In this document: positions 1 through 40,853 of the stretch, one piece after another
Layout of the letters: every line of letters starts with the position of its first letter
Numbering within the stretch: the first letter of the stretch is position 1
Assembly (NCBI GenBank): GCA_007118445.1
Contig: SKRP01000256.1
Location: 1 to 40,853 of the forward strand
DNA from: Natronohydrobacter sp.
Lineage (GTDB): Bacteria > Pseudomonadota > Alphaproteobacteria > Rhodobacterales > Rhodobacteraceae
Direction: 5' to 3'
DNA: 40,853 nt
Made by a program: the position numbers and the translations under genes
Notes under the pieces: generated by a model
What the model saw: the letters and a program-made list of their open reading frames with translations, nothing else
What the model was told of the DNA's origin: nothing
Databases searched by the model: none

Positions 1-167
1 CCCTGATGCATACAGCGGAAATTGCGCGTGTGGCGCGAATTGCCGCCGCGCATATGCTCGGGCGCAGCTTCCAGAATGATCACGGATGCGCCGGTCTCGG
101 CGGCTTCGATCGCGGCGCAGAGCGCGGCATTGCCACCACCAATCACCACGATATCATATTGCGACAT
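1..167 (-). CDS. FAD-dependent oxidoreductase, TcuA-like (partial, N-terminus only)
   Basis: The minus strand reads MSQYDIVVIGGGNAALCAAI..., an N-terminal dinucleotide-binding fold with GGGNAA in place of GxGxxG, followed by ...APEHMRGGNSRHTRNFRCMH. The RGGNS-R-TRN segment is characteristic of the fumarate reductase/tricarballylate dehydrogenase (TcuA) flavoprotein family, which oxidises tricarboxylic or dicarboxylic acids. Only about 55 residues lie in the window; the rest continues beyond base 1, so it is missing from the ORF track. Two ATGs (170 and 167) are in frame; the GGAGG placed 5 bases before the second favours 167. Its start overlaps the stop of the upstream GntR gene, so the two are probably co-transcribed. 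Substrate is inferred from the family only. Confidence 0.8.
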   Translation of the reverse strand, partial: MSQYDIVVIGGGNAALCAAIEAAETGASVIILEAAPEHMRGGNSRHTRNFRCMHQ

Positions 168-858
168 CATTGCCTCCGTCATGGTCGTCAAGTTCCATCA
201 GCCCCGCGTCGCGCAACTGGCGCAGGCGGATACGGTGCGCGGCTTCGATATGGGCGCGCATCCTCGCTTCCGCCGTCGCGGCATCGCGCGCATTCAATGC
301 CTGAAGCAGCCCCTCATGTTCCACAGCCGCGCTCTTGCTGCGCGCGGGGTCGTAAAGCGTGGACGGGCCGAGGATCAGCAGCGTGCGGGCCATCGCGCCA
401 ATGGCGCGCTTGAGGTAGCGATTCTTGGCCGCGTTGATCAGACCTGCATGAAACTGACGGTTCAGCCGCGCGATATCGGCAGGGTCCGCGCTGGCGGTCA
501 TCTCGGCATTGATTTCAGCCAGTTCGCGCAGCTCCAGATCCGAGGCCGCGCGCGCGGCAAGCCGTGCCGCCGTTCCTTCCAGCACCGCGCGCATCTCGTA
601 TAGCTCCATCACCTCGGCATAGCCCAGTCGCCGCAGGCTGGCCCCCTGACGCGGCAGATGCTCGACCAGCCCGTCAGCCTCCAGCCGCCGGATTGCCTCG
701 CGGACGGGCGTGCGGGAAATACCCAGCCGTGCGGCAAGTTCAACCTCCCGCAGTCGCGCACCGGGAGGAAGCGCGCCAAGGCGGATATCATCCAGCAATC
801 GGTCATAGGCGCTTTGGCCCTGAGGCAAGTCGGAGGCTGACTCGGAAAGATTGCGCAT
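154..858 (-). CDS. GntR-family transcriptional regulator with FCD ligand domain
   Basis: A 234-residue regulator. An N-terminal winged helix (LRLGALPPGARLREVELAARLGISRTPVREAIRRLEADGLVEHLPRQGA) is followed by an all-helical FCD domain with the usual YEMRAVLEG.AARLAA and FHAGL.NAAKN segments; FCD domains typically sense carboxylates through a metal ion. The ORF is open to 912, but I chose ATG 858: AAGG lies 5 bases upstream, and two TTGNATACA half-sites at 893-912 would otherwise fall inside the gene. The stop overlaps the start of the TcuA-like flavoprotein, and the gene diverges from the AbrB-type gene, so it probably controls both flanks in response to an organic acid. Confidence 0.85.
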   Translation of the reverse strand: MRNLSESASDLPQGQSAYDRLLDDIRLGALPPGARLREVELAARLGISRTPVREAIRRLEADGLVEHLPRQGASLRRLGYAEVMELYEMRAVLEGTAARLAARAASDLELRELAEINAEMTASADPADIARLNRQFHAGLINAAKNRYLKRAIGAMARTLLILGPSTLYDPARSKSAAVEHEGLLQALNARDAATAEARMRAHIEAAHRIRLRQLRDAGLMELDDHDGGNDVAI

Positions 859-892
859 ATCGACCTTGTTGGTTGCGGGAGGCTGATTAGTA

Positions 893-912
893 TTGCATAC
901 ACTTGGATACAT
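893..912. promoter_or_regulatory. Tandem FCD-GntR-like half-sites in the divergent promoter region
   Basis: TTGCATACAC is followed immediately by TTGGATACAT: two 10-bp direct copies matching at eight positions, one helical turn apart. Each resembles the TTGTATACAA-type sites known for FCD GntR regulators. They lie between the GntR start (858) and the AbrB-type start (947), suited to autoregulation and control of the divergent gene. Binding is inferred. Confidence 0.4.
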
Positions 913-946
913 CGGTATTCAAGTCCTGTCCAACGAGAGATTTGTC

Positions 947-1978
947 ATGCTGACCCGGACCCGCCTGCTGACCTTTGCCATTGCCCTTCTGGGGGTCGCA
1001 GTGTTTCACGCGCTTCATCTGCCACTGCCTTTCCTGTTCGGGCCGATGTTTGCCTGTCTTGGCGCGGCGCTGGCGGGGGTGAAGATGCAGGGCGCAGGGC
1101 AGGTTTCGGTTGCCGCGCGCACGGTGCTGGGCGTGGCGGTCGGGGCCTCGATCACCCCGGCGATTCTGGGGCAGGTGCCGCTGATGGCGGTCACTCTGGC
1201 CATGATCCCGGTCTATATCGCTCTGATCGGGCTGATCGGCGTGCCGTTTTTTCAGCGCATCTGCGGCTTTGACCGGGTGACAAGCTATTACGCGGCCATG
1301 CCGGGCGGGTTTCAGGATATGGTGCTGTTCGGACAGGAAGCCGGGGGCAACCCGCGCGCGCTGTCGCTGATCCATGCCACCCGCGTTCTGGTGATCGTGA
1401 CGCTGGTGCCGATCCTGCTGGCCGGGCCGTTCGGCGTGAGCCTTGACCAGCCCATCGGCGCGCCCGCCCGCGAAGTGCCGCTCTCCGAGATGGGCATCAT
1501 GGTCGTGATCGCGCTGATCGGCTGGAAAGGCGGCGAGCGTATCGGGCTTTTCGGCGCGGCCATCCTCGGGCCGATGATTCTGGCCGCGATCCTGTCACTT
1601 GGCGATATCCTGCATCACCGCCCGCCCGCCGAGGCGATCATGGCCGCGCAATTCTTCATCGGCATGGGAATCGGGATGCAGTTTCGCGGCGTCACAATGG
1701 GCGAGCTGCGGCATGATGTGGCTGCCGGTGCGGCTTTTGCCGTGATCCTGGCCGCGCTGGCCGGGGTTTTCACCCTGCTGGCCCTGCAGATCGGCGGTGC
1801 CCCGATGCTCGAAGCCTTCCTGTCCTTTGCCCCTGGCGGTCAGGCGGAAATGACCGTGCTGGCGATTGTTGCCGGGGCGGATCTGGGCTTCATTGTGGTG
1901 CACCATCTTGTGCGGCTGGTCATCGTCATTACCGGTGCGCCCATCGCGGCGCGGCTGATCTGGGGGAAATCCAAGTGA
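947..1978 (+). CDS. AbrB-family integral membrane protein (putative transporter)
   Basis: A 343-residue, strongly hydrophobic protein with about ten predicted membrane segments. It shows an internal duplication typical of the AbrB/'ammonia monooxygenase' family (PF05145): each half has a short Gly/Pro-rich segment, FLFGPMFACLGAAL in the first and GPMILAAILSLG in the second, and YYAAMPGGFQDM parallels SFAPGGQAEMT. The family name is historical; members are probably transporters of unknown substrate and have no link to the DNA-binding AbrB. The ORF opens at 893, but ATG 947 starts the first membrane helix cleanly. Its GTGA overlap with the following dehydrogenase indicates one operon, so a hydroxy- or oxo-acid substrate is plausible (inference). 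Confidence 0.8.
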   Translation: MLTRTRLLTFAIALLGVAVFHALHLPLPFLFGPMFACLGAALAGVKMQGAGQVSVAARTVLGVAVGASITPAILGQVPLMAVTLAMIPVYIALIGLIGVPFFQRICGFDRVTSYYAAMPGGFQDMVLFGQEAGGNPRALSLIHATRVLVIVTLVPILLAGPFGVSLDQPIGAPAREVPLSEMGIMVVIALIGWKGGERIGLFGAAILGPMILAAILSLGDILHHRPPAEAIMAAQFFIGMGIGMQFRGVTMGELRHDVAAGAAFAVILAALAGVFTLLALQIGGAPMLEAFLSFAPGGQAEMTVLAIVAGADLGFIVVHHLVRLVIVITGAPIAARLIWGKSK

Positions 1979-2928
1979 AGATTGCTATTCTGGATGATTA
2001 TGCGGATGTTGCGCTGACCTATGGCGACTGGGACGGGCTGGGCGAGGTGACTGTCTTTCGCGACACCCTGCCCGCCGGGCCGGATCTGGTGCAGCGCCTG
2101 TTGCCGTTTGACGCGCTCTGCATCATGCGCGAACGCACGCCGATTCCTGCGGAATTGATCGCCGCCCTGCCCCGGCTGCGCCTGATCGTCACGTCTGGCC
2201 CGCGCAATGGCAGCATCGCTCTGGAGGCCGCGAAAGCCGCAGGCATCACGGTCTGCGGCACCGAATCGCGCAAGACCACCACTTCGGAACTGACCCTTCT
2301 GCTGATGCTGGCGCTGAACCGGCAGCTTCTGCCGAATGCGGCACGCCTGCGCGCGGGCGGGTGGCAGGGCGCGCTGGGGCGCGATCTGGCCGGGTTGCGG
2401 CTGGGTCTGGTGGGGCTTGGCAAGATCGGGGCGCAGGTCGCGACGCTGGCAAACGCATTGGGGATGGAGGTCTGCGCCTGGTCGCAGAACCTGACCGAGG
2501 CCCGCGCGCAGGCCTGCAATGCCCGCTTGATGCCCGGCCTTGCAGAGCTGTGCGCCACCTGCGATGTCGTGTCGGTGCATCTGGTCCTGTCAGAGCGCAC
2601 GCGAAATCTGATCCGCGCCGAGCATTTCGCCGCGATGGAACCCGGTGCGGTTTTCGTGAACACCTCGCGGGCTGCGATTGTTGACCAGAGCGCGCTGCTC
2701 GACGGGCTGCGCAAGGGCGCACCGACAGCGGCGGGGCTGGATGTCTTCGATATCGAGCCCCTGCCTGCGGCCCATCCTTTGCGGGATGCAGAGCTTCTGG
2801 ACAGCGGCAAGCTGCTGCTGACCCCGCATCTGGGCTACACGACAGAGGCAACACTACGGCTGTTCTATGCGCAGATGGCCGAAGCGGTCCGCGCCTTTCA
2901 GAACGGACAGCCTGTGCGGATGCTGTGA
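1975..2928 (+). CDS. D-2-hydroxyacid dehydrogenase (NAD-dependent)
   Basis: 317 residues, the usual family size. The NAD-binding loop GLVGLGKIGAQV sits near residue 140, and NTSRAAIVDQSALLDGL and GLDVFDIEPLPAAHPLR carry the family signature region. The catalytic Arg lies in the NTSRA segment, Glu in FDIEPLP, and His in LTPHLGYTT. The enzyme interconverts a 2-oxoacid and its D-2-hydroxyacid in the cytoplasm; the specific substrate cannot be read from the sequence. The start is GTG at 1975, overlapping the TGA of the AbrB-type gene (GTGA), so translation is coupled. Confidence 0.88.
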   Translation: MKIAILDDYADVALTYGDWDGLGEVTVFRDTLPAGPDLVQRLLPFDALCIMRERTPIPAELIAALPRLRLIVTSGPRNGSIALEAAKAAGITVCGTESRKTTTSELTLLLMLALNRQLLPNAARLRAGGWQGALGRDLAGLRLGLVGLGKIGAQVATLANALGMEVCAWSQNLTEARAQACNARLMPGLAELCATCDVVSVHLVLSERTRNLIRAEHFAAMEPGAVFVNTSRAAIVDQSALLDGLRKGAPTAAGLDVFDIEPLPAAHPLRDAELLDSGKLLLTPHLGYTTEATLRLFYAQMAEAVRAFQNGQPVRML

Positions 2929-3037
2929 TCATCAGCTCACGCGGGCCGGACAGGTTTCGCTGAACGGCCTGTGTCATGCGGCAACAGCTTGTGATAACCA
3001 TTGCCGGGTAGAATAATTCCGATTCAAGGAGGCCGCG

Positions 3038-3880
3038 ATGAAACTGCTCCGCTATGGCGCAAAGGGCACCGAAAAGCCTGCAATGCTGGATACTGAGGGC
3101 AGGTTGCGCGATCTCTCTGCCCATGTCGCGGATATCACCGGCGATGTGCTGGGCGATGAAAGCCTGTCGCGGCTGGCCGCGCTTGACCCTGACAGCCTGC
3201 CGGAACTGGCCCCGGCGCGGATCGGGCCCTGCATCGGCGGGGTTGGTAAATTCATCTGCATCGGGCTGAACTATTCCGATCATGCTGCCGAAAGCGGCAT
3301 GGATGTGCCGCCCGAGCCGGTGATCTTTGCCAAGGCCACCAGCGCCATCTGCGGGCCTGATGACGATATCGAAATCCCGCGCGGCTCCGTGGCCACCGAT
3401 TGGGAGGTGGAGCTGGGCGTCGTCATCGGCACTTTCGCAAAATACGTCTCCGAGGCCGATGCCCTGTCCCATGTCGCCGGATATTGCGTGATCAATGACA
3501 TTTCCGAACGCGATTTCCAGAACAAGCGCGCCGGACAATGGACCAAGGGCAAATCGCATGACACATTCGGCCCGGTCGGCCCCTGGCTGGTCACGCGCGA
3601 CGAAATACCCGACCCGCAGGCCCTGTCGCTCTATCTGGATGTGAACGGCACGCGGATGCAGGCGGGCAGCACATCGACCATGGTCTATCCGGTCGCGCAT
3701 CTGGTGGCCTATCTGTCGCAATTCATGAGCCTGCATCCGGGCGATATCATTTCGACCGGCACACCGCCCGGTGTCGGCATGGGGCAGAAACCTGCGCCAG
3801 TCTATCTGAAACCCGGGGACCGGATGGAGCTTGGCGTCGAAGGGTTGGGCGTGCAGCGCCAGAGGGTCATTCAGGGCTGA
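3038..3880 (+). CDS. Fumarylacetoacetate hydrolase (FAH) family protein
   Basis: 280 residues with a variable N-terminal region of about 70 residues followed by a complete FAH catalytic domain. IGLNYSDHAAESG, PVIFAKATSAICGP and DWEVELGVVIG supply the metal-binding acidic residues, with GYCVINDISERDFQ and the C-terminal DIISTGTPPGVGMG also present. Family members act on 2-oxo/enol acids (hydrolysis, isomerisation or decarboxylation), and close relatives are often labelled ureidoglycolate lyase or HpcE-like isomerase; I cannot choose between these. A perfect AAGGAGG lies 5 bases before the ATG. It follows the D-2-hydroxyacid dehydrogenase after 109 bases, so it may belong to the same operon or have its own promoter. 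Confidence 0.85.
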   Translation: MKLLRYGAKGTEKPAMLDTEGRLRDLSAHVADITGDVLGDESLSRLAALDPDSLPELAPARIGPCIGGVGKFICIGLNYSDHAAESGMDVPPEPVIFAKATSAICGPDDDIEIPRGSVATDWEVELGVVIGTFAKYVSEADALSHVAGYCVINDISERDFQNKRAGQWTKGKSHDTFGPVGPWLVTRDEIPDPQALSLYLDVNGTRMQAGSTSTMVYPVAHLVAYLSQFMSLHPGDIISTGTPPGVGMGQKPAPVYLKPGDRMELGVEGLGVQRQRVIQG

Positions 3881-3938
3881 GGGCAGATGCCATCCAAGCC
3901 TTTCAGCGCGCAATCGCATCGTCGCGCCCGTCAGATCT

Positions 3939-3991
3939 GCATCCTGAACCGCCCTGATGCTTTGCATCCTGTCAGCACTTGCCGCATCCTG
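3939..3991. repeat. Three direct copies of GCATCCTG
   Basis: GCATCCTG occurs at 3939-3946, 3964-3971 and 3984-3991 in the 155-base gap before malonyl-CoA decarboxylase. It could be a regulator-binding array or chance. No inverted arrangement or terminator was seen here. Confidence 0.35.
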
Positions 3992-4035
3992 CCAGCGCGG
4001 GTGGGTGCGACCCATGTCATGAAAGGGCTTGTGCG

Positions 4036-5319
4036 ATGAACCGGACAGGATATCTGGGCGATCTGCTGGGGCAGCTTGTCGAACGCCGTTTCGCCCCGTT
4101 GCGGGGCAGTTCCGGCAAACCCGTCGCGGACATGTGCGCGACCCTGATGGCAGGCGCAGGGGAAGTGTCGAGCATGCGGCTTGCGCGCGAAATCCTCGGG
4201 GCCTATGCCCGCATGGATGATGCGGCAAAGCGCGACTTCTTCCGGCATCTGGCGCAGGATTACGACCTGCACCCCGAGGCGGTGATCCAAGCGGCCCTCA
4301 CTTACGCCGACAACCGCGACGCGCAGCAGCTACGGATGCTTTTGCAGGCCGCCGAACCGCGCCGGCAGGAATTGCTGCGCCGCCTGAACCATGCCCCTGG
4401 TGCCACGGTCGAGCTGGTGCGGATGCGCCGCGATCTGCGCGCACTCCTTCGCGACATGCCCGAGCTGGCGCGGGCTGATCTCGATTTCGCGCATCTGTTC
4501 CAGTCCTGGTTCAACCGGGGCTTTCTTGTGCTGCGTCAGATCACCTGGGAAAGCCCGGCCAGCCTGCTCGAAAAGATCATCGAATATGAAGCGGTCCATG
4601 CCATCGGCGACTGGGAGGCCCTGCGCGCAAGGGTCGACCCGAAGGACCGGCGCTGTTTTGCCTTCTTTCATCCGGCCATGCCCGATGAGCCGCTGATCTT
4701 TGTCGAAGTGGCGCTGGTCAAGGGCGTCCCCGGCTCGGTTCAGGGGTTGCTGGCGGATGCGCGCGTGCCGCTTGATCCGGCGCAGGCCGATACAGCGACC
4801 TTCTACTCGATCTCGAATTGCCAGAAAGGGCTGCAGGGGATCAGCTTCGGCAATTCGCTGATCAAGCAGGTGGTGGCGCTTTTGCAGCAGGAATTGCCGC
4901 ATCTGCGCCAGTTCGTGACCCTGTCGCCGATACCGGGCCTGTCGGGCTGGCTGCGCGAACGCGCCGAAAGCGGGGATGACAGCGCGCAGATGCTGCTCGA
5001 CGCCCCGGACACGCCCGATGATGCGGCGCAGCAGCGCCTGCGCCGTCTGGCCGCGCATTACCTGCTCGACATCAAGGACAGCCGCGCGCGCCCGCGCGAT
5101 CCGGTGGCGCGCTTCCATCTCGACAATGGCGCGCTTGTCCATGAGATTCACGCAAGGGCCGATCTCTCGGAGCGCGGGCTGAAACAATCCTGCGGGGCGA
5201 TGGTGAATTATCTCTATGACCTTGATCAGGTCGAGACCAATCACGAAAATTACGCCGCACAGGGCAAGGTTGCCACGAACAGGGCCATGCGCCAGCTCGC
5301 GCGGGGCGGGCAGGACTAG
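4036..5319 (+). CDS. Malonyl-CoA decarboxylase
   Basis: 427 residues. An N-terminal helical region is followed by the MCD catalytic domain with FAFFHPAMPDEPLIFVEVAL, FYSISNCQKGLQGISFGNSLIKQV, LSPIPGLSGWL and a C-terminal DPVARFHLDNGALVHEIHARADLS. The His of the FFHPAMPDEPL region and the Ser/His of the C-terminal GCN5-like fold are the expected catalytic groups. It converts malonyl-CoA to acetyl-CoA plus CO2. The ORF extends to 3979, but ATG 4036 gives the normal N-terminus and has GAAAGGG upstream. Malonyl-CoA synthetase follows 40 bases later, so the pair forms a malonate-to-acetyl-CoA pathway (MatA/MatB type). Confidence 0.93.
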   Translation: MNRTGYLGDLLGQLVERRFAPLRGSSGKPVADMCATLMAGAGEVSSMRLAREILGAYARMDDAAKRDFFRHLAQDYDLHPEAVIQAALTYADNRDAQQLRMLLQAAEPRRQELLRRLNHAPGATVELVRMRRDLRALLRDMPELARADLDFAHLFQSWFNRGFLVLRQITWESPASLLEKIIEYEAVHAIGDWEALRARVDPKDRRCFAFFHPAMPDEPLIFVEVALVKGVPGSVQGLLADARVPLDPAQADTATFYSISNCQKGLQGISFGNSLIKQVVALLQQELPHLRQFVTLSPIPGLSGWLRERAESGDDSAQMLLDAPDTPDDAAQQRLRRLAAHYLLDIKDSRARPRDPVARFHLDNGALVHEIHARADLSERGLKQSCGAMVNYLYDLDQVETNHENYAAQGKVATNRAMRQLARGGQD

Positions 5320-5359
5320 GCGCTGTCGGCAGGCGATGGCAGGCAGGAGGACCAATTCC

Positions 5360-6874
5360 ATGACCAACCCGATTCATGACACGCTTTTCGCGCCGCTGGC
5401 CGGTCAGCCGCGACCGTTTCTGACGCTGGCCGATGGCACGCAGATCACGGCTGGCGAATTTCATGACCAGCTCGCGCGCTATGGTCATGCGCTGCGGGCC
5501 TGCGGGCTGGAACCGGGCGATCGGGTGGCCGTGCAGGCCAGCAAATCACCCCGGATGCTGGCACTTTACGGCGCGGCAATGGCCACCGGCATCGTGTTCC
5601 TGCCGCTCAACACGGCCTATACGCCCGATGAACTGGAATATTTCGTGACCGATTGCTGCGCGCGGCTGTTGCTGGTCGATCCTGAGCGCGGCACGGCGCT
5701 GGCCCCTCTGGCTGGGCGTCACGGCATCCGGCTTGAAAGCCTTGGCGCGGGCGGAAGTTTCGACGCGCTGGCCGCAAACCAGCCCCACCGGATCGATCCT
5801 GCCGCGCGGGCTGACACGGACCTGGCAGCACTGCTTTATACCTCTGGCACGACCGGGCGCTCCAAGGGCGCGATGCTCAGCCAGCGCAATCTGCTGTCAA
5901 ATGCCGAAACACTGGTTGATCTGTGGCGCTTCACCGAAAAGGACGTGCTGCTGCATGCGCTGCCGATCTTTCACACGCATGGCCTGTTTGTCGCCACCAA
6001 TGTAATCCTGCGCGCAGGCGCGCAGATGGTTTTCATGCCGAAATTCGACATTGATCAGGTTTTCGAGGCTATGGGCCGCGCCACGGCGATGATGGGCGTG
6101 CCGACCTTCTACACAAGGCTGCTGGAAGACCCCCGGCTGAGCCGCGACACGGTCGGTCACATGCGGCTGTTCATCTCCGGCTCGGCCCCGCTCCTGGCCG
6201 AAACCCATCAGCAATGGTCCGCGCGCACAGGGCATGACATTCTCGAACGCTACGGGATGACAGAGACCAATATGCTGACCTCGAACCCTTATGACGGCGC
6301 GCGCCGCCCCGGCACAGTGGGTTTTCCGCTGCCCGGTGTCAGCCTGCGCATCACCGATGCTGATTCAGGCAGGGAACTGCCGCAGGGACAGACCGGCATG
6401 ATCGAAGTGAAGGGGCCGAATGTCTTTCAGGGGTATTGGCAGATGCCCGAGAAAACCGCCGAGGAATTCCGCGCCGACGGGTATTTCATGACCGGCGATC
6501 TGGGGGTGATCGACGCTCAGGGTTATGTCACCATTGTCGGCCGCGCCAAGGATCTGATCATTTCGGGCGGGTATAATGTCTATCCCAAAGAGGTCGAGTT
6601 GCTGCTCGACGAAATGCCCGGCCTGCGCGAAAGCGCGGTGATCGGGCTGCCGCACCCGGATCTTGGCGAAGCTGTGGTTGCCGTGCTGGCCGTGCAGGGG
6701 GACGGGCCGGATGAGGGACAGATCATGGCAGAACTGGCCGCGAAGCTTGCCCGCTTCAAGCAGCCAAAGGCATTCATCCGCTTGCCCGAACTGCCACGCA
6801 ACACGATGGGCAAGGTCCAGAAAGCCGAATTGCGCAAGACCTATGCGGCCTATTTCACGCAGACCGCCGCCTGA
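5360..6874 (+). CDS. matB: Malonyl-CoA synthetase (acyl-CoA synthetase family)
   Basis: 504 residues of the ANL adenylating superfamily. The AMP-binding loop is YTSGTTGRSKGAMLS. Further motifs are LPIFHTHGLFV, ERYGMTETNMLTSNPYDG, the hinge-region YFMTGDLGVID and GRAKDLIISGGYNVYPKEVE, and the C-terminal catalytic Lys in PRNTMGKVQKAELR. The EMxTNMxTSNPY region and the adjacent malonyl-CoA decarboxylase argue for malonate over other short acids. It makes malonyl-CoA from malonate, ATP and CoA. ATG 5360 is preceded by CAGGAGG; the longer ORF from 5216 overlaps the decarboxylase and is unlikely. No matC-like transporter is adjacent, so malonate entry must be handled elsewhere. Confidence 0.92.
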   Translation: MTNPIHDTLFAPLAGQPRPFLTLADGTQITAGEFHDQLARYGHALRACGLEPGDRVAVQASKSPRMLALYGAAMATGIVFLPLNTAYTPDELEYFVTDCCARLLLVDPERGTALAPLAGRHGIRLESLGAGGSFDALAANQPHRIDPAARADTDLAALLYTSGTTGRSKGAMLSQRNLLSNAETLVDLWRFTEKDVLLHALPIFHTHGLFVATNVILRAGAQMVFMPKFDIDQVFEAMGRATAMMGVPTFYTRLLEDPRLSRDTVGHMRLFISGSAPLLAETHQQWSARTGHDILERYGMTETNMLTSNPYDGARRPGTVGFPLPGVSLRITDADSGRELPQGQTGMIEVKGPNVFQGYWQMPEKTAEEFRADGYFMTGDLGVIDAQGYVTIVGRAKDLIISGGYNVYPKEVELLLDEMPGLRESAVIGLPHPDLGEAVVAVLAVQGDGPDEGQIMAELAAKLARFKQPKAFIRLPELPRNTMGKVQKAELRKTYAAYFTQTAA

Positions 6875-6904
6875 TCTGTTCGTAAAGACCGGGCGCGCGG
6901 TGGA

Positions 6905-8059
6905 TCAGAAAGCGGCTTCCATGACCTGACACAGGTCATCCGGGCCAAGCGCAACCGGATTGGCCTTCATCGATGATGAAACTGCAGCCGCCTCGGCCAC
7001 CGGGCGCAGATCTGCATATTGCACGCCCTGCGCTGCAAGGCCAGGCAATCCCGCTGCGGTCTGCCAGTGCGCAAGCGCGGCAAAGGCGTCCTGCGGCGCG
7101 CAATCCAGCACCCCGGCGATCCAGCCCCGGATTTCATCGAACCGCTGCAGGCGTGCAGGATCGCTGATCCGGCCTGCATTCATCGCCAGCCCATGCGGCA
7201 GCAATGCGCCGCATATCGCGCCATGTGCAGCGCCGGATACGCCGCCAAGCGGACCGGCCAGCCCATGGATCACGCCCAGCCCGGCATTGGCCAGCGCCAT
7301 CCCGCCGCACAGGCTGGTCCAGCACAGGGCGTCGCGGGCCTCGGGGGTTTCAGCCCCTGTGATCAGACAGTGCAGCGCCCGCAGCCCCTGCGGGATCGCA
7401 ACACGGCAGAGCGCATCCGTCATCGGATTGCTGCGCGCGCAGATATAGGGCTCGATCACCTGCGTGATCGCATCCAGCCCGGAGGCCAGCGTCACGTCGC
7501 GCGGCGTCCCGTCAGTCAGCGCCGGGTCGATCACGGCCAGACGCGGCAGCATTTTCGGATCGCGCAGCGACACTTTGCGTCTGTGCTCGGGCACGGCAAT
7601 CACGGCATTGCGGGTGACTTCCGCCCCGGTGCCCGCTGTCGTGGGCAGCGCGACACAGGGCAGCGGCGGGATTTCGAGCGGCAATCCCTTTCCGACCACT
7701 TCCAGATGATCGAGCATGGGCCGCTCAGCCGGAACAAGCGCCGCGATGGCCTTCGCAGTGTCGATCACTGACCCACCGCCAAGCGCGACCACATACTCGG
7801 CGCCAAAGGCGCGGGCCTCCTTTATGCCTTTGTCGATCAGGTCCAGATCGGGCTCGCGATCTGCGACGAACTCCTCCAGCAGACAGCCTTGCGCGACAAG
7901 CCCGGCCCGCATCGGGGCACTGCGCGCAGGGTTTGCGCCGCGCACCAACAGAACCCGTGTATCAGACAGGGCGAGCCCGGCGAGCGGATCCATGGCACGA
8001 CCGCGCCCGAAAATGATCTCGCCTGCGGTCCGGAAGGAAAACCCCGCGATCTGATCCAT
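6905..8059 (-). CDS. Iron-containing (group III) alcohol dehydrogenase
   Basis: 384 residues, normal for the family. The NAD(P) loop is ALGGGSVIDTAKAIA near residue 100, followed by PTTAGTGAEVTRNAV, SGLDAITQVIEPYICARSNP and the metal-site helix GVIHGLAGPLGGVSGAAHGAICGALLPH. The usual DAxxHxxE metal motif reads DAITQVIE, so one His ligand position is Gln, as in a subgroup of the family. Substrate is unknown (alcohol/aldehyde or oxoacid). The start ATG 8059 has GGAAAGGAG upstream. It ends 30 bases from the convergent matB stop and is the last gene of the minus-strand run that begins with the ABC transporter. Confidence 0.88.
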   Translation of the reverse strand: MDQIAGFSFRTAGEIIFGRGRAMDPLAGLALSDTRVLLVRGANPARSAPMRAGLVAQGCLLEEFVADREPDLDLIDKGIKEARAFGAEYVVALGGGSVIDTAKAIAALVPAERPMLDHLEVVGKGLPLEIPPLPCVALPTTAGTGAEVTRNAVIAVPEHRRKVSLRDPKMLPRLAVIDPALTDGTPRDVTLASGLDAITQVIEPYICARSNPMTDALCRVAIPQGLRALHCLITGAETPEARDALCWTSLCGGMALANAGLGVIHGLAGPLGGVSGAAHGAICGALLPHGLAMNAGRISDPARLQRFDEIRGWIAGVLDCAPQDAFAALAHWQTAAGLPGLAAQGVQYADLRPVAEAAAVSSSMKANPVALGPDDLCQVMEAAF

Positions 8060-8224
8060 GCCTGTTCTCCTTTCCCCAAGGCGCGGTGCCGAGCTGTTAC
8101 AGCCGACTGCGCGCAGCTGCAGTATCAATATCCGCCCTGCGAAAGGCAATGCACTGAGCGGGCTTGCGCCATCAAATCGCGCTCGGAGCGGACCCCGGCG
8201 CAACTGCACCGCACAGAGCTTCGC

Positions 8225-8908
8225 TCAGGACTGCCCGCGCTTCGCCATCAAGGCCGCCATGCGCGCATGGGCGGAAACTGTGGCAGGGTCAAAGGTCAGG
8301 TCATGCAGCTCGATCTTTCTGGCAAGCGAAATCCGCTGCAGCGCGCGTTCGGTCAGCGGGGCCTCGAACAAGGTCTGCGCGATCATGTCCCGCTCGGCCG
8401 CGTCCAGCGCCAAAAGTTCCGGTCCGTCATCGGACTGAACCGAAACCAGCGTGAACGGGGCCACGCGCAGCAATTCGGATTGTTCGATCACCAGATGCAA
8501 GCGCCCGGAGCCGAGATTGCGGCCCGCCGCGACCCGGCTCAGTATCTTGCGGGCGCGCTGGCGCAACAGGTCCAGACCGGCCTCGGCCTCATCGGCAGAA
8601 ACAAGTTCCGCACGCTTGTCATGCGGCACGCGCATGAGCCTGGCCTCGAAAAGATAGATGGCCACCAGCATCAGAACCGGGGCCTGCGCGATGATGATCG
8701 CCTTGTCGGGCCAGACGAAGGCCGCAATGACAAAGGGCGTCAGCACCAGCGCATAGCGCAGCACCTCGGTCTCGAAGATCATACGCGCGAGCAACGCCCA
8801 TCCACCCCCCCTGGGCCAGAGCGTGGTGCGCCCGAGATAGCGACGCGGCACCCAGCGGATGCGCAGGGGCTCGGTGTTCAGAACCGTGTCGGGGCTGAGG
8901 ATGAACAT
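8225..8908 (-). CDS. Hypothetical membrane protein with two TM segments
   Basis: About 227 residues from ATG 8908. Residues 50-95 form two adjacent hydrophobic segments (VLRYALVLTPFVIAAFVW and AIIIAQAPVLMLVAIYLFEA), followed by a soluble C-terminal domain of about 130 residues (KRAELVSADEAEAGLDLLRQRARKIL... to LTFDPATVSAHARMAALMAKR). I do not recognise the family. It lies 31 bases downstream of the GDPD gene in the same orientation and is probably co-transcribed. The ribosome site before 8908 is weak, so the start is uncertain; the in-frame extension to 9052 overlaps the GDPD gene and looks like shadow sequence. Confidence 0.65.
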   Translation of the reverse strand: MFILSPDTVLNTEPLRIRWVPRRYLGRTTLWPRGGGWALLARMIFETEVLRYALVLTPFVIAAFVWPDKAIIIAQAPVLMLVAIYLFEARLMRVPHDKRAELVSADEAEAGLDLLRQRARKILSRVAAGRNLGSGRLHLVIEQSELLRVAPFTLVSVQSDDGPELLALDAAERDMIAQTLFEAPLTERALQRISLARKIELHDLTFDPATVSAHARMAALMAKRGQS

Positions 8909-8939
8909 GCGTAGCGAGTTGGTGCGCGGCGTGGGCAGG

Positions 8940-9839
8940 TCAAGACCGATGCAGCGCGCGCAAGGGGTAATCCGTGATGATCCCGTCCACGCCCAGACCG
9001 ACCATCCTGTCAATCGCGGTCGGGTCATTGACTGTCCAGACATTGACCGCAAGCCCCAGTGCCTGCGCCTGCGCCAGATCCTCCGCTGTCAGGTCGAGGT
9101 AATGCGGGCACCAGCACTGCGCTCCTTGCGCGGCGATAAGGCGCGGCAGACAGAACTGATATTCCGCAAGGCTCTGCCCCGCCATCCAGGGCGAGCCCTG
9201 ATAAATCGTGCAATCCGGGCCAGAGCGCGCAAGACTGAGATACCCAAGCGCCATCTCCGGCGCCATGCGGCGCAATTCGTGCAACATATTCCAGTCAAAG
9301 GAAGACACCACCACGGGATTTGCGCCACCATGTCGCGTCATGACCTGCAACAGGGCTGCGACCATGCGCGCGGGGGGTGTTCCAAGCTCGGGATGATCGG
9401 CGAAGGACTTGATTTCGATATTCAGGATCATCGCCGGGTCTGCCGATGCCCAGTCCAGAAACCCGGCCAGCGAAGGCACCCGCGCAGCATCCACCGCGCG
9501 TTGTTCGGGGAAGCGTGCAGAATAGGGATGTTCCGGGTTGAGACGCCCCAAATCATATGCCTGCAGCTCTGCAGCGGTCAGCGTGGTCACGTTCGGGCCC
9601 GGTTCTGCCAGCCAGTTGCCCTGGCTGTCCCGCGCCAGCTGCGGCGGCAGCAGTGGATCATGCAGGATCACCGGAACCCCGTCGGCGCTCAGCTGAACAT
9701 CAATCTCGACGGCCTTGAACCCCTGCGCGCGCAGCCAGTGAAAGCCTTCCATCGTGTTCTCGGGCAGAACCCCGCGCGCGCCGCGGTGACCATAGATCAC
9801 TGGCCGCGCACTAGGTCTGCGAAAGGGATTGCGGATCAT
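8940..9839 (-). CDS. Glycerophosphodiester phosphodiesterase
   Basis: 299 residues of the GDPD TIM-barrel family. The N-terminal VIYGHRGARGVLPENTMEGF holds the catalytic His-Arg and Glu. AVEIDVQLSADGVPVILHDPLL carries the metal ligands and second His, and ILNIEIKS and VNVWTVNDPTAIDRMVGLGVDGIITDYP complete the barrel. It hydrolyses glycerophosphodiesters to glycerol-3-phosphate and an alcohol. No signal peptide is seen, so it is a cytoplasmic UgpQ-like form. ATG 9839 has AGGGGGACAGG upstream. Its position directly after an ABC importer suggests the importer brings in its substrate (inference). Confidence 0.9.
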   Translation of the reverse strand: MIRNPFRRPSARPVIYGHRGARGVLPENTMEGFHWLRAQGFKAVEIDVQLSADGVPVILHDPLLPPQLARDSQGNWLAEPGPNVTTLTAAELQAYDLGRLNPEHPYSARFPEQRAVDAARVPSLAGFLDWASADPAMILNIEIKSFADHPELGTPPARMVAALLQVMTRHGGANPVVVSSFDWNMLHELRRMAPEMALGYLSLARSGPDCTIYQGSPWMAGQSLAEYQFCLPRLIAAQGAQCWCPHYLDLTAEDLAQAQALGLAVNVWTVNDPTAIDRMVGLGVDGIITDYPLRALHRS

Positions 9840-9865
9840 CCTGTCCCCCTGGATCGCATGCGGGG

Positions 9866-11485
9866 TCACAGGCCCGGCAGGCTGCGGGTTTTCAGAAGCC
9901 GGTTCAGCCAGTCGGGATCCATTTCCGGCACAGAGGACAGCAACAATTCCGAATAGGGCTCATGCGGCGGCGAAAAAATATCGGCTTTGGGGCCTTGCTC
10001 GACGATCCGACCCTGCTGCATGATCACCACCTCATCGGCAATCGCGCGCACGGTCGCCAGATCATGGGTGATGAACATATAGGCCAGCCTGAACTCGCGC
10101 TGCAGCTTGTCGAGCAGTTTCAGGATGCCCTCCTGCACGATCTGATCCAGCGCGCTGGTGACTTCATCGCAGATGATCAGCCTTGGTTCGGCCGCCAATG
10201 CGCGGGCAATGCCGATGCGTTGTTTCTGTCCGCCGGACAGCTCGCCCGGCAGCCGGTCGATGAATTTATCCGGCTCCAGCTCGATCAGGTCCAGCAATTC
10301 GCGGACGCGCGAATCCAGCGCGCGCCCGCTCAGGCCGAGATACATCTGCGCGGGACGCCCGATCAGTTCCCGCAGCCGCAGTTTGGGGTTCAGCGCGGTG
10401 TCGGCCATCTGATAGATCATCTGGCACTGGCGCAACTGCGCGCGGCTGCGGCTGCGGTAATCAGGGGGCAGCGGCACGCCCTCGAACAGCACCTGACCTG
10501 CGCGCGGCGGCAAAAGCCCGGTGATCACCCGCGCCGCTGTAGACTTGCCCGACCCGCTTTCGCCGACCACGGCCACGGTCCGGCCTGCATGAATGTCGAA
10601 GCTGATATCATGCAGGATATCGACCTTGCCATAGCCTGCGGTCACGCCCTGCACCGACACCAGTGGCTGGCCGGTCGCAGGCGGCTGGACCTCGCGCTGG
10701 AAACTGCGCACGGCCCAGAGGCTGCGGGTATAATCCTCTTTCGGGCTGGCCAGCATGGTGCGGGTGTCGGCCTCCTCGACCTCGCGCCCGCGCAGCAGGA
10801 TCTTGATCCGGTCCGCCATCTGCGCCACCACGGCCAGATCATGGGTGATATAGATCGCGGCTGTGTCATGATCGCGCACAATGTCGCGGATCGCGGACAG
10901 AACCTCGATCTGCGTGGTGACATCGAGCGCTGTCGTCGGCTCGTCAAAAATGATCAGATCCGGGCGGCAGGCCATCGCCATCGCGGTCATGGCGCGCTGC
11001 AACTGCCCGCCCGAGACCTGATGCGGGTAGCGAAACCCGATCTCTTCAGGCGCAGGAAGCTGCATCTTGCGATAGAGCGCGACGGCCTCGGCGGCGACCT
11101 TGCGGCGCGGCTGGCCCTTGAGCACCGGCACTTCGCCATATTGATCGATCAGCTTATGCGCCGGGTTGAAACTGGCCGCAGCCGATTGCGCGACATAGGC
11201 GATGCGCTGCCCGCGCAGCCCCCGCTTCACGCGCTCGGACGCCTTGCGCAGATCGATCCCGTCAAACAGGATCTCGCCCCCGGAAATCCGGCAGCCATCC
11301 CGCGCAAAGCCCATCGCGGCCAGCCCCAGCGTGGATTTCCCGGCCCCGGATTCGCCGATCAGCCCCAGAACCTCGCCCCGGTGCAGAGTCAGGTTCATGT
11401 TCTCGATGATCGGCTGCCAATCCTCGCCCGCATGGCCCTCGACCGTCAGATCCCGGATGGTCAGCAATGGCGCGCCGCGTGTCAT
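9866..11485 (-). CDS. ABC transporter, fused dual ATP-binding protein (DppD-DppF type)
   Basis: 539 residues with two complete nucleotide-binding domains. Domain 1 has Walker A GESGAGKST (about residue 43), signature VSGGQLQRA and Walker B LIIFDEPTTALD. Domain 2 has Walker A GESGSGKST (about 315), signature LSGGQKQR and Walker B LIICDEVTSALD. The second lacks the usual Pro after the Walker B Glu (DEV), seen in some members. Oligopeptide importers usually use two separate ATPases; the fused form is common in Alphaproteobacteria. The start overlaps the stop of the upstream permease, so translation is coupled. Confidence 0.93.
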   Translation of the reverse strand: MTRGAPLLTIRDLTVEGHAGEDWQPIIENMNLTLHRGEVLGLIGESGAGKSTLGLAAMGFARDGCRISGGEILFDGIDLRKASERVKRGLRGQRIAYVAQSAAASFNPAHKLIDQYGEVPVLKGQPRRKVAAEAVALYRKMQLPAPEEIGFRYPHQVSGGQLQRAMTAMAMACRPDLIIFDEPTTALDVTTQIEVLSAIRDIVRDHDTAAIYITHDLAVVAQMADRIKILLRGREVEEADTRTMLASPKEDYTRSLWAVRSFQREVQPPATGQPLVSVQGVTAGYGKVDILHDISFDIHAGRTVAVVGESGSGKSTAARVITGLLPPRAGQVLFEGVPLPPDYRSRSRAQLRQCQMIYQMADTALNPKLRLRELIGRPAQMYLGLSGRALDSRVRELLDLIELEPDKFIDRLPGELSGGQKQRIGIARALAAEPRLIICDEVTSALDQIVQEGILKLLDKLQREFRLAYMFITHDLATVRAIADEVVIMQQGRIVEQGPKADIFSPPHEPYSELLLSSVPEMDPDWLNRLLKTRSLPGL

Positions 11486-12405
11486 ATCCGCTCCTTCAGG
11501 CCAGAGGCCCGGTATAGCTGCCAGTCAACGATGAAATTCACCGCCACTGTCAGAAGCGCAATCGCGCCAGCGGGCAGCAGCGGGGTGACATCGCCGAAGG
11601 TGATCAGCGTGGCATTGTCGCGCACCATCGAGCCCCAATCGGCGGTCGGCGGCTGAATGCCAAGGCCAAGGAAGGACAGCGAAGAGATCGTCAGGAACAC
11701 GAAACAGAAGCGCAGTCCGAATTCCGCGACCAGAGGCGCCAGCGCATTGGGCAGGATTTCACGCCGGATCAGATACCATGTGCCCTCGCCGCGCAGGCGG
11801 GCCGCTTCGACATAATCCATCACCACGACACCCTGCGCAACGGAACGCGCTATGCGGTAGACGCGGGTCGCATCGACAGCGGCGATGACCAGGATCAGCG
11901 TCAGAACCGAGGTGCCGAAGATCGTCAGCAGCAGCAGCGAGAAGATCAGCGAGGGGATGGCCATCAGCGCATCGACAAAGCGCGACAGGCCCTGATCCAG
12001 CCAGCCACCGCGCAGGGCCGCCCAGATGCCCAAGAGCGAGCCGACCAGAAAGGCCAGCGCCGTGGTCGCAAAAGCGATGCCCACGGTATTGCGCGCGCCA
12101 TAGATCAGCCGCGACAGCATATCGCGGCCCAGCCGGTCGGTGCCCAGCCAATGCGTGCTGTCCCAGGGCTGGAATTGCGAGCCGACCACAGCGCGTTCGG
12201 GAAACGGGGCCAGCAGCGGCGCGAACAGCGCGACGAAGACATAAAGCCCGACCACCATCAGCCCGAAAGCCGCTGTCAGCGGCATGGTCCCCGCCGCATA
12301 GGCCATGTCACGCGGCAGAAGGCGCGCAAGCGCCGCCCGGAACGCCCATGACAGCGGGATGCTGACGGCCACGAAAGCGATCAGGAAAACCACGACCCCC
12401 ATCAT
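11482..12405 (-). CDS. ABC transporter permease, OppC/DppC-like
   Basis: 307 residues with about six membrane helices. The OppC-type extracytoplasmic motif is present (HWLGTDRLGRDMLSRLIYGARNTVGIAF), and the EAA coupling loop reads VVMDYVEAARLRGEGTWYLIRREILPNALAPL. It pairs with the OppB-like permease, whose stop it overlaps, to form the channel of an importer for peptides or other polar compounds. Confidence 0.92.
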   Translation of the reverse strand: MMGVVVFLIAFVAVSIPLSWAFRAALARLLPRDMAYAAGTMPLTAAFGLMVVGLYVFVALFAPLLAPFPERAVVGSQFQPWDSTHWLGTDRLGRDMLSRLIYGARNTVGIAFATTALAFLVGSLLGIWAALRGGWLDQGLSRFVDALMAIPSLIFSLLLLTIFGTSVLTLILVIAAVDATRVYRIARSVAQGVVVMDYVEAARLRGEGTWYLIRREILPNALAPLVAEFGLRFCFVFLTISSLSFLGLGIQPPTADWGSMVRDNATLITFGDVTPLLPAGAIALLTVAVNFIVDWQLYRASGLKERI

Positions 12406-13355
12406 TTCCTCCGCATCAGGCGCGGATTGGTGAGCGTCGAGAGCACATCAGCCGTCAGATTGAGCAGCACATAGGCCGAGGCAAAGATCAGCGCGATGGC
12501 CTGCACCACGGCAATATCACGCTTGGACACGCTGTCGACCATCAACTGGCCAAGACCGGGATAGACGAACACCACCTCGACCACCACGACCCCGGTGATC
12601 AGATAGGCAAGATTGATCGCGATCACATTGATGATCGGGGCCAGCGCATTGGGCAGAGCGTGGCGCAGCACGATACGCAAGGGCGACAGGCCTTTCAGCC
12701 GCGCCATCTCGATATAGGGCTGCGCCATCAGATTGATGATCGCCGCGCGGGTCATGCGCATCATATGCGCTGTCACCACCAGCGTCAGGGTCAGGGCGGG
12801 CAGGAAGGTGACATAAAGCTTGTCGCCCAGACTCATATTCGGGGAAATCCGCGTCATGGACGGGAAATAGCCGCTCTGCGCCAGCAGGAAGATCAGGATA
12901 TAGGCGAGGAAGAATTCGGGAAATGAAATCGCCGAGAGCGCGCCGGCATTGGCGACACGGTCAAACAGCGAATTGCGCCACAGCGCGGCCAGAACGCCCA
13001 GGATCAGCGACAGCGGCACGGCAATCGCCGCCGCATAGAGCGCCAGAAAAACCGTATTGCCCAACCGCGTGGCCAGCATATCGGCTATCGGGCGGCGCGT
13101 GGCCAGCGAGACCCCGAAATCGCCCTGCAACACGCCGGTCAGCCAGGCCCAGTAGCGCACTGGCGCAGGCTGATCCAGCCCAAGCTGCGCGCGCAGCGCA
13201 GCCACAGTTTCCGGCGTCGCCGATTGCCCGAGCAGGGTCGAGGCCAGATCGCCCGGCAGCAATTCGGTCGCGCCGAAAATCACCAGCGACACGACAAAGA
13301 GTGTGAGCACCCCCAACGCCAGGCGCTGCAGGATCATCATGAGGACCAGATGCAT
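12402..13355 (-). CDS. ABC transporter permease, OppB/DppB-like
   Basis: 317 residues with about six membrane helices. The N-terminal LALGVLTLFVVSLVIFGATELLPGDLASTLLG is typical of OppB, and the EAA loop is YIEMARLKGLSPLRIVLRHALPNALAPIINV. A strong AGGGGGG lies 3 bases before the ATG. It is the first permease after the binding-protein gene, with an 82-base gap holding a GC-rich hairpin. Confidence 0.92.
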   Translation of the reverse strand: MHLVLMMILQRLALGVLTLFVVSLVIFGATELLPGDLASTLLGQSATPETVAALRAQLGLDQPAPVRYWAWLTGVLQGDFGVSLATRRPIADMLATRLGNTVFLALYAAAIAVPLSLILGVLAALWRNSLFDRVANAGALSAISFPEFFLAYILIFLLAQSGYFPSMTRISPNMSLGDKLYVTFLPALTLTLVVTAHMMRMTRAAIINLMAQPYIEMARLKGLSPLRIVLRHALPNALAPIINVIAINLAYLITGVVVVEVVFVYPGLGQLMVDSVSKRDIAVVQAIALIFASAYVLLNLTADVLSTLTNPRLMRRK

Positions 13356-13394
13356 TGTCCCCCCTGTTTTTCATTCTTGCGTCCGGGATCAGAC

Positions 13395-13436
13395 GTGGTC
13401 CCCGCCCCCGCGCAGCCGAGGGAGCGGGGCAAGGTT
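13395..13436 (-). other. GC-rich inverted repeat between binding protein and permease genes
   Basis: Just downstream of the binding-protein stop, the minus strand has CCCCGC...GCGGGG arms around a GC-rich loop. There is no T-tract, so it is more likely an mRNA-stabilising or attenuating hairpin than a terminator. Such hairpins often keep binding-protein mRNA in excess over permease mRNA (inference). Confidence 0.4.
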
Positions 13437-13437
13437 A

Positions 13438-14973
13438 TCAGGCGAACCACCAGCGCTCAGTTGCGCGGAAGCCGTCAATATTCCAGTTCGCCGAGACCTG
13501 TTCCGGCGTCGCCACATTCAGCGCAGTGGCCATGACATAATTGTTGTTCATCGGAATGATGACCGAGCCCTCGAAGGATACGATGCGCTGCATCTCGTGA
13601 TACATTTCGCGGCGCAGATCCTCGTTCACTTCCGAACGCGCCTTGACCAGCAGCTCATTGAAACGCTCATGTTCCCAGAAACTGTCATTCCAGGCCGCTC
13701 CGGCCGCATAGCCGGTGGTGAACATGTGATCCTCGACCGCGCGTCCGCCCCAGTAGCTGGCAACGAAAGGTTTCTGCATCCAGACATTGTCCCAGTAGCC
13801 GTCATTGGGTTCGCGCACGAGGTTGATATTGATCCCCGCCTGCGCTGCCGTCTCGGCAAAGAGCGCACCAGCATCCACGGCCCCGGCGAAAGCGGCATCG
13901 GCGACATTCAGATCGACTGAAAGGCTCTCCATCCCAGCCTGACGCAGATAATAGCGCGCGCGGTCCGGATCGAACTCTTTGGGCTCCATATCGGCGTAGA
14001 AATAGCGATTGGCCGGCCCGATCGGGTTGTCATTGGACACAGCCCCATGCCCGCCCAGAATCGTATCGACCATCTGCTGACGGTCAATCGCGTATTTCAA
14101 CGCCAGCCGCACATTATTGTCATCAAACGGCGCGGCGCGGCTGTCCATCGGGAAGACATAATGCGCATTGCCGGGGATCGACAGGATATTGGCGACATTG
14201 CGCGCTTCCAGCATCCCGATGGTTGCAGGGTCGATCTGGTCGATCAGATCAACCTGCCCGGTCATCAGCGCATTCAGCCGGGCGGCAGAATCGAGGATCG
14301 CCAGAATCTCGACCCGGTCGAAATGCGCGCGATGCGATTTCCAGTAATCGGGATTGCGGTTCAGCGTGGCCTGAACGCCGGGCTCATAGCTTTCGACGAT
14401 ATAGGGGCCGCAACCATCGGTCGAGGTCGGATCGATCTTGCCATCCGCGCCGGGCATGATCGCCAGATGATAATCCGACATCAGATAGGGGAAATCGCCA
14501 TTGGGCGCGTCCAGCGTGACGACGACATTGTCGCCATCGGCACGGATATCCGTCACCGGGTCAAAGAACTGCTTGATGGCAGAGGTCGCATCGTCGCCGC
14601 GGTGATGGTTGAGCGAGGCGATCACATCGTCAACAGTCACATCCTTGCCGGAATGGAATGTGACACCCTGCCGGATGCGGAACACCCAGGTCTGGCCATC
14701 ATCCGAATCCCAGCTTTCGGCGATCTCGCCGATCAGCTGGCCATCCGAATCCACTTCGATCAGCTGGTTGTGACGCGCGGCTGCAAATACCTGCGCATAA
14801 AGGTTATCCCACAAACCCGGATCATAACCATCGGTCGAGTTGCCATGCCCCAGCCCGATGCGGAAATTCCCGCCCTTCTGCGGTTCTGCGCGGGCCGGGC
14901 GATAGCTTGCTGGCAGGATCAGGCCCGCTGCCCCAAGCGCTGTCGCCCCCTGCAAAAGCCTGCGGCGCGTCAC
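13438..14973 (-). CDS. ABC transporter substrate-binding protein, family 5 (Tat-exported)
   Basis: A family 5 extracellular solute-binding protein (dipeptide/nickel/opine type) of about 511 residues. The twin-arginine signal TRRRLLQGATALGAAGLILPAS ends near ARA, so the protein is periplasmic. Family landmarks are ESWDSDDGQTWVFRIRQGVTFHSGKDVTVDDV and NVRLALKYAIDRQQMVD. The ORF is open to 15141 with no well-placed standard start. GTG 14973 directly precedes TRRRLL but lacks a ribosome site. A good AGGGAG lies 9 bases before an ACG codon at 15000, which would give a textbook Tat n-region. It heads the ABC-GDPD-ADH operon. The ligand is unknown. Confidence 0.88.
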   Translation of the reverse strand: MTRRRLLQGATALGAAGLILPASYRPARAEPQKGGNFRIGLGHGNSTDGYDPGLWDNLYAQVFAAARHNQLIEVDSDGQLIGEIAESWDSDDGQTWVFRIRQGVTFHSGKDVTVDDVIASLNHHRGDDATSAIKQFFDPVTDIRADGDNVVVTLDAPNGDFPYLMSDYHLAIMPGADGKIDPTSTDGCGPYIVESYEPGVQATLNRNPDYWKSHRAHFDRVEILAILDSAARLNALMTGQVDLIDQIDPATIGMLEARNVANILSIPGNAHYVFPMDSRAAPFDDNNVRLALKYAIDRQQMVDTILGGHGAVSNDNPIGPANRYFYADMEPKEFDPDRARYYLRQAGMESLSVDLNVADAAFAGAVDAGALFAETAAQAGININLVREPNDGYWDNVWMQKPFVASYWGGRAVEDHMFTTGYAAGAAWNDSFWEHERFNELLVKARSEVNEDLRREMYHEMQRIVSFEGSVIIPMNNNYVMATALNVATPEQVSANWNIDGFRATERWWFA

Positions 14974-15150
14974 ACCAGTTTGATGAGCTTTGTTGGTCGT
15001 GTTGTGTTTCTCCCTGTTGCGGCGCGTTCGGTGTCTGACGATGCCCGCCACGACGCGCCACGGTTTCTCCGCGCATAAGGTCAGCATTTCGTAACATGAA
15101 GTTGACACGACAAATAAGGGCAAAAGCAATCCTGCCGTCAAGCCTTCGAT

Positions 15151-15166
15151 TTGACTGGCCAGTCAA
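15151..15166. promoter_or_regulatory. Perfect 16-bp palindrome TTGACTGGCCAGTCAA
   Basis: TTGACTGGCCAGTCAA is identical to its reverse complement. Size and form resemble operators of TetR-type dimers (for example the RutR class TTGACCA-NN-TGGTCAA). It lies upstream of the ABC operon start and about 500 bases before chrA. No TetR gene is visible nearby, so the binding protein would be encoded elsewhere. Confidence 0.55.
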
Positions 15167-15654
15167 TAAAAGGCCATGGCTTTCGACGCCAGCTTGACTC
15201 GGGTCGGGCGAAAAGACTGCCGGAACCGATGCCAGGAGAACCCCGGATAATCTGTACATGCCCTTTGTTTCGCGGATTTTCAGAGGTTGTTCATGGCTTT
15301 CAGGTTAACGCCCGCGCCGGAACCATCGCTGCAGCGATTCTGCATCTCTGTGCAATATTCGACGACCCCGCCCTGTTCGACCCGGTTTCGGATATTGCCA
15401 TATGCGGCCAGAGACCCCCGACAAAGTTTCTGCAATTCGGCATTGCACCGGATACAGCCGAGAATGGTGGCTGCATGGTTCATCTGATCCCGAATGTCTG
15501 TTTCTTGATTGGATCGTGCGAAAAAATGGCCATACGGGTTGCGCGCATGTCCGGCCATGTCAAACTTCACCGACACAGATCGCGCGCGCGACGAAATGGA
15601 CCAGTGAGACGCGACGATTGGACCCGATGCGCCTGCAGAGCATATTCAGGGAGG
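15167..15654. other. Gene-poor interval, nothing recognised
   Basis: About 490 bases between the ABC operon promoter region and chrA. Open frames exist on both strands (a 98-codon minus ORF and an upstream extension of the chrA frame), but neither encodes anything I recognise and neither has a good ribosome site. Base composition looks less GC-rich around 15250-15560 than in neighbouring genes. Confidence 0.5.
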
Positions 15655-16878
15655 ATGCATTTGACGAACCAGCCACCACCTGGCCAGCCACAAGCCGGGG
15701 CAGGCTCACCGGGCGAAGTCTTTGTTGCTTTCCTGAAGCTCGGTCTGACCTCGTTCGGCGGCCCGATCGCCCATCTGGGCTATTTCCGCGACGAGCTGGT
15801 GATACGGCGCAAATGGCTGAGTGACAGCGCCTATGCCGATCTTGTGGCGCTATGTCAGTTCCTGCCGGGTCCGGCCTCCAGCCAGGTGGGCTTCGCACTG
15901 GGGATGATGCGCGCAGGATGGGCCGGGGCACTGGCGGCCTTTCTGGCCTTCACCCTGCCCTCGGCGTTGCTGCTGCTGGGCTTTGCCCTGACTGCAGCCA
16001 ACCTGCAGGGGCCTGCAGCTTCAGGGGCGCTGAACGGGCTGAAGATCGTTGCAGTGGCCATCATCGCCCATGCGCTCTGGGGCATGGCGCGCAGCCTGTG
16101 CCCTGACAGGCTACGCGCCAGCATCGCGGCCGGGGCTGTGGTCGTCCTCGCCATTCTGCCCGGCGCATCCGGCATGATCTTTGCCATCCTGCTGGGCGCG
16201 CTTTCCGGGCTGGCCTTGTTGCGCGGCACCGTACCATCCACAGGCGGCGCTGTGGTCATGCCAGTGACGCGCGGCATGGCCAGTGCTGCACTGATTGCCT
16301 TTTTCGGCTTGCTTGCGCTCCTGCCGCTGCTTGCTGGCCAGAGCCCGGTTCTGGCCCTGATCGACAGTTTCTACAGGGCCGGCGCGCTTGTGTTCGGCGG
16401 CGGCCATGTCGTTCTGCCCTTGCTGCAGGCCGAATTTGTCGCAACGGGCCAGGTCACGGCCGATGACTTCCTCGCCGGATATGGCGCGGCGCAGGCCGTG
16501 CCGGGGCCGCTTTTCACCTTTGCGGCCTATCTGGGGGCCGTGATGGGGTCAGCTCCAACGGGCATCACCGGCGCAGGTCTGGCGCTGATGGCCATCTTCC
16601 TGCCGGGGTTTCTGCTGCTGGCAGGTGTGCTGCCCTTCTGGGACCAGTTTCGCAGCATGGCGCGCGCGCAAACGCTGATGCAGGGGGCCAATGCAGCGGT
16701 GGTCGGGATACTCGGTGCGGCGCTCTACAGCCCGGTCTTTACCAGCGCCATCGGCGATCTGCGCGAATTTGCCCTTGCACTGACCTGTTTCATCCTTCTG
16801 CTCTTGTGGAAAACCCCGCCCTGGATCGTCGTGATCCTTGCGGCCCTCGGGGGCACCGGGCTCGCCCTGGCCGCGTGA
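15655..16878 (+). CDS. chrA: ChrA-family chromate/anion transporter
   Basis: About 407 residues with two homologous CHR domains. The N-terminal half shows the hallmark LTSFGGPIAHLGYFRDELVIRRKWLSD...LCQFLPGPASSQVGFALG; the C-terminal half repeats it as RAGALVFGGGHVVLPLLQAEFVATG...YGAAQAVPGPLFTFAAYLGA. Around ten to twelve membrane helices are expected. Characterised members export chromate, but many are of unknown role. ATG 15655 is only one base after GGGAGG; TTG 15661 (LTNQPPPG) has the better 7-base spacing and may be the true start. No ChrB-type regulator is adjacent. Confidence 0.88.
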   Translation: MHLTNQPPPGQPQAGAGSPGEVFVAFLKLGLTSFGGPIAHLGYFRDELVIRRKWLSDSAYADLVALCQFLPGPASSQVGFALGMMRAGWAGALAAFLAFTLPSALLLLGFALTAANLQGPAASGALNGLKIVAVAIIAHALWGMARSLCPDRLRASIAAGAVVVLAILPGASGMIFAILLGALSGLALLRGTVPSTGGAVVMPVTRGMASAALIAFFGLLALLPLLAGQSPVLALIDSFYRAGALVFGGGHVVLPLLQAEFVATGQVTADDFLAGYGAAQAVPGPLFTFAAYLGAVMGSAPTGITGAGLALMAIFLPGFLLLAGVLPFWDQFRSMARAQTLMQGANAAVVGILGAALYSPVFTSAIGDLREFALALTCFILLLLWKTPPWIVVILAALGGTGLALAA

Positions 16879-16976
16879 GTGGTCTGCCCAGCGAGCAAAA
16901 CCATTGCCGCGCCCAGTCTTGCGCTGGCCCTGCCCGCCGGTGTTCATATGCGTGACGCGACATCACAGGCGGATGC

Positions 16977-17507
16977 TCAGAGCGCAGCAGCAGCGCGGGC
17001 GGCCTGATCATAACTGCCCGAGAGATTGCGCAGCACAGCGGCCAGCCGGCTGAGTTCTTCCGGATCATGCCCCATCCGGGCGACGGCCTGCACGACCAGC
17101 GCCTCGCGGATGCTCGCGTAGCGCTTGCAGAATGCAGCCCCAGCGGGGGTAATGGCGACTGTTTTCTCCTTGCCCGCGCGCCCGGTCCGGACAAGATCAT
17201 GCGATGCAAGTTTCTTGATCGCATAATTGGCAAGATGCGTGTCCTCGATATTCAGCACAAGACAGATATCGGCCAGGGTCTTGGGCCGGTCGCGATGAGT
17301 CACCAGATGCACGATCAGGATCTCGAGCGGTGACAGCCCCGGCAATCCGGCGGCAGTCATGCAGCGGACCATCCAGCGGTGAAAGGCATGATTGGCCATC
17401 GTCAGGGCAAACTCGACTTCAGACAGCGCAGGCAATGCGGTCGCGGCCAGATGTGCGGAACTGACGACAGGTCCGATATCGGATCCGACAGGCGGGGTGG
17501 ATGACAT
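16977..17507 (-). CDS. MarR-like winged-helix regulator
   Basis: About 176 residues from ATG 17507. The winged-helix region reads LSPLEILIVHLVTHRDRPKTLADICLVLNIEDTHLANYAIKKLASHDLVRTGRAGKEKTVAITPAGAAFCKRY, with a recognition helix then a basic wing, as in MarR-type dimers. It is divergent from the pxpBCA operon with under 90 bases between starts. Two adjacent inverted repeats in that gap are candidate sites, so it most likely represses or senses 5-oxoproline or a related metabolite for this island (inference). The ORF opens at 17576, but the extension covers the operator region. Confidence 0.8.
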   Translation of the reverse strand: MSSTPPVGSDIGPVVSSAHLAATALPALSEVEFALTMANHAFHRWMVRCMTAAGLPGLSPLEILIVHLVTHRDRPKTLADICLVLNIEDTHLANYAIKKLASHDLVRTGRAGKEKTVAITPAGAAFCKRYASIREALVVQAVARMGHDPEELSRLAAVLRNLSGSYDQAARAAAAL

Positions 17508-17533
17508 GGCTGCGGGACTTCCATTTCTATATT

Positions 17534-17555
17534 GACATTTTGTCGATAATTTATC
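17534..17555. promoter_or_regulatory. Two adjacent 11-bp inverted repeats in the marR-pxpB promoter region
   Basis: GACATTTTGTC (17534-17544) and GATAATTTATC (17545-17555) abut, each with perfect arms and 11 bases centre to centre. A TTGACA -35-like hexamer overlaps the first (17532-17537). The AT-rich gap contrasts with flanking GC-rich genes. This is a plausible operator for the divergent MarR-like protein. Confidence 0.45.
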
Positions 17556-17593
17556 ATTGTTGGGCACGATCTGCAAGATTGGAATGCGCCGCG

Positions 17594-18349
17594 ATGCCAG
17601 ACATGCGTGACAAGCCCCGGACAGAAGGCGCGGTTATTCACCCGCTTGGCGTGGACGGGCTGCTGATCAGTTTCGGCGCAGATCTGACCGAACCCGCCAA
17701 TCGCGCGGCGCTGGCCTTTCGCGCCGCTGTCGACGCGGCGGAACTGCCGGGGCTGGTGGAACTGTCCACTGCGCTGACCTCGGTCTATCTGCGTCTCGAC
17801 CTCACTTGCACGGATCACGCGACAACGCGCTCGGCTTTGGACGGGCTGCTTGCAAGCCGCAACTGGTATGAGGCGGCCCTGCCAGAGGGGCGCAGGCTTT
17901 GGCACGTCCCGGCCATCTTCGGCACGGATCTGGCCCCGCAACTGGATGAAGCGGCAGCACTTGCCGGGTTGTCACCTGCCGCGGCCGTCACCATGCTCTG
18001 TTCTGCGCCCTTGCGGGTGCAGACCATCGGCTTTGCCGCCGGGCAGCCCTATCTGGGCCAGTTGCCCCGGCAATGGGACATCCCGCGCCAGACCGGGCTG
18101 ACCCCGCGCGTGCCCGTGGGGGCGCTGGCCGTGGCGATCCGGCAGCTGGTGCTGTTCTCGGTCAGCACACCCACGGGCTGGCGTCATGTCGGCCAGACAG
18201 CCCTGCGCCTGTTTCAGCCCGAGAAAGACAACCCGTTTCTGCTGCGTCCGGGCGACGAGGTGCTTTTCCGGTCTGTCAGCACGGCCGAATATGAAAATAT
18301 CCGGGCCAATGACCCCACGGGCGGGGCTGTGGCAGAAAGGCTGGGCTGA
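17594..18349 (+). CDS. pxpB: 5-oxoprolinase subunit PxpB
   Basis: 251 residues of the KipI/allophanate-hydrolase subunit 1 family. Landmarks are DGLLISFGADLTEPANRAALAF, LPGLVELSTALTSVYLRLD and AVTMLCSAPLRVQTIGFAAGQPYLGQLP, with C-terminal GALAVAIRQLVLFSVSTPTGWRHVGQT. With PxpC and PxpA it forms the prokaryotic ATP-dependent 5-oxoprolinase that opens pyroglutamate to glutamate. The usual Gly-rich C-terminal motif reads STPTGWRHVG. ATG 17594 leaves the operator region free. The stop overlaps the pxpC start (TGATG). Confidence 0.92.
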   Translation: MPDMRDKPRTEGAVIHPLGVDGLLISFGADLTEPANRAALAFRAAVDAAELPGLVELSTALTSVYLRLDLTCTDHATTRSALDGLLASRNWYEAALPEGRRLWHVPAIFGTDLAPQLDEAAALAGLSPAAAVTMLCSAPLRVQTIGFAAGQPYLGQLPRQWDIPRQTGLTPRVPVGALAVAIRQLVLFSVSTPTGWRHVGQTALRLFQPEKDNPFLLRPGDEVLFRSVSTAEYENIRANDPTGGAVAERLG

Positions 18350-19368
18350 TGGCAGAGCTTCTGATCACGCGCGCAGGGCCGGGGGTCACCATTCAGGACA
18401 CAGGGCGGCCCGGCTATCTGGCGCAGGGCCTGTCACGGGGCGGCGCTGCGGACGCGCTGGCCTTGGCCGAAGGGGCCGCGCTGCTGGAGCAGGATAGCAG
18501 CTGTGCAGCCATCGAGCTTGCAGGCAGTTTCCTGAGCATTGAGACCACCGCGCCCCTGCGCATTGCTCTGACAGGCGCGCTGATGCGCGCCATCAGTGAC
18601 GATAAGGTGTTGCCCTGGCATGCAAGCCATATGCTGCCCCAGGGCGCGAAGCTGGAGCTGTCGGGCAGCCGTGGCGGTTACAGCTATCTGCATGCGGGCG
18701 GCGGCATCGACGCGCCAAAGATACTGGGCGCGCGCTCGGCCCATCTCGCAGCCGGGATCGGGCGGATGCTCGAACCGGGCGACCGGCTGACGCCGGGCAC
18801 GGATAAGGGCCGCGCGTCCGGCATGGCCCTGACCCCGCAGCAGCGCTTCGCCGGAGGGGTGCTGCGCGTGATCGCGACCCCGCAGACACAGCTCTTCCCC
18901 GAAGACGTGCTTGCGCGCTTCACGGCTACGGCGTTTTGCAAGGATGCGCGAGGCAATCGCATGGGTCAGCGGCTGGTCAGCGCAGCACAGGGCTTTGCCC
19001 TGCCCTTCGGGCTGAGCATCCTGTCCGAGGCGATCGTGCCCGGCGATATCCAGATCACCGGCGATGGCGCGCCATTCGTGCTGCTTGCGGAATGTCAGAC
19101 GACCGGGGGGTATCCGCGCATCGGCACAGTGCTGCCCTGCGATCTGCCAAAGCTGGTGCAGGCCCCGGCCGGGTCAGAGCTGCGCTTTGAATTCGTAACG
19201 CTGGACATGGCCGTCGCCACTGAGCAGGCCGAGGCCGCGCGCCGCGCCGCGCTGCCCCGCAGCCTGCGCCCGCTGATCCGTGACCCGCAGGACATCGCCG
19301 ATCTGCTGAGCTTTCAATTGATCAGCGGCGTGACATCTGGCGATGATCTGGAAAGGAATGCAGTATGA
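18349..19368 (+). CDS. pxpC: 5-oxoprolinase subunit PxpC
   Basis: 339 residues of the KipA/allophanate-hydrolase subunit 2 (biotin-dependent carboxyltransferase-like) family. It begins ITRAGPGVTIQDTGRPGYLAQGLSRGGAADALALAEG and contains YSYLHAGGGIDAPKILGARSAH, RMGQRLVSAAQGFALPFG and ILSEAIVPGDIQITGDGAPFVLLAECQTTGGYPRIGTVLPCDLP. It partners PxpB in the phosphorylation/ring-opening complex for 5-oxoproline. It overlaps pxpB at its start and pxpA at its end, so the three are translationally coupled. Confidence 0.93.
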   Translation: MAELLITRAGPGVTIQDTGRPGYLAQGLSRGGAADALALAEGAALLEQDSSCAAIELAGSFLSIETTAPLRIALTGALMRAISDDKVLPWHASHMLPQGAKLELSGSRGGYSYLHAGGGIDAPKILGARSAHLAAGIGRMLEPGDRLTPGTDKGRASGMALTPQQRFAGGVLRVIATPQTQLFPEDVLARFTATAFCKDARGNRMGQRLVSAAQGFALPFGLSILSEAIVPGDIQITGDGAPFVLLAECQTTGGYPRIGTVLPCDLPKLVQAPAGSELRFEFVTLDMAVATEQAEAARRAALPRSLRPLIRDPQDIADLLSFQLISGVTSGDDLERNAV

Positions 19369-20141
19369 TTATGCAGATCGACCTGAATGCCGATATGGGT
19401 GAGAGCTTCGGTCCCTGGCCAATGGGGGCGGATGCCGCGCTGCTGGACATCATCAGCTCGGCCAATATCGCCTGCGGCTTTCATGCTGGCGACCCTGACG
19501 TGATGGCGCAGGCCATGGCGCAGGCCGTGGCCAATGGCGTCGGGATCGGCGCGCATCCGGGCCTGCCGGATTTGCAGGGGTTCGGGCGGCGGCGGATGCA
19601 GATCGCGCATGACGAAGCCCGCCATCTGGTCGCCTATCAGCTTGGCGCGGCGCAGGCGATGGCGCGGATGGCGGGCGGGCAGGTGCGGCATCTGAAACTG
19701 CATGGCGCGCTGGCCAATATGGCCGCCGAGGATGAGCAGCTGGCCACGGCCTGTTATGAAGGCGCGCTGGCGGTTGACCCTGACATCATCCTGATGGTGA
19801 TTTCCGGCACGGCACAGGCGCGCGCGGCGACAGCACTGGGCGCGCGCATCGCGCAAGAGATTTTCGCTGACCGCGCCTATACCGAGGACGGGCTGTTGAT
19901 GGACCGCCGCCTGCCCGGCGCGGTGATCCATGACCCAGATCAGGTCTGCGCGCGCATACTGGACATGCTGCGCGCAGGCGCGATCATCACGGCGACAGGC
20001 ACGCATCTGCCCGCGCAGATCGACACGATCTGCCTGCATGGCGACACCGCCGGCGCTGTCGCGCTGGCGCGGGCGCTGCATGAGGCGCTGCGTGCCGAAG
20101 GTATCCGCCTGCAAGCCTTCACCGGCGAGCGCGCCGCGTGA
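19365..20141 (+). CDS. pxpA: 5-oxoprolinase subunit PxpA (LamB/YcsF family)
   Basis: 258 residues. The canonical start QIDLNADMGESFGPWPMGADAALLDIISSANIACGFHAGDPDVM is followed by GVGIGAHPGLPDLQGFGRR, HLKLHGALANMAA and AQEIFADRAYTEDGLLMDRRLPGAVI. It is the metal-dependent NodB-like barrel subunit of 5-oxoprolinase. Its first ATG overlaps the pxpC stop and its TGA overlaps the GTG of the following lysR. A second ATG at 19371 is an alternative start. Confidence 0.95.
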   Translation: MIMQIDLNADMGESFGPWPMGADAALLDIISSANIACGFHAGDPDVMAQAMAQAVANGVGIGAHPGLPDLQGFGRRRMQIAHDEARHLVAYQLGAAQAMARMAGGQVRHLKLHGALANMAAEDEQLATACYEGALAVDPDIILMVISGTAQARAATALGARIAQEIFADRAYTEDGLLMDRRLPGAVIHDPDQVCARILDMLRAGAIITATGTHLPAQIDTICLHGDTAGAVALARALHEALRAEGIRLQAFTGERAA

Positions 20142-20998
20142 CGCTGGACCAGCTGCAGACGTTCCTCTGGGTGGCGCGGCTGCAGGGGGTGCGCCGCGCT
20201 TCGGAACAGATGCACATCTCACAGCCCGCCGTGACCGCGCGGTTGCAGGCATTGGAAGACACCCTGCAAGTCAGGCTTTTCGAGCGCAGCCCGCGCGGCG
20301 TGGTGCTGACCCGCGAAGGCGAATTGCTGCGCGGTTATGCCGAACAGATTGCCTTTGTTCAGGAAGAGATTCGCCAGCGCGTCAGCGATCCGACCGGGAT
20401 CGAGGGGCTGTTCCGCGTCGGGGCCTCCGAGACCATCGCCCAGACCTGGCTGCCCGGTTTTCTTGAACGTCTGAGCCAGCTCTTTCCGCGGCTGAGCCTT
20501 GAACTGACCGTGGATATCTCGGTCAATCTGCGCGAGGCGCTGCTGGCGCGGCAGTTGGATCTGGCGCTGCTGATGGGGCCGGTCTCGGTCTATTCGGTCA
20601 ACAATATCGCGCTGCCAAGCTTCGATCTGGGCTGGTACAGGGCTGCAAACCGGCCTGACCCGGATTTCCTGACGACGCCGGTGATCAGCTATGCGCGCAA
20701 CACGCGACCCTATCGCGAACTGGTCGAGGAACTCAGCAAGCGCCACGGTCCGCAGGTGCGCGTGTTCAGCTGCGCTTCGCTCTCGGCCAGCATCCAGATG
20801 ATCGCCTCGGGCATCGGGGTCGGCCCGATCCCCATTGCACTGGCGCAAGAGCGCGTCGCGGCCGGGCAGTTGCAGGGCTTCGATCCCGGCTGGCGGCCCG
20901 GCCCGCTGGAATTCACGGCCTCATGGATGGCAGAGCCGCGCAACGCGCTGACCGAAGAGGCCGCGCATCTTGCAGTAACGCTCGCGCGAAGCTTCTGA
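20138..20998 (+). CDS. LysR-family transcriptional regulator
   Basis: 286 residues. The N-terminal helix-turn-helix reads LDQLQTFLWVARLQGVRRASEQMHISQPAVTARLQALEDTLQVRLFER, followed by a type 2 periplasmic-binding-fold effector domain (GIEGLFRVGASETIAQTWLPGFLERLSQLFP...). The start is GTG at 20138 inside the pxpA stop (GTGA), so it is produced with the 5-oxoprolinase. A T-rich inverted repeat immediately downstream, before the DUF1445 gene, is a likely target. Its effector is probably a metabolite of the island (inference). Confidence 0.9.
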   Translation: MTLDQLQTFLWVARLQGVRRASEQMHISQPAVTARLQALEDTLQVRLFERSPRGVVLTREGELLRGYAEQIAFVQEEIRQRVSDPTGIEGLFRVGASETIAQTWLPGFLERLSQLFPRLSLELTVDISVNLREALLARQLDLALLMGPVSVYSVNNIALPSFDLGWYRAANRPDPDFLTTPVISYARNTRPYRELVEELSKRHGPQVRVFSCASLSASIQMIASGIGVGPIPIALAQERVAAGQLQGFDPGWRPGPLEFTASWMAEPRNALTEEAAHLAVTLARSF

Positions 20999-21019
20999 TC
21001 GAAATATCTGATCACCCTT

Positions 21020-21046
21020 TATCAAAATATACGATTTGATTTGATA
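21020..21046. promoter_or_regulatory. Inverted repeat TATCAAA-N13-TTTGATA before the DUF1445 gene
   Basis: Seven-base perfect arms (21020-21026 and 21040-21046) flank 13 bases in a strikingly AT-rich stretch between the lysR stop and the GTG at 21104. Size and position fit a LysR recognition site controlling the DUF1445-dctPQM-DUF2848 run. Confidence 0.5.
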
Positions 21047-21103
21047 TCCGCTTTGCGCAACCCTTTCTGAGCCGGAATGGGCAGGATGCAGTAAGGGGAC
21101 AAC

Positions 21104-21913
21104 GTGACATATCAGGAGGCAGCACGCGTCAAGACAGTGGCCGATCTGCGTGCCGCCATTCGTGACGGCGCGTTCACAGGCCATACGGCAGGTCTGGCAC
21201 CCGGCAAGCTGCAATGCAACATCGCCATTCTTTCAGCGGAACATGCGATCGATTTTCTGCGTTTCTGCCTGCGCAACCCGAAGCCCTGCCCGATCGTCGG
21301 CATTGCCGAAACAGGGGATCCGGCGCTGCCGACGCTGGGCCCGGATATCGATATCCGCCATGATCTGCCGCGCTACCGGCTGTATCGCGAGGGCCGTTTC
21401 GTCGAGGAGGTCACCGATATCGCTGCGCATTGGCGCGATGACATGGTGAGCGTCGCTCTGGGCTGTTCCTTTACCTTCGAGCGCGCGTTGATGGCGGCAG
21501 GCATTCCCATGCGCCATGTCGAGCAGGATCTGACCGTGCCGATGTATCGCACGAACCTGCCGCTGGTCAGCGGCGGGCCGTTCGGCGGCACGATGGTCGT
21601 CTCCATGCGTCCGTTGCGGGGGCAGGATGTGCCGCGTGCCGTGGAAATCTGCGCGCGCTATCCGCTGGCCCATGGTGCGCCCGTGCATGTCGGTGACCCT
21701 GGTGCGATCGGGATTGCCGCGCTGCAGCGCCCTGACTGGGGCGATCCGGTGCCCGTTACCGCCGATGAAGTCCCTGTTTTCTGGGCCTGCGGGGTCACGT
21801 CGCAAAACGCGCTGCTTTCGGCCGGTATCCCGTTGGTGATCACCCATGCACCCGGCCATATGCTGATCAGCGATATCGACGAAACGGCTGAAACACCGAT
21901 CTGGAAACCCTAA
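21104..21913 (+). CDS. DUF1445/YcsI family protein (D-glutamate cyclase-like)
   Basis: 269 residues spanning the whole family (PF07286), labelled 'putative hydro-lyase' in bacteria and D-glutamate cyclase in animals. Diagnostic stretches are GHTAGLAPGKLQCNIAIL, DMVSVALGCSFTFERALMAAGIP, MYRTNLPLVSGGPFGGTMVVSMRPL, HGAPVHVGDPGAIGIAAL and FWACGVTSQNALLSAGIPLVITHAPGHMLISD. The animal enzyme interconverts D-glutamate and 5-oxo-D-proline, which agrees with the adjacent 5-oxoprolinase. The start is GTG with AAGGGG upstream. It leads the run that continues into the TRAP transporter. Confidence 0.9.
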   Translation: MTYQEAARVKTVADLRAAIRDGAFTGHTAGLAPGKLQCNIAILSAEHAIDFLRFCLRNPKPCPIVGIAETGDPALPTLGPDIDIRHDLPRYRLYREGRFVEEVTDIAAHWRDDMVSVALGCSFTFERALMAAGIPMRHVEQDLTVPMYRTNLPLVSGGPFGGTMVVSMRPLRGQDVPRAVEICARYPLAHGAPVHVGDPGAIGIAALQRPDWGDPVPVTADEVPVFWACGVTSQNALLSAGIPLVITHAPGHMLISDIDETAETPIWKP

Positions 21914-21931
21914 CCAACAGTGGAGAAACAC

Positions 21932-22972
21932 ATGAAACTGAAACTCGCCTCAACCCTTTTGCTGACAAGCGCGCTTGCCTTGCCTGTCAATGCGGAAATG
22001 CTCTCGGTCGTGGGAAGCTGGTCAGGTCTGCCATTGCACCGCGATTTCGAGCGGCCCTTCTGGGATGAATTCCTGCCCGAAGCCGCAGATGGCGCGCTGG
22101 AGGTGGCGCTGACCACGCATAATGAAATGGGCCTCGGCGTGGGCGATGTGTTCAACCTGCTGGGCGATGGCGTCTATGATGTCGCCATGACAGTCGGCAA
22201 TTACGCTGTGGCCGATGCGCCCGAACTGGAAGCCCTGGACGTGCCGCTGATCGCCATGGATGCGGAAATGGCACGCGCCAAGACCGACGCGGCACGGCCC
22301 ATGGTGCAGGACATCTTCCGCGACCGCTTCAACAGCCATGTGCTCGCCATCGCGCCCTATCCGCCGCAGATCGTGTTCTGCAATACCGAAGTGACCGGGC
22401 TCGATGACATGCAGGGGCTGAAAGTGCGCGGCTCGGGGCGGATGACCGCGCAATTCCTCGAAGCGCTCGGGGCCGAGGGCGTGAATGTCGATTTCGGTGA
22501 AGTGCCCGGTGCGCTGCAGCGCGGCGCGATAGACTGCGCCATCACCGGGGGCGGCTCGGGCTACAATTCGGGATGGTGGGAAGTGTCCACCCATCTGGTC
22601 ACCTTGCCGCTGGGCGGCTGGGACCCGGTGGTCACGGCCATCAATCTTGACCGCTGGAACAGCCTGTCGCCCGAGATGCAGGAGTTGATCGCATCCAGCA
22701 TCCGCACTGAATTCGAGGACAAGGCCTGGGCCGTGGCGCAGGACGGGTTGGTCAATGACACGGCGTGTCTGACCGGCATCGGTGAATGCCCCTATGGTGA
22801 AGCGCGCGACATGGTGCTGGTCGAGGCCAGCGCCGAGGATCTGGAGCGCGCGACCGAGATCCTGCTGACCCGCGTGTTGCCCGACTGGGCGGGCCGGGCC
22901 GGGCATGACTGGGCCATGCGCTGGAATGAAGAGGTCGGCAGTGTGGTCGGCGTGACCATCCCGCTCGACTGA
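21932..22972 (+). CDS. TRAP transporter substrate-binding protein (DctP family)
   Basis: 346 residues. A Sec signal MKLKLASTLLLTSALALPVNA (cleavage near NAE) sends it to the periplasm. The mature part has the TRAP-binding fold: VALTTHNEMGLGVGDVFNLLGDGVYDVAM, KVRGSGRMTAQFLEALGAEGVNVDFGEVPGALQRGAIDCAIT (the Arg of the KVRG segment normally contacts the substrate carboxylate) and ALNLD-like VVTAINLDRWNSLSP. Context suggests 5-oxoproline or a related acid. GGAG upstream of ATG 21932 favours this start over 21920. Confidence 0.92.
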   Translation: MKLKLASTLLLTSALALPVNAEMLSVVGSWSGLPLHRDFERPFWDEFLPEAADGALEVALTTHNEMGLGVGDVFNLLGDGVYDVAMTVGNYAVADAPELEALDVPLIAMDAEMARAKTDAARPMVQDIFRDRFNSHVLAIAPYPPQIVFCNTEVTGLDDMQGLKVRGSGRMTAQFLEALGAEGVNVDFGEVPGALQRGAIDCAITGGGSGYNSGWWEVSTHLVTLPLGGWDPVVTAINLDRWNSLSPEMQELIASSIRTEFEDKAWAVAQDGLVNDTACLTGIGECPYGEARDMVLVEASAEDLERATEILLTRVLPDWAGRAGHDWAMRWNEEVGSVVGVTIPLD

Positions 22973-22997
22973 TAGCCAGGCACAAGGGGGGCAGCAT

Positions 22998-23558
22998 ATG
23001 GTCTTGCGCATCTTCGATCTGCTTCGCACCATCAATCGCGGTATCGCGCTGGTGGTCGGGCTGGGGCTTCTGGCCTGCGTGGGCTATGTGCTGCTGGAAA
23101 TCACCCTGCGGCGACTGGGCTCGTCGCTGGGTGGCACGACCGAGATCACCGGCTATGTGATGGCCGTCACCACCGCCTGGGGCATGGGATTTGCCCTGAT
23201 GGAAATCGCCCATATCCGCATCGAGGTTCTGCGCACGCGGCTGGCGGGCTGGGGGCGTGTGTTCCTCGATCTGCTGGCGATGCTGGCCATGTCCGCGACT
23301 GTGGTCATCATCGCCTTTCGCGCCTGGCCTGTTCTGGCGCGCTCGATCAACAACAATTCGCGCGCCAATACCGTGCTGGAAACTCCGCTCTGGATTCCGC
23401 AAAGCCTGTGGTTCGCAGGCTGGGTCTGGTTCGCACTGATGTGCTGCGCGGTCACGCTGCTGTCGCTGGCGCTGGTGTTTCAGGGACGCCTGGGCGCAGT
23501 CGAACGACGGATCGGCATCCGCAATGAAATCGCGGAAGAGCTGGAGCAGGCAAAATGA
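22998..23558 (+). CDS. TRAP transporter small permease (DctQ family)
   Basis: 186 residues with four hydrophobic segments and the DctQ pattern LLEITLRRLGSSLGGTTEITGYVMAVTTAWGMGFALMEIAHIRIE. It bridges the binding protein and the large permease. AAGGGGGG lies upstream of the ATG. Its stop overlaps the start of the large permease (ATGA). Confidence 0.92.
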   Translation: MVLRIFDLLRTINRGIALVVGLGLLACVGYVLLEITLRRLGSSLGGTTEITGYVMAVTTAWGMGFALMEIAHIRIEVLRTRLAGWGRVFLDLLAMLAMSATVVIIAFRAWPVLARSINNNSRANTVLETPLWIPQSLWFAGWVWFALMCCAVTLLSLALVFQGRLGAVERRIGIRNEIAEELEQAK

Positions 23559-24835
23559 TCCTCTATATCTTCGGCGGCCTGCTGGGGCTGATGGCGCTGA
23601 CCATTCCCGTGGGCATTGTGCTGTTCCTGCTGGGCTTTGGCGTCGATCAGTTCTTCACCCCTTTCCCGCTGATCCGCGGGCTGGGACAATTCGTCTGGTC
23701 CTCGTCCAATTCCTCGACCCTGATCGCCATTCCCTTCTTCGTGCTTCTGGGCGAGGTTCTGGTGCGCGGGGGCGTCGCGGCCAGGACTTATGCAGCGCTC
23801 GATCGCTGGCTGAGCTGGCTGCCCGGCGGGTTGATCCATGCCAATATCGGCACGGCGACCCTGTTTTCCGCGACCTCGGGCTCATCGGTCGCAACGGCTG
23901 CCACAGTCGCCACAGTCGCCATGCCGCAGGCCGAACGTCTGGGCTATGATCCGCGCCTGTTTTCAGGCGCCATCGCGGCGGGCGGCACGCTCGGCATCAT
24001 GATTCCGCCCTCGATCAACCTGATCGTCTACGGGTTTCTGACTGAATCCTCGATCCCGCAGCTTTTTGTCGCCGGGCTGATTCCGGGGCTGATGCTGGCT
24101 GTCGGTTTCAGCATCGTGACCGCGCTGATCTGCCTGATGCGGCCTGAACTGGGCGGAGAATCGCGCCGCTACCCCCTGCGCGAGATGCTGGCCGTGCTGG
24201 TGCATCTGATCCCGATCTTCCTGCTTTTTGCCGCCATTGTCGGCTCGATCTATCAGGGCTGGGCCACCCCCACCGAGGCGGCGGCCGTGGGCGTGGGCAT
24301 GGCCTTCCTGATCGCCGGCGTCTCGGGCGGGGTGAACTGGGCGATGCTGCGCGACTCGATATACGGCACAATGCGGATCACGGCGATGATCATGCTGGTG
24401 GTGCTCGGCGCGGCATTCCTGAACTTCACCCTGTCCAGCGCCGGTCTGGGTCGCGATTTGCGCGCCTTCATGGAGGGGCTGGGATTCACGCCCCTGATGA
24501 CGCTGATGGTGATTGTGCTGATCTATATCGTGCTGGGCTTCTTCATCGAAACATTGTCGCTGATGGTCATCACCATTCCCATCATGGTCCCCATCGTGGT
24601 CGCGCTTGGCTATGATCCGATCTGGTTCGGCATCCTGATGATCGTGCTGGTGGAAATGGCGTTGATCACGCCGCCTGTGGGACTGAATCTCTATGTCGTG
24701 CAAGGCGCGCGACGCGGCGGCAACCTGTCCGAGGTGATGGTCGGCGCGATCCCCTATGCCGGTCTGATGCTCCTGATGGCCTTCGCACTGATAGCATTCC
24801 CCGGGCTGGCGCTCTGGCTGCCTGCCAATCTTTAG
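23555..24835 (+). CDS. TRAP transporter large permease (DctM family)
   Basis: 426 residues with about twelve membrane helices. It contains FFVLLGEVLVRGGVAARTYAALDRWLSWLPGGLIHANIGTATLFSATSGSSVATAATVATVAMP, GGTLGIMIPPSINLIVYG and the C-terminal TPPVGLNLYVVQGARRG, all canonical DctM motifs. It is the Na+-coupled transport channel, partnered by the two preceding genes. Confidence 0.94.
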   Translation: MILYIFGGLLGLMALTIPVGIVLFLLGFGVDQFFTPFPLIRGLGQFVWSSSNSSTLIAIPFFVLLGEVLVRGGVAARTYAALDRWLSWLPGGLIHANIGTATLFSATSGSSVATAATVATVAMPQAERLGYDPRLFSGAIAAGGTLGIMIPPSINLIVYGFLTESSIPQLFVAGLIPGLMLAVGFSIVTALICLMRPELGGESRRYPLREMLAVLVHLIPIFLLFAAIVGSIYQGWATPTEAAAVGVGMAFLIAGVSGGVNWAMLRDSIYGTMRITAMIMLVVLGAAFLNFTLSSAGLGRDLRAFMEGLGFTPLMTLMVIVLIYIVLGFFIETLSLMVITIPIMVPIVVALGYDPIWFGILMIVLVEMALITPPVGLNLYVVQGARRGGNLSEVMVGAIPYAGLMLLMAFALIAFPGLALWLPANL

Positions 24836-24844
24836 GACACGATC

Positions 24845-25519
24845 ATGCCCATGCTCGATTTTCACACTGATCACGGCCCGCTGCGGATCAATATCCAATC
24901 ACTGACCATCGCAGGCTGGACCGGGCGCGACGCGGCGGCTGTCCAGCACCATATCGACGAACTGGCCGCCTTGGGTGTGCCGCCACCTGCGACTGTCCCG
25001 GTCTATTACCGTGCAGATGCAGAGCTGCTGACCCAGGCAGAGGACATTACCGTGCTTGGCTCTGACACGTCGGGCGAGGCCGAACCGCTGCTGGTGGCAG
25101 ATGACAGCGGCACGCTATGGCTTGGTCTGGCCTCGGATCACACCGACCGCGCGCTCGAGGCGGTGTCGATTGCAAAATCCAAGCAGATCTGCGCCAAGCC
25201 CGTTGCGCGAGAGCTGTGGCTCTATGAAGAGATTGCCCCCCATCTCGATGCCCTGCGCCTGCAGGCCAGGATCGTGGAGGATACCGGGGCTGTGGACTAT
25301 CAATCCGGGACATTGCAGCGCATCCGGCCTCTGCCAGAGATTTTGACAGGCTTGCCCGAGGGGCGTCTTGCACCGGGCTCGGTGTTGTTTTGCGGCACCT
25401 TGCCGGTGATCGGTGCAATCCGCCCGGCACGGCGCTTCATCATGCAGCTTCATGATCCGGTACTTGAGCGCACCATCAGCGGCGAATACGGGATCTGCTG
25501 CCTGCCCTTGGTGCATTGA
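24845..25519 (+). CDS. DUF2848 family protein
   Basis: 224 residues. The family is recognised by LTIAGWTGRDAAAVQHHIDELAALGVPPPATVPVYYR, LGLASDHTDRALEAVSIAKSKQICAKPVARELWLYEEIAPHLDALRL and C-terminal VLFCGTLPVIGAIRPARRFIMQLHDPVLERTI. The HTDR-KQ-K-P-W pattern has polar residues suited to catalysis, and the fold may resemble FAH-type hydrolases; the reaction is unknown. It starts 9 bases after dctM and ends the operon. Its presence in a 5-oxoproline/TRAP run suggests it acts on an imported acid (inference). Confidence 0.85.
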   Translation: MPMLDFHTDHGPLRINIQSLTIAGWTGRDAAAVQHHIDELAALGVPPPATVPVYYRADAELLTQAEDITVLGSDTSGEAEPLLVADDSGTLWLGLASDHTDRALEAVSIAKSKQICAKPVARELWLYEEIAPHLDALRLQARIVEDTGAVDYQSGTLQRIRPLPEILTGLPEGRLAPGSVLFCGTLPVIGAIRPARRFIMQLHDPVLERTISGEYGICCLPLVH

Positions 25520-25967
25520 GCACGCGACAGCCCGGAGATGTGTCAGCGGTCCAGGCTTGATCAGTTCAAACGCCCGGGAATGCGCGCTGGCGCAGGTCTT
25601 GACTCTGATCAGACACGGCGGCAGGCACTGGAAGAATTCCATCATGCCAGTGTGTTGAACTTGTTGGCGCGATGGAAACCAACCTGGCGCCCAACGTGCG
25701 TTTTGCCCGCAGCTTTAGCATGTAGCTCGGCAGTGGTTGCCGGTTCTGAGCTGCTCGAACATGCGAAGTCAGAAGGACAGAGGGCAGCGTGGACGATATC
25801 GGTAACGCTCGCATGGCAAAGCGACGCCGCATGAGATATTCGCCTGAGGGAACTGGCCGCGTGGCGGTTGTCCGCGCCGCCATTCTCGAAGCTCGGCTCA
25901 CCGGCGCCTGCCAAAAAGCAGCAGCATATCCCCCAGACTTTGCCCACACCCGGAGGTTTTCAGGCAC
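25520..25967. other. 448-base convergent intergenic region, no gene recognised
   Basis: It separates the DUF2848 stop from the stop of the FMN glutamate-synthase-like gene. ORFs on both strands are short, unlike known proteins, and lack convincing ribosome sites. The plus frame around 25790-25860 has a basic stretch (MAKRRRMRYSPEG) faintly like a transposase N-terminus, but I cannot support an insertion sequence: no flanking repeats were seen. No clear T-tailed terminator hairpin was found. Confidence 0.5.
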
Positions 25968-27407
25968 TCAGCCCTGCCGCGACACCGGCCAGTCAAATGG
26001 GCGGTCGATACCCGCCATCTTGACACCGGTAAAAGCCGATGCCTCGAAGCTGAGCGCGCGCAGATCCTCGGGTTCCAGATTATGGACCGATGACTTGCCG
26101 CAAGCTTTGGCCAGTGCGGTTACTTCCATGGTCATGGCAGTGAGCATCCGCGCCACGCGCTCGGCACCGGCGGCGACATTCATGCGTGGCTCCAGTCCGG
26201 GATCCTGCGTGGCAATGCCAACCGGGCACATGCCGGTATGGCAGTGATGGCATGCACCGGGGCTGGTGCCAAGCTTGCGGTAGTCCTCCTCGTAGCGCGG
26301 CGAGTTGCACCCCAGCGCCATCATCGCACCATTGCCAATCATTACGGCATCAGCCCCGAGTGCCAAAGCTTTGGCGACGTCGGTTCCCGTGCGAATGCCA
26401 CCGGCCACGACGAGCGAAACCTTGCCGGACATGCCGCATTCGTCAAGCGCCTCGCGCGCGGCGCGGATTGCGGTCAGGGTCGGGATGCCAGTATGGTTCA
26501 GCAACAGTTCGGGAGAGGCCCCGGTGCCGCCTTCGGCACCATCCACCACGACCACATCAGCGCCAGCCTTGGCGGCCACTGCCACATCATAGCGCGGCCG
26601 CGTTGCTCCCATCTTGATGAAGATCGGAACCTTGTAATCTGTGGCGATGCGCAACTCCTCGATCTTGACCGCCAGATCGTCGGCACCCAGCCAGTCGGGG
26701 TGACGGATGGTCGAGCGCTGGTCAACCCCCTCGGGCAGGGTGCGCATCTTCGAGACGCGCGGGCTGACCTTCATGCCCAGAAGCAAACCGCCAGTGCCAG
26801 GCTTCGCCCCTTGGCCCACAACCAGTTCCAGCCCGTCGGCGCGGCGCAGGTGGTCCAGATCAAGCCCATACCGCGCTGGCGACATCTGGTAGACCAGCGT
26901 TTTCGAGGCCGCGCGCTCTTCCTCGAGCATGCCGCCCTCACCTGTGCAGGTCATGGTCCCGACTTTCGAGGCACCGTGGCCCAACGCTTCCTTGGCACTG
27001 GCCGACAACGCGCCAAATGACATCGATGCGATGTAGATGGGAATATCCAGCATGATCGGGTTTTCGACCAATCCGCGCCCGCCGCCCAGCACAGTGCGCG
27101 TGTCACAGCTTTCGCGGTAGCCTTCGAGCGGCAGCCGGGTCAGCGTGGCGGGGACGAAAGTCAGATCATCGAATGTGGGCAGGCGCTGGTTGAAACTGTT
27201 ATAGCCGCGCACCTGATAGCGCCCGAGCTGCGCCAGAGCATGGGCTTCCGAGATCGCCTCGGGAGTCCAGCGCGCTGAACCGCCCTGATCATAAGACGAG
27301 GGCACGCCCGCCGGTCGGCCCTCGATGGCCCCATCGCCGAATTGCACCAACTCCTCGGACGCGTCCTCAAAGGGAAAGCGATAGGGAGTGTTCATATCAT
27401 CAGCCAT
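25968..27407 (-). CDS. FMN-binding glutamate synthase-domain protein (MgsC/GlxD-like)
   Basis: 479 residues equivalent to the FMN/Fe-S synthase domain of GltB as a separate protein. Landmarks are PIYIASMSFGALSASAKEALGHGAS, GEGGMLEEERA, VGQGAKPGTGGLLLGMKVS, VDGAEGGTGASPELLLNHTGIP and the cysteine cluster ACHHCHTGMCPVGIATQ, whose last two Cys keep the C-x4-C spacing of the 3Fe-4S site. In N-methylglutamate synthase the equivalent subunit joins an amine to glutamate carbon. It overlaps the GXGXG gene by 16 bases and ends the three-gene operon. Start ATG 27407 (MADDMNTPYRF) is chosen because the extension overlaps further upstream coding sequence. Confidence 0.88.
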   Translation of the reverse strand: MADDMNTPYRFPFEDASEELVQFGDGAIEGRPAGVPSSYDQGGSARWTPEAISEAHALAQLGRYQVRGYNSFNQRLPTFDDLTFVPATLTRLPLEGYRESCDTRTVLGGGRGLVENPIMLDIPIYIASMSFGALSASAKEALGHGASKVGTMTCTGEGGMLEEERAASKTLVYQMSPARYGLDLDHLRRADGLELVVGQGAKPGTGGLLLGMKVSPRVSKMRTLPEGVDQRSTIRHPDWLGADDLAVKIEELRIATDYKVPIFIKMGATRPRYDVAVAAKAGADVVVVDGAEGGTGASPELLLNHTGIPTLTAIRAAREALDECGMSGKVSLVVAGGIRTGTDVAKALALGADAVMIGNGAMMALGCNSPRYEEDYRKLGTSPGACHHCHTGMCPVGIATQDPGLEPRMNVAAGAERVARMLTAMTMEVTALAKACGKSSVHNLEPEDLRALSFEASAFTGVKMAGIDRPFDWPVSRQG

Positions 27408-28108
27408 GCTTTTGCATCCCTGCTCTGGAAATACCACAGCCGCTCACCGGCCACGATTCGCCGCCATGCGCGTGAGCGGTCAGAAAGCCCGAGCGGGTCG
27501 AGAATCGCCTCCACCTCGGCGACCTGCTCGGCGCTCGGTTCGGTGATCACCGCATCGACACCCAGATCCTCGACATCGCCGCAGACCCAGACCTCACCCT
27601 GCCAGAGCGCATCAGCGCAACTTGGCCCGGCACCGCCCAGGGCGATGATCTTGCCACCATGCGCCATGAAGCCCGACTGATAGCCCAGCTTGCCTTCGAC
27701 GACGATGGTGCCACCCTTCATGGCGACACCGGCACGTGGGCCGCAATCGCCGCGCACATGGATCAGCCCGCCCAGCATCGCAGCACCCACTGACATGCCA
27801 GCATAGCCGCCAACAGTGATATGGCCCGCCGACATCGCCTCGCCGCAGCCCCAGCCCGCATTGCGTTCGACGGTGATCCGCGCGCCGGTGTTCAGCCCGC
27901 CACAGTAATAACCGACCGAACCTTCGGCATGCAGCTCGCAACCCGGCGGCAGGCCCACGCCGAGATTGTGCCGCGACAATGTATTGCGCAGCACCATGCG
28001 TTCCCCGGCCTTCGCGGCCTTCTGGATGTCCTCATGCACCGCGCGGATGGGGCGTTCGCCCACGTCGATCACTGTTTCGGCCATCGTTCGTCCAGGCGCT
28101 CTGTTCAT
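27392..28108 (-). CDS. GXGXG-domain glutamate synthase-like subunit (MgsB/GlxC-like)
   Basis: 238 residues forming a right-handed beta-helix of Gly-rich repeats: GGLNTGARITVERNAGWGCGEAMSAGHITVGGYAGMSVGAAMLGGLIHVRGDCGPRAGVAMKGGTIVVEGKLGYQSGFMAHGG. This is the C-terminal domain of GltB as a stand-alone subunit, structural in glutamate synthase and in the N-methylglutamate synthase complex. ATG 28108 overlaps the amidotransferase stop (ATGA). An internal ATG at 28084 (MAETVIDV) is an alternative. Confidence 0.87.
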   Translation of the reverse strand: MNRAPGRTMAETVIDVGERPIRAVHEDIQKAAKAGERMVLRNTLSRHNLGVGLPPGCELHAEGSVGYYCGGLNTGARITVERNAGWGCGEAMSAGHITVGGYAGMSVGAAMLGGLIHVRGDCGPRAGVAMKGGTIVVEGKLGYQSGFMAHGGKIIALGGAGPSCADALWQGEVWVCGDVEDLGVDAVITEPSAEQVAEVEAILDPLGLSDRSRAWRRIVAGERLWYFQSRDAKAWLMI

Positions 28109-29052
28109 GCTGCCACCCTCTGGTTCCCGACAGTCCAGATGCCGTGCAAGCTGGGCCCATCATGATTGATGACGTCGATGCCGTCGTCGTTATAGACGCG
28201 TCGCACGGCCTGTTCCTCCGTGCCCGCTGCAATGGCACCGTTCTGGTCTATCAACACCAGCGGCTTCATCGCGAAACGGTCCTTGGCGAAGCCAATGGCC
28301 GAGGGCGTGGCGATCATGTAGGTGAACACACCATCGATCTCGTGAATGGAGCGGGTCAGCGCCTCTTCCATGCTCAGCCCCTGTTTCATACGGTCGGACA
28401 CCCAGACCGCGATCAGCTCGCTGTCATTCCACGTGAGGAAGCGATAGCCCTTGCGCTCGAGTTTCTCGCGCCAGGTGTAGTAATCGGTGATCTGCCCGTT
28501 ATGAACGATGGCCACGTCCGGGAAGGGGCGCGCCCAAAACGGGTGGCTGGCATTCGGGCGCACATCACTTTCGGTCGCCAGACGCGCATGGCCAAGCCCA
28601 TGCGTGCCTGTCATCTCGCGTATGCCGTGCTTGTCGGCGACGGCATTGGCACCGCCGACATCCTTGATGATCTCGAGCGAGCGGCCCACTGACTGCATCT
28701 CCAATCGCGCGGCTATCTCATCGGCTTCGGCCACCCATGCGGCCATATCAACCGGGTCACTGACGATCATGCGCGCAAGATAATGTTGGCTGCGACTGTT
28801 GTCCCAGCTTGGCTCTTCGATGACATCCGCACCGTTGTTGCGCAGGATGGCGCGGAAATCGTTCAGATCCTGACCCATCCTCGAACGATCGAACCCCATT
28901 GCGCGCACAATGTAGCCGTTTTCCCGCGGAGTGCTGTAGACAGCAAAGCCTGTTGAGTCGGCACCACGATGCTCCTGTGCAGCCATCAAGGCCACCAGAT
29001 CGCGGCCAACCGGCCCCGGCGCTCCCAGAATTCGCCCGGCGATTCCACACAT
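28105..29052 (-). CDS. Class II glutamine amidotransferase (MgsA/GlxB-like)
   Basis: 315 residues. It starts MCGIAGRILG, exposing the nucleophilic Cys after Met removal, then has QEHRGADSTGFAVYS, GLGHARLATESDVRPNASHPFW and DVAIVHNGQITDYYTWREKLERKGYRFLTWNDSELIAVWV, the standard Ntn-type glutaminase pattern. It would release ammonia from glutamine or handle a gamma-glutamylamide for the two following subunits. I place the start at 29052; the ORF-track start at 29067 adds five residues ahead of the catalytic Cys and would block processing. Promoter region contains the 16-bp palindrome at 29080-29095. Confidence 0.9.
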   Translation of the reverse strand: MCGIAGRILGAPGPVGRDLVALMAAQEHRGADSTGFAVYSTPRENGYIVRAMGFDRSRMGQDLNDFRAILRNNGADVIEEPSWDNSRSQHYLARMIVSDPVDMAAWVAEADEIAARLEMQSVGRSLEIIKDVGGANAVADKHGIREMTGTHGLGHARLATESDVRPNASHPFWARPFPDVAIVHNGQITDYYTWREKLERKGYRFLTWNDSELIAVWVSDRMKQGLSMEEALTRSIHEIDGVFTYMIATPSAIGFAKDRFAMKPLVLIDQNGAIAAGTEEQAVRRVYNDDGIDVINHDGPSLHGIWTVGNQRVAA

Positions 29053-29076
29053 GTCTAGCCTCCTCATCGGATATTA

Positions 29077-29095
29077 TGTATACTGTATACAGTAT
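29077..29095. promoter_or_regulatory. Operator copy 1: TGTATACTGTATACAGTAT
   Basis: A perfect 16-bp palindrome ATACTGTATACAGTAT (29080-29095) inside a 19-base sequence repeated exactly at 36783-36801. It lies between the divergent amidotransferase operon and the GntR gene. GTATAC cores are typical of FCD-type GntR sites, so the adjacent regulator is the likely ligand-responsive binder. Confidence 0.8.
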
Positions 29096-29182
29096 TCGTA
29101 ATTTTTCAACCCCGTTTCGCCCTTTGCTTGGCGTTGCCAAGCCCATATATGGGCGACCATCAAGGAAGCAGGACAAGGTGCC

Positions 29183-29857
29183 ATGCCCTTTCGATCCCTC
29201 TCGAAGCCCCGCGAACGGCTCGCCGATCAGGTCTATGACCAGATCATGGACGCCATCCGCCAAGGCGAGATCACTCCGGACGACCGCATCGTGCAGGAAA
29301 AACTCGCCGAGGAGTTCCAGATCAGCCGGACCCCGGTGCGCGAGGCACTTTTCCGGATGGAACAGGAGGGGATCGTGGTGGTCGAGGGGCGTGGCGGGTT
29401 TAGAATCCGCAGCCTCGGGCCGGAAGAGATTGCCGAACTTTACGCCGCGCGCTGCGCCATCGAGGGCCATGCCGCGCGCATCCTCGCCGCGCGCAACGAC
29501 CCTGAACTCAACGACCGGCTGCGCAGCTTCATCGTCAATGCCGAAGACCTGAAGAACGAAACCGTTGTCGGCTATTTCTACGCCAACCGCAGCGTGCACC
29601 GCGCCATTGTCGAGGCTACCGAAAACCGCTTCCTGCTGGAGTTCTTCGATAATCTGTGGAACCGGGGTGCATCTTTCACTTTGTTTGCCACAATCGAAGC
29701 GGTCGATCTGTCGAAATCGCTCGGCGATCATCTGGGGCTTGTCGATGCGATCGCCACCGGTGACGAAACCCGCGCCAGCGAACGCATGATCGCGCATATC
29801 AACGACGGGCAGGCCCTGCAGATCGAGGCCGGTCGGCTGCGCGGGACCATCACCTGA
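29183..29857 (+). CDS. GntR/FCD-family regulator of the microcompartment regulon
   Basis: 224 residues. The winged helix (RERLADQVYDQIMDAIRQGEITPDDRIVQEKLAEEFQISRTPVREALFRMEQEGIVVVEGRGGFRIRSL) is followed by an FCD domain (EEIAELYAARCAIEGHAARILAARNDPELNDRL...FYANRSVHRAIVEATENRFLLEFFDNLW). FCD ligands are usually carboxylates or amino-acid-like molecules. It sits between the amidotransferase operon (divergent) and the BMC operon (convergent). The identical 19-base sites in both BMC-related promoter regions make it the probable master regulator. ATG 29183 has AAGGTG upstream. Confidence 0.9.
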   Translation: MPFRSLSKPRERLADQVYDQIMDAIRQGEITPDDRIVQEKLAEEFQISRTPVREALFRMEQEGIVVVEGRGGFRIRSLGPEEIAELYAARCAIEGHAARILAARNDPELNDRLRSFIVNAEDLKNETVVGYFYANRSVHRAIVEATENRFLLEFFDNLWNRGASFTLFATIEAVDLSKSLGDHLGLVDAIATGDETRASERMIAHINDGQALQIEAGRLRGTIT

Positions 29858-29910
29858 GACACTCGCGCCGCAGTGTCCGGCAACCTGCGCAGAGGGGTAC
29901 GGAACTGCGT

Positions 29911-30324
29911 TCATGACAGCGCGATCTTGCCGGTATCGTCGTGGATCACGGCGTCAATCAGGATTTCCACAGTCATGCCCGGTGTCGTCAGCCCTGCCTC
30001 GACCGCGGACATCACAGGTTCGATCCCGGCGAAAACCTCTCCATGCGCCCGGACGAAGCCGGCCGCATCTATCTGCAAGCTGCGCAGAAAGGCCGTGCAG
30101 CGCACGACATGGCGCATCTCGGCACCGACATCCGCCAGCGCCTGCTCGATCCGGCCCAGCGAGTAGAGCGTCTGGGCATAACTGTCATCAGGGGCGTGCA
30201 GCTTGCCGCTGGGCTCGATGGCCGTGGTGCCTGCGACCCAGACAAAAGGCCCGATACGCAGGGCGCGGGCATAGGACGCCGCACGCTCGAAGCGGCCCCC
30301 ACCGTGGCTGCGACGCACCACCAT
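29911..30324 (-). CDS. RidA/YjgF family protein
   Basis: 137 residues with the RidA fold: ARALRIGPFVWVAGTTAIEPSGK, DDSYAQTLYSLGRIEQALADVGAEMRHVVRCTAFLRSL and PVMSAVEAGLTTPGMTVEILIDAVI. In imine-deaminating RidA the segment is PARS with an essential Arg; here it is PVMS, so the Arg is Met, as in Rid subgroups without proven deaminase activity. It could still bind or process an imine/enamine released by the amine-oxidising flavoprotein. Its ATG overlaps the stop of the malate-dehydrogenase-like gene (TGATG), making it the last gene of the BMC operon. Confidence 0.87.
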   Translation of the reverse strand: MVVRRSHGGGRFERAASYARALRIGPFVWVAGTTAIEPSGKLHAPDDSYAQTLYSLGRIEQALADVGAEMRHVVRCTAFLRSLQIDAAGFVRAHGEVFAGIEPVMSAVEAGLTTPGMTVEILIDAVIHDDTGKIALS

Positions 30325-31511
30325 CAGCTCGCAAGCCTTGTGCGTATGGCCTCGGCGGCGGCGTGCAGCGATGCGCGCTCGGCATCGGTGAGCGAGATTT
30401 CAGCCACCTCGATCAGCCCGCCTTCGCCCAGATAACCGGGCACGCCCAGCACCACGCCATCAAGACCGAACTCGCCCATCAGCATGACCGAGACCGGGAC
30501 CGCACCCGAGCGCGCGCCGCGTAAATGGTCCATGACCTCGACAGAAGCATGCGCCGGGGCTATCACGGCCGAGCCCGTGCGCTTGAGCGCCACAACGTGC
30601 CCGCCGCCGGTGATTGCATCGCGGACGCAGGCAGCGATCTGGTCAGGCGACAGGAACGCCGAAAGCGGTCTGCCCTTGATCGTCGAGGCCGACGGGATCG
30701 GTGCCATCTCTTCGCCATGGCTGCCAAGGGTCAGCGCTTCGACATCGCCCGGATCGACCACTGCCGCGCGTGCCAGGGCGTGGCGAAAGCGACTGCTGTC
30801 CAATGTGCCCGCCATGCCCAGAACGCGATTGCGTGGAAAGCCCGTTGCCTGCAGCATTTCATATGTCATTTCGTCAAGCGGGTTGGTCACCACGACGACC
30901 ACCGCTTGCGGTGCGTGATCGGCAATTGCAGCGGCAGTCGCATGGATGACCCGGCGGTTCACTTCGATCAGATCGGCCCGTGTCATGCCCGGCGCGCGCG
31001 GTCGCCCCGCCGTGACCAATACCACATCCGCGCCCTCAACCATGGCCAGTGATTGCCCGCCACGAATACGGCAGCGGCTCCGGGTGATGCCCGACGCATG
31101 CGCGATATCAAGCGCGAAGGCTTCGGCCAGTCCGGGTGTGATGTCGATGAGCACGATCTCTTCAGCCATGTCGGCCATGGCACATAGATGCGCGGCATGG
31201 CTGCCCACCCCGCCCGCGCCGACGAAAGCAATCCGCCCGAAGCGGCGTGGCTGGCGCGCACGGCGCGCAGACGGCGCGATCCAGCGCGGCGAGCGCCGCC
31301 ATAGCGCGCGACGCAGCGAGGTTGCGCCATCGGTAACTTCGGGCTGCGGGCGCGGCAACGGCCCGTCGCGCAGCGCAATCCCCAGCCGCTCGGCCTGATC
31401 GCGTGCCTCGGGTGTCACGATATCGCCTGGCATCACTTCGACATGCTTGCGCTGTCGACGACGGGCATCGCGGATATGCTCGGCCCCGATGACACGGCGC
31501 GACGGTTTCAT
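30324..31511 (-). CDS. Malate/lactate dehydrogenase-like enzyme with BMC-type N-terminal extension
   Basis: 395 residues, about 85-90 longer than a normal malate dehydrogenase. The core starts near residue 93 with NAD loop GAGGVG (98-103). It keeps malate-type substrate Arg residues in AGRPRAPGMTR (R172, R178), VVTNPLDEMTY (N210), GTLDSSRFR (D238, R241) and catalytic His in LGSHGEEMAP (H265). The extension contains VMPGDIVTPEARDQAERLGIALRDG, similar to TPxAR-x-A-x-GI segments in other BMC enzymes, then a long Arg/Pro-rich linker, so it probably targets the enzyme to the shell. Its start overlaps the BMC-T stop (ATGA). A role in regenerating NAD+ inside the compartment from a 2-oxoacid is inferred. 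Confidence 0.85.
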   Translation of the reverse strand: MKPSRRVIGAEHIRDARRRQRKHVEVMPGDIVTPEARDQAERLGIALRDGPLPRPQPEVTDGATSLRRALWRRSPRWIAPSARRARQPRRFGRIAFVGAGGVGSHAAHLCAMADMAEEIVLIDITPGLAEAFALDIAHASGITRSRCRIRGGQSLAMVEGADVVLVTAGRPRAPGMTRADLIEVNRRVIHATAAAIADHAPQAVVVVVTNPLDEMTYEMLQATGFPRNRVLGMAGTLDSSRFRHALARAAVVDPGDVEALTLGSHGEEMAPIPSASTIKGRPLSAFLSPDQIAACVRDAITGGGHVVALKRTGSAVIAPAHASVEVMDHLRGARSGAVPVSVMLMGEFGLDGVVLGVPGYLGEGGLIEVAEISLTDAERASLHAAAEAIRTRLAS

Positions 31512-32131
31512 GCCGGACGCACCCCTTCAATGGCCTCGATTGCGCCGCTAGCGGCATCGATGGCAGCTTTCACATCATCCTCGGCCCCGCAGATGAAGAG
31601 CCTGCCGAACCGGCCAACGGCGCGCACTTCGACGATATCGATATTGGCGGCCTTTTCGGCCTCATTGGCGGCATGAGCGATATAGGCGGCGGGCGCGCAT
31701 TCAATGATCCCCAGCGTCTGACCCGGCACCACCAGCGCGCCCTTGCGCCATTTGTTGAGAAGCTGCGCCTGATAGGGCTCGACCGAGGTGATGATCTGAG
31801 TGGAGGCGACCTCGGGGCGGATACGGTCATTCAGGCTTTTGCCAAGTGCGGCGAGAATGGCCTCACGCGCCGCCGAAACCTCGGCATTGGAAGGGCTGCG
31901 CAGGATGAAGAAGCCGAATTCGCGCTCGACAAGCTGTGTCGTCGCCTCGACCGAACTGGCCTTGAGGGCACGATCGATCAGGGTGAACACACCATTTCCG
32001 GGGGCAAATTCTCCGATAAGCACCGTGTCGCCCGCAAGTGGCACCGAGCCTTGCACTGTGGCCCCGTTGAAAGCGGCGAATTTGGGTTGCAGATTGTCGA
32101 TCTGTAACAGCGCGCGAATGATGGTGGACAT
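31508..32131 (-). CDS. BMC-T: tandem-domain microcompartment shell protein
   Basis: 207 residues made of two BMC folds. The second shows SVEPYQAQLLNKWRKGALVVPGQTLGIIECAPAAYIAHAANEAEKAANIDIVEVRAVGRFGRLFICGAEDDVKAAIDAA, typical of the BMC domain (GRFGRLFICG...DV.AAI). The first half (res 1-95) is a divergent copy with IGEFAPGNGVFTLIDRALKASSV. Tandem-domain proteins form pseudohexameric trimers, often with a gated central pore that may pass cofactors. It starts 2 bases after the aldehyde dehydrogenase stop and overlaps the next gene. Confidence 0.9.
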   Translation of the reverse strand: MSTIIRALLQIDNLQPKFAAFNGATVQGSVPLAGDTVLIGEFAPGNGVFTLIDRALKASSVEATTQLVEREFGFFILRSPSNAEVSAAREAILAALGKSLNDRIRPEVASTQIITSVEPYQAQLLNKWRKGALVVPGQTLGIIECAPAAYIAHAANEAEKAANIDIVEVRAVGRFGRLFICGAEDDVKAAIDAASGAIEAIEGVRPA

Positions 32132-32133
32132 GG

Positions 32134-33516
32134 TCAGCCTCCATAAACCTCATAGATGTCGCGCCACGGTCGGTTTTCCCAGGCAACGCGTTTGATATTG
32201 ATCAGATGCAGGGCCGTCACATTGTCCGAGGTTATCGACCCCGACCAGGTGCCGGTGCCCAGCATGAAGGAGGGCTCCAGATCAGTGGAAAAGCCCATGC
32301 CGCCCATGATCCCGGGCGTGTTTACCAGCACCCGCCCCACGGGCAGGCGTGAGTATTCGGCCACCACAGTCGGGTCATCGGCATGAATCACTGCCGTATG
32401 GCCCCAGCCCTCGAATTTCGCGATGCTTTCGGCCATGGTGATGCCAGCGGCGCTGTCGCGCGCCTCGTAGAAGGCCAGCACCGGGTTCAGTTTTTCGGCC
32501 GAAAGCGGTCGTTGCCAGCCGATTTCATGTTCTTCACTGACCAGACAGCGGATGCGTGGCGGCAGTGAGAACCCGGCCTTTTCGGCCAGCGCCTGCGGGC
32601 TCTGGCCGACATTCGCAGGGTCCATGGCCTGCCTGCCCTGGAAAATCACCTGTGCCAGCCGGTCGGCTTCAGCCCGTGTCATGAAATAGGCACCGGCCAG
32701 TTTCATCTCGTGGCGCAATTCGCGCGTGATGGCGGCATCTGCCACCACAGCCTGCTCGGACACGCAGGCCGTGCCGAAGTCGAAACATTTCGAGGTGATG
32801 ATCTGCTCGGCAACCTCGGCCAGTTGTCCGGCCTTGGAGGCATGGACATAGCACGGCACATTGCCCGCACCCACCGCAAGCGTCGGCTTGCCAGAACTAT
32901 AGGCCGCGCGCACCATCGCCGGGCCACCCGTCGCCATGACAACCGAAGTGCGACGGTGGCGCATCAGCTCTGCCGTGCCCTCTATCGTGACCTGATCCAG
33001 GCACTGGATAAGCCCTTTCGGCGCGCCCATGCCTTCGGCCACTTCGGCCATCACGCGCACAGTCTCCATTCCGCAGCCAATCCCGCGCGGATGAGGGGCA
33101 CAAACGATAGCATTGCCTGCCTTCACTGCGCTGAGCACCTTGTAGATGATGGTCGATGTCGGGTTCGTCACCGGGATCAGCGCAGCGACCACCCCCATCG
33201 GCTCGCCAATCGCGGCGATCTTGGCGCGCTCGTCGCGCCACAGCACGCCCAGCGTGGTGATATCGCGCAGCCATTCAGCGACCGAGAGCGCGTTGAACAG
33301 GTTCTTGACCCGCTTGTCGGGAATATTGCCGTAACCCGTCTCTTCGACCGCAAGCCGACCCAGCCGCTCGGCCTCGGGTTCGATGGCGCGGGCCATTGCG
33401 TCAACCATGGCGTCGATATGCGAAGGATCGGTACCCAGAAAACTGCGATAAGCCGCAAAGGCTTTTGCTGCCGCAGCCCGCGCGGCGGCAATAGATTGCA
33501 GGTCTTTATCCATCAA
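32134..33516 (-). CDS. CoA-acylating aldehyde dehydrogenase (EutE/PduP-like)
   Basis: 460 residues. The catalytic Cys251 lies in SKCFDFGTACVSEQ, matching the CASEQ-type acylating group found in BMCs. VTNPTSTIIYKVLSAVKAGNAIVCAPHPRG, GGPAMVRAAYSSGKPTLAVGAGNVPCYV and C-terminal GTGTWSGSITSDNVTALHLINIKRVAW are family landmarks. It oxidises an aldehyde with NAD+ and CoA to acyl-CoA. Unlike PduP it has no separate N-terminal encapsulation peptide and linker; the protein starts at the fold's first helix, and there is no C-terminal extension either. It overlaps the opine-dehydrogenase-like gene by 11 bases. Aldehyde chain length cannot be deduced. Confidence 0.93.
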   Translation of the reverse strand: MMDKDLQSIAAARAAAAKAFAAYRSFLGTDPSHIDAMVDAMARAIEPEAERLGRLAVEETGYGNIPDKRVKNLFNALSVAEWLRDITTLGVLWRDERAKIAAIGEPMGVVAALIPVTNPTSTIIYKVLSAVKAGNAIVCAPHPRGIGCGMETVRVMAEVAEGMGAPKGLIQCLDQVTIEGTAELMRHRRTSVVMATGGPAMVRAAYSSGKPTLAVGAGNVPCYVHASKAGQLAEVAEQIITSKCFDFGTACVSEQAVVADAAITRELRHEMKLAGAYFMTRAEADRLAQVIFQGRQAMDPANVGQSPQALAEKAGFSLPPRIRCLVSEEHEIGWQRPLSAEKLNPVLAFYEARDSAAGITMAESIAKFEGWGHTAVIHADDPTVVAEYSRLPVGRVLVNTPGIMGGMGFSTDLEPSFMLGTGTWSGSITSDNVTALHLINIKRVAWENRPWRDIYEVYGG

Positions 33517-34708
33517 TGCCCCCGTTCAGGATGTCGGCGAATTGCCGTCGGGCCTCGCTGACATCGGTTGCCTGCACGCCGATGGTCTCCAGCCGACGGC
33601 CGGCCCCCGCCAGATTTCGATTGAGCACGACCTGTGCGAGTTCAATCATCGCGGATGTCGCCGGCACTTCACGGCCTGCGCGGGCCGCAGCAGAGACCAG
33701 CGGAATCAGCGAACCTGTCACACCCGCCCGGATTGCCTCGCGCGCGGTGGACTGGTCCGGCACCGGACGCGCGCCGGTGCCGCGCGCGGTGCCGGCAACA
33801 CGCGCAATGGCACCAGCGGCATCAGGCAAATCACGCACGCCGAAATCACGCGCAACGGCGCAACGTTCAGCCCAGAGCCGGGCGATCAGCGCTTCATGCG
33901 CGGGACCGATCAGGGCGCGAAAGGTCGCGTTCGCTTCCAGCGGCACACCGCCCTCTTGCACCAGCGGCCCGCCACAGGGCGCAGCCGGGCCGCCGATCAG
34001 CAGCGCTGGCAGTTCGACCACGGCGCTTGCGTCATCAAAGCCCGAATGCACACAGGACGGGACAGGTCGGCCATTGGGCAACAGGTCACCCACCGCAGCC
34101 AGCGCATCCTCACGCTCCGGGGCCAGACAGGCCAGCGGCACAGGTGGGCAGGCCGAAAGGACCAGCGCATTGCCATCGGTTGATATCCAGTAGGGCGCGC
34201 CCCCGGCCTCGACCAGTGTCAGATCGGCCTGCGCGCCACCGCATTGCAACAACCATGCGACCTCGACTGCGCCCAGCGAACGCGCCTCTGGCAGGAAAAC
34301 CACCTGACCGGGCTGCAATTGATCGGCGAGCACATGCGCATAAGTGCGTTGCTTGTGGAGCGGTCCGCTGAGCACCACCAGTTCCGCCCTGTCCAGCGCC
34401 TCATCAAGCGCGGCGGTGGTGCGGATCGATGGTCCGCGCGACTGGTCGACAGGAAATGAGCCGATAGGCCCTTCGCCGCGCAGGGTAATGGCACCGGCCT
34501 GCCTCAGCGCTGCCAGCTCGGCACCATAGGCCGAGAACAGACGCACCTCGGCACCACCAGCAAGTGCCAGCGCCGCATAGATCTGCCCATCTGGTGCAGC
34601 GCCCAGAACCGCAACGCGGCCTGCAGGTCCGTGCCGGGGCGCAGCTTGCCCGCTGCCTCTGGCACTTGTGAGCGCCTGTGCGAAATCCTCGAAGCCTGAG
34701 CTGGTCAT
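33506..34708 (-). CDS. Opine/octopine dehydrogenase-like protein with putative encapsulation peptide
   Basis: 400 residues. Residues 5-17 (GFEDFAQALTSAR) can form a short amphipathic helix, followed by a Gly/Ala/Pro linker (18-30): the layout of a BMC encapsulation peptide. The rest looks like the octopine dehydrogenase family: Rossmann-type RVAVLGAAPDGQIYAALALAGGAEVRLFS, ADQLQPGQVVFLPEARSLGAVEVAWLL, then a helical domain with ALIGPAHEALIARLWAERCAVARDFGVRDLPDA. The dinucleotide loop GAAPDG lacks the second Gly of GxGxxG, so cofactor binding needs care. Opine dehydrogenases join or split amino acid and 2-oxoacid using NAD(P)H; such chemistry fits an N-substituted amino acid pathway. Assignment rests on pattern recognition, not a search. 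Confidence 0.68.
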   Translation of the reverse strand: MTSSGFEDFAQALTSARGSGQAAPRHGPAGRVAVLGAAPDGQIYAALALAGGAEVRLFSAYGAELAALRQAGAITLRGEGPIGSFPVDQSRGPSIRTTAALDEALDRAELVVLSGPLHKQRTYAHVLADQLQPGQVVFLPEARSLGAVEVAWLLQCGGAQADLTLVEAGGAPYWISTDGNALVLSACPPVPLACLAPEREDALAAVGDLLPNGRPVPSCVHSGFDDASAVVELPALLIGGPAAPCGGPLVQEGGVPLEANATFRALIGPAHEALIARLWAERCAVARDFGVRDLPDAAGAIARVAGTARGTGARPVPDQSTAREAIRAGVTGSLIPLVSAAARAGREVPATSAMIELAQVVLNRNLAGAGRRLETIGVQATDVSEARRQFADILNGGIDG

Positions 34709-34787
34709 CTCTCGCCTGTCGCCTGAAGGCAGGGCGCGGACCGAAGACCCGCCCCCGCTTGTTGCGGTTCAACCGTTGATCGGCGGC

Positions 34788-35099
34788 TCAATCGGCGCTG
34801 CCGCCACCCAGCGCGGCGATCAGCGCCTCAAGCTCGTCATGCGGGCGGGCGATGACATGCACAGCCACCACTTCGCCCACCTTGTTGGCGGCAAGTGCGG
34901 CGGCATCGGTCGCGGCCTTGACCGCGCCGACTTCGCCGCGGATCAGCGTCGAGATAAGACCGCCGCCGGCCTTTGTCTGGCTGACGATGGTCACGCTGGC
35001 GGCCTTGACCATGGCATCCGCCGCCTCAAGCGAGGCAACCAGCCCGCGAGTCTCGATCATGCCCAGTGCACCATGTCCGGGGATGGGTTTCTGCGCCAT
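34788..35099 (-). CDS. BMC-H: hexameric microcompartment shell protein (PduA/EutM-like)
   Basis: 103 residues, single BMC domain. It reads [84 protein letters not shown], close to the family consensus, including the edge Lys in DAMVKAA that locks hexamers into sheets. The pore loop reads KAGGGL where PduA has KIGSGL, so the pore lining lacks the Ser side chain. ATG 35099 (MAQKP) has AAAGGA at 8 bases, better than the ATG two codons upstream. Confidence 0.96.
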
Positions 35100-35150
35100 T
35101 GTCATGTTCCTTTCTTGGGTCGTGTTCTGGGGCGTTGAAGCGAAAAAGGG

Positions 35151-35417
35151 TCAGACCGAGATCTCGTCGATCACGGCAATCAGGGCGGCATCGACCGGCA
35201 GGCCCGCTGCACCGCGCACCACGCGCGCAGCCGATCCCGTCACCATGAGGCAAAGATCGCCACGCCCGGCACCCACGCTATCAACTGCCACGCAGGTGGG
35301 TTCAGAAGCGGGTTTGCCATCCGGCTTCACAGGCTGGACGATCAGGAATTTCTGCCCCGAAAGGCCGGCCTCTTTCAGCGTGGCCGTGGTCGTGCCGATG
35401 ACGCGCACGATCTGCAT
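35151..35417 (-). CDS. BMC-P: pentameric vertex protein (EutN/CcmL family)
   Basis: 88 residues, the normal size. MQIVRVIGTTTATLKEAGLSGQKFLIVQPV, CVAVDSVGAGRGDLCLMVTGSAARVV and DAALIAVIDEI are standard EutN/CcmL features. Pentamers cap the vertices of the icosahedral shell. It is the only BMC-P gene in the window, enough in principle to close a shell with the BMC-H and BMC-T proteins. Its ATG overlaps the stop of the ligase gene (TAATG). Confidence 0.95.
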   Translation of the reverse strand: MQIVRVIGTTTATLKEAGLSGQKFLIVQPVKPDGKPASEPTCVAVDSVGAGRGDLCLMVTGSAARVVRGAAGLPVDAALIAVIDEISV

Positions 35418-36718
35418 TACATGTTCCTCAGATAACGGTCGCGTTCCACAGGAGTAACCTGCGCCTCGACAAAGCCGATCTCGCGCTCGGCCTGCTGGAT
35501 CAGGATCTCCAGCCGGTGCTCACCCAACGCTCGGCGCATCAACTCGGAGCCGCGTGCGACAGACACGGCCTCCGACAGCGACATCGGCAGCGGCTCAGAA
35601 GCCGCGCCAGCCTCACCATAGGCATCACCCGCACAGGGGGCGCCGGGCTCCAGCCCCTGCTCGATGCCATCGAGCCCGGCAGCAATATCACAGGCAAGCA
35701 GGAAATAGGGGTTGCAGTCGGCGGCAGCGTCGCGCCGCTCAATGCGCACAGCGCTGTCCAGCCCTTCGATCGCGCGCAAGCCGACCGTACGATTATCGTA
35801 CCCCCAACTGTTATTGATCGGGCAGAAACTATAGGGCTGGCGGCGACGATAGGCGTTTGGTGTGGTCGATCCCGCAAGCGCAGTTTCGGCCATGTGCCGC
35901 TGCAGCCCGGCGGTGAAAGCCATCCCTGTCGCGTTGAGCTTGCCATCAGAGGCGAAAGCGTTGCGCTCACCCTGCCACAGCGAGTAATGCGTGTGAAATC
36001 CGCTGCCGGATTGGTCAATAAAGGGTTTGGCCATGAAACTGGCCAGATAGCCATGCTTATGCGCCAGCTGCTTGACCAACGAACGGAAAATCACCACCCG
36101 GTCGGCCGCCGACAGAGCATCGTCATATCGGATGTTCACTTCGACCTGACCAGGGGCGTATTCGGGATTCGATTGCTCGATCGGGATGCCCATTTCGTTG
36201 ATCTGCTGACGAATCGGGCCGGGCACATGTTCCATTTCGGCGGCGCGCGCCAGACTATAAACCTGAATGCCGCTGTCTCGGGGCTGCAGCGTCTCCGGGT
36301 CAAGCAGATAGAATTCCAACTCGGTGCCGCATTTTACCTTGTAGCCCATCGCAGTCGCCCGCTCGATCTGCGCGATCAAGGCACCGCGCGGATCAAGTGG
36401 CACCGGCGCGTGATCCATGCCTTCGCCGCGGGCCAGACAGAAAGCGACCCCCGGCTCCCACGGCAGGGCAACAGGCTGGGTCATGGGAAACATATGCATG
36501 TCCGGGTAGCCGTTATCAAAATTAACTGTCGGCGTGTCCCAGACATCACTTGTCATGTCGATGGCGAGCAGCGCAAGCGACAAGGCGTTTCCGCGCTTGC
36601 AGGTCGTGGCCCAATGGCTGGCCGGAATACGCTTGCCGCGAAGTATGCCATTGAGATCACCCATCCCGATCGCCACAGTGTGGGTGCCTTCAGGCAAAGG
36701 AAAATCCTCGTTCTGCAT
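35417..36718 (-). CDS. Glutamine synthetase-like gamma-glutamyl-amine ligase (PuuA/GmaS type)
   Basis: 433 residues. The beta-grasp N-domain (AIGMGDLNGILRGKRIPASHW) is followed by the catalytic barrel: KCGTELEFYLLD, GQVEVNIRYDDAL, SGSGFHTHYSLW, RRRQPYSFCPINNSWGYDNRTVGLR and RIERRDAAADCNPYFLLACDIAAGLDGI, so metal, ATP and glutamate sites are present. Such short, PuuA-like proteins usually ligate glutamate to an amine rather than ammonia. It is the first gene of the BMC operon. GTG 36769 starts too close to the operator; ATG 36718 with AGGAACGGG upstream is preferred. The amine substrate is unknown. Confidence 0.85.
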   Translation of the reverse strand: MQNEDFPLPEGTHTVAIGMGDLNGILRGKRIPASHWATTCKRGNALSLALLAIDMTSDVWDTPTVNFDNGYPDMHMFPMTQPVALPWEPGVAFCLARGEGMDHAPVPLDPRGALIAQIERATAMGYKVKCGTELEFYLLDPETLQPRDSGIQVYSLARAAEMEHVPGPIRQQINEMGIPIEQSNPEYAPGQVEVNIRYDDALSAADRVVIFRSLVKQLAHKHGYLASFMAKPFIDQSGSGFHTHYSLWQGERNAFASDGKLNATGMAFTAGLQRHMAETALAGSTTPNAYRRRQPYSFCPINNSWGYDNRTVGLRAIEGLDSAVRIERRDAAADCNPYFLLACDIAAGLDGIEQGLEPGAPCAGDAYGEAGAASEPLPMSLSEAVSVARGSELMRRALGEHRLEILIQQAEREIGFVEAQVTPVERDRYLRNM

Positions 36719-36782
36719 CCGAAAACCCGTTCCTGACTTTTGGTGGCGCGCGTCAGTTGCGACTTGCACGAACCCTTAATTG

Positions 36783-36802
36783 TGTATACTGTATACAGTA
36801 TA
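36783..36802. promoter_or_regulatory. Operator copy 2: TGTATACTGTATACAGTATA
   Basis: An 18-bp perfect palindrome TATACTGTATACAGTATA (36785-36802); the 19 bases from 36783 equal those at 29077-29095. It sits between the divergent ligase/BMC operon and the flavoprotein gene, in an AT-rich stretch. Strong candidate target for the GntR/FCD regulator at 29183. Confidence 0.82.
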
Positions 36803-36829
36803 TATAATATTGCAACAGGAAAGATTGTC

Positions 36830-37969
36830 ATGCCGCATTCGGAAACCATCGTTGCAGGCGGCGGCATCGCCGGGTTGATGACGGCAATCTCGTTGGCGCG
36901 GCGCGGGCATGGCGTCACCCTGATCGACCGATGGGAGCCGGGTCATGCGCGTGCGTCGTCTTCGGACTACAACCGGGTGATACGTGCCATCCATGGTCGC
37001 GACCATTTCTACACACGCTGGGCGCGCGATGCGCGCCTACGTTGGCTGGAACTGGAGCAAGAAACCGGAGCGAAGCTCTACTATGAGTGCGGCACGCTGA
37101 TACTTGCCACCGAAGGTCATTGCCATTGGGAAGATGACACTGCCGCCACTTTCGATGCCCTGGGCGTGCCCTATCATCGCTACAGCGCCGACGAGATCCG
37201 AGCCTTCTTTCCTCAGTTCGACCCACGGAATGTCAGCTACGCGCTTTATGAGCCCGAAGCAGGCATGATCATGGCGCATCGCGCATTGATCGCTGGTGTG
37301 GCGCTGCTGCGCAGTCTGGGCGGCAAGGTGCGGCGCGGGCGCGTGACCACAGATGCCTCAGAGCGGCCCATGCTGGACGGAAAACCACTCGAAGCCGATC
37401 TCGTCGTCATCGCCACAGGCCCCTGGATGGCCGAGATGTTCCCGCGCACCGTCAAGCCGCTCACCACAGTCGTGGGCGTAAATGTTCTCTACACGTCAAC
37501 CCCGGACGGCTCTGAAGCCTTTGACCAGACACATATGCCCTGCTGGATCGATCATGGCGAGGGGTCGTTCGGGCTGCCGTCGGTCGAGGGGTCGGGCGTC
37601 AAGGCAGCGGTCGTGATCCCTGATCAGATCGATCTCGACAATGACGAGCGACTGATCCGGCAGAAGACGCTGGCGCGCACACGGCGCTACATCGATAAAC
37701 GCCTGCCCGGACTGACAGGGCAGCGCGTCGTGGACAGCAAGTTCAACCAGATCGTGATGACCCCCGACACGCATTTCATCATCGATTTCCACCCCGAACA
37801 CCGCAACGTTCTGCTGGCCGGCGGGTGTTCAGGGCATTTGTTCAAGCATGGCCCGGTTTTCGGCGATTTCGTTGCCGGCATTGGCCTCGGGGATTTCGGC
37901 ACACCGGACAGGTTCCGGCTTGGCCCACGACGCAAACTCTCGCCTGCCGAAAGCCCTTCGGGCCGCTGA
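36830..37969 (+). CDS. FAD-dependent amine oxidoreductase, DAO family (monomeric sarcosine oxidase-like)
   Basis: 379 residues. The FAD-binding ETIVAGGGIAGLMTAISLARRGHGVTLIDRW at the N-terminus and RASSSDYNRVIRAIHG are typical of sarcosine/N-methyltryptophan oxidases, as is the C-terminal HFIIDFHPEHRNVLLAGGCSGHLFKHGPVFGDF. In monomeric sarcosine oxidase a Cys just before this segment binds FAD covalently; the aligned position here (FNQIVMTPD) has no Cys, so FAD is probably non-covalent. These enzymes oxidise secondary amino groups of N-alkyl amino acids, releasing an aldehyde. AGGAAAG precedes ATG 36830. It diverges from the BMC operon and shares its operator, and lacks any obvious shell-targeting tail. 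Confidence 0.87.
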   Translation: MPHSETIVAGGGIAGLMTAISLARRGHGVTLIDRWEPGHARASSSDYNRVIRAIHGRDHFYTRWARDARLRWLELEQETGAKLYYECGTLILATEGHCHWEDDTAATFDALGVPYHRYSADEIRAFFPQFDPRNVSYALYEPEAGMIMAHRALIAGVALLRSLGGKVRRGRVTTDASERPMLDGKPLEADLVVIATGPWMAEMFPRTVKPLTTVVGVNVLYTSTPDGSEAFDQTHMPCWIDHGEGSFGLPSVEGSGVKAAVVIPDQIDLDNDERLIRQKTLARTRRYIDKRLPGLTGQRVVDSKFNQIVMTPDTHFIIDFHPEHRNVLLAGGCSGHLFKHGPVFGDFVAGIGLGDFGTPDRFRLGPRRKLSPAESPSGR

Positions 37970-38289
37970 CACGCCTGGGTCTTCCATGCCTCAGGACTGC
38001 GGCGCGAAGATCAAGGAATTCCGGGACATGGCTATACGTTCCGGCCAAACAGGCTGCAGCTACACTGTCAACCGGACCCCTGTCGCAAGCCTCATCGCGT
38101 CGTGACGAATGTCCACATACCCGGATCGGTTTGCGAACAGTTTCGAGATGTCATCCGGCATGATGTCAATGAGTGACTTGAACCGCTCTGGCTTGCGTTG
38201 CGTAGAGCTATGCCCGCATCTGCTTCGGGCGCTGGACGGTGCGAATTGCATTTATGCCATGTCGCCACTTGCTTCTGCATCTTTGGCTT
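37970..38289. other. 320-base region without a recognised gene
   Basis: This lies between the flavoprotein and scpB-like stops (convergent). Short ORFs on both strands encode nothing recognisable. Composition is less GC-rich than the flavoprotein gene, and it marks the change from the catabolic locus to the accessory ScpB/DUF1403/recombinase module. Confidence 0.5.
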
Positions 38290-38883
38290 TCAATGCGCCT
38301 GCGCCAAGCCTGAATCCTGCAATTGCTCCTGTTCTGGCAGATCGGCCAGCGAGGTCAGATCAAACGCAGCGAGAAACGCGTCGGTTGTCACAAACGTATA
38401 TGGCGCACCACGCCTGGGTTCGCGCGGGCCGGGTGCGATCAGACCACGCTCGGATAACCGACCTATCAGATCGCGGCTGATGTCACGTCCGAAAATTTCG
38501 CGCAATCGATCCCGGCTGATGGGCTGATGATAAGCAATCGCGACCAGCACTGTGACATCATTCTCGCTCAGGTTCAGCGCCTGATCACCAATATCGGCCG
38601 CGGCGCGGATGACCGGGGCATAGGCCGGACGCGTTCGCAGCAACCACCCATTGCCCGATTTGACAATCTCATAGGGACGTGTTTCCAGTTCAGCCGCCAG
38701 ATCCTCAATCAGCAAATCAAGCGAAACCACCTGCCCTATCACCCGCGCCAGATCCTCGCGCGCGACAGGTGAAGCACTCGCGAACAAGACCGCCTCGATC
38801 CGTTTCATCCATTCGCGCCAGCGCAGTTCCGGTGGCAGGTCGGACAGGTCGCGGTCAAAATCGGGGGCACCTGTTCGGGCCAT
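38290..38883 (-). CDS. ScpB-like protein (SMC-Scp complex subunit family)
   Basis: 197 residues with the two winged-helix domains of ScpB: WMKRIEAVLFASASPVAREDLARVIG...AAELETRPYEIVKSGNGWLLRTRPAYAPVIRAA and LNLSENDVTVLVAIAYHQPISRDRLREIFGRDISRDLIGRLSERGLIAPGPREPRRGAPYTFVTTDAFLAAFDL. ScpB bridges ScpA and SMC in chromosome segregation. No scpA is next to it; it follows DUF1403 and a recombinase, so it is probably an accessory paralogue on a plasmid or island. Start ATG 38883 comes one base after the DUF1403 stop; the longer frame overlaps that gene. Confidence 0.85.
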   Translation of the reverse strand: MARTGAPDFDRDLSDLPPELRWREWMKRIEAVLFASASPVAREDLARVIGQVVSLDLLIEDLAAELETRPYEIVKSGNGWLLRTRPAYAPVIRAAADIGDQALNLSENDVTVLVAIAYHQPISRDRLREIFGRDISRDLIGRLSERGLIAPGPREPRRGAPYTFVTTDAFLAAFDLTSLADLPEQEQLQDSGLAQAH

Positions 38884-38884
38884 G

Positions 38885-39775
38885 CTACAGCCCGTATAGG
38901 CGAAACGTGTCACGCCCGGTCAGTTCGCGCAAAGCACTTAGGCTGACCAGCCGGTCACACAGGCGCCGCGCGGCGCGATCCGACATCAGCGCGGTCAGTG
39001 TCGATGGCGCGATCGCGTCTCGGGTCAGGAAGATTTCAACGGCCTGCGCCGCCTGTTTACTGCGCAATCTCGGGGCCACCTGTCGCAGATGCGCAGCACG
39101 GCGTGACAGTTCTGAGGCCATTGACAGGGCACGGGCAACTGACTTGACAATCGCATTGTGACAGAAAAGCCGCAAATCAACACCGCGCGCCGTCAGCGCA
39201 ACGCGCGGCACAGCGCAGCCCAAGAGCGGGATCAGATACCGCCAGCCCATGGCGCGGGCAAGGGCAGCATCGGCCAGGATCAGGGCCATGGAATATGCAC
39301 GCGGGGTATCGGCCAAAACCATCTCGAGAACGCCAGCGGCCTGCACAACAGGTGCGTCTTGGCCCTGCTTGTCGCGAAACTCGATTTCAAGCGCACATGA
39401 CTCTCGCATGCTGTTTATCAGATCGACCTCCGACAATGCGCGCAGCGTCGCGCCATTCCAGGCCAATGCGATTTCTCCGGCAGGGCCGGGCAGTTCGGAT
39501 GCGCGAAGCAGGCACAGAATATCGCGCAAAGCGCTTTCCCGCTCTCGCCGCCCCGAAAGCTGTGCGCAATGTGCGCCTGCCGACAAGGCCAAGCGCGCGC
39601 GCCACAACGCGGCTGGTAAGGTCGGGTTCTTTTGCGCCATGTCCAACAGCGCCAAGGCTGCACCCGACGAAAACCCAGCATTTTCCGATGTTTGATGTAG
39701 GTTTCGCGCCAGCCAGTTCGGCAGGCCATGAGGCCAAGGATCGTATGCTGTATCGGGGTTCGGGTCGCGCGTCAT
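38885..39775 (-). CDS. DUF1403 family protein
   Basis: About 296 residues from ATG 39775 (MTRDPNPDTAYDPWPHGLPNWL). The helical, Ala-rich body with FSSGAALALLDMAQKNPTLPAALWRARLALSAGAHCAQLSGRRERESALRDILCLL and VEIFLTRDAIAPSTLTALMSDRAARRLCDRLVSLSALRELTGRDTFRLYGL matches DUF1403 as I recall it, a protein commonly next to an scpB-like gene in Alphaproteobacteria. Function is unknown. It is the first gene of the pair and is divergent from the recombinase. Codons upstream of 39775 in the frame overlap the inverted-repeat site and are probably non-coding. Confidence 0.75.
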   Translation of the reverse strand: MTRDPNPDTAYDPWPHGLPNWLARNLHQTSENAGFSSGAALALLDMAQKNPTLPAALWRARLALSAGAHCAQLSGRRERESALRDILCLLRASELPGPAGEIALAWNGATLRALSEVDLINSMRESCALEIEFRDKQGQDAPVVQAAGVLEMVLADTPRAYSMALILADAALARAMGWRYLIPLLGCAVPRVALTARGVDLRLFCHNAIVKSVARALSMASELSRRAAHLRQVAPRLRSKQAAQAVEIFLTRDAIAPSTLTALMSDRAARRLCDRLVSLSALRELTGRDTFRLYGL

Positions 39776-39848
39776 GATTTTGCATATCCCATGACGGCGG
39801 ATAATGCCAGTAATAGTGAAAAAAGCGCCGCATATTGCTGTTCGCCAA

Positions 39849-39879
39849 AATGTCCGGTAAGTTTGCATTATCGGACATT
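39849..39879. repeat. Inverted repeat with tyrosine-recombinase core geometry
   Basis: AATGTCCGGTAA-GTTTGCA-TTATCGGACATT: 12-base arms with one mismatch and a 7-base spacer, as in Xer/integrase core sites. An extra half-site TTACCGGA (39909-39916) repeats eight arm bases in inverted orientation. It lies between DUF1403 and the recombinase start. It could be a recombination site or an operator for the divergent pair. Confidence 0.5.
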
Positions 39880-39930
39880 ATGGGATAGGCTGCAGCACAG
39901 ACTAAAAATTACCGGATTTTCGGGGGAAGA

Positions 39931-40853
39931 ATGTCGCCAGAGCACGAGAAATCGATCTCAGCGTCCATGGACACGCCCAACCGTACTCAGCACGACGAGA
40001 GCGCGCAAGAAAAAAGCGTGGGAATTGGCCTTCCCGCGCATGTCGCGGGCTCTGGCGCGATGGATCGCCTGGTCGATACCGCCCGCGACTATGCGCGCGC
40101 GGCGGCCTCGGACAACACGCGATCCGCCTATGCCAGGGATTGGGCGCATTTCGCGCGCTGGTGCCGGATGCGCGGGGCCGCAGACCCCCTGCCCCCTTCG
40201 CCCGAACTGGTCGGCCTCTATATTGCCGATCTGGCCGCGCCGCAGGGCAGCCGCCCTGCCCTGTCGGTGGCCTCGATCGAGCGCCGCCTGTCCGGCCTTG
40301 GCTGGAACTATGCGCAACGCGGATTTTCGCTGGACCGCAAGGACCGCCATATCGCGACTGTCCTGGCCGGTATCCGGCGCAGACATGCCCGGCCGCCAGT
40401 GCAGAAAGCGGCGATTCTGGCCGAGGATATCCGCGCCATGGTCGCCACCCTGCCCCATGACCTGCGGGGCCTGCGCGACCGGGCCATCCTGTTGATCGGC
40501 TTCGCAGGCGGGCTGCGGCGCTCGGAAATCGTCAGTCTGGACCGGCACAAGGATGACACTATGGACAGTGGCGGCTGGATCGACATTCTGGACGGCGGCG
40601 CGCTGATCACCCTGCGCGGCAAGACTGGCTGGCGCGAGGTGGAAATCGGGCGCGGATCCTCTGATCAGACCTGCCCGGTCCATGCGTTGGAGCAATGGCT
40701 GCACTACGGGCGTATCACATTCGGGCCAGTGTTCACGGGCGTGACGCGCGACGGCAAACGCGCGCGCGACACACGGCTCAATGACAAGCATATCGCGCGG
40801 CTGATCAAGACCTGCGTGCTGAATGCGGGTCTGCGCCCCGACCTGCCCGATGC
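39931..40853 (+). CDS. Tyrosine recombinase/integrase (partial, C-terminus beyond window)
   Basis: The frame from ATG 39931 stays open to the end of the window (307 codons), so it is absent from the ORF track. GGGGGAAG precedes the ATG. A polar leader (res 1-45) is followed by a SAM-like DNA-binding domain (ARDYARAAASDNTRSAYARDWAHFARWCRMRGADPLPPSPELVGLYIADLA) and the catalytic domain beginning ILAEDIRAMVATLPHDLRGLRDRAILLIGFAGGLRRSEIVSLD, where the Arg of GLRRSE is the first catalytic Arg. The HxxR and Tyr motifs would lie beyond the edge. It may mobilise or resolve the accessory module. Confidence 0.9.
   Translation, partial: MSPEHEKSISASMDTPNRTQHDESAQEKSVGIGLPAHVAGSGAMDRLVDTARDYARAAASDNTRSAYARDWAHFARWCRMRGAADPLPPSPELVGLYIADLAAPQGSRPALSVASIERRLSGLGWNYAQRGFSLDRKDRHIATVLAGIRRRHARPPVQKAAILAEDIRAMVATLPHDLRGLRDRAILLIGFAGGLRRSEIVSLDRHKDDTMDSGGWIDILDGGALITLRGKTGWREVEIGRGSSDQTCPVHALEQWLHYGRITFGPVFTGVTRDGKRARDTRLNDKHIARLIKTCVLNAGLRPDLPD

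Follow-up and report, generated by a model that had tools for sequence, protein, structure and literature searches.

An opine-dehydrogenase-fold protein with altered catalytic positions and a candidate encapsulation peptide in a Rhodobacteraceae microcompartment locus

What does a relative of the opine dehydrogenases do among the genes of a bacterial microcompartment (BMC)? The question is raised by a locus in the window, that is, the whole stretch of 40,853 nucleotides of Natronohydrobacter sp. DNA that was analysed. The original prediction described the gene of the opine-dehydrogenase-fold (ODH-fold) protein without giving a strand; the open reading frame is real, and we place it on the minus strand (Table 1). 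Starting from a divergent promoter at about 36.8 kb, the gene order is glutamine-synthetase-like (GS-like) ligase, BMC-P, BMC-H, ODH-fold protein, aldehyde dehydrogenase, BMC-T, malate/lactate dehydrogenase, RidA; the ODH-fold gene is thus the fourth of the run, and a separate amidotransferase/GXGXG/FMN unit follows RidA. The GS-like ligase probably starts at 36718. The BMC locus is adjoined at 17501–25519 by a cluster that, by eye, resembles the 5-oxoprolinase PxpBCA, together with a LysR-type regulator, a TRAP transporter and further genes, and downstream of the locus, at 38290–39868, a ScpB-like gene overlaps a DUF1403-like gene (likewise by eye).

Table 1. Features of the microcompartment locus, in window positions
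Feature	Positions	Strand	Basis
FMN glutamate-synthase-domain subunit (MgsC/GlxD-like)	25968..27437	-	
GXGXG subunit (MgsB/GlxC-like)	27392..28108	-	
Class II glutamine amidotransferase (MgsA/GlxB-like)	28105..29067	-	
Operator TGTATACTGTATACA, upstream of the synthase-like trio	29077..29091		
RidA/YjgF family protein	29911..30324	-	
Malate/lactate dehydrogenase with EutQ-like N-terminal segment	30324..31511	-	
BMC-T shell trimer (CcmP-like double BMC)	31508..32131	-	
CoA-acylating aldehyde dehydrogenase (EutE/ACDH type); no encapsulation peptide at either terminus	32134..33516	-	
Opine-dehydrogenase-fold protein P0001, 400 aa	33506..34708	-	sequence homology, alignment, AlphaFold model, Foldseek
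Gly329, position of catalytic Asp297 of 1BG6	33722..33724	-	phmmer, MAFFT, hhalign concordant
Glu232, position of catalytic His202 of 1BG6	34013..34015	-	phmmer, MAFFT, hhalign concordant
Residues 36-41, dinucleotide-loop position GAAPDG	34586..34603	-	alignment with outgroups
Residues 16-30, variable Gly/Ala/Pro-rich linker	34619..34663	-	dN/dS, low pLDDT
Residues 1-15, conserved amphipathic helix, candidate encapsulation peptide (GFEDFAQAL)	34664..34708	-	conservation, hydrophobic moment, model
BMC-H shell hexamer	34788..35105	-	
BMC-P (EutN/CcmL) shell pentamer	35151..35417	-	
Glutamine-synthetase-like ligase, candidate gamma-glutamylamide synthetase	35417..36769	-	
Operator palindrome TGTATACTGTATACA, divergent GS/oxidase promoter	36783..36804		
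FAD amine oxidase, monomeric sarcosine oxidase family, divergent	36830..37969	+	

The relation to opine dehydrogenases is real, as follows from a sequence match, a fold search and a domain shared by most of the family. The only PDB structure matched by sequence is 1BG6 (residues 32–381, E 2.2e-7), the N-(1-D-carboxylethyl)-L-norvaline dehydrogenase of Arthrobacter 1C (CENDH/ArODH), which belongs to the opine dehydrogenase family. The Pfam domain Octopine_DH (PF02317) is below threshold in the window protein itself (19.6 bits at a cut-off of 30) and is matched at E ≤ 0.01 in 12 of the 13 family members. The AlphaFold model, built with 13 homologues, has a pLDDT of 82.9 and a pTM of 0.83, and its top Foldseek match is again 1BG6 (E 6.7e-20, prob 1.00, TM 0.72/0.82), the next being the octopine dehydrogenases 3IQD and 3C7D. 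Foldseek and Pfam together give a two-domain fold with a helical Octopine_DH domain. The window protein shares with 1BG6 the order of the two domains, Rossmann and then helical, a near full-length alignment and the GRxLExLG region near the C-terminus. Hence structure prediction against octopine dehydrogenase, the check proposed for the initial resemblance, yielded an opine dehydrogenase fold with 1BG6 ranked first, not an unrelated one.

The active site differs. The His–Asp dyad is conserved among opine dehydrogenases from any organism (2024 study, PMC10787698), and both residues are kept in 1BG6 and in all eight proteins of the outgroup, which are opine-dehydrogenase-family proteins from other Alphaproteobacteria. 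In the BMC-linked protein His202 of 1BG6 is replaced by Glu, and Asp297 by Gly. The former position is Glu in 12 of the 13 BMC-linked homologues and Asp in one, and the latter is Gly in 12 and Ala in one, so that the dyad is absent from all 13; three alignment methods agree on this, the replacement being confirmed by profile–profile alignment (hhalign). The dinucleotide loop is also changed. GxGxxA/G is kept in most of the family, but position 5 is Asp or Glu in every BMC-linked protein, an acidic residue that sets them apart from 1BG6 and from the outgroups with their GGGHGA and similar loops. The degenerate form GAAPDG, pointed out in the original prediction, is confined to the window protein and L002, while most of the family has GGGxDA; the family-wide oddity is the acidic position 5. 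The end of beta-2 carries Ser, where 1BG6 has Asp.

Many charged or aromatic residues (R121, R143, E149, E167, W174, R282, R292, R314 and R327) are invariant in the 13 sequences, R143 being an Arg in a Pro-Gly loop that distinguishes the BMC-linked family from 1BG6. Many charged residues of the putative cleft region, as placed by the alignment, are conserved. Since the His–Asp pair is lost and the dinucleotide loop departs from the usual form, but the fold and the charged residues are conserved, opine-dehydrogenase chemistry is most likely absent, and the window protein is unlikely to be active as an opine dehydrogenase. The changes in the loop, beta-2 and the catalytic positions speak against an ordinary NAD(P)-dependent reaction but fall short of proving the protein dead, as Glu/Asp232 is fixed and charged residues are invariant. 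The constraint on position 232 (Glu in 12, Asp in one) rather suggests a working ligand-binding or catalytic site. The original prediction had left a choice between a real oxidoreductase and a scaffold. With the pair lost and the cofactor loop acidic in 13 of 13 proteins, an active opine dehydrogenase finds no support, and a scaffold, itself a conjectural role, fits better.

The N-terminus is the second unusual feature. All 13 BMC-linked proteins have an extension of about 25–30 residues relative to 1BG6, whereas the non-BMC outgroup proteins lack the helix extension and start at or a few residues from the first Rossmann strand. In the AlphaFold model a helix is formed by residues 4–15 (residues 1–22 are of low confidence), and residues 16–30 make a low-confidence linker. 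F6 and F9 are invariant in the 13 sequences, A12 is conserved in 85%, and the hydrophobic moment is above that of shuffled sequences (fraction at or above ≤ 0.02) in 11 of the 13. In comparison with the nearest relative, L002 (81% overall identity), helix residues 1–14 have a dN of 0 at a dS of about 0.97, and dN/dS is 0.68 in linker residues 15–29 and 0.11 in the protein body, all these values being rough, with dS near saturation and only 14 codons in the helix. Encapsulation peptides have been described as a short amphipathic helix with a flexible linker, which docks in the groove between shell hexamers (PMC11157265), and the pattern seen here, with a helix apparently under strong selection and a linker under little, fits this description. 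The suspected encapsulation-peptide-like N-terminus is thus borne out, and the helix proved to be conserved among the homologues.

The PduP, PduD and PduL cargo proteins likewise have a short terminal amphipathic helix and a flexible linker, and there, as here, the gene is clustered with BMC-H/T/P genes and an acylating aldehyde dehydrogenase. The differences are that our helix is shorter and Phe/Ala-based, and that the peptide is carried by an ODH-fold protein, the aldehyde dehydrogenase having none. With about 12 residues the helix is short, and some of the known encapsulation peptides exceed its Phe/Ala pattern in hydrophobicity; both points count against the lumen-anchor reading preferred below. 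The BMC-H protein keeps, in a comparison by eye, the AMVKAA and AATDA helix motifs of the peptide-binding groove of PduA. In the malate/lactate dehydrogenase, the EutQ-like segment covers residues 6–51, and the catalytic domain is preceded by a basic stretch that is likewise conserved; the N-terminal part of this protein is possibly a second shell-targeting element.

The ODH-fold protein is present in 12 of 397 sampled Rhodobacteraceae genomes, and a close BMC-T (at least 76% identity) is found in the same 12. Together with L002, a Pararhodobacter MAG, this makes 13 genomes (G214 and L003, the latter from the cultivated Phaeobacter marinintestinus UB-M7, are the same locus), and in all 13 the gene order of the window is fixed, with the oxidase divergent. 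Hence the gene clusters with shell genes across genomes, as cargo genes do (13 syntenic, 12 co-occurring). In eight other Rhodobacteraceae genomes (G010, G029, G115, G216, G257, G325, G352 and G389) the only BMC-T is a different, paired one of about 34–43% identity, encoded by two tandem genes of a different microcompartment; G014 and G228 have this other microcompartment in addition to the present type. Outside the family, no orthologues were found at E 1e-25 or better in a 399-genome phylum sample, and a 385-genome class sample gave only remote opine-dehydrogenase relatives with the catalytic residues kept. No plasmid relatives were found by tblastn.

The neighbouring genes resemble those of a known amine pathway. 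The N-methylglutamate pathway of methylamine-using bacteria (GmaS, MgsABC) includes a GS-like ligase and an amidotransferase/GXGXG/FMN trio, and both are present here: the ligase in all syntenic loci and the FMN subunit of the trio in 12 of 12 genomes, in several on a different contig or far away. This subunit is 51–59% identical to its nearest further paralogues in the same genomes. Unlike in the N-methylglutamate pathway, the genes here go together with those of a microcompartment, of an acylating aldehyde dehydrogenase and of a flavoprotein of the monomeric sarcosine oxidase type, and no MgdABCD-like genes were seen in the window. The trio is joined by a gene for a class I glutamine amidotransferase in 8 of the 13 genomes (L018:18955-19635, L016, L019, L022, L025, L058-L060), but none was seen in the window. 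At its C-terminus the FAD amine oxidase has a tail, ESPSGR, that is invariant in 13 of 13 genomes.

The window holds two copies of the palindromic operator TGTATACTGTATACA, and 100 shuffles gave no such match; with one mismatch allowed, the operator is found in 11 of 12 genomes. Its sites are mostly at the divergent promoter, upstream of the trio and in front of a Liv-type ABC transporter. Three genomes have the transporter elsewhere, on other contigs, and there the operator lies just upstream of the Liv-type orthologue. A few further sites lie outside these places. By eye the operator is GntR-like. The common operator at the BMC operon, the trio and the transporter suggests a single regulon that takes in the shell, the ligase, the synthase trio, the oxidase and the transporter. 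A search with the binding protein of the transporter, as a clue to the substrate, yielded only generic relatives of the branched-chain amino acid/urea type.

The glutamate/N-alkylglutamate context assumed in the original prediction is supported by the ligase, the FMN subunit and the shared operator, and the probable function of the microcompartment is the degradation of an amine via glutamate. Here the steps are inferred from family membership, and so is the substrate. The transporter would import an amine-bearing substrate, from which the GS-like ligase would form a gamma-glutamylamide; the trio would turn the latter into an N-alkylglutamate; the FAD oxidase would free glutamate and an aldehyde; acyl-CoA would then be formed, in or at the shell, by the aldehyde dehydrogenase; and the malate dehydrogenase would regenerate NAD+.

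Metabolosomes of unknown function (MIC/MUF; Axen 2014, Sutter 2021) similarly have shell genes and an aldehyde dehydrogenase without an obvious signature enzyme, and a lactate/malate dehydrogenase occurs in the MIC1 and PVM BMC types as well. Neither glutamine synthetase nor glutamate is mentioned in the main text of either catalogue, and that of 2021 does not mention opine genes; the distinction concerns these main texts, and this type of locus may have been numbered before, for instance among MIC2-7. In the literature searched, no paper joined a bacterial microcompartment with octopine dehydrogenase, or with gamma-glutamylmethylamide synthetase. As far as the literature examined goes, an altered opine-dehydrogenase protein with such a helix appears to be undescribed.

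What, then, is the role of the ODH-fold protein? We tentatively prefer, at somewhat less than an even chance, a repurposed, non-canonical lumen protein that would serve the aldehyde dehydrogenase as an anchor or as a ligand-binding adaptor. The protein would have become an obligate part of an amine-degrading BMC in some Rhodobacteraceae; its N-terminal helix would most likely dock into the shell and bring it into the lumen; it would most likely perform no opine-dehydrogenase chemistry and lack redox activity; and its most likely role would be to co-encapsulate the adjacent acylating aldehyde dehydrogenase. The latter has no N- or C-terminal extension, which makes an anchor role for its helix-bearing neighbour attractive. 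An analogy is provided by PduD, which carries the peptide for the PduCDE complex. However, an adaptor is not required, since the aldehyde dehydrogenase of the ARO BMC type is known to have no detectable peptide, and the dN/dS of 0.11 in the body, which shows firm constraint, also counts against this reading. The full scheme, in which an opine dehydrogenase deprived of its chemistry now serves as the peptide-bearing anchor of a peptide-less aldehyde dehydrogenase in an uncharacterised N-alkylglutamate amine-degrading BMC, seems rather unlikely in all its details.

A doubtful but quite possible alternative is a catalytically repurposed lumen enzyme, in which Glu232 replaces His as the acid/base and which is the aldehyde-producing signature enzyme. 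It would cleave or form the C–N bond of N-alkylglutamate, or perform another step, with or without NAD(P). The fixation of Glu/Asp232 in 13 of 13 proteins, the many invariant charged and aromatic residues, the gene position directly before the aldehyde dehydrogenase gene and the similarity of the candidate substrates to opines all agree with such an enzyme. However, the Asp partner is lost, loop position 5 is acidic and beta-2 ends in Ser rather than the Asp of 1BG6; moreover, the regulon includes a separate amine oxidase, by which the aldehyde could be set free already.

We consider it improbable that the protein is a non-encapsulated regulator or adaptor, whose helix binds another protein of the locus, e.g. 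the GS-like ligase or the aldehyde dehydrogenase, and not the shell. In favour of this stands the conservation of the helix as a binding element for a putative partner. Against it, cargo is classically laid out in just this way, with a helix and linker on a gene that lies between those of BMC-H and the aldehyde dehydrogenase, and the motifs of the groove by which PduA binds peptides are preserved in BMC-H. An ordinary NAD(P)-dependent opine dehydrogenase inside the compartment, as the near full-length homology and the fold match to 1BG6 would suggest, is strongly disfavoured and was rejected, both catalytic residues being lost in 13 of 13 proteins and the dinucleotide loop altered. Finally, a decaying remnant without function is hardly credible: the protein is among the faster-changing ones of the locus (dN 0.135 against L002, compared to 0.039 for the aldehyde dehydrogenase), but this reading is contradicted by intact genes in 13 of 13 genomes, an overall dN/dS of 0.12, invariant residues and fixed synteny.

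Many metabolosomes have no assigned substrate. Here the gene set, its conserved companions and the shared operator link a glutamate-conjugation amine pathway with a shell, so that an unknown function is translated into testable steps. In turn, the altered protein would be either an enzyme fold reused as a part of the compartment or an opine-dehydrogenase active site rebuilt around a glutamate.
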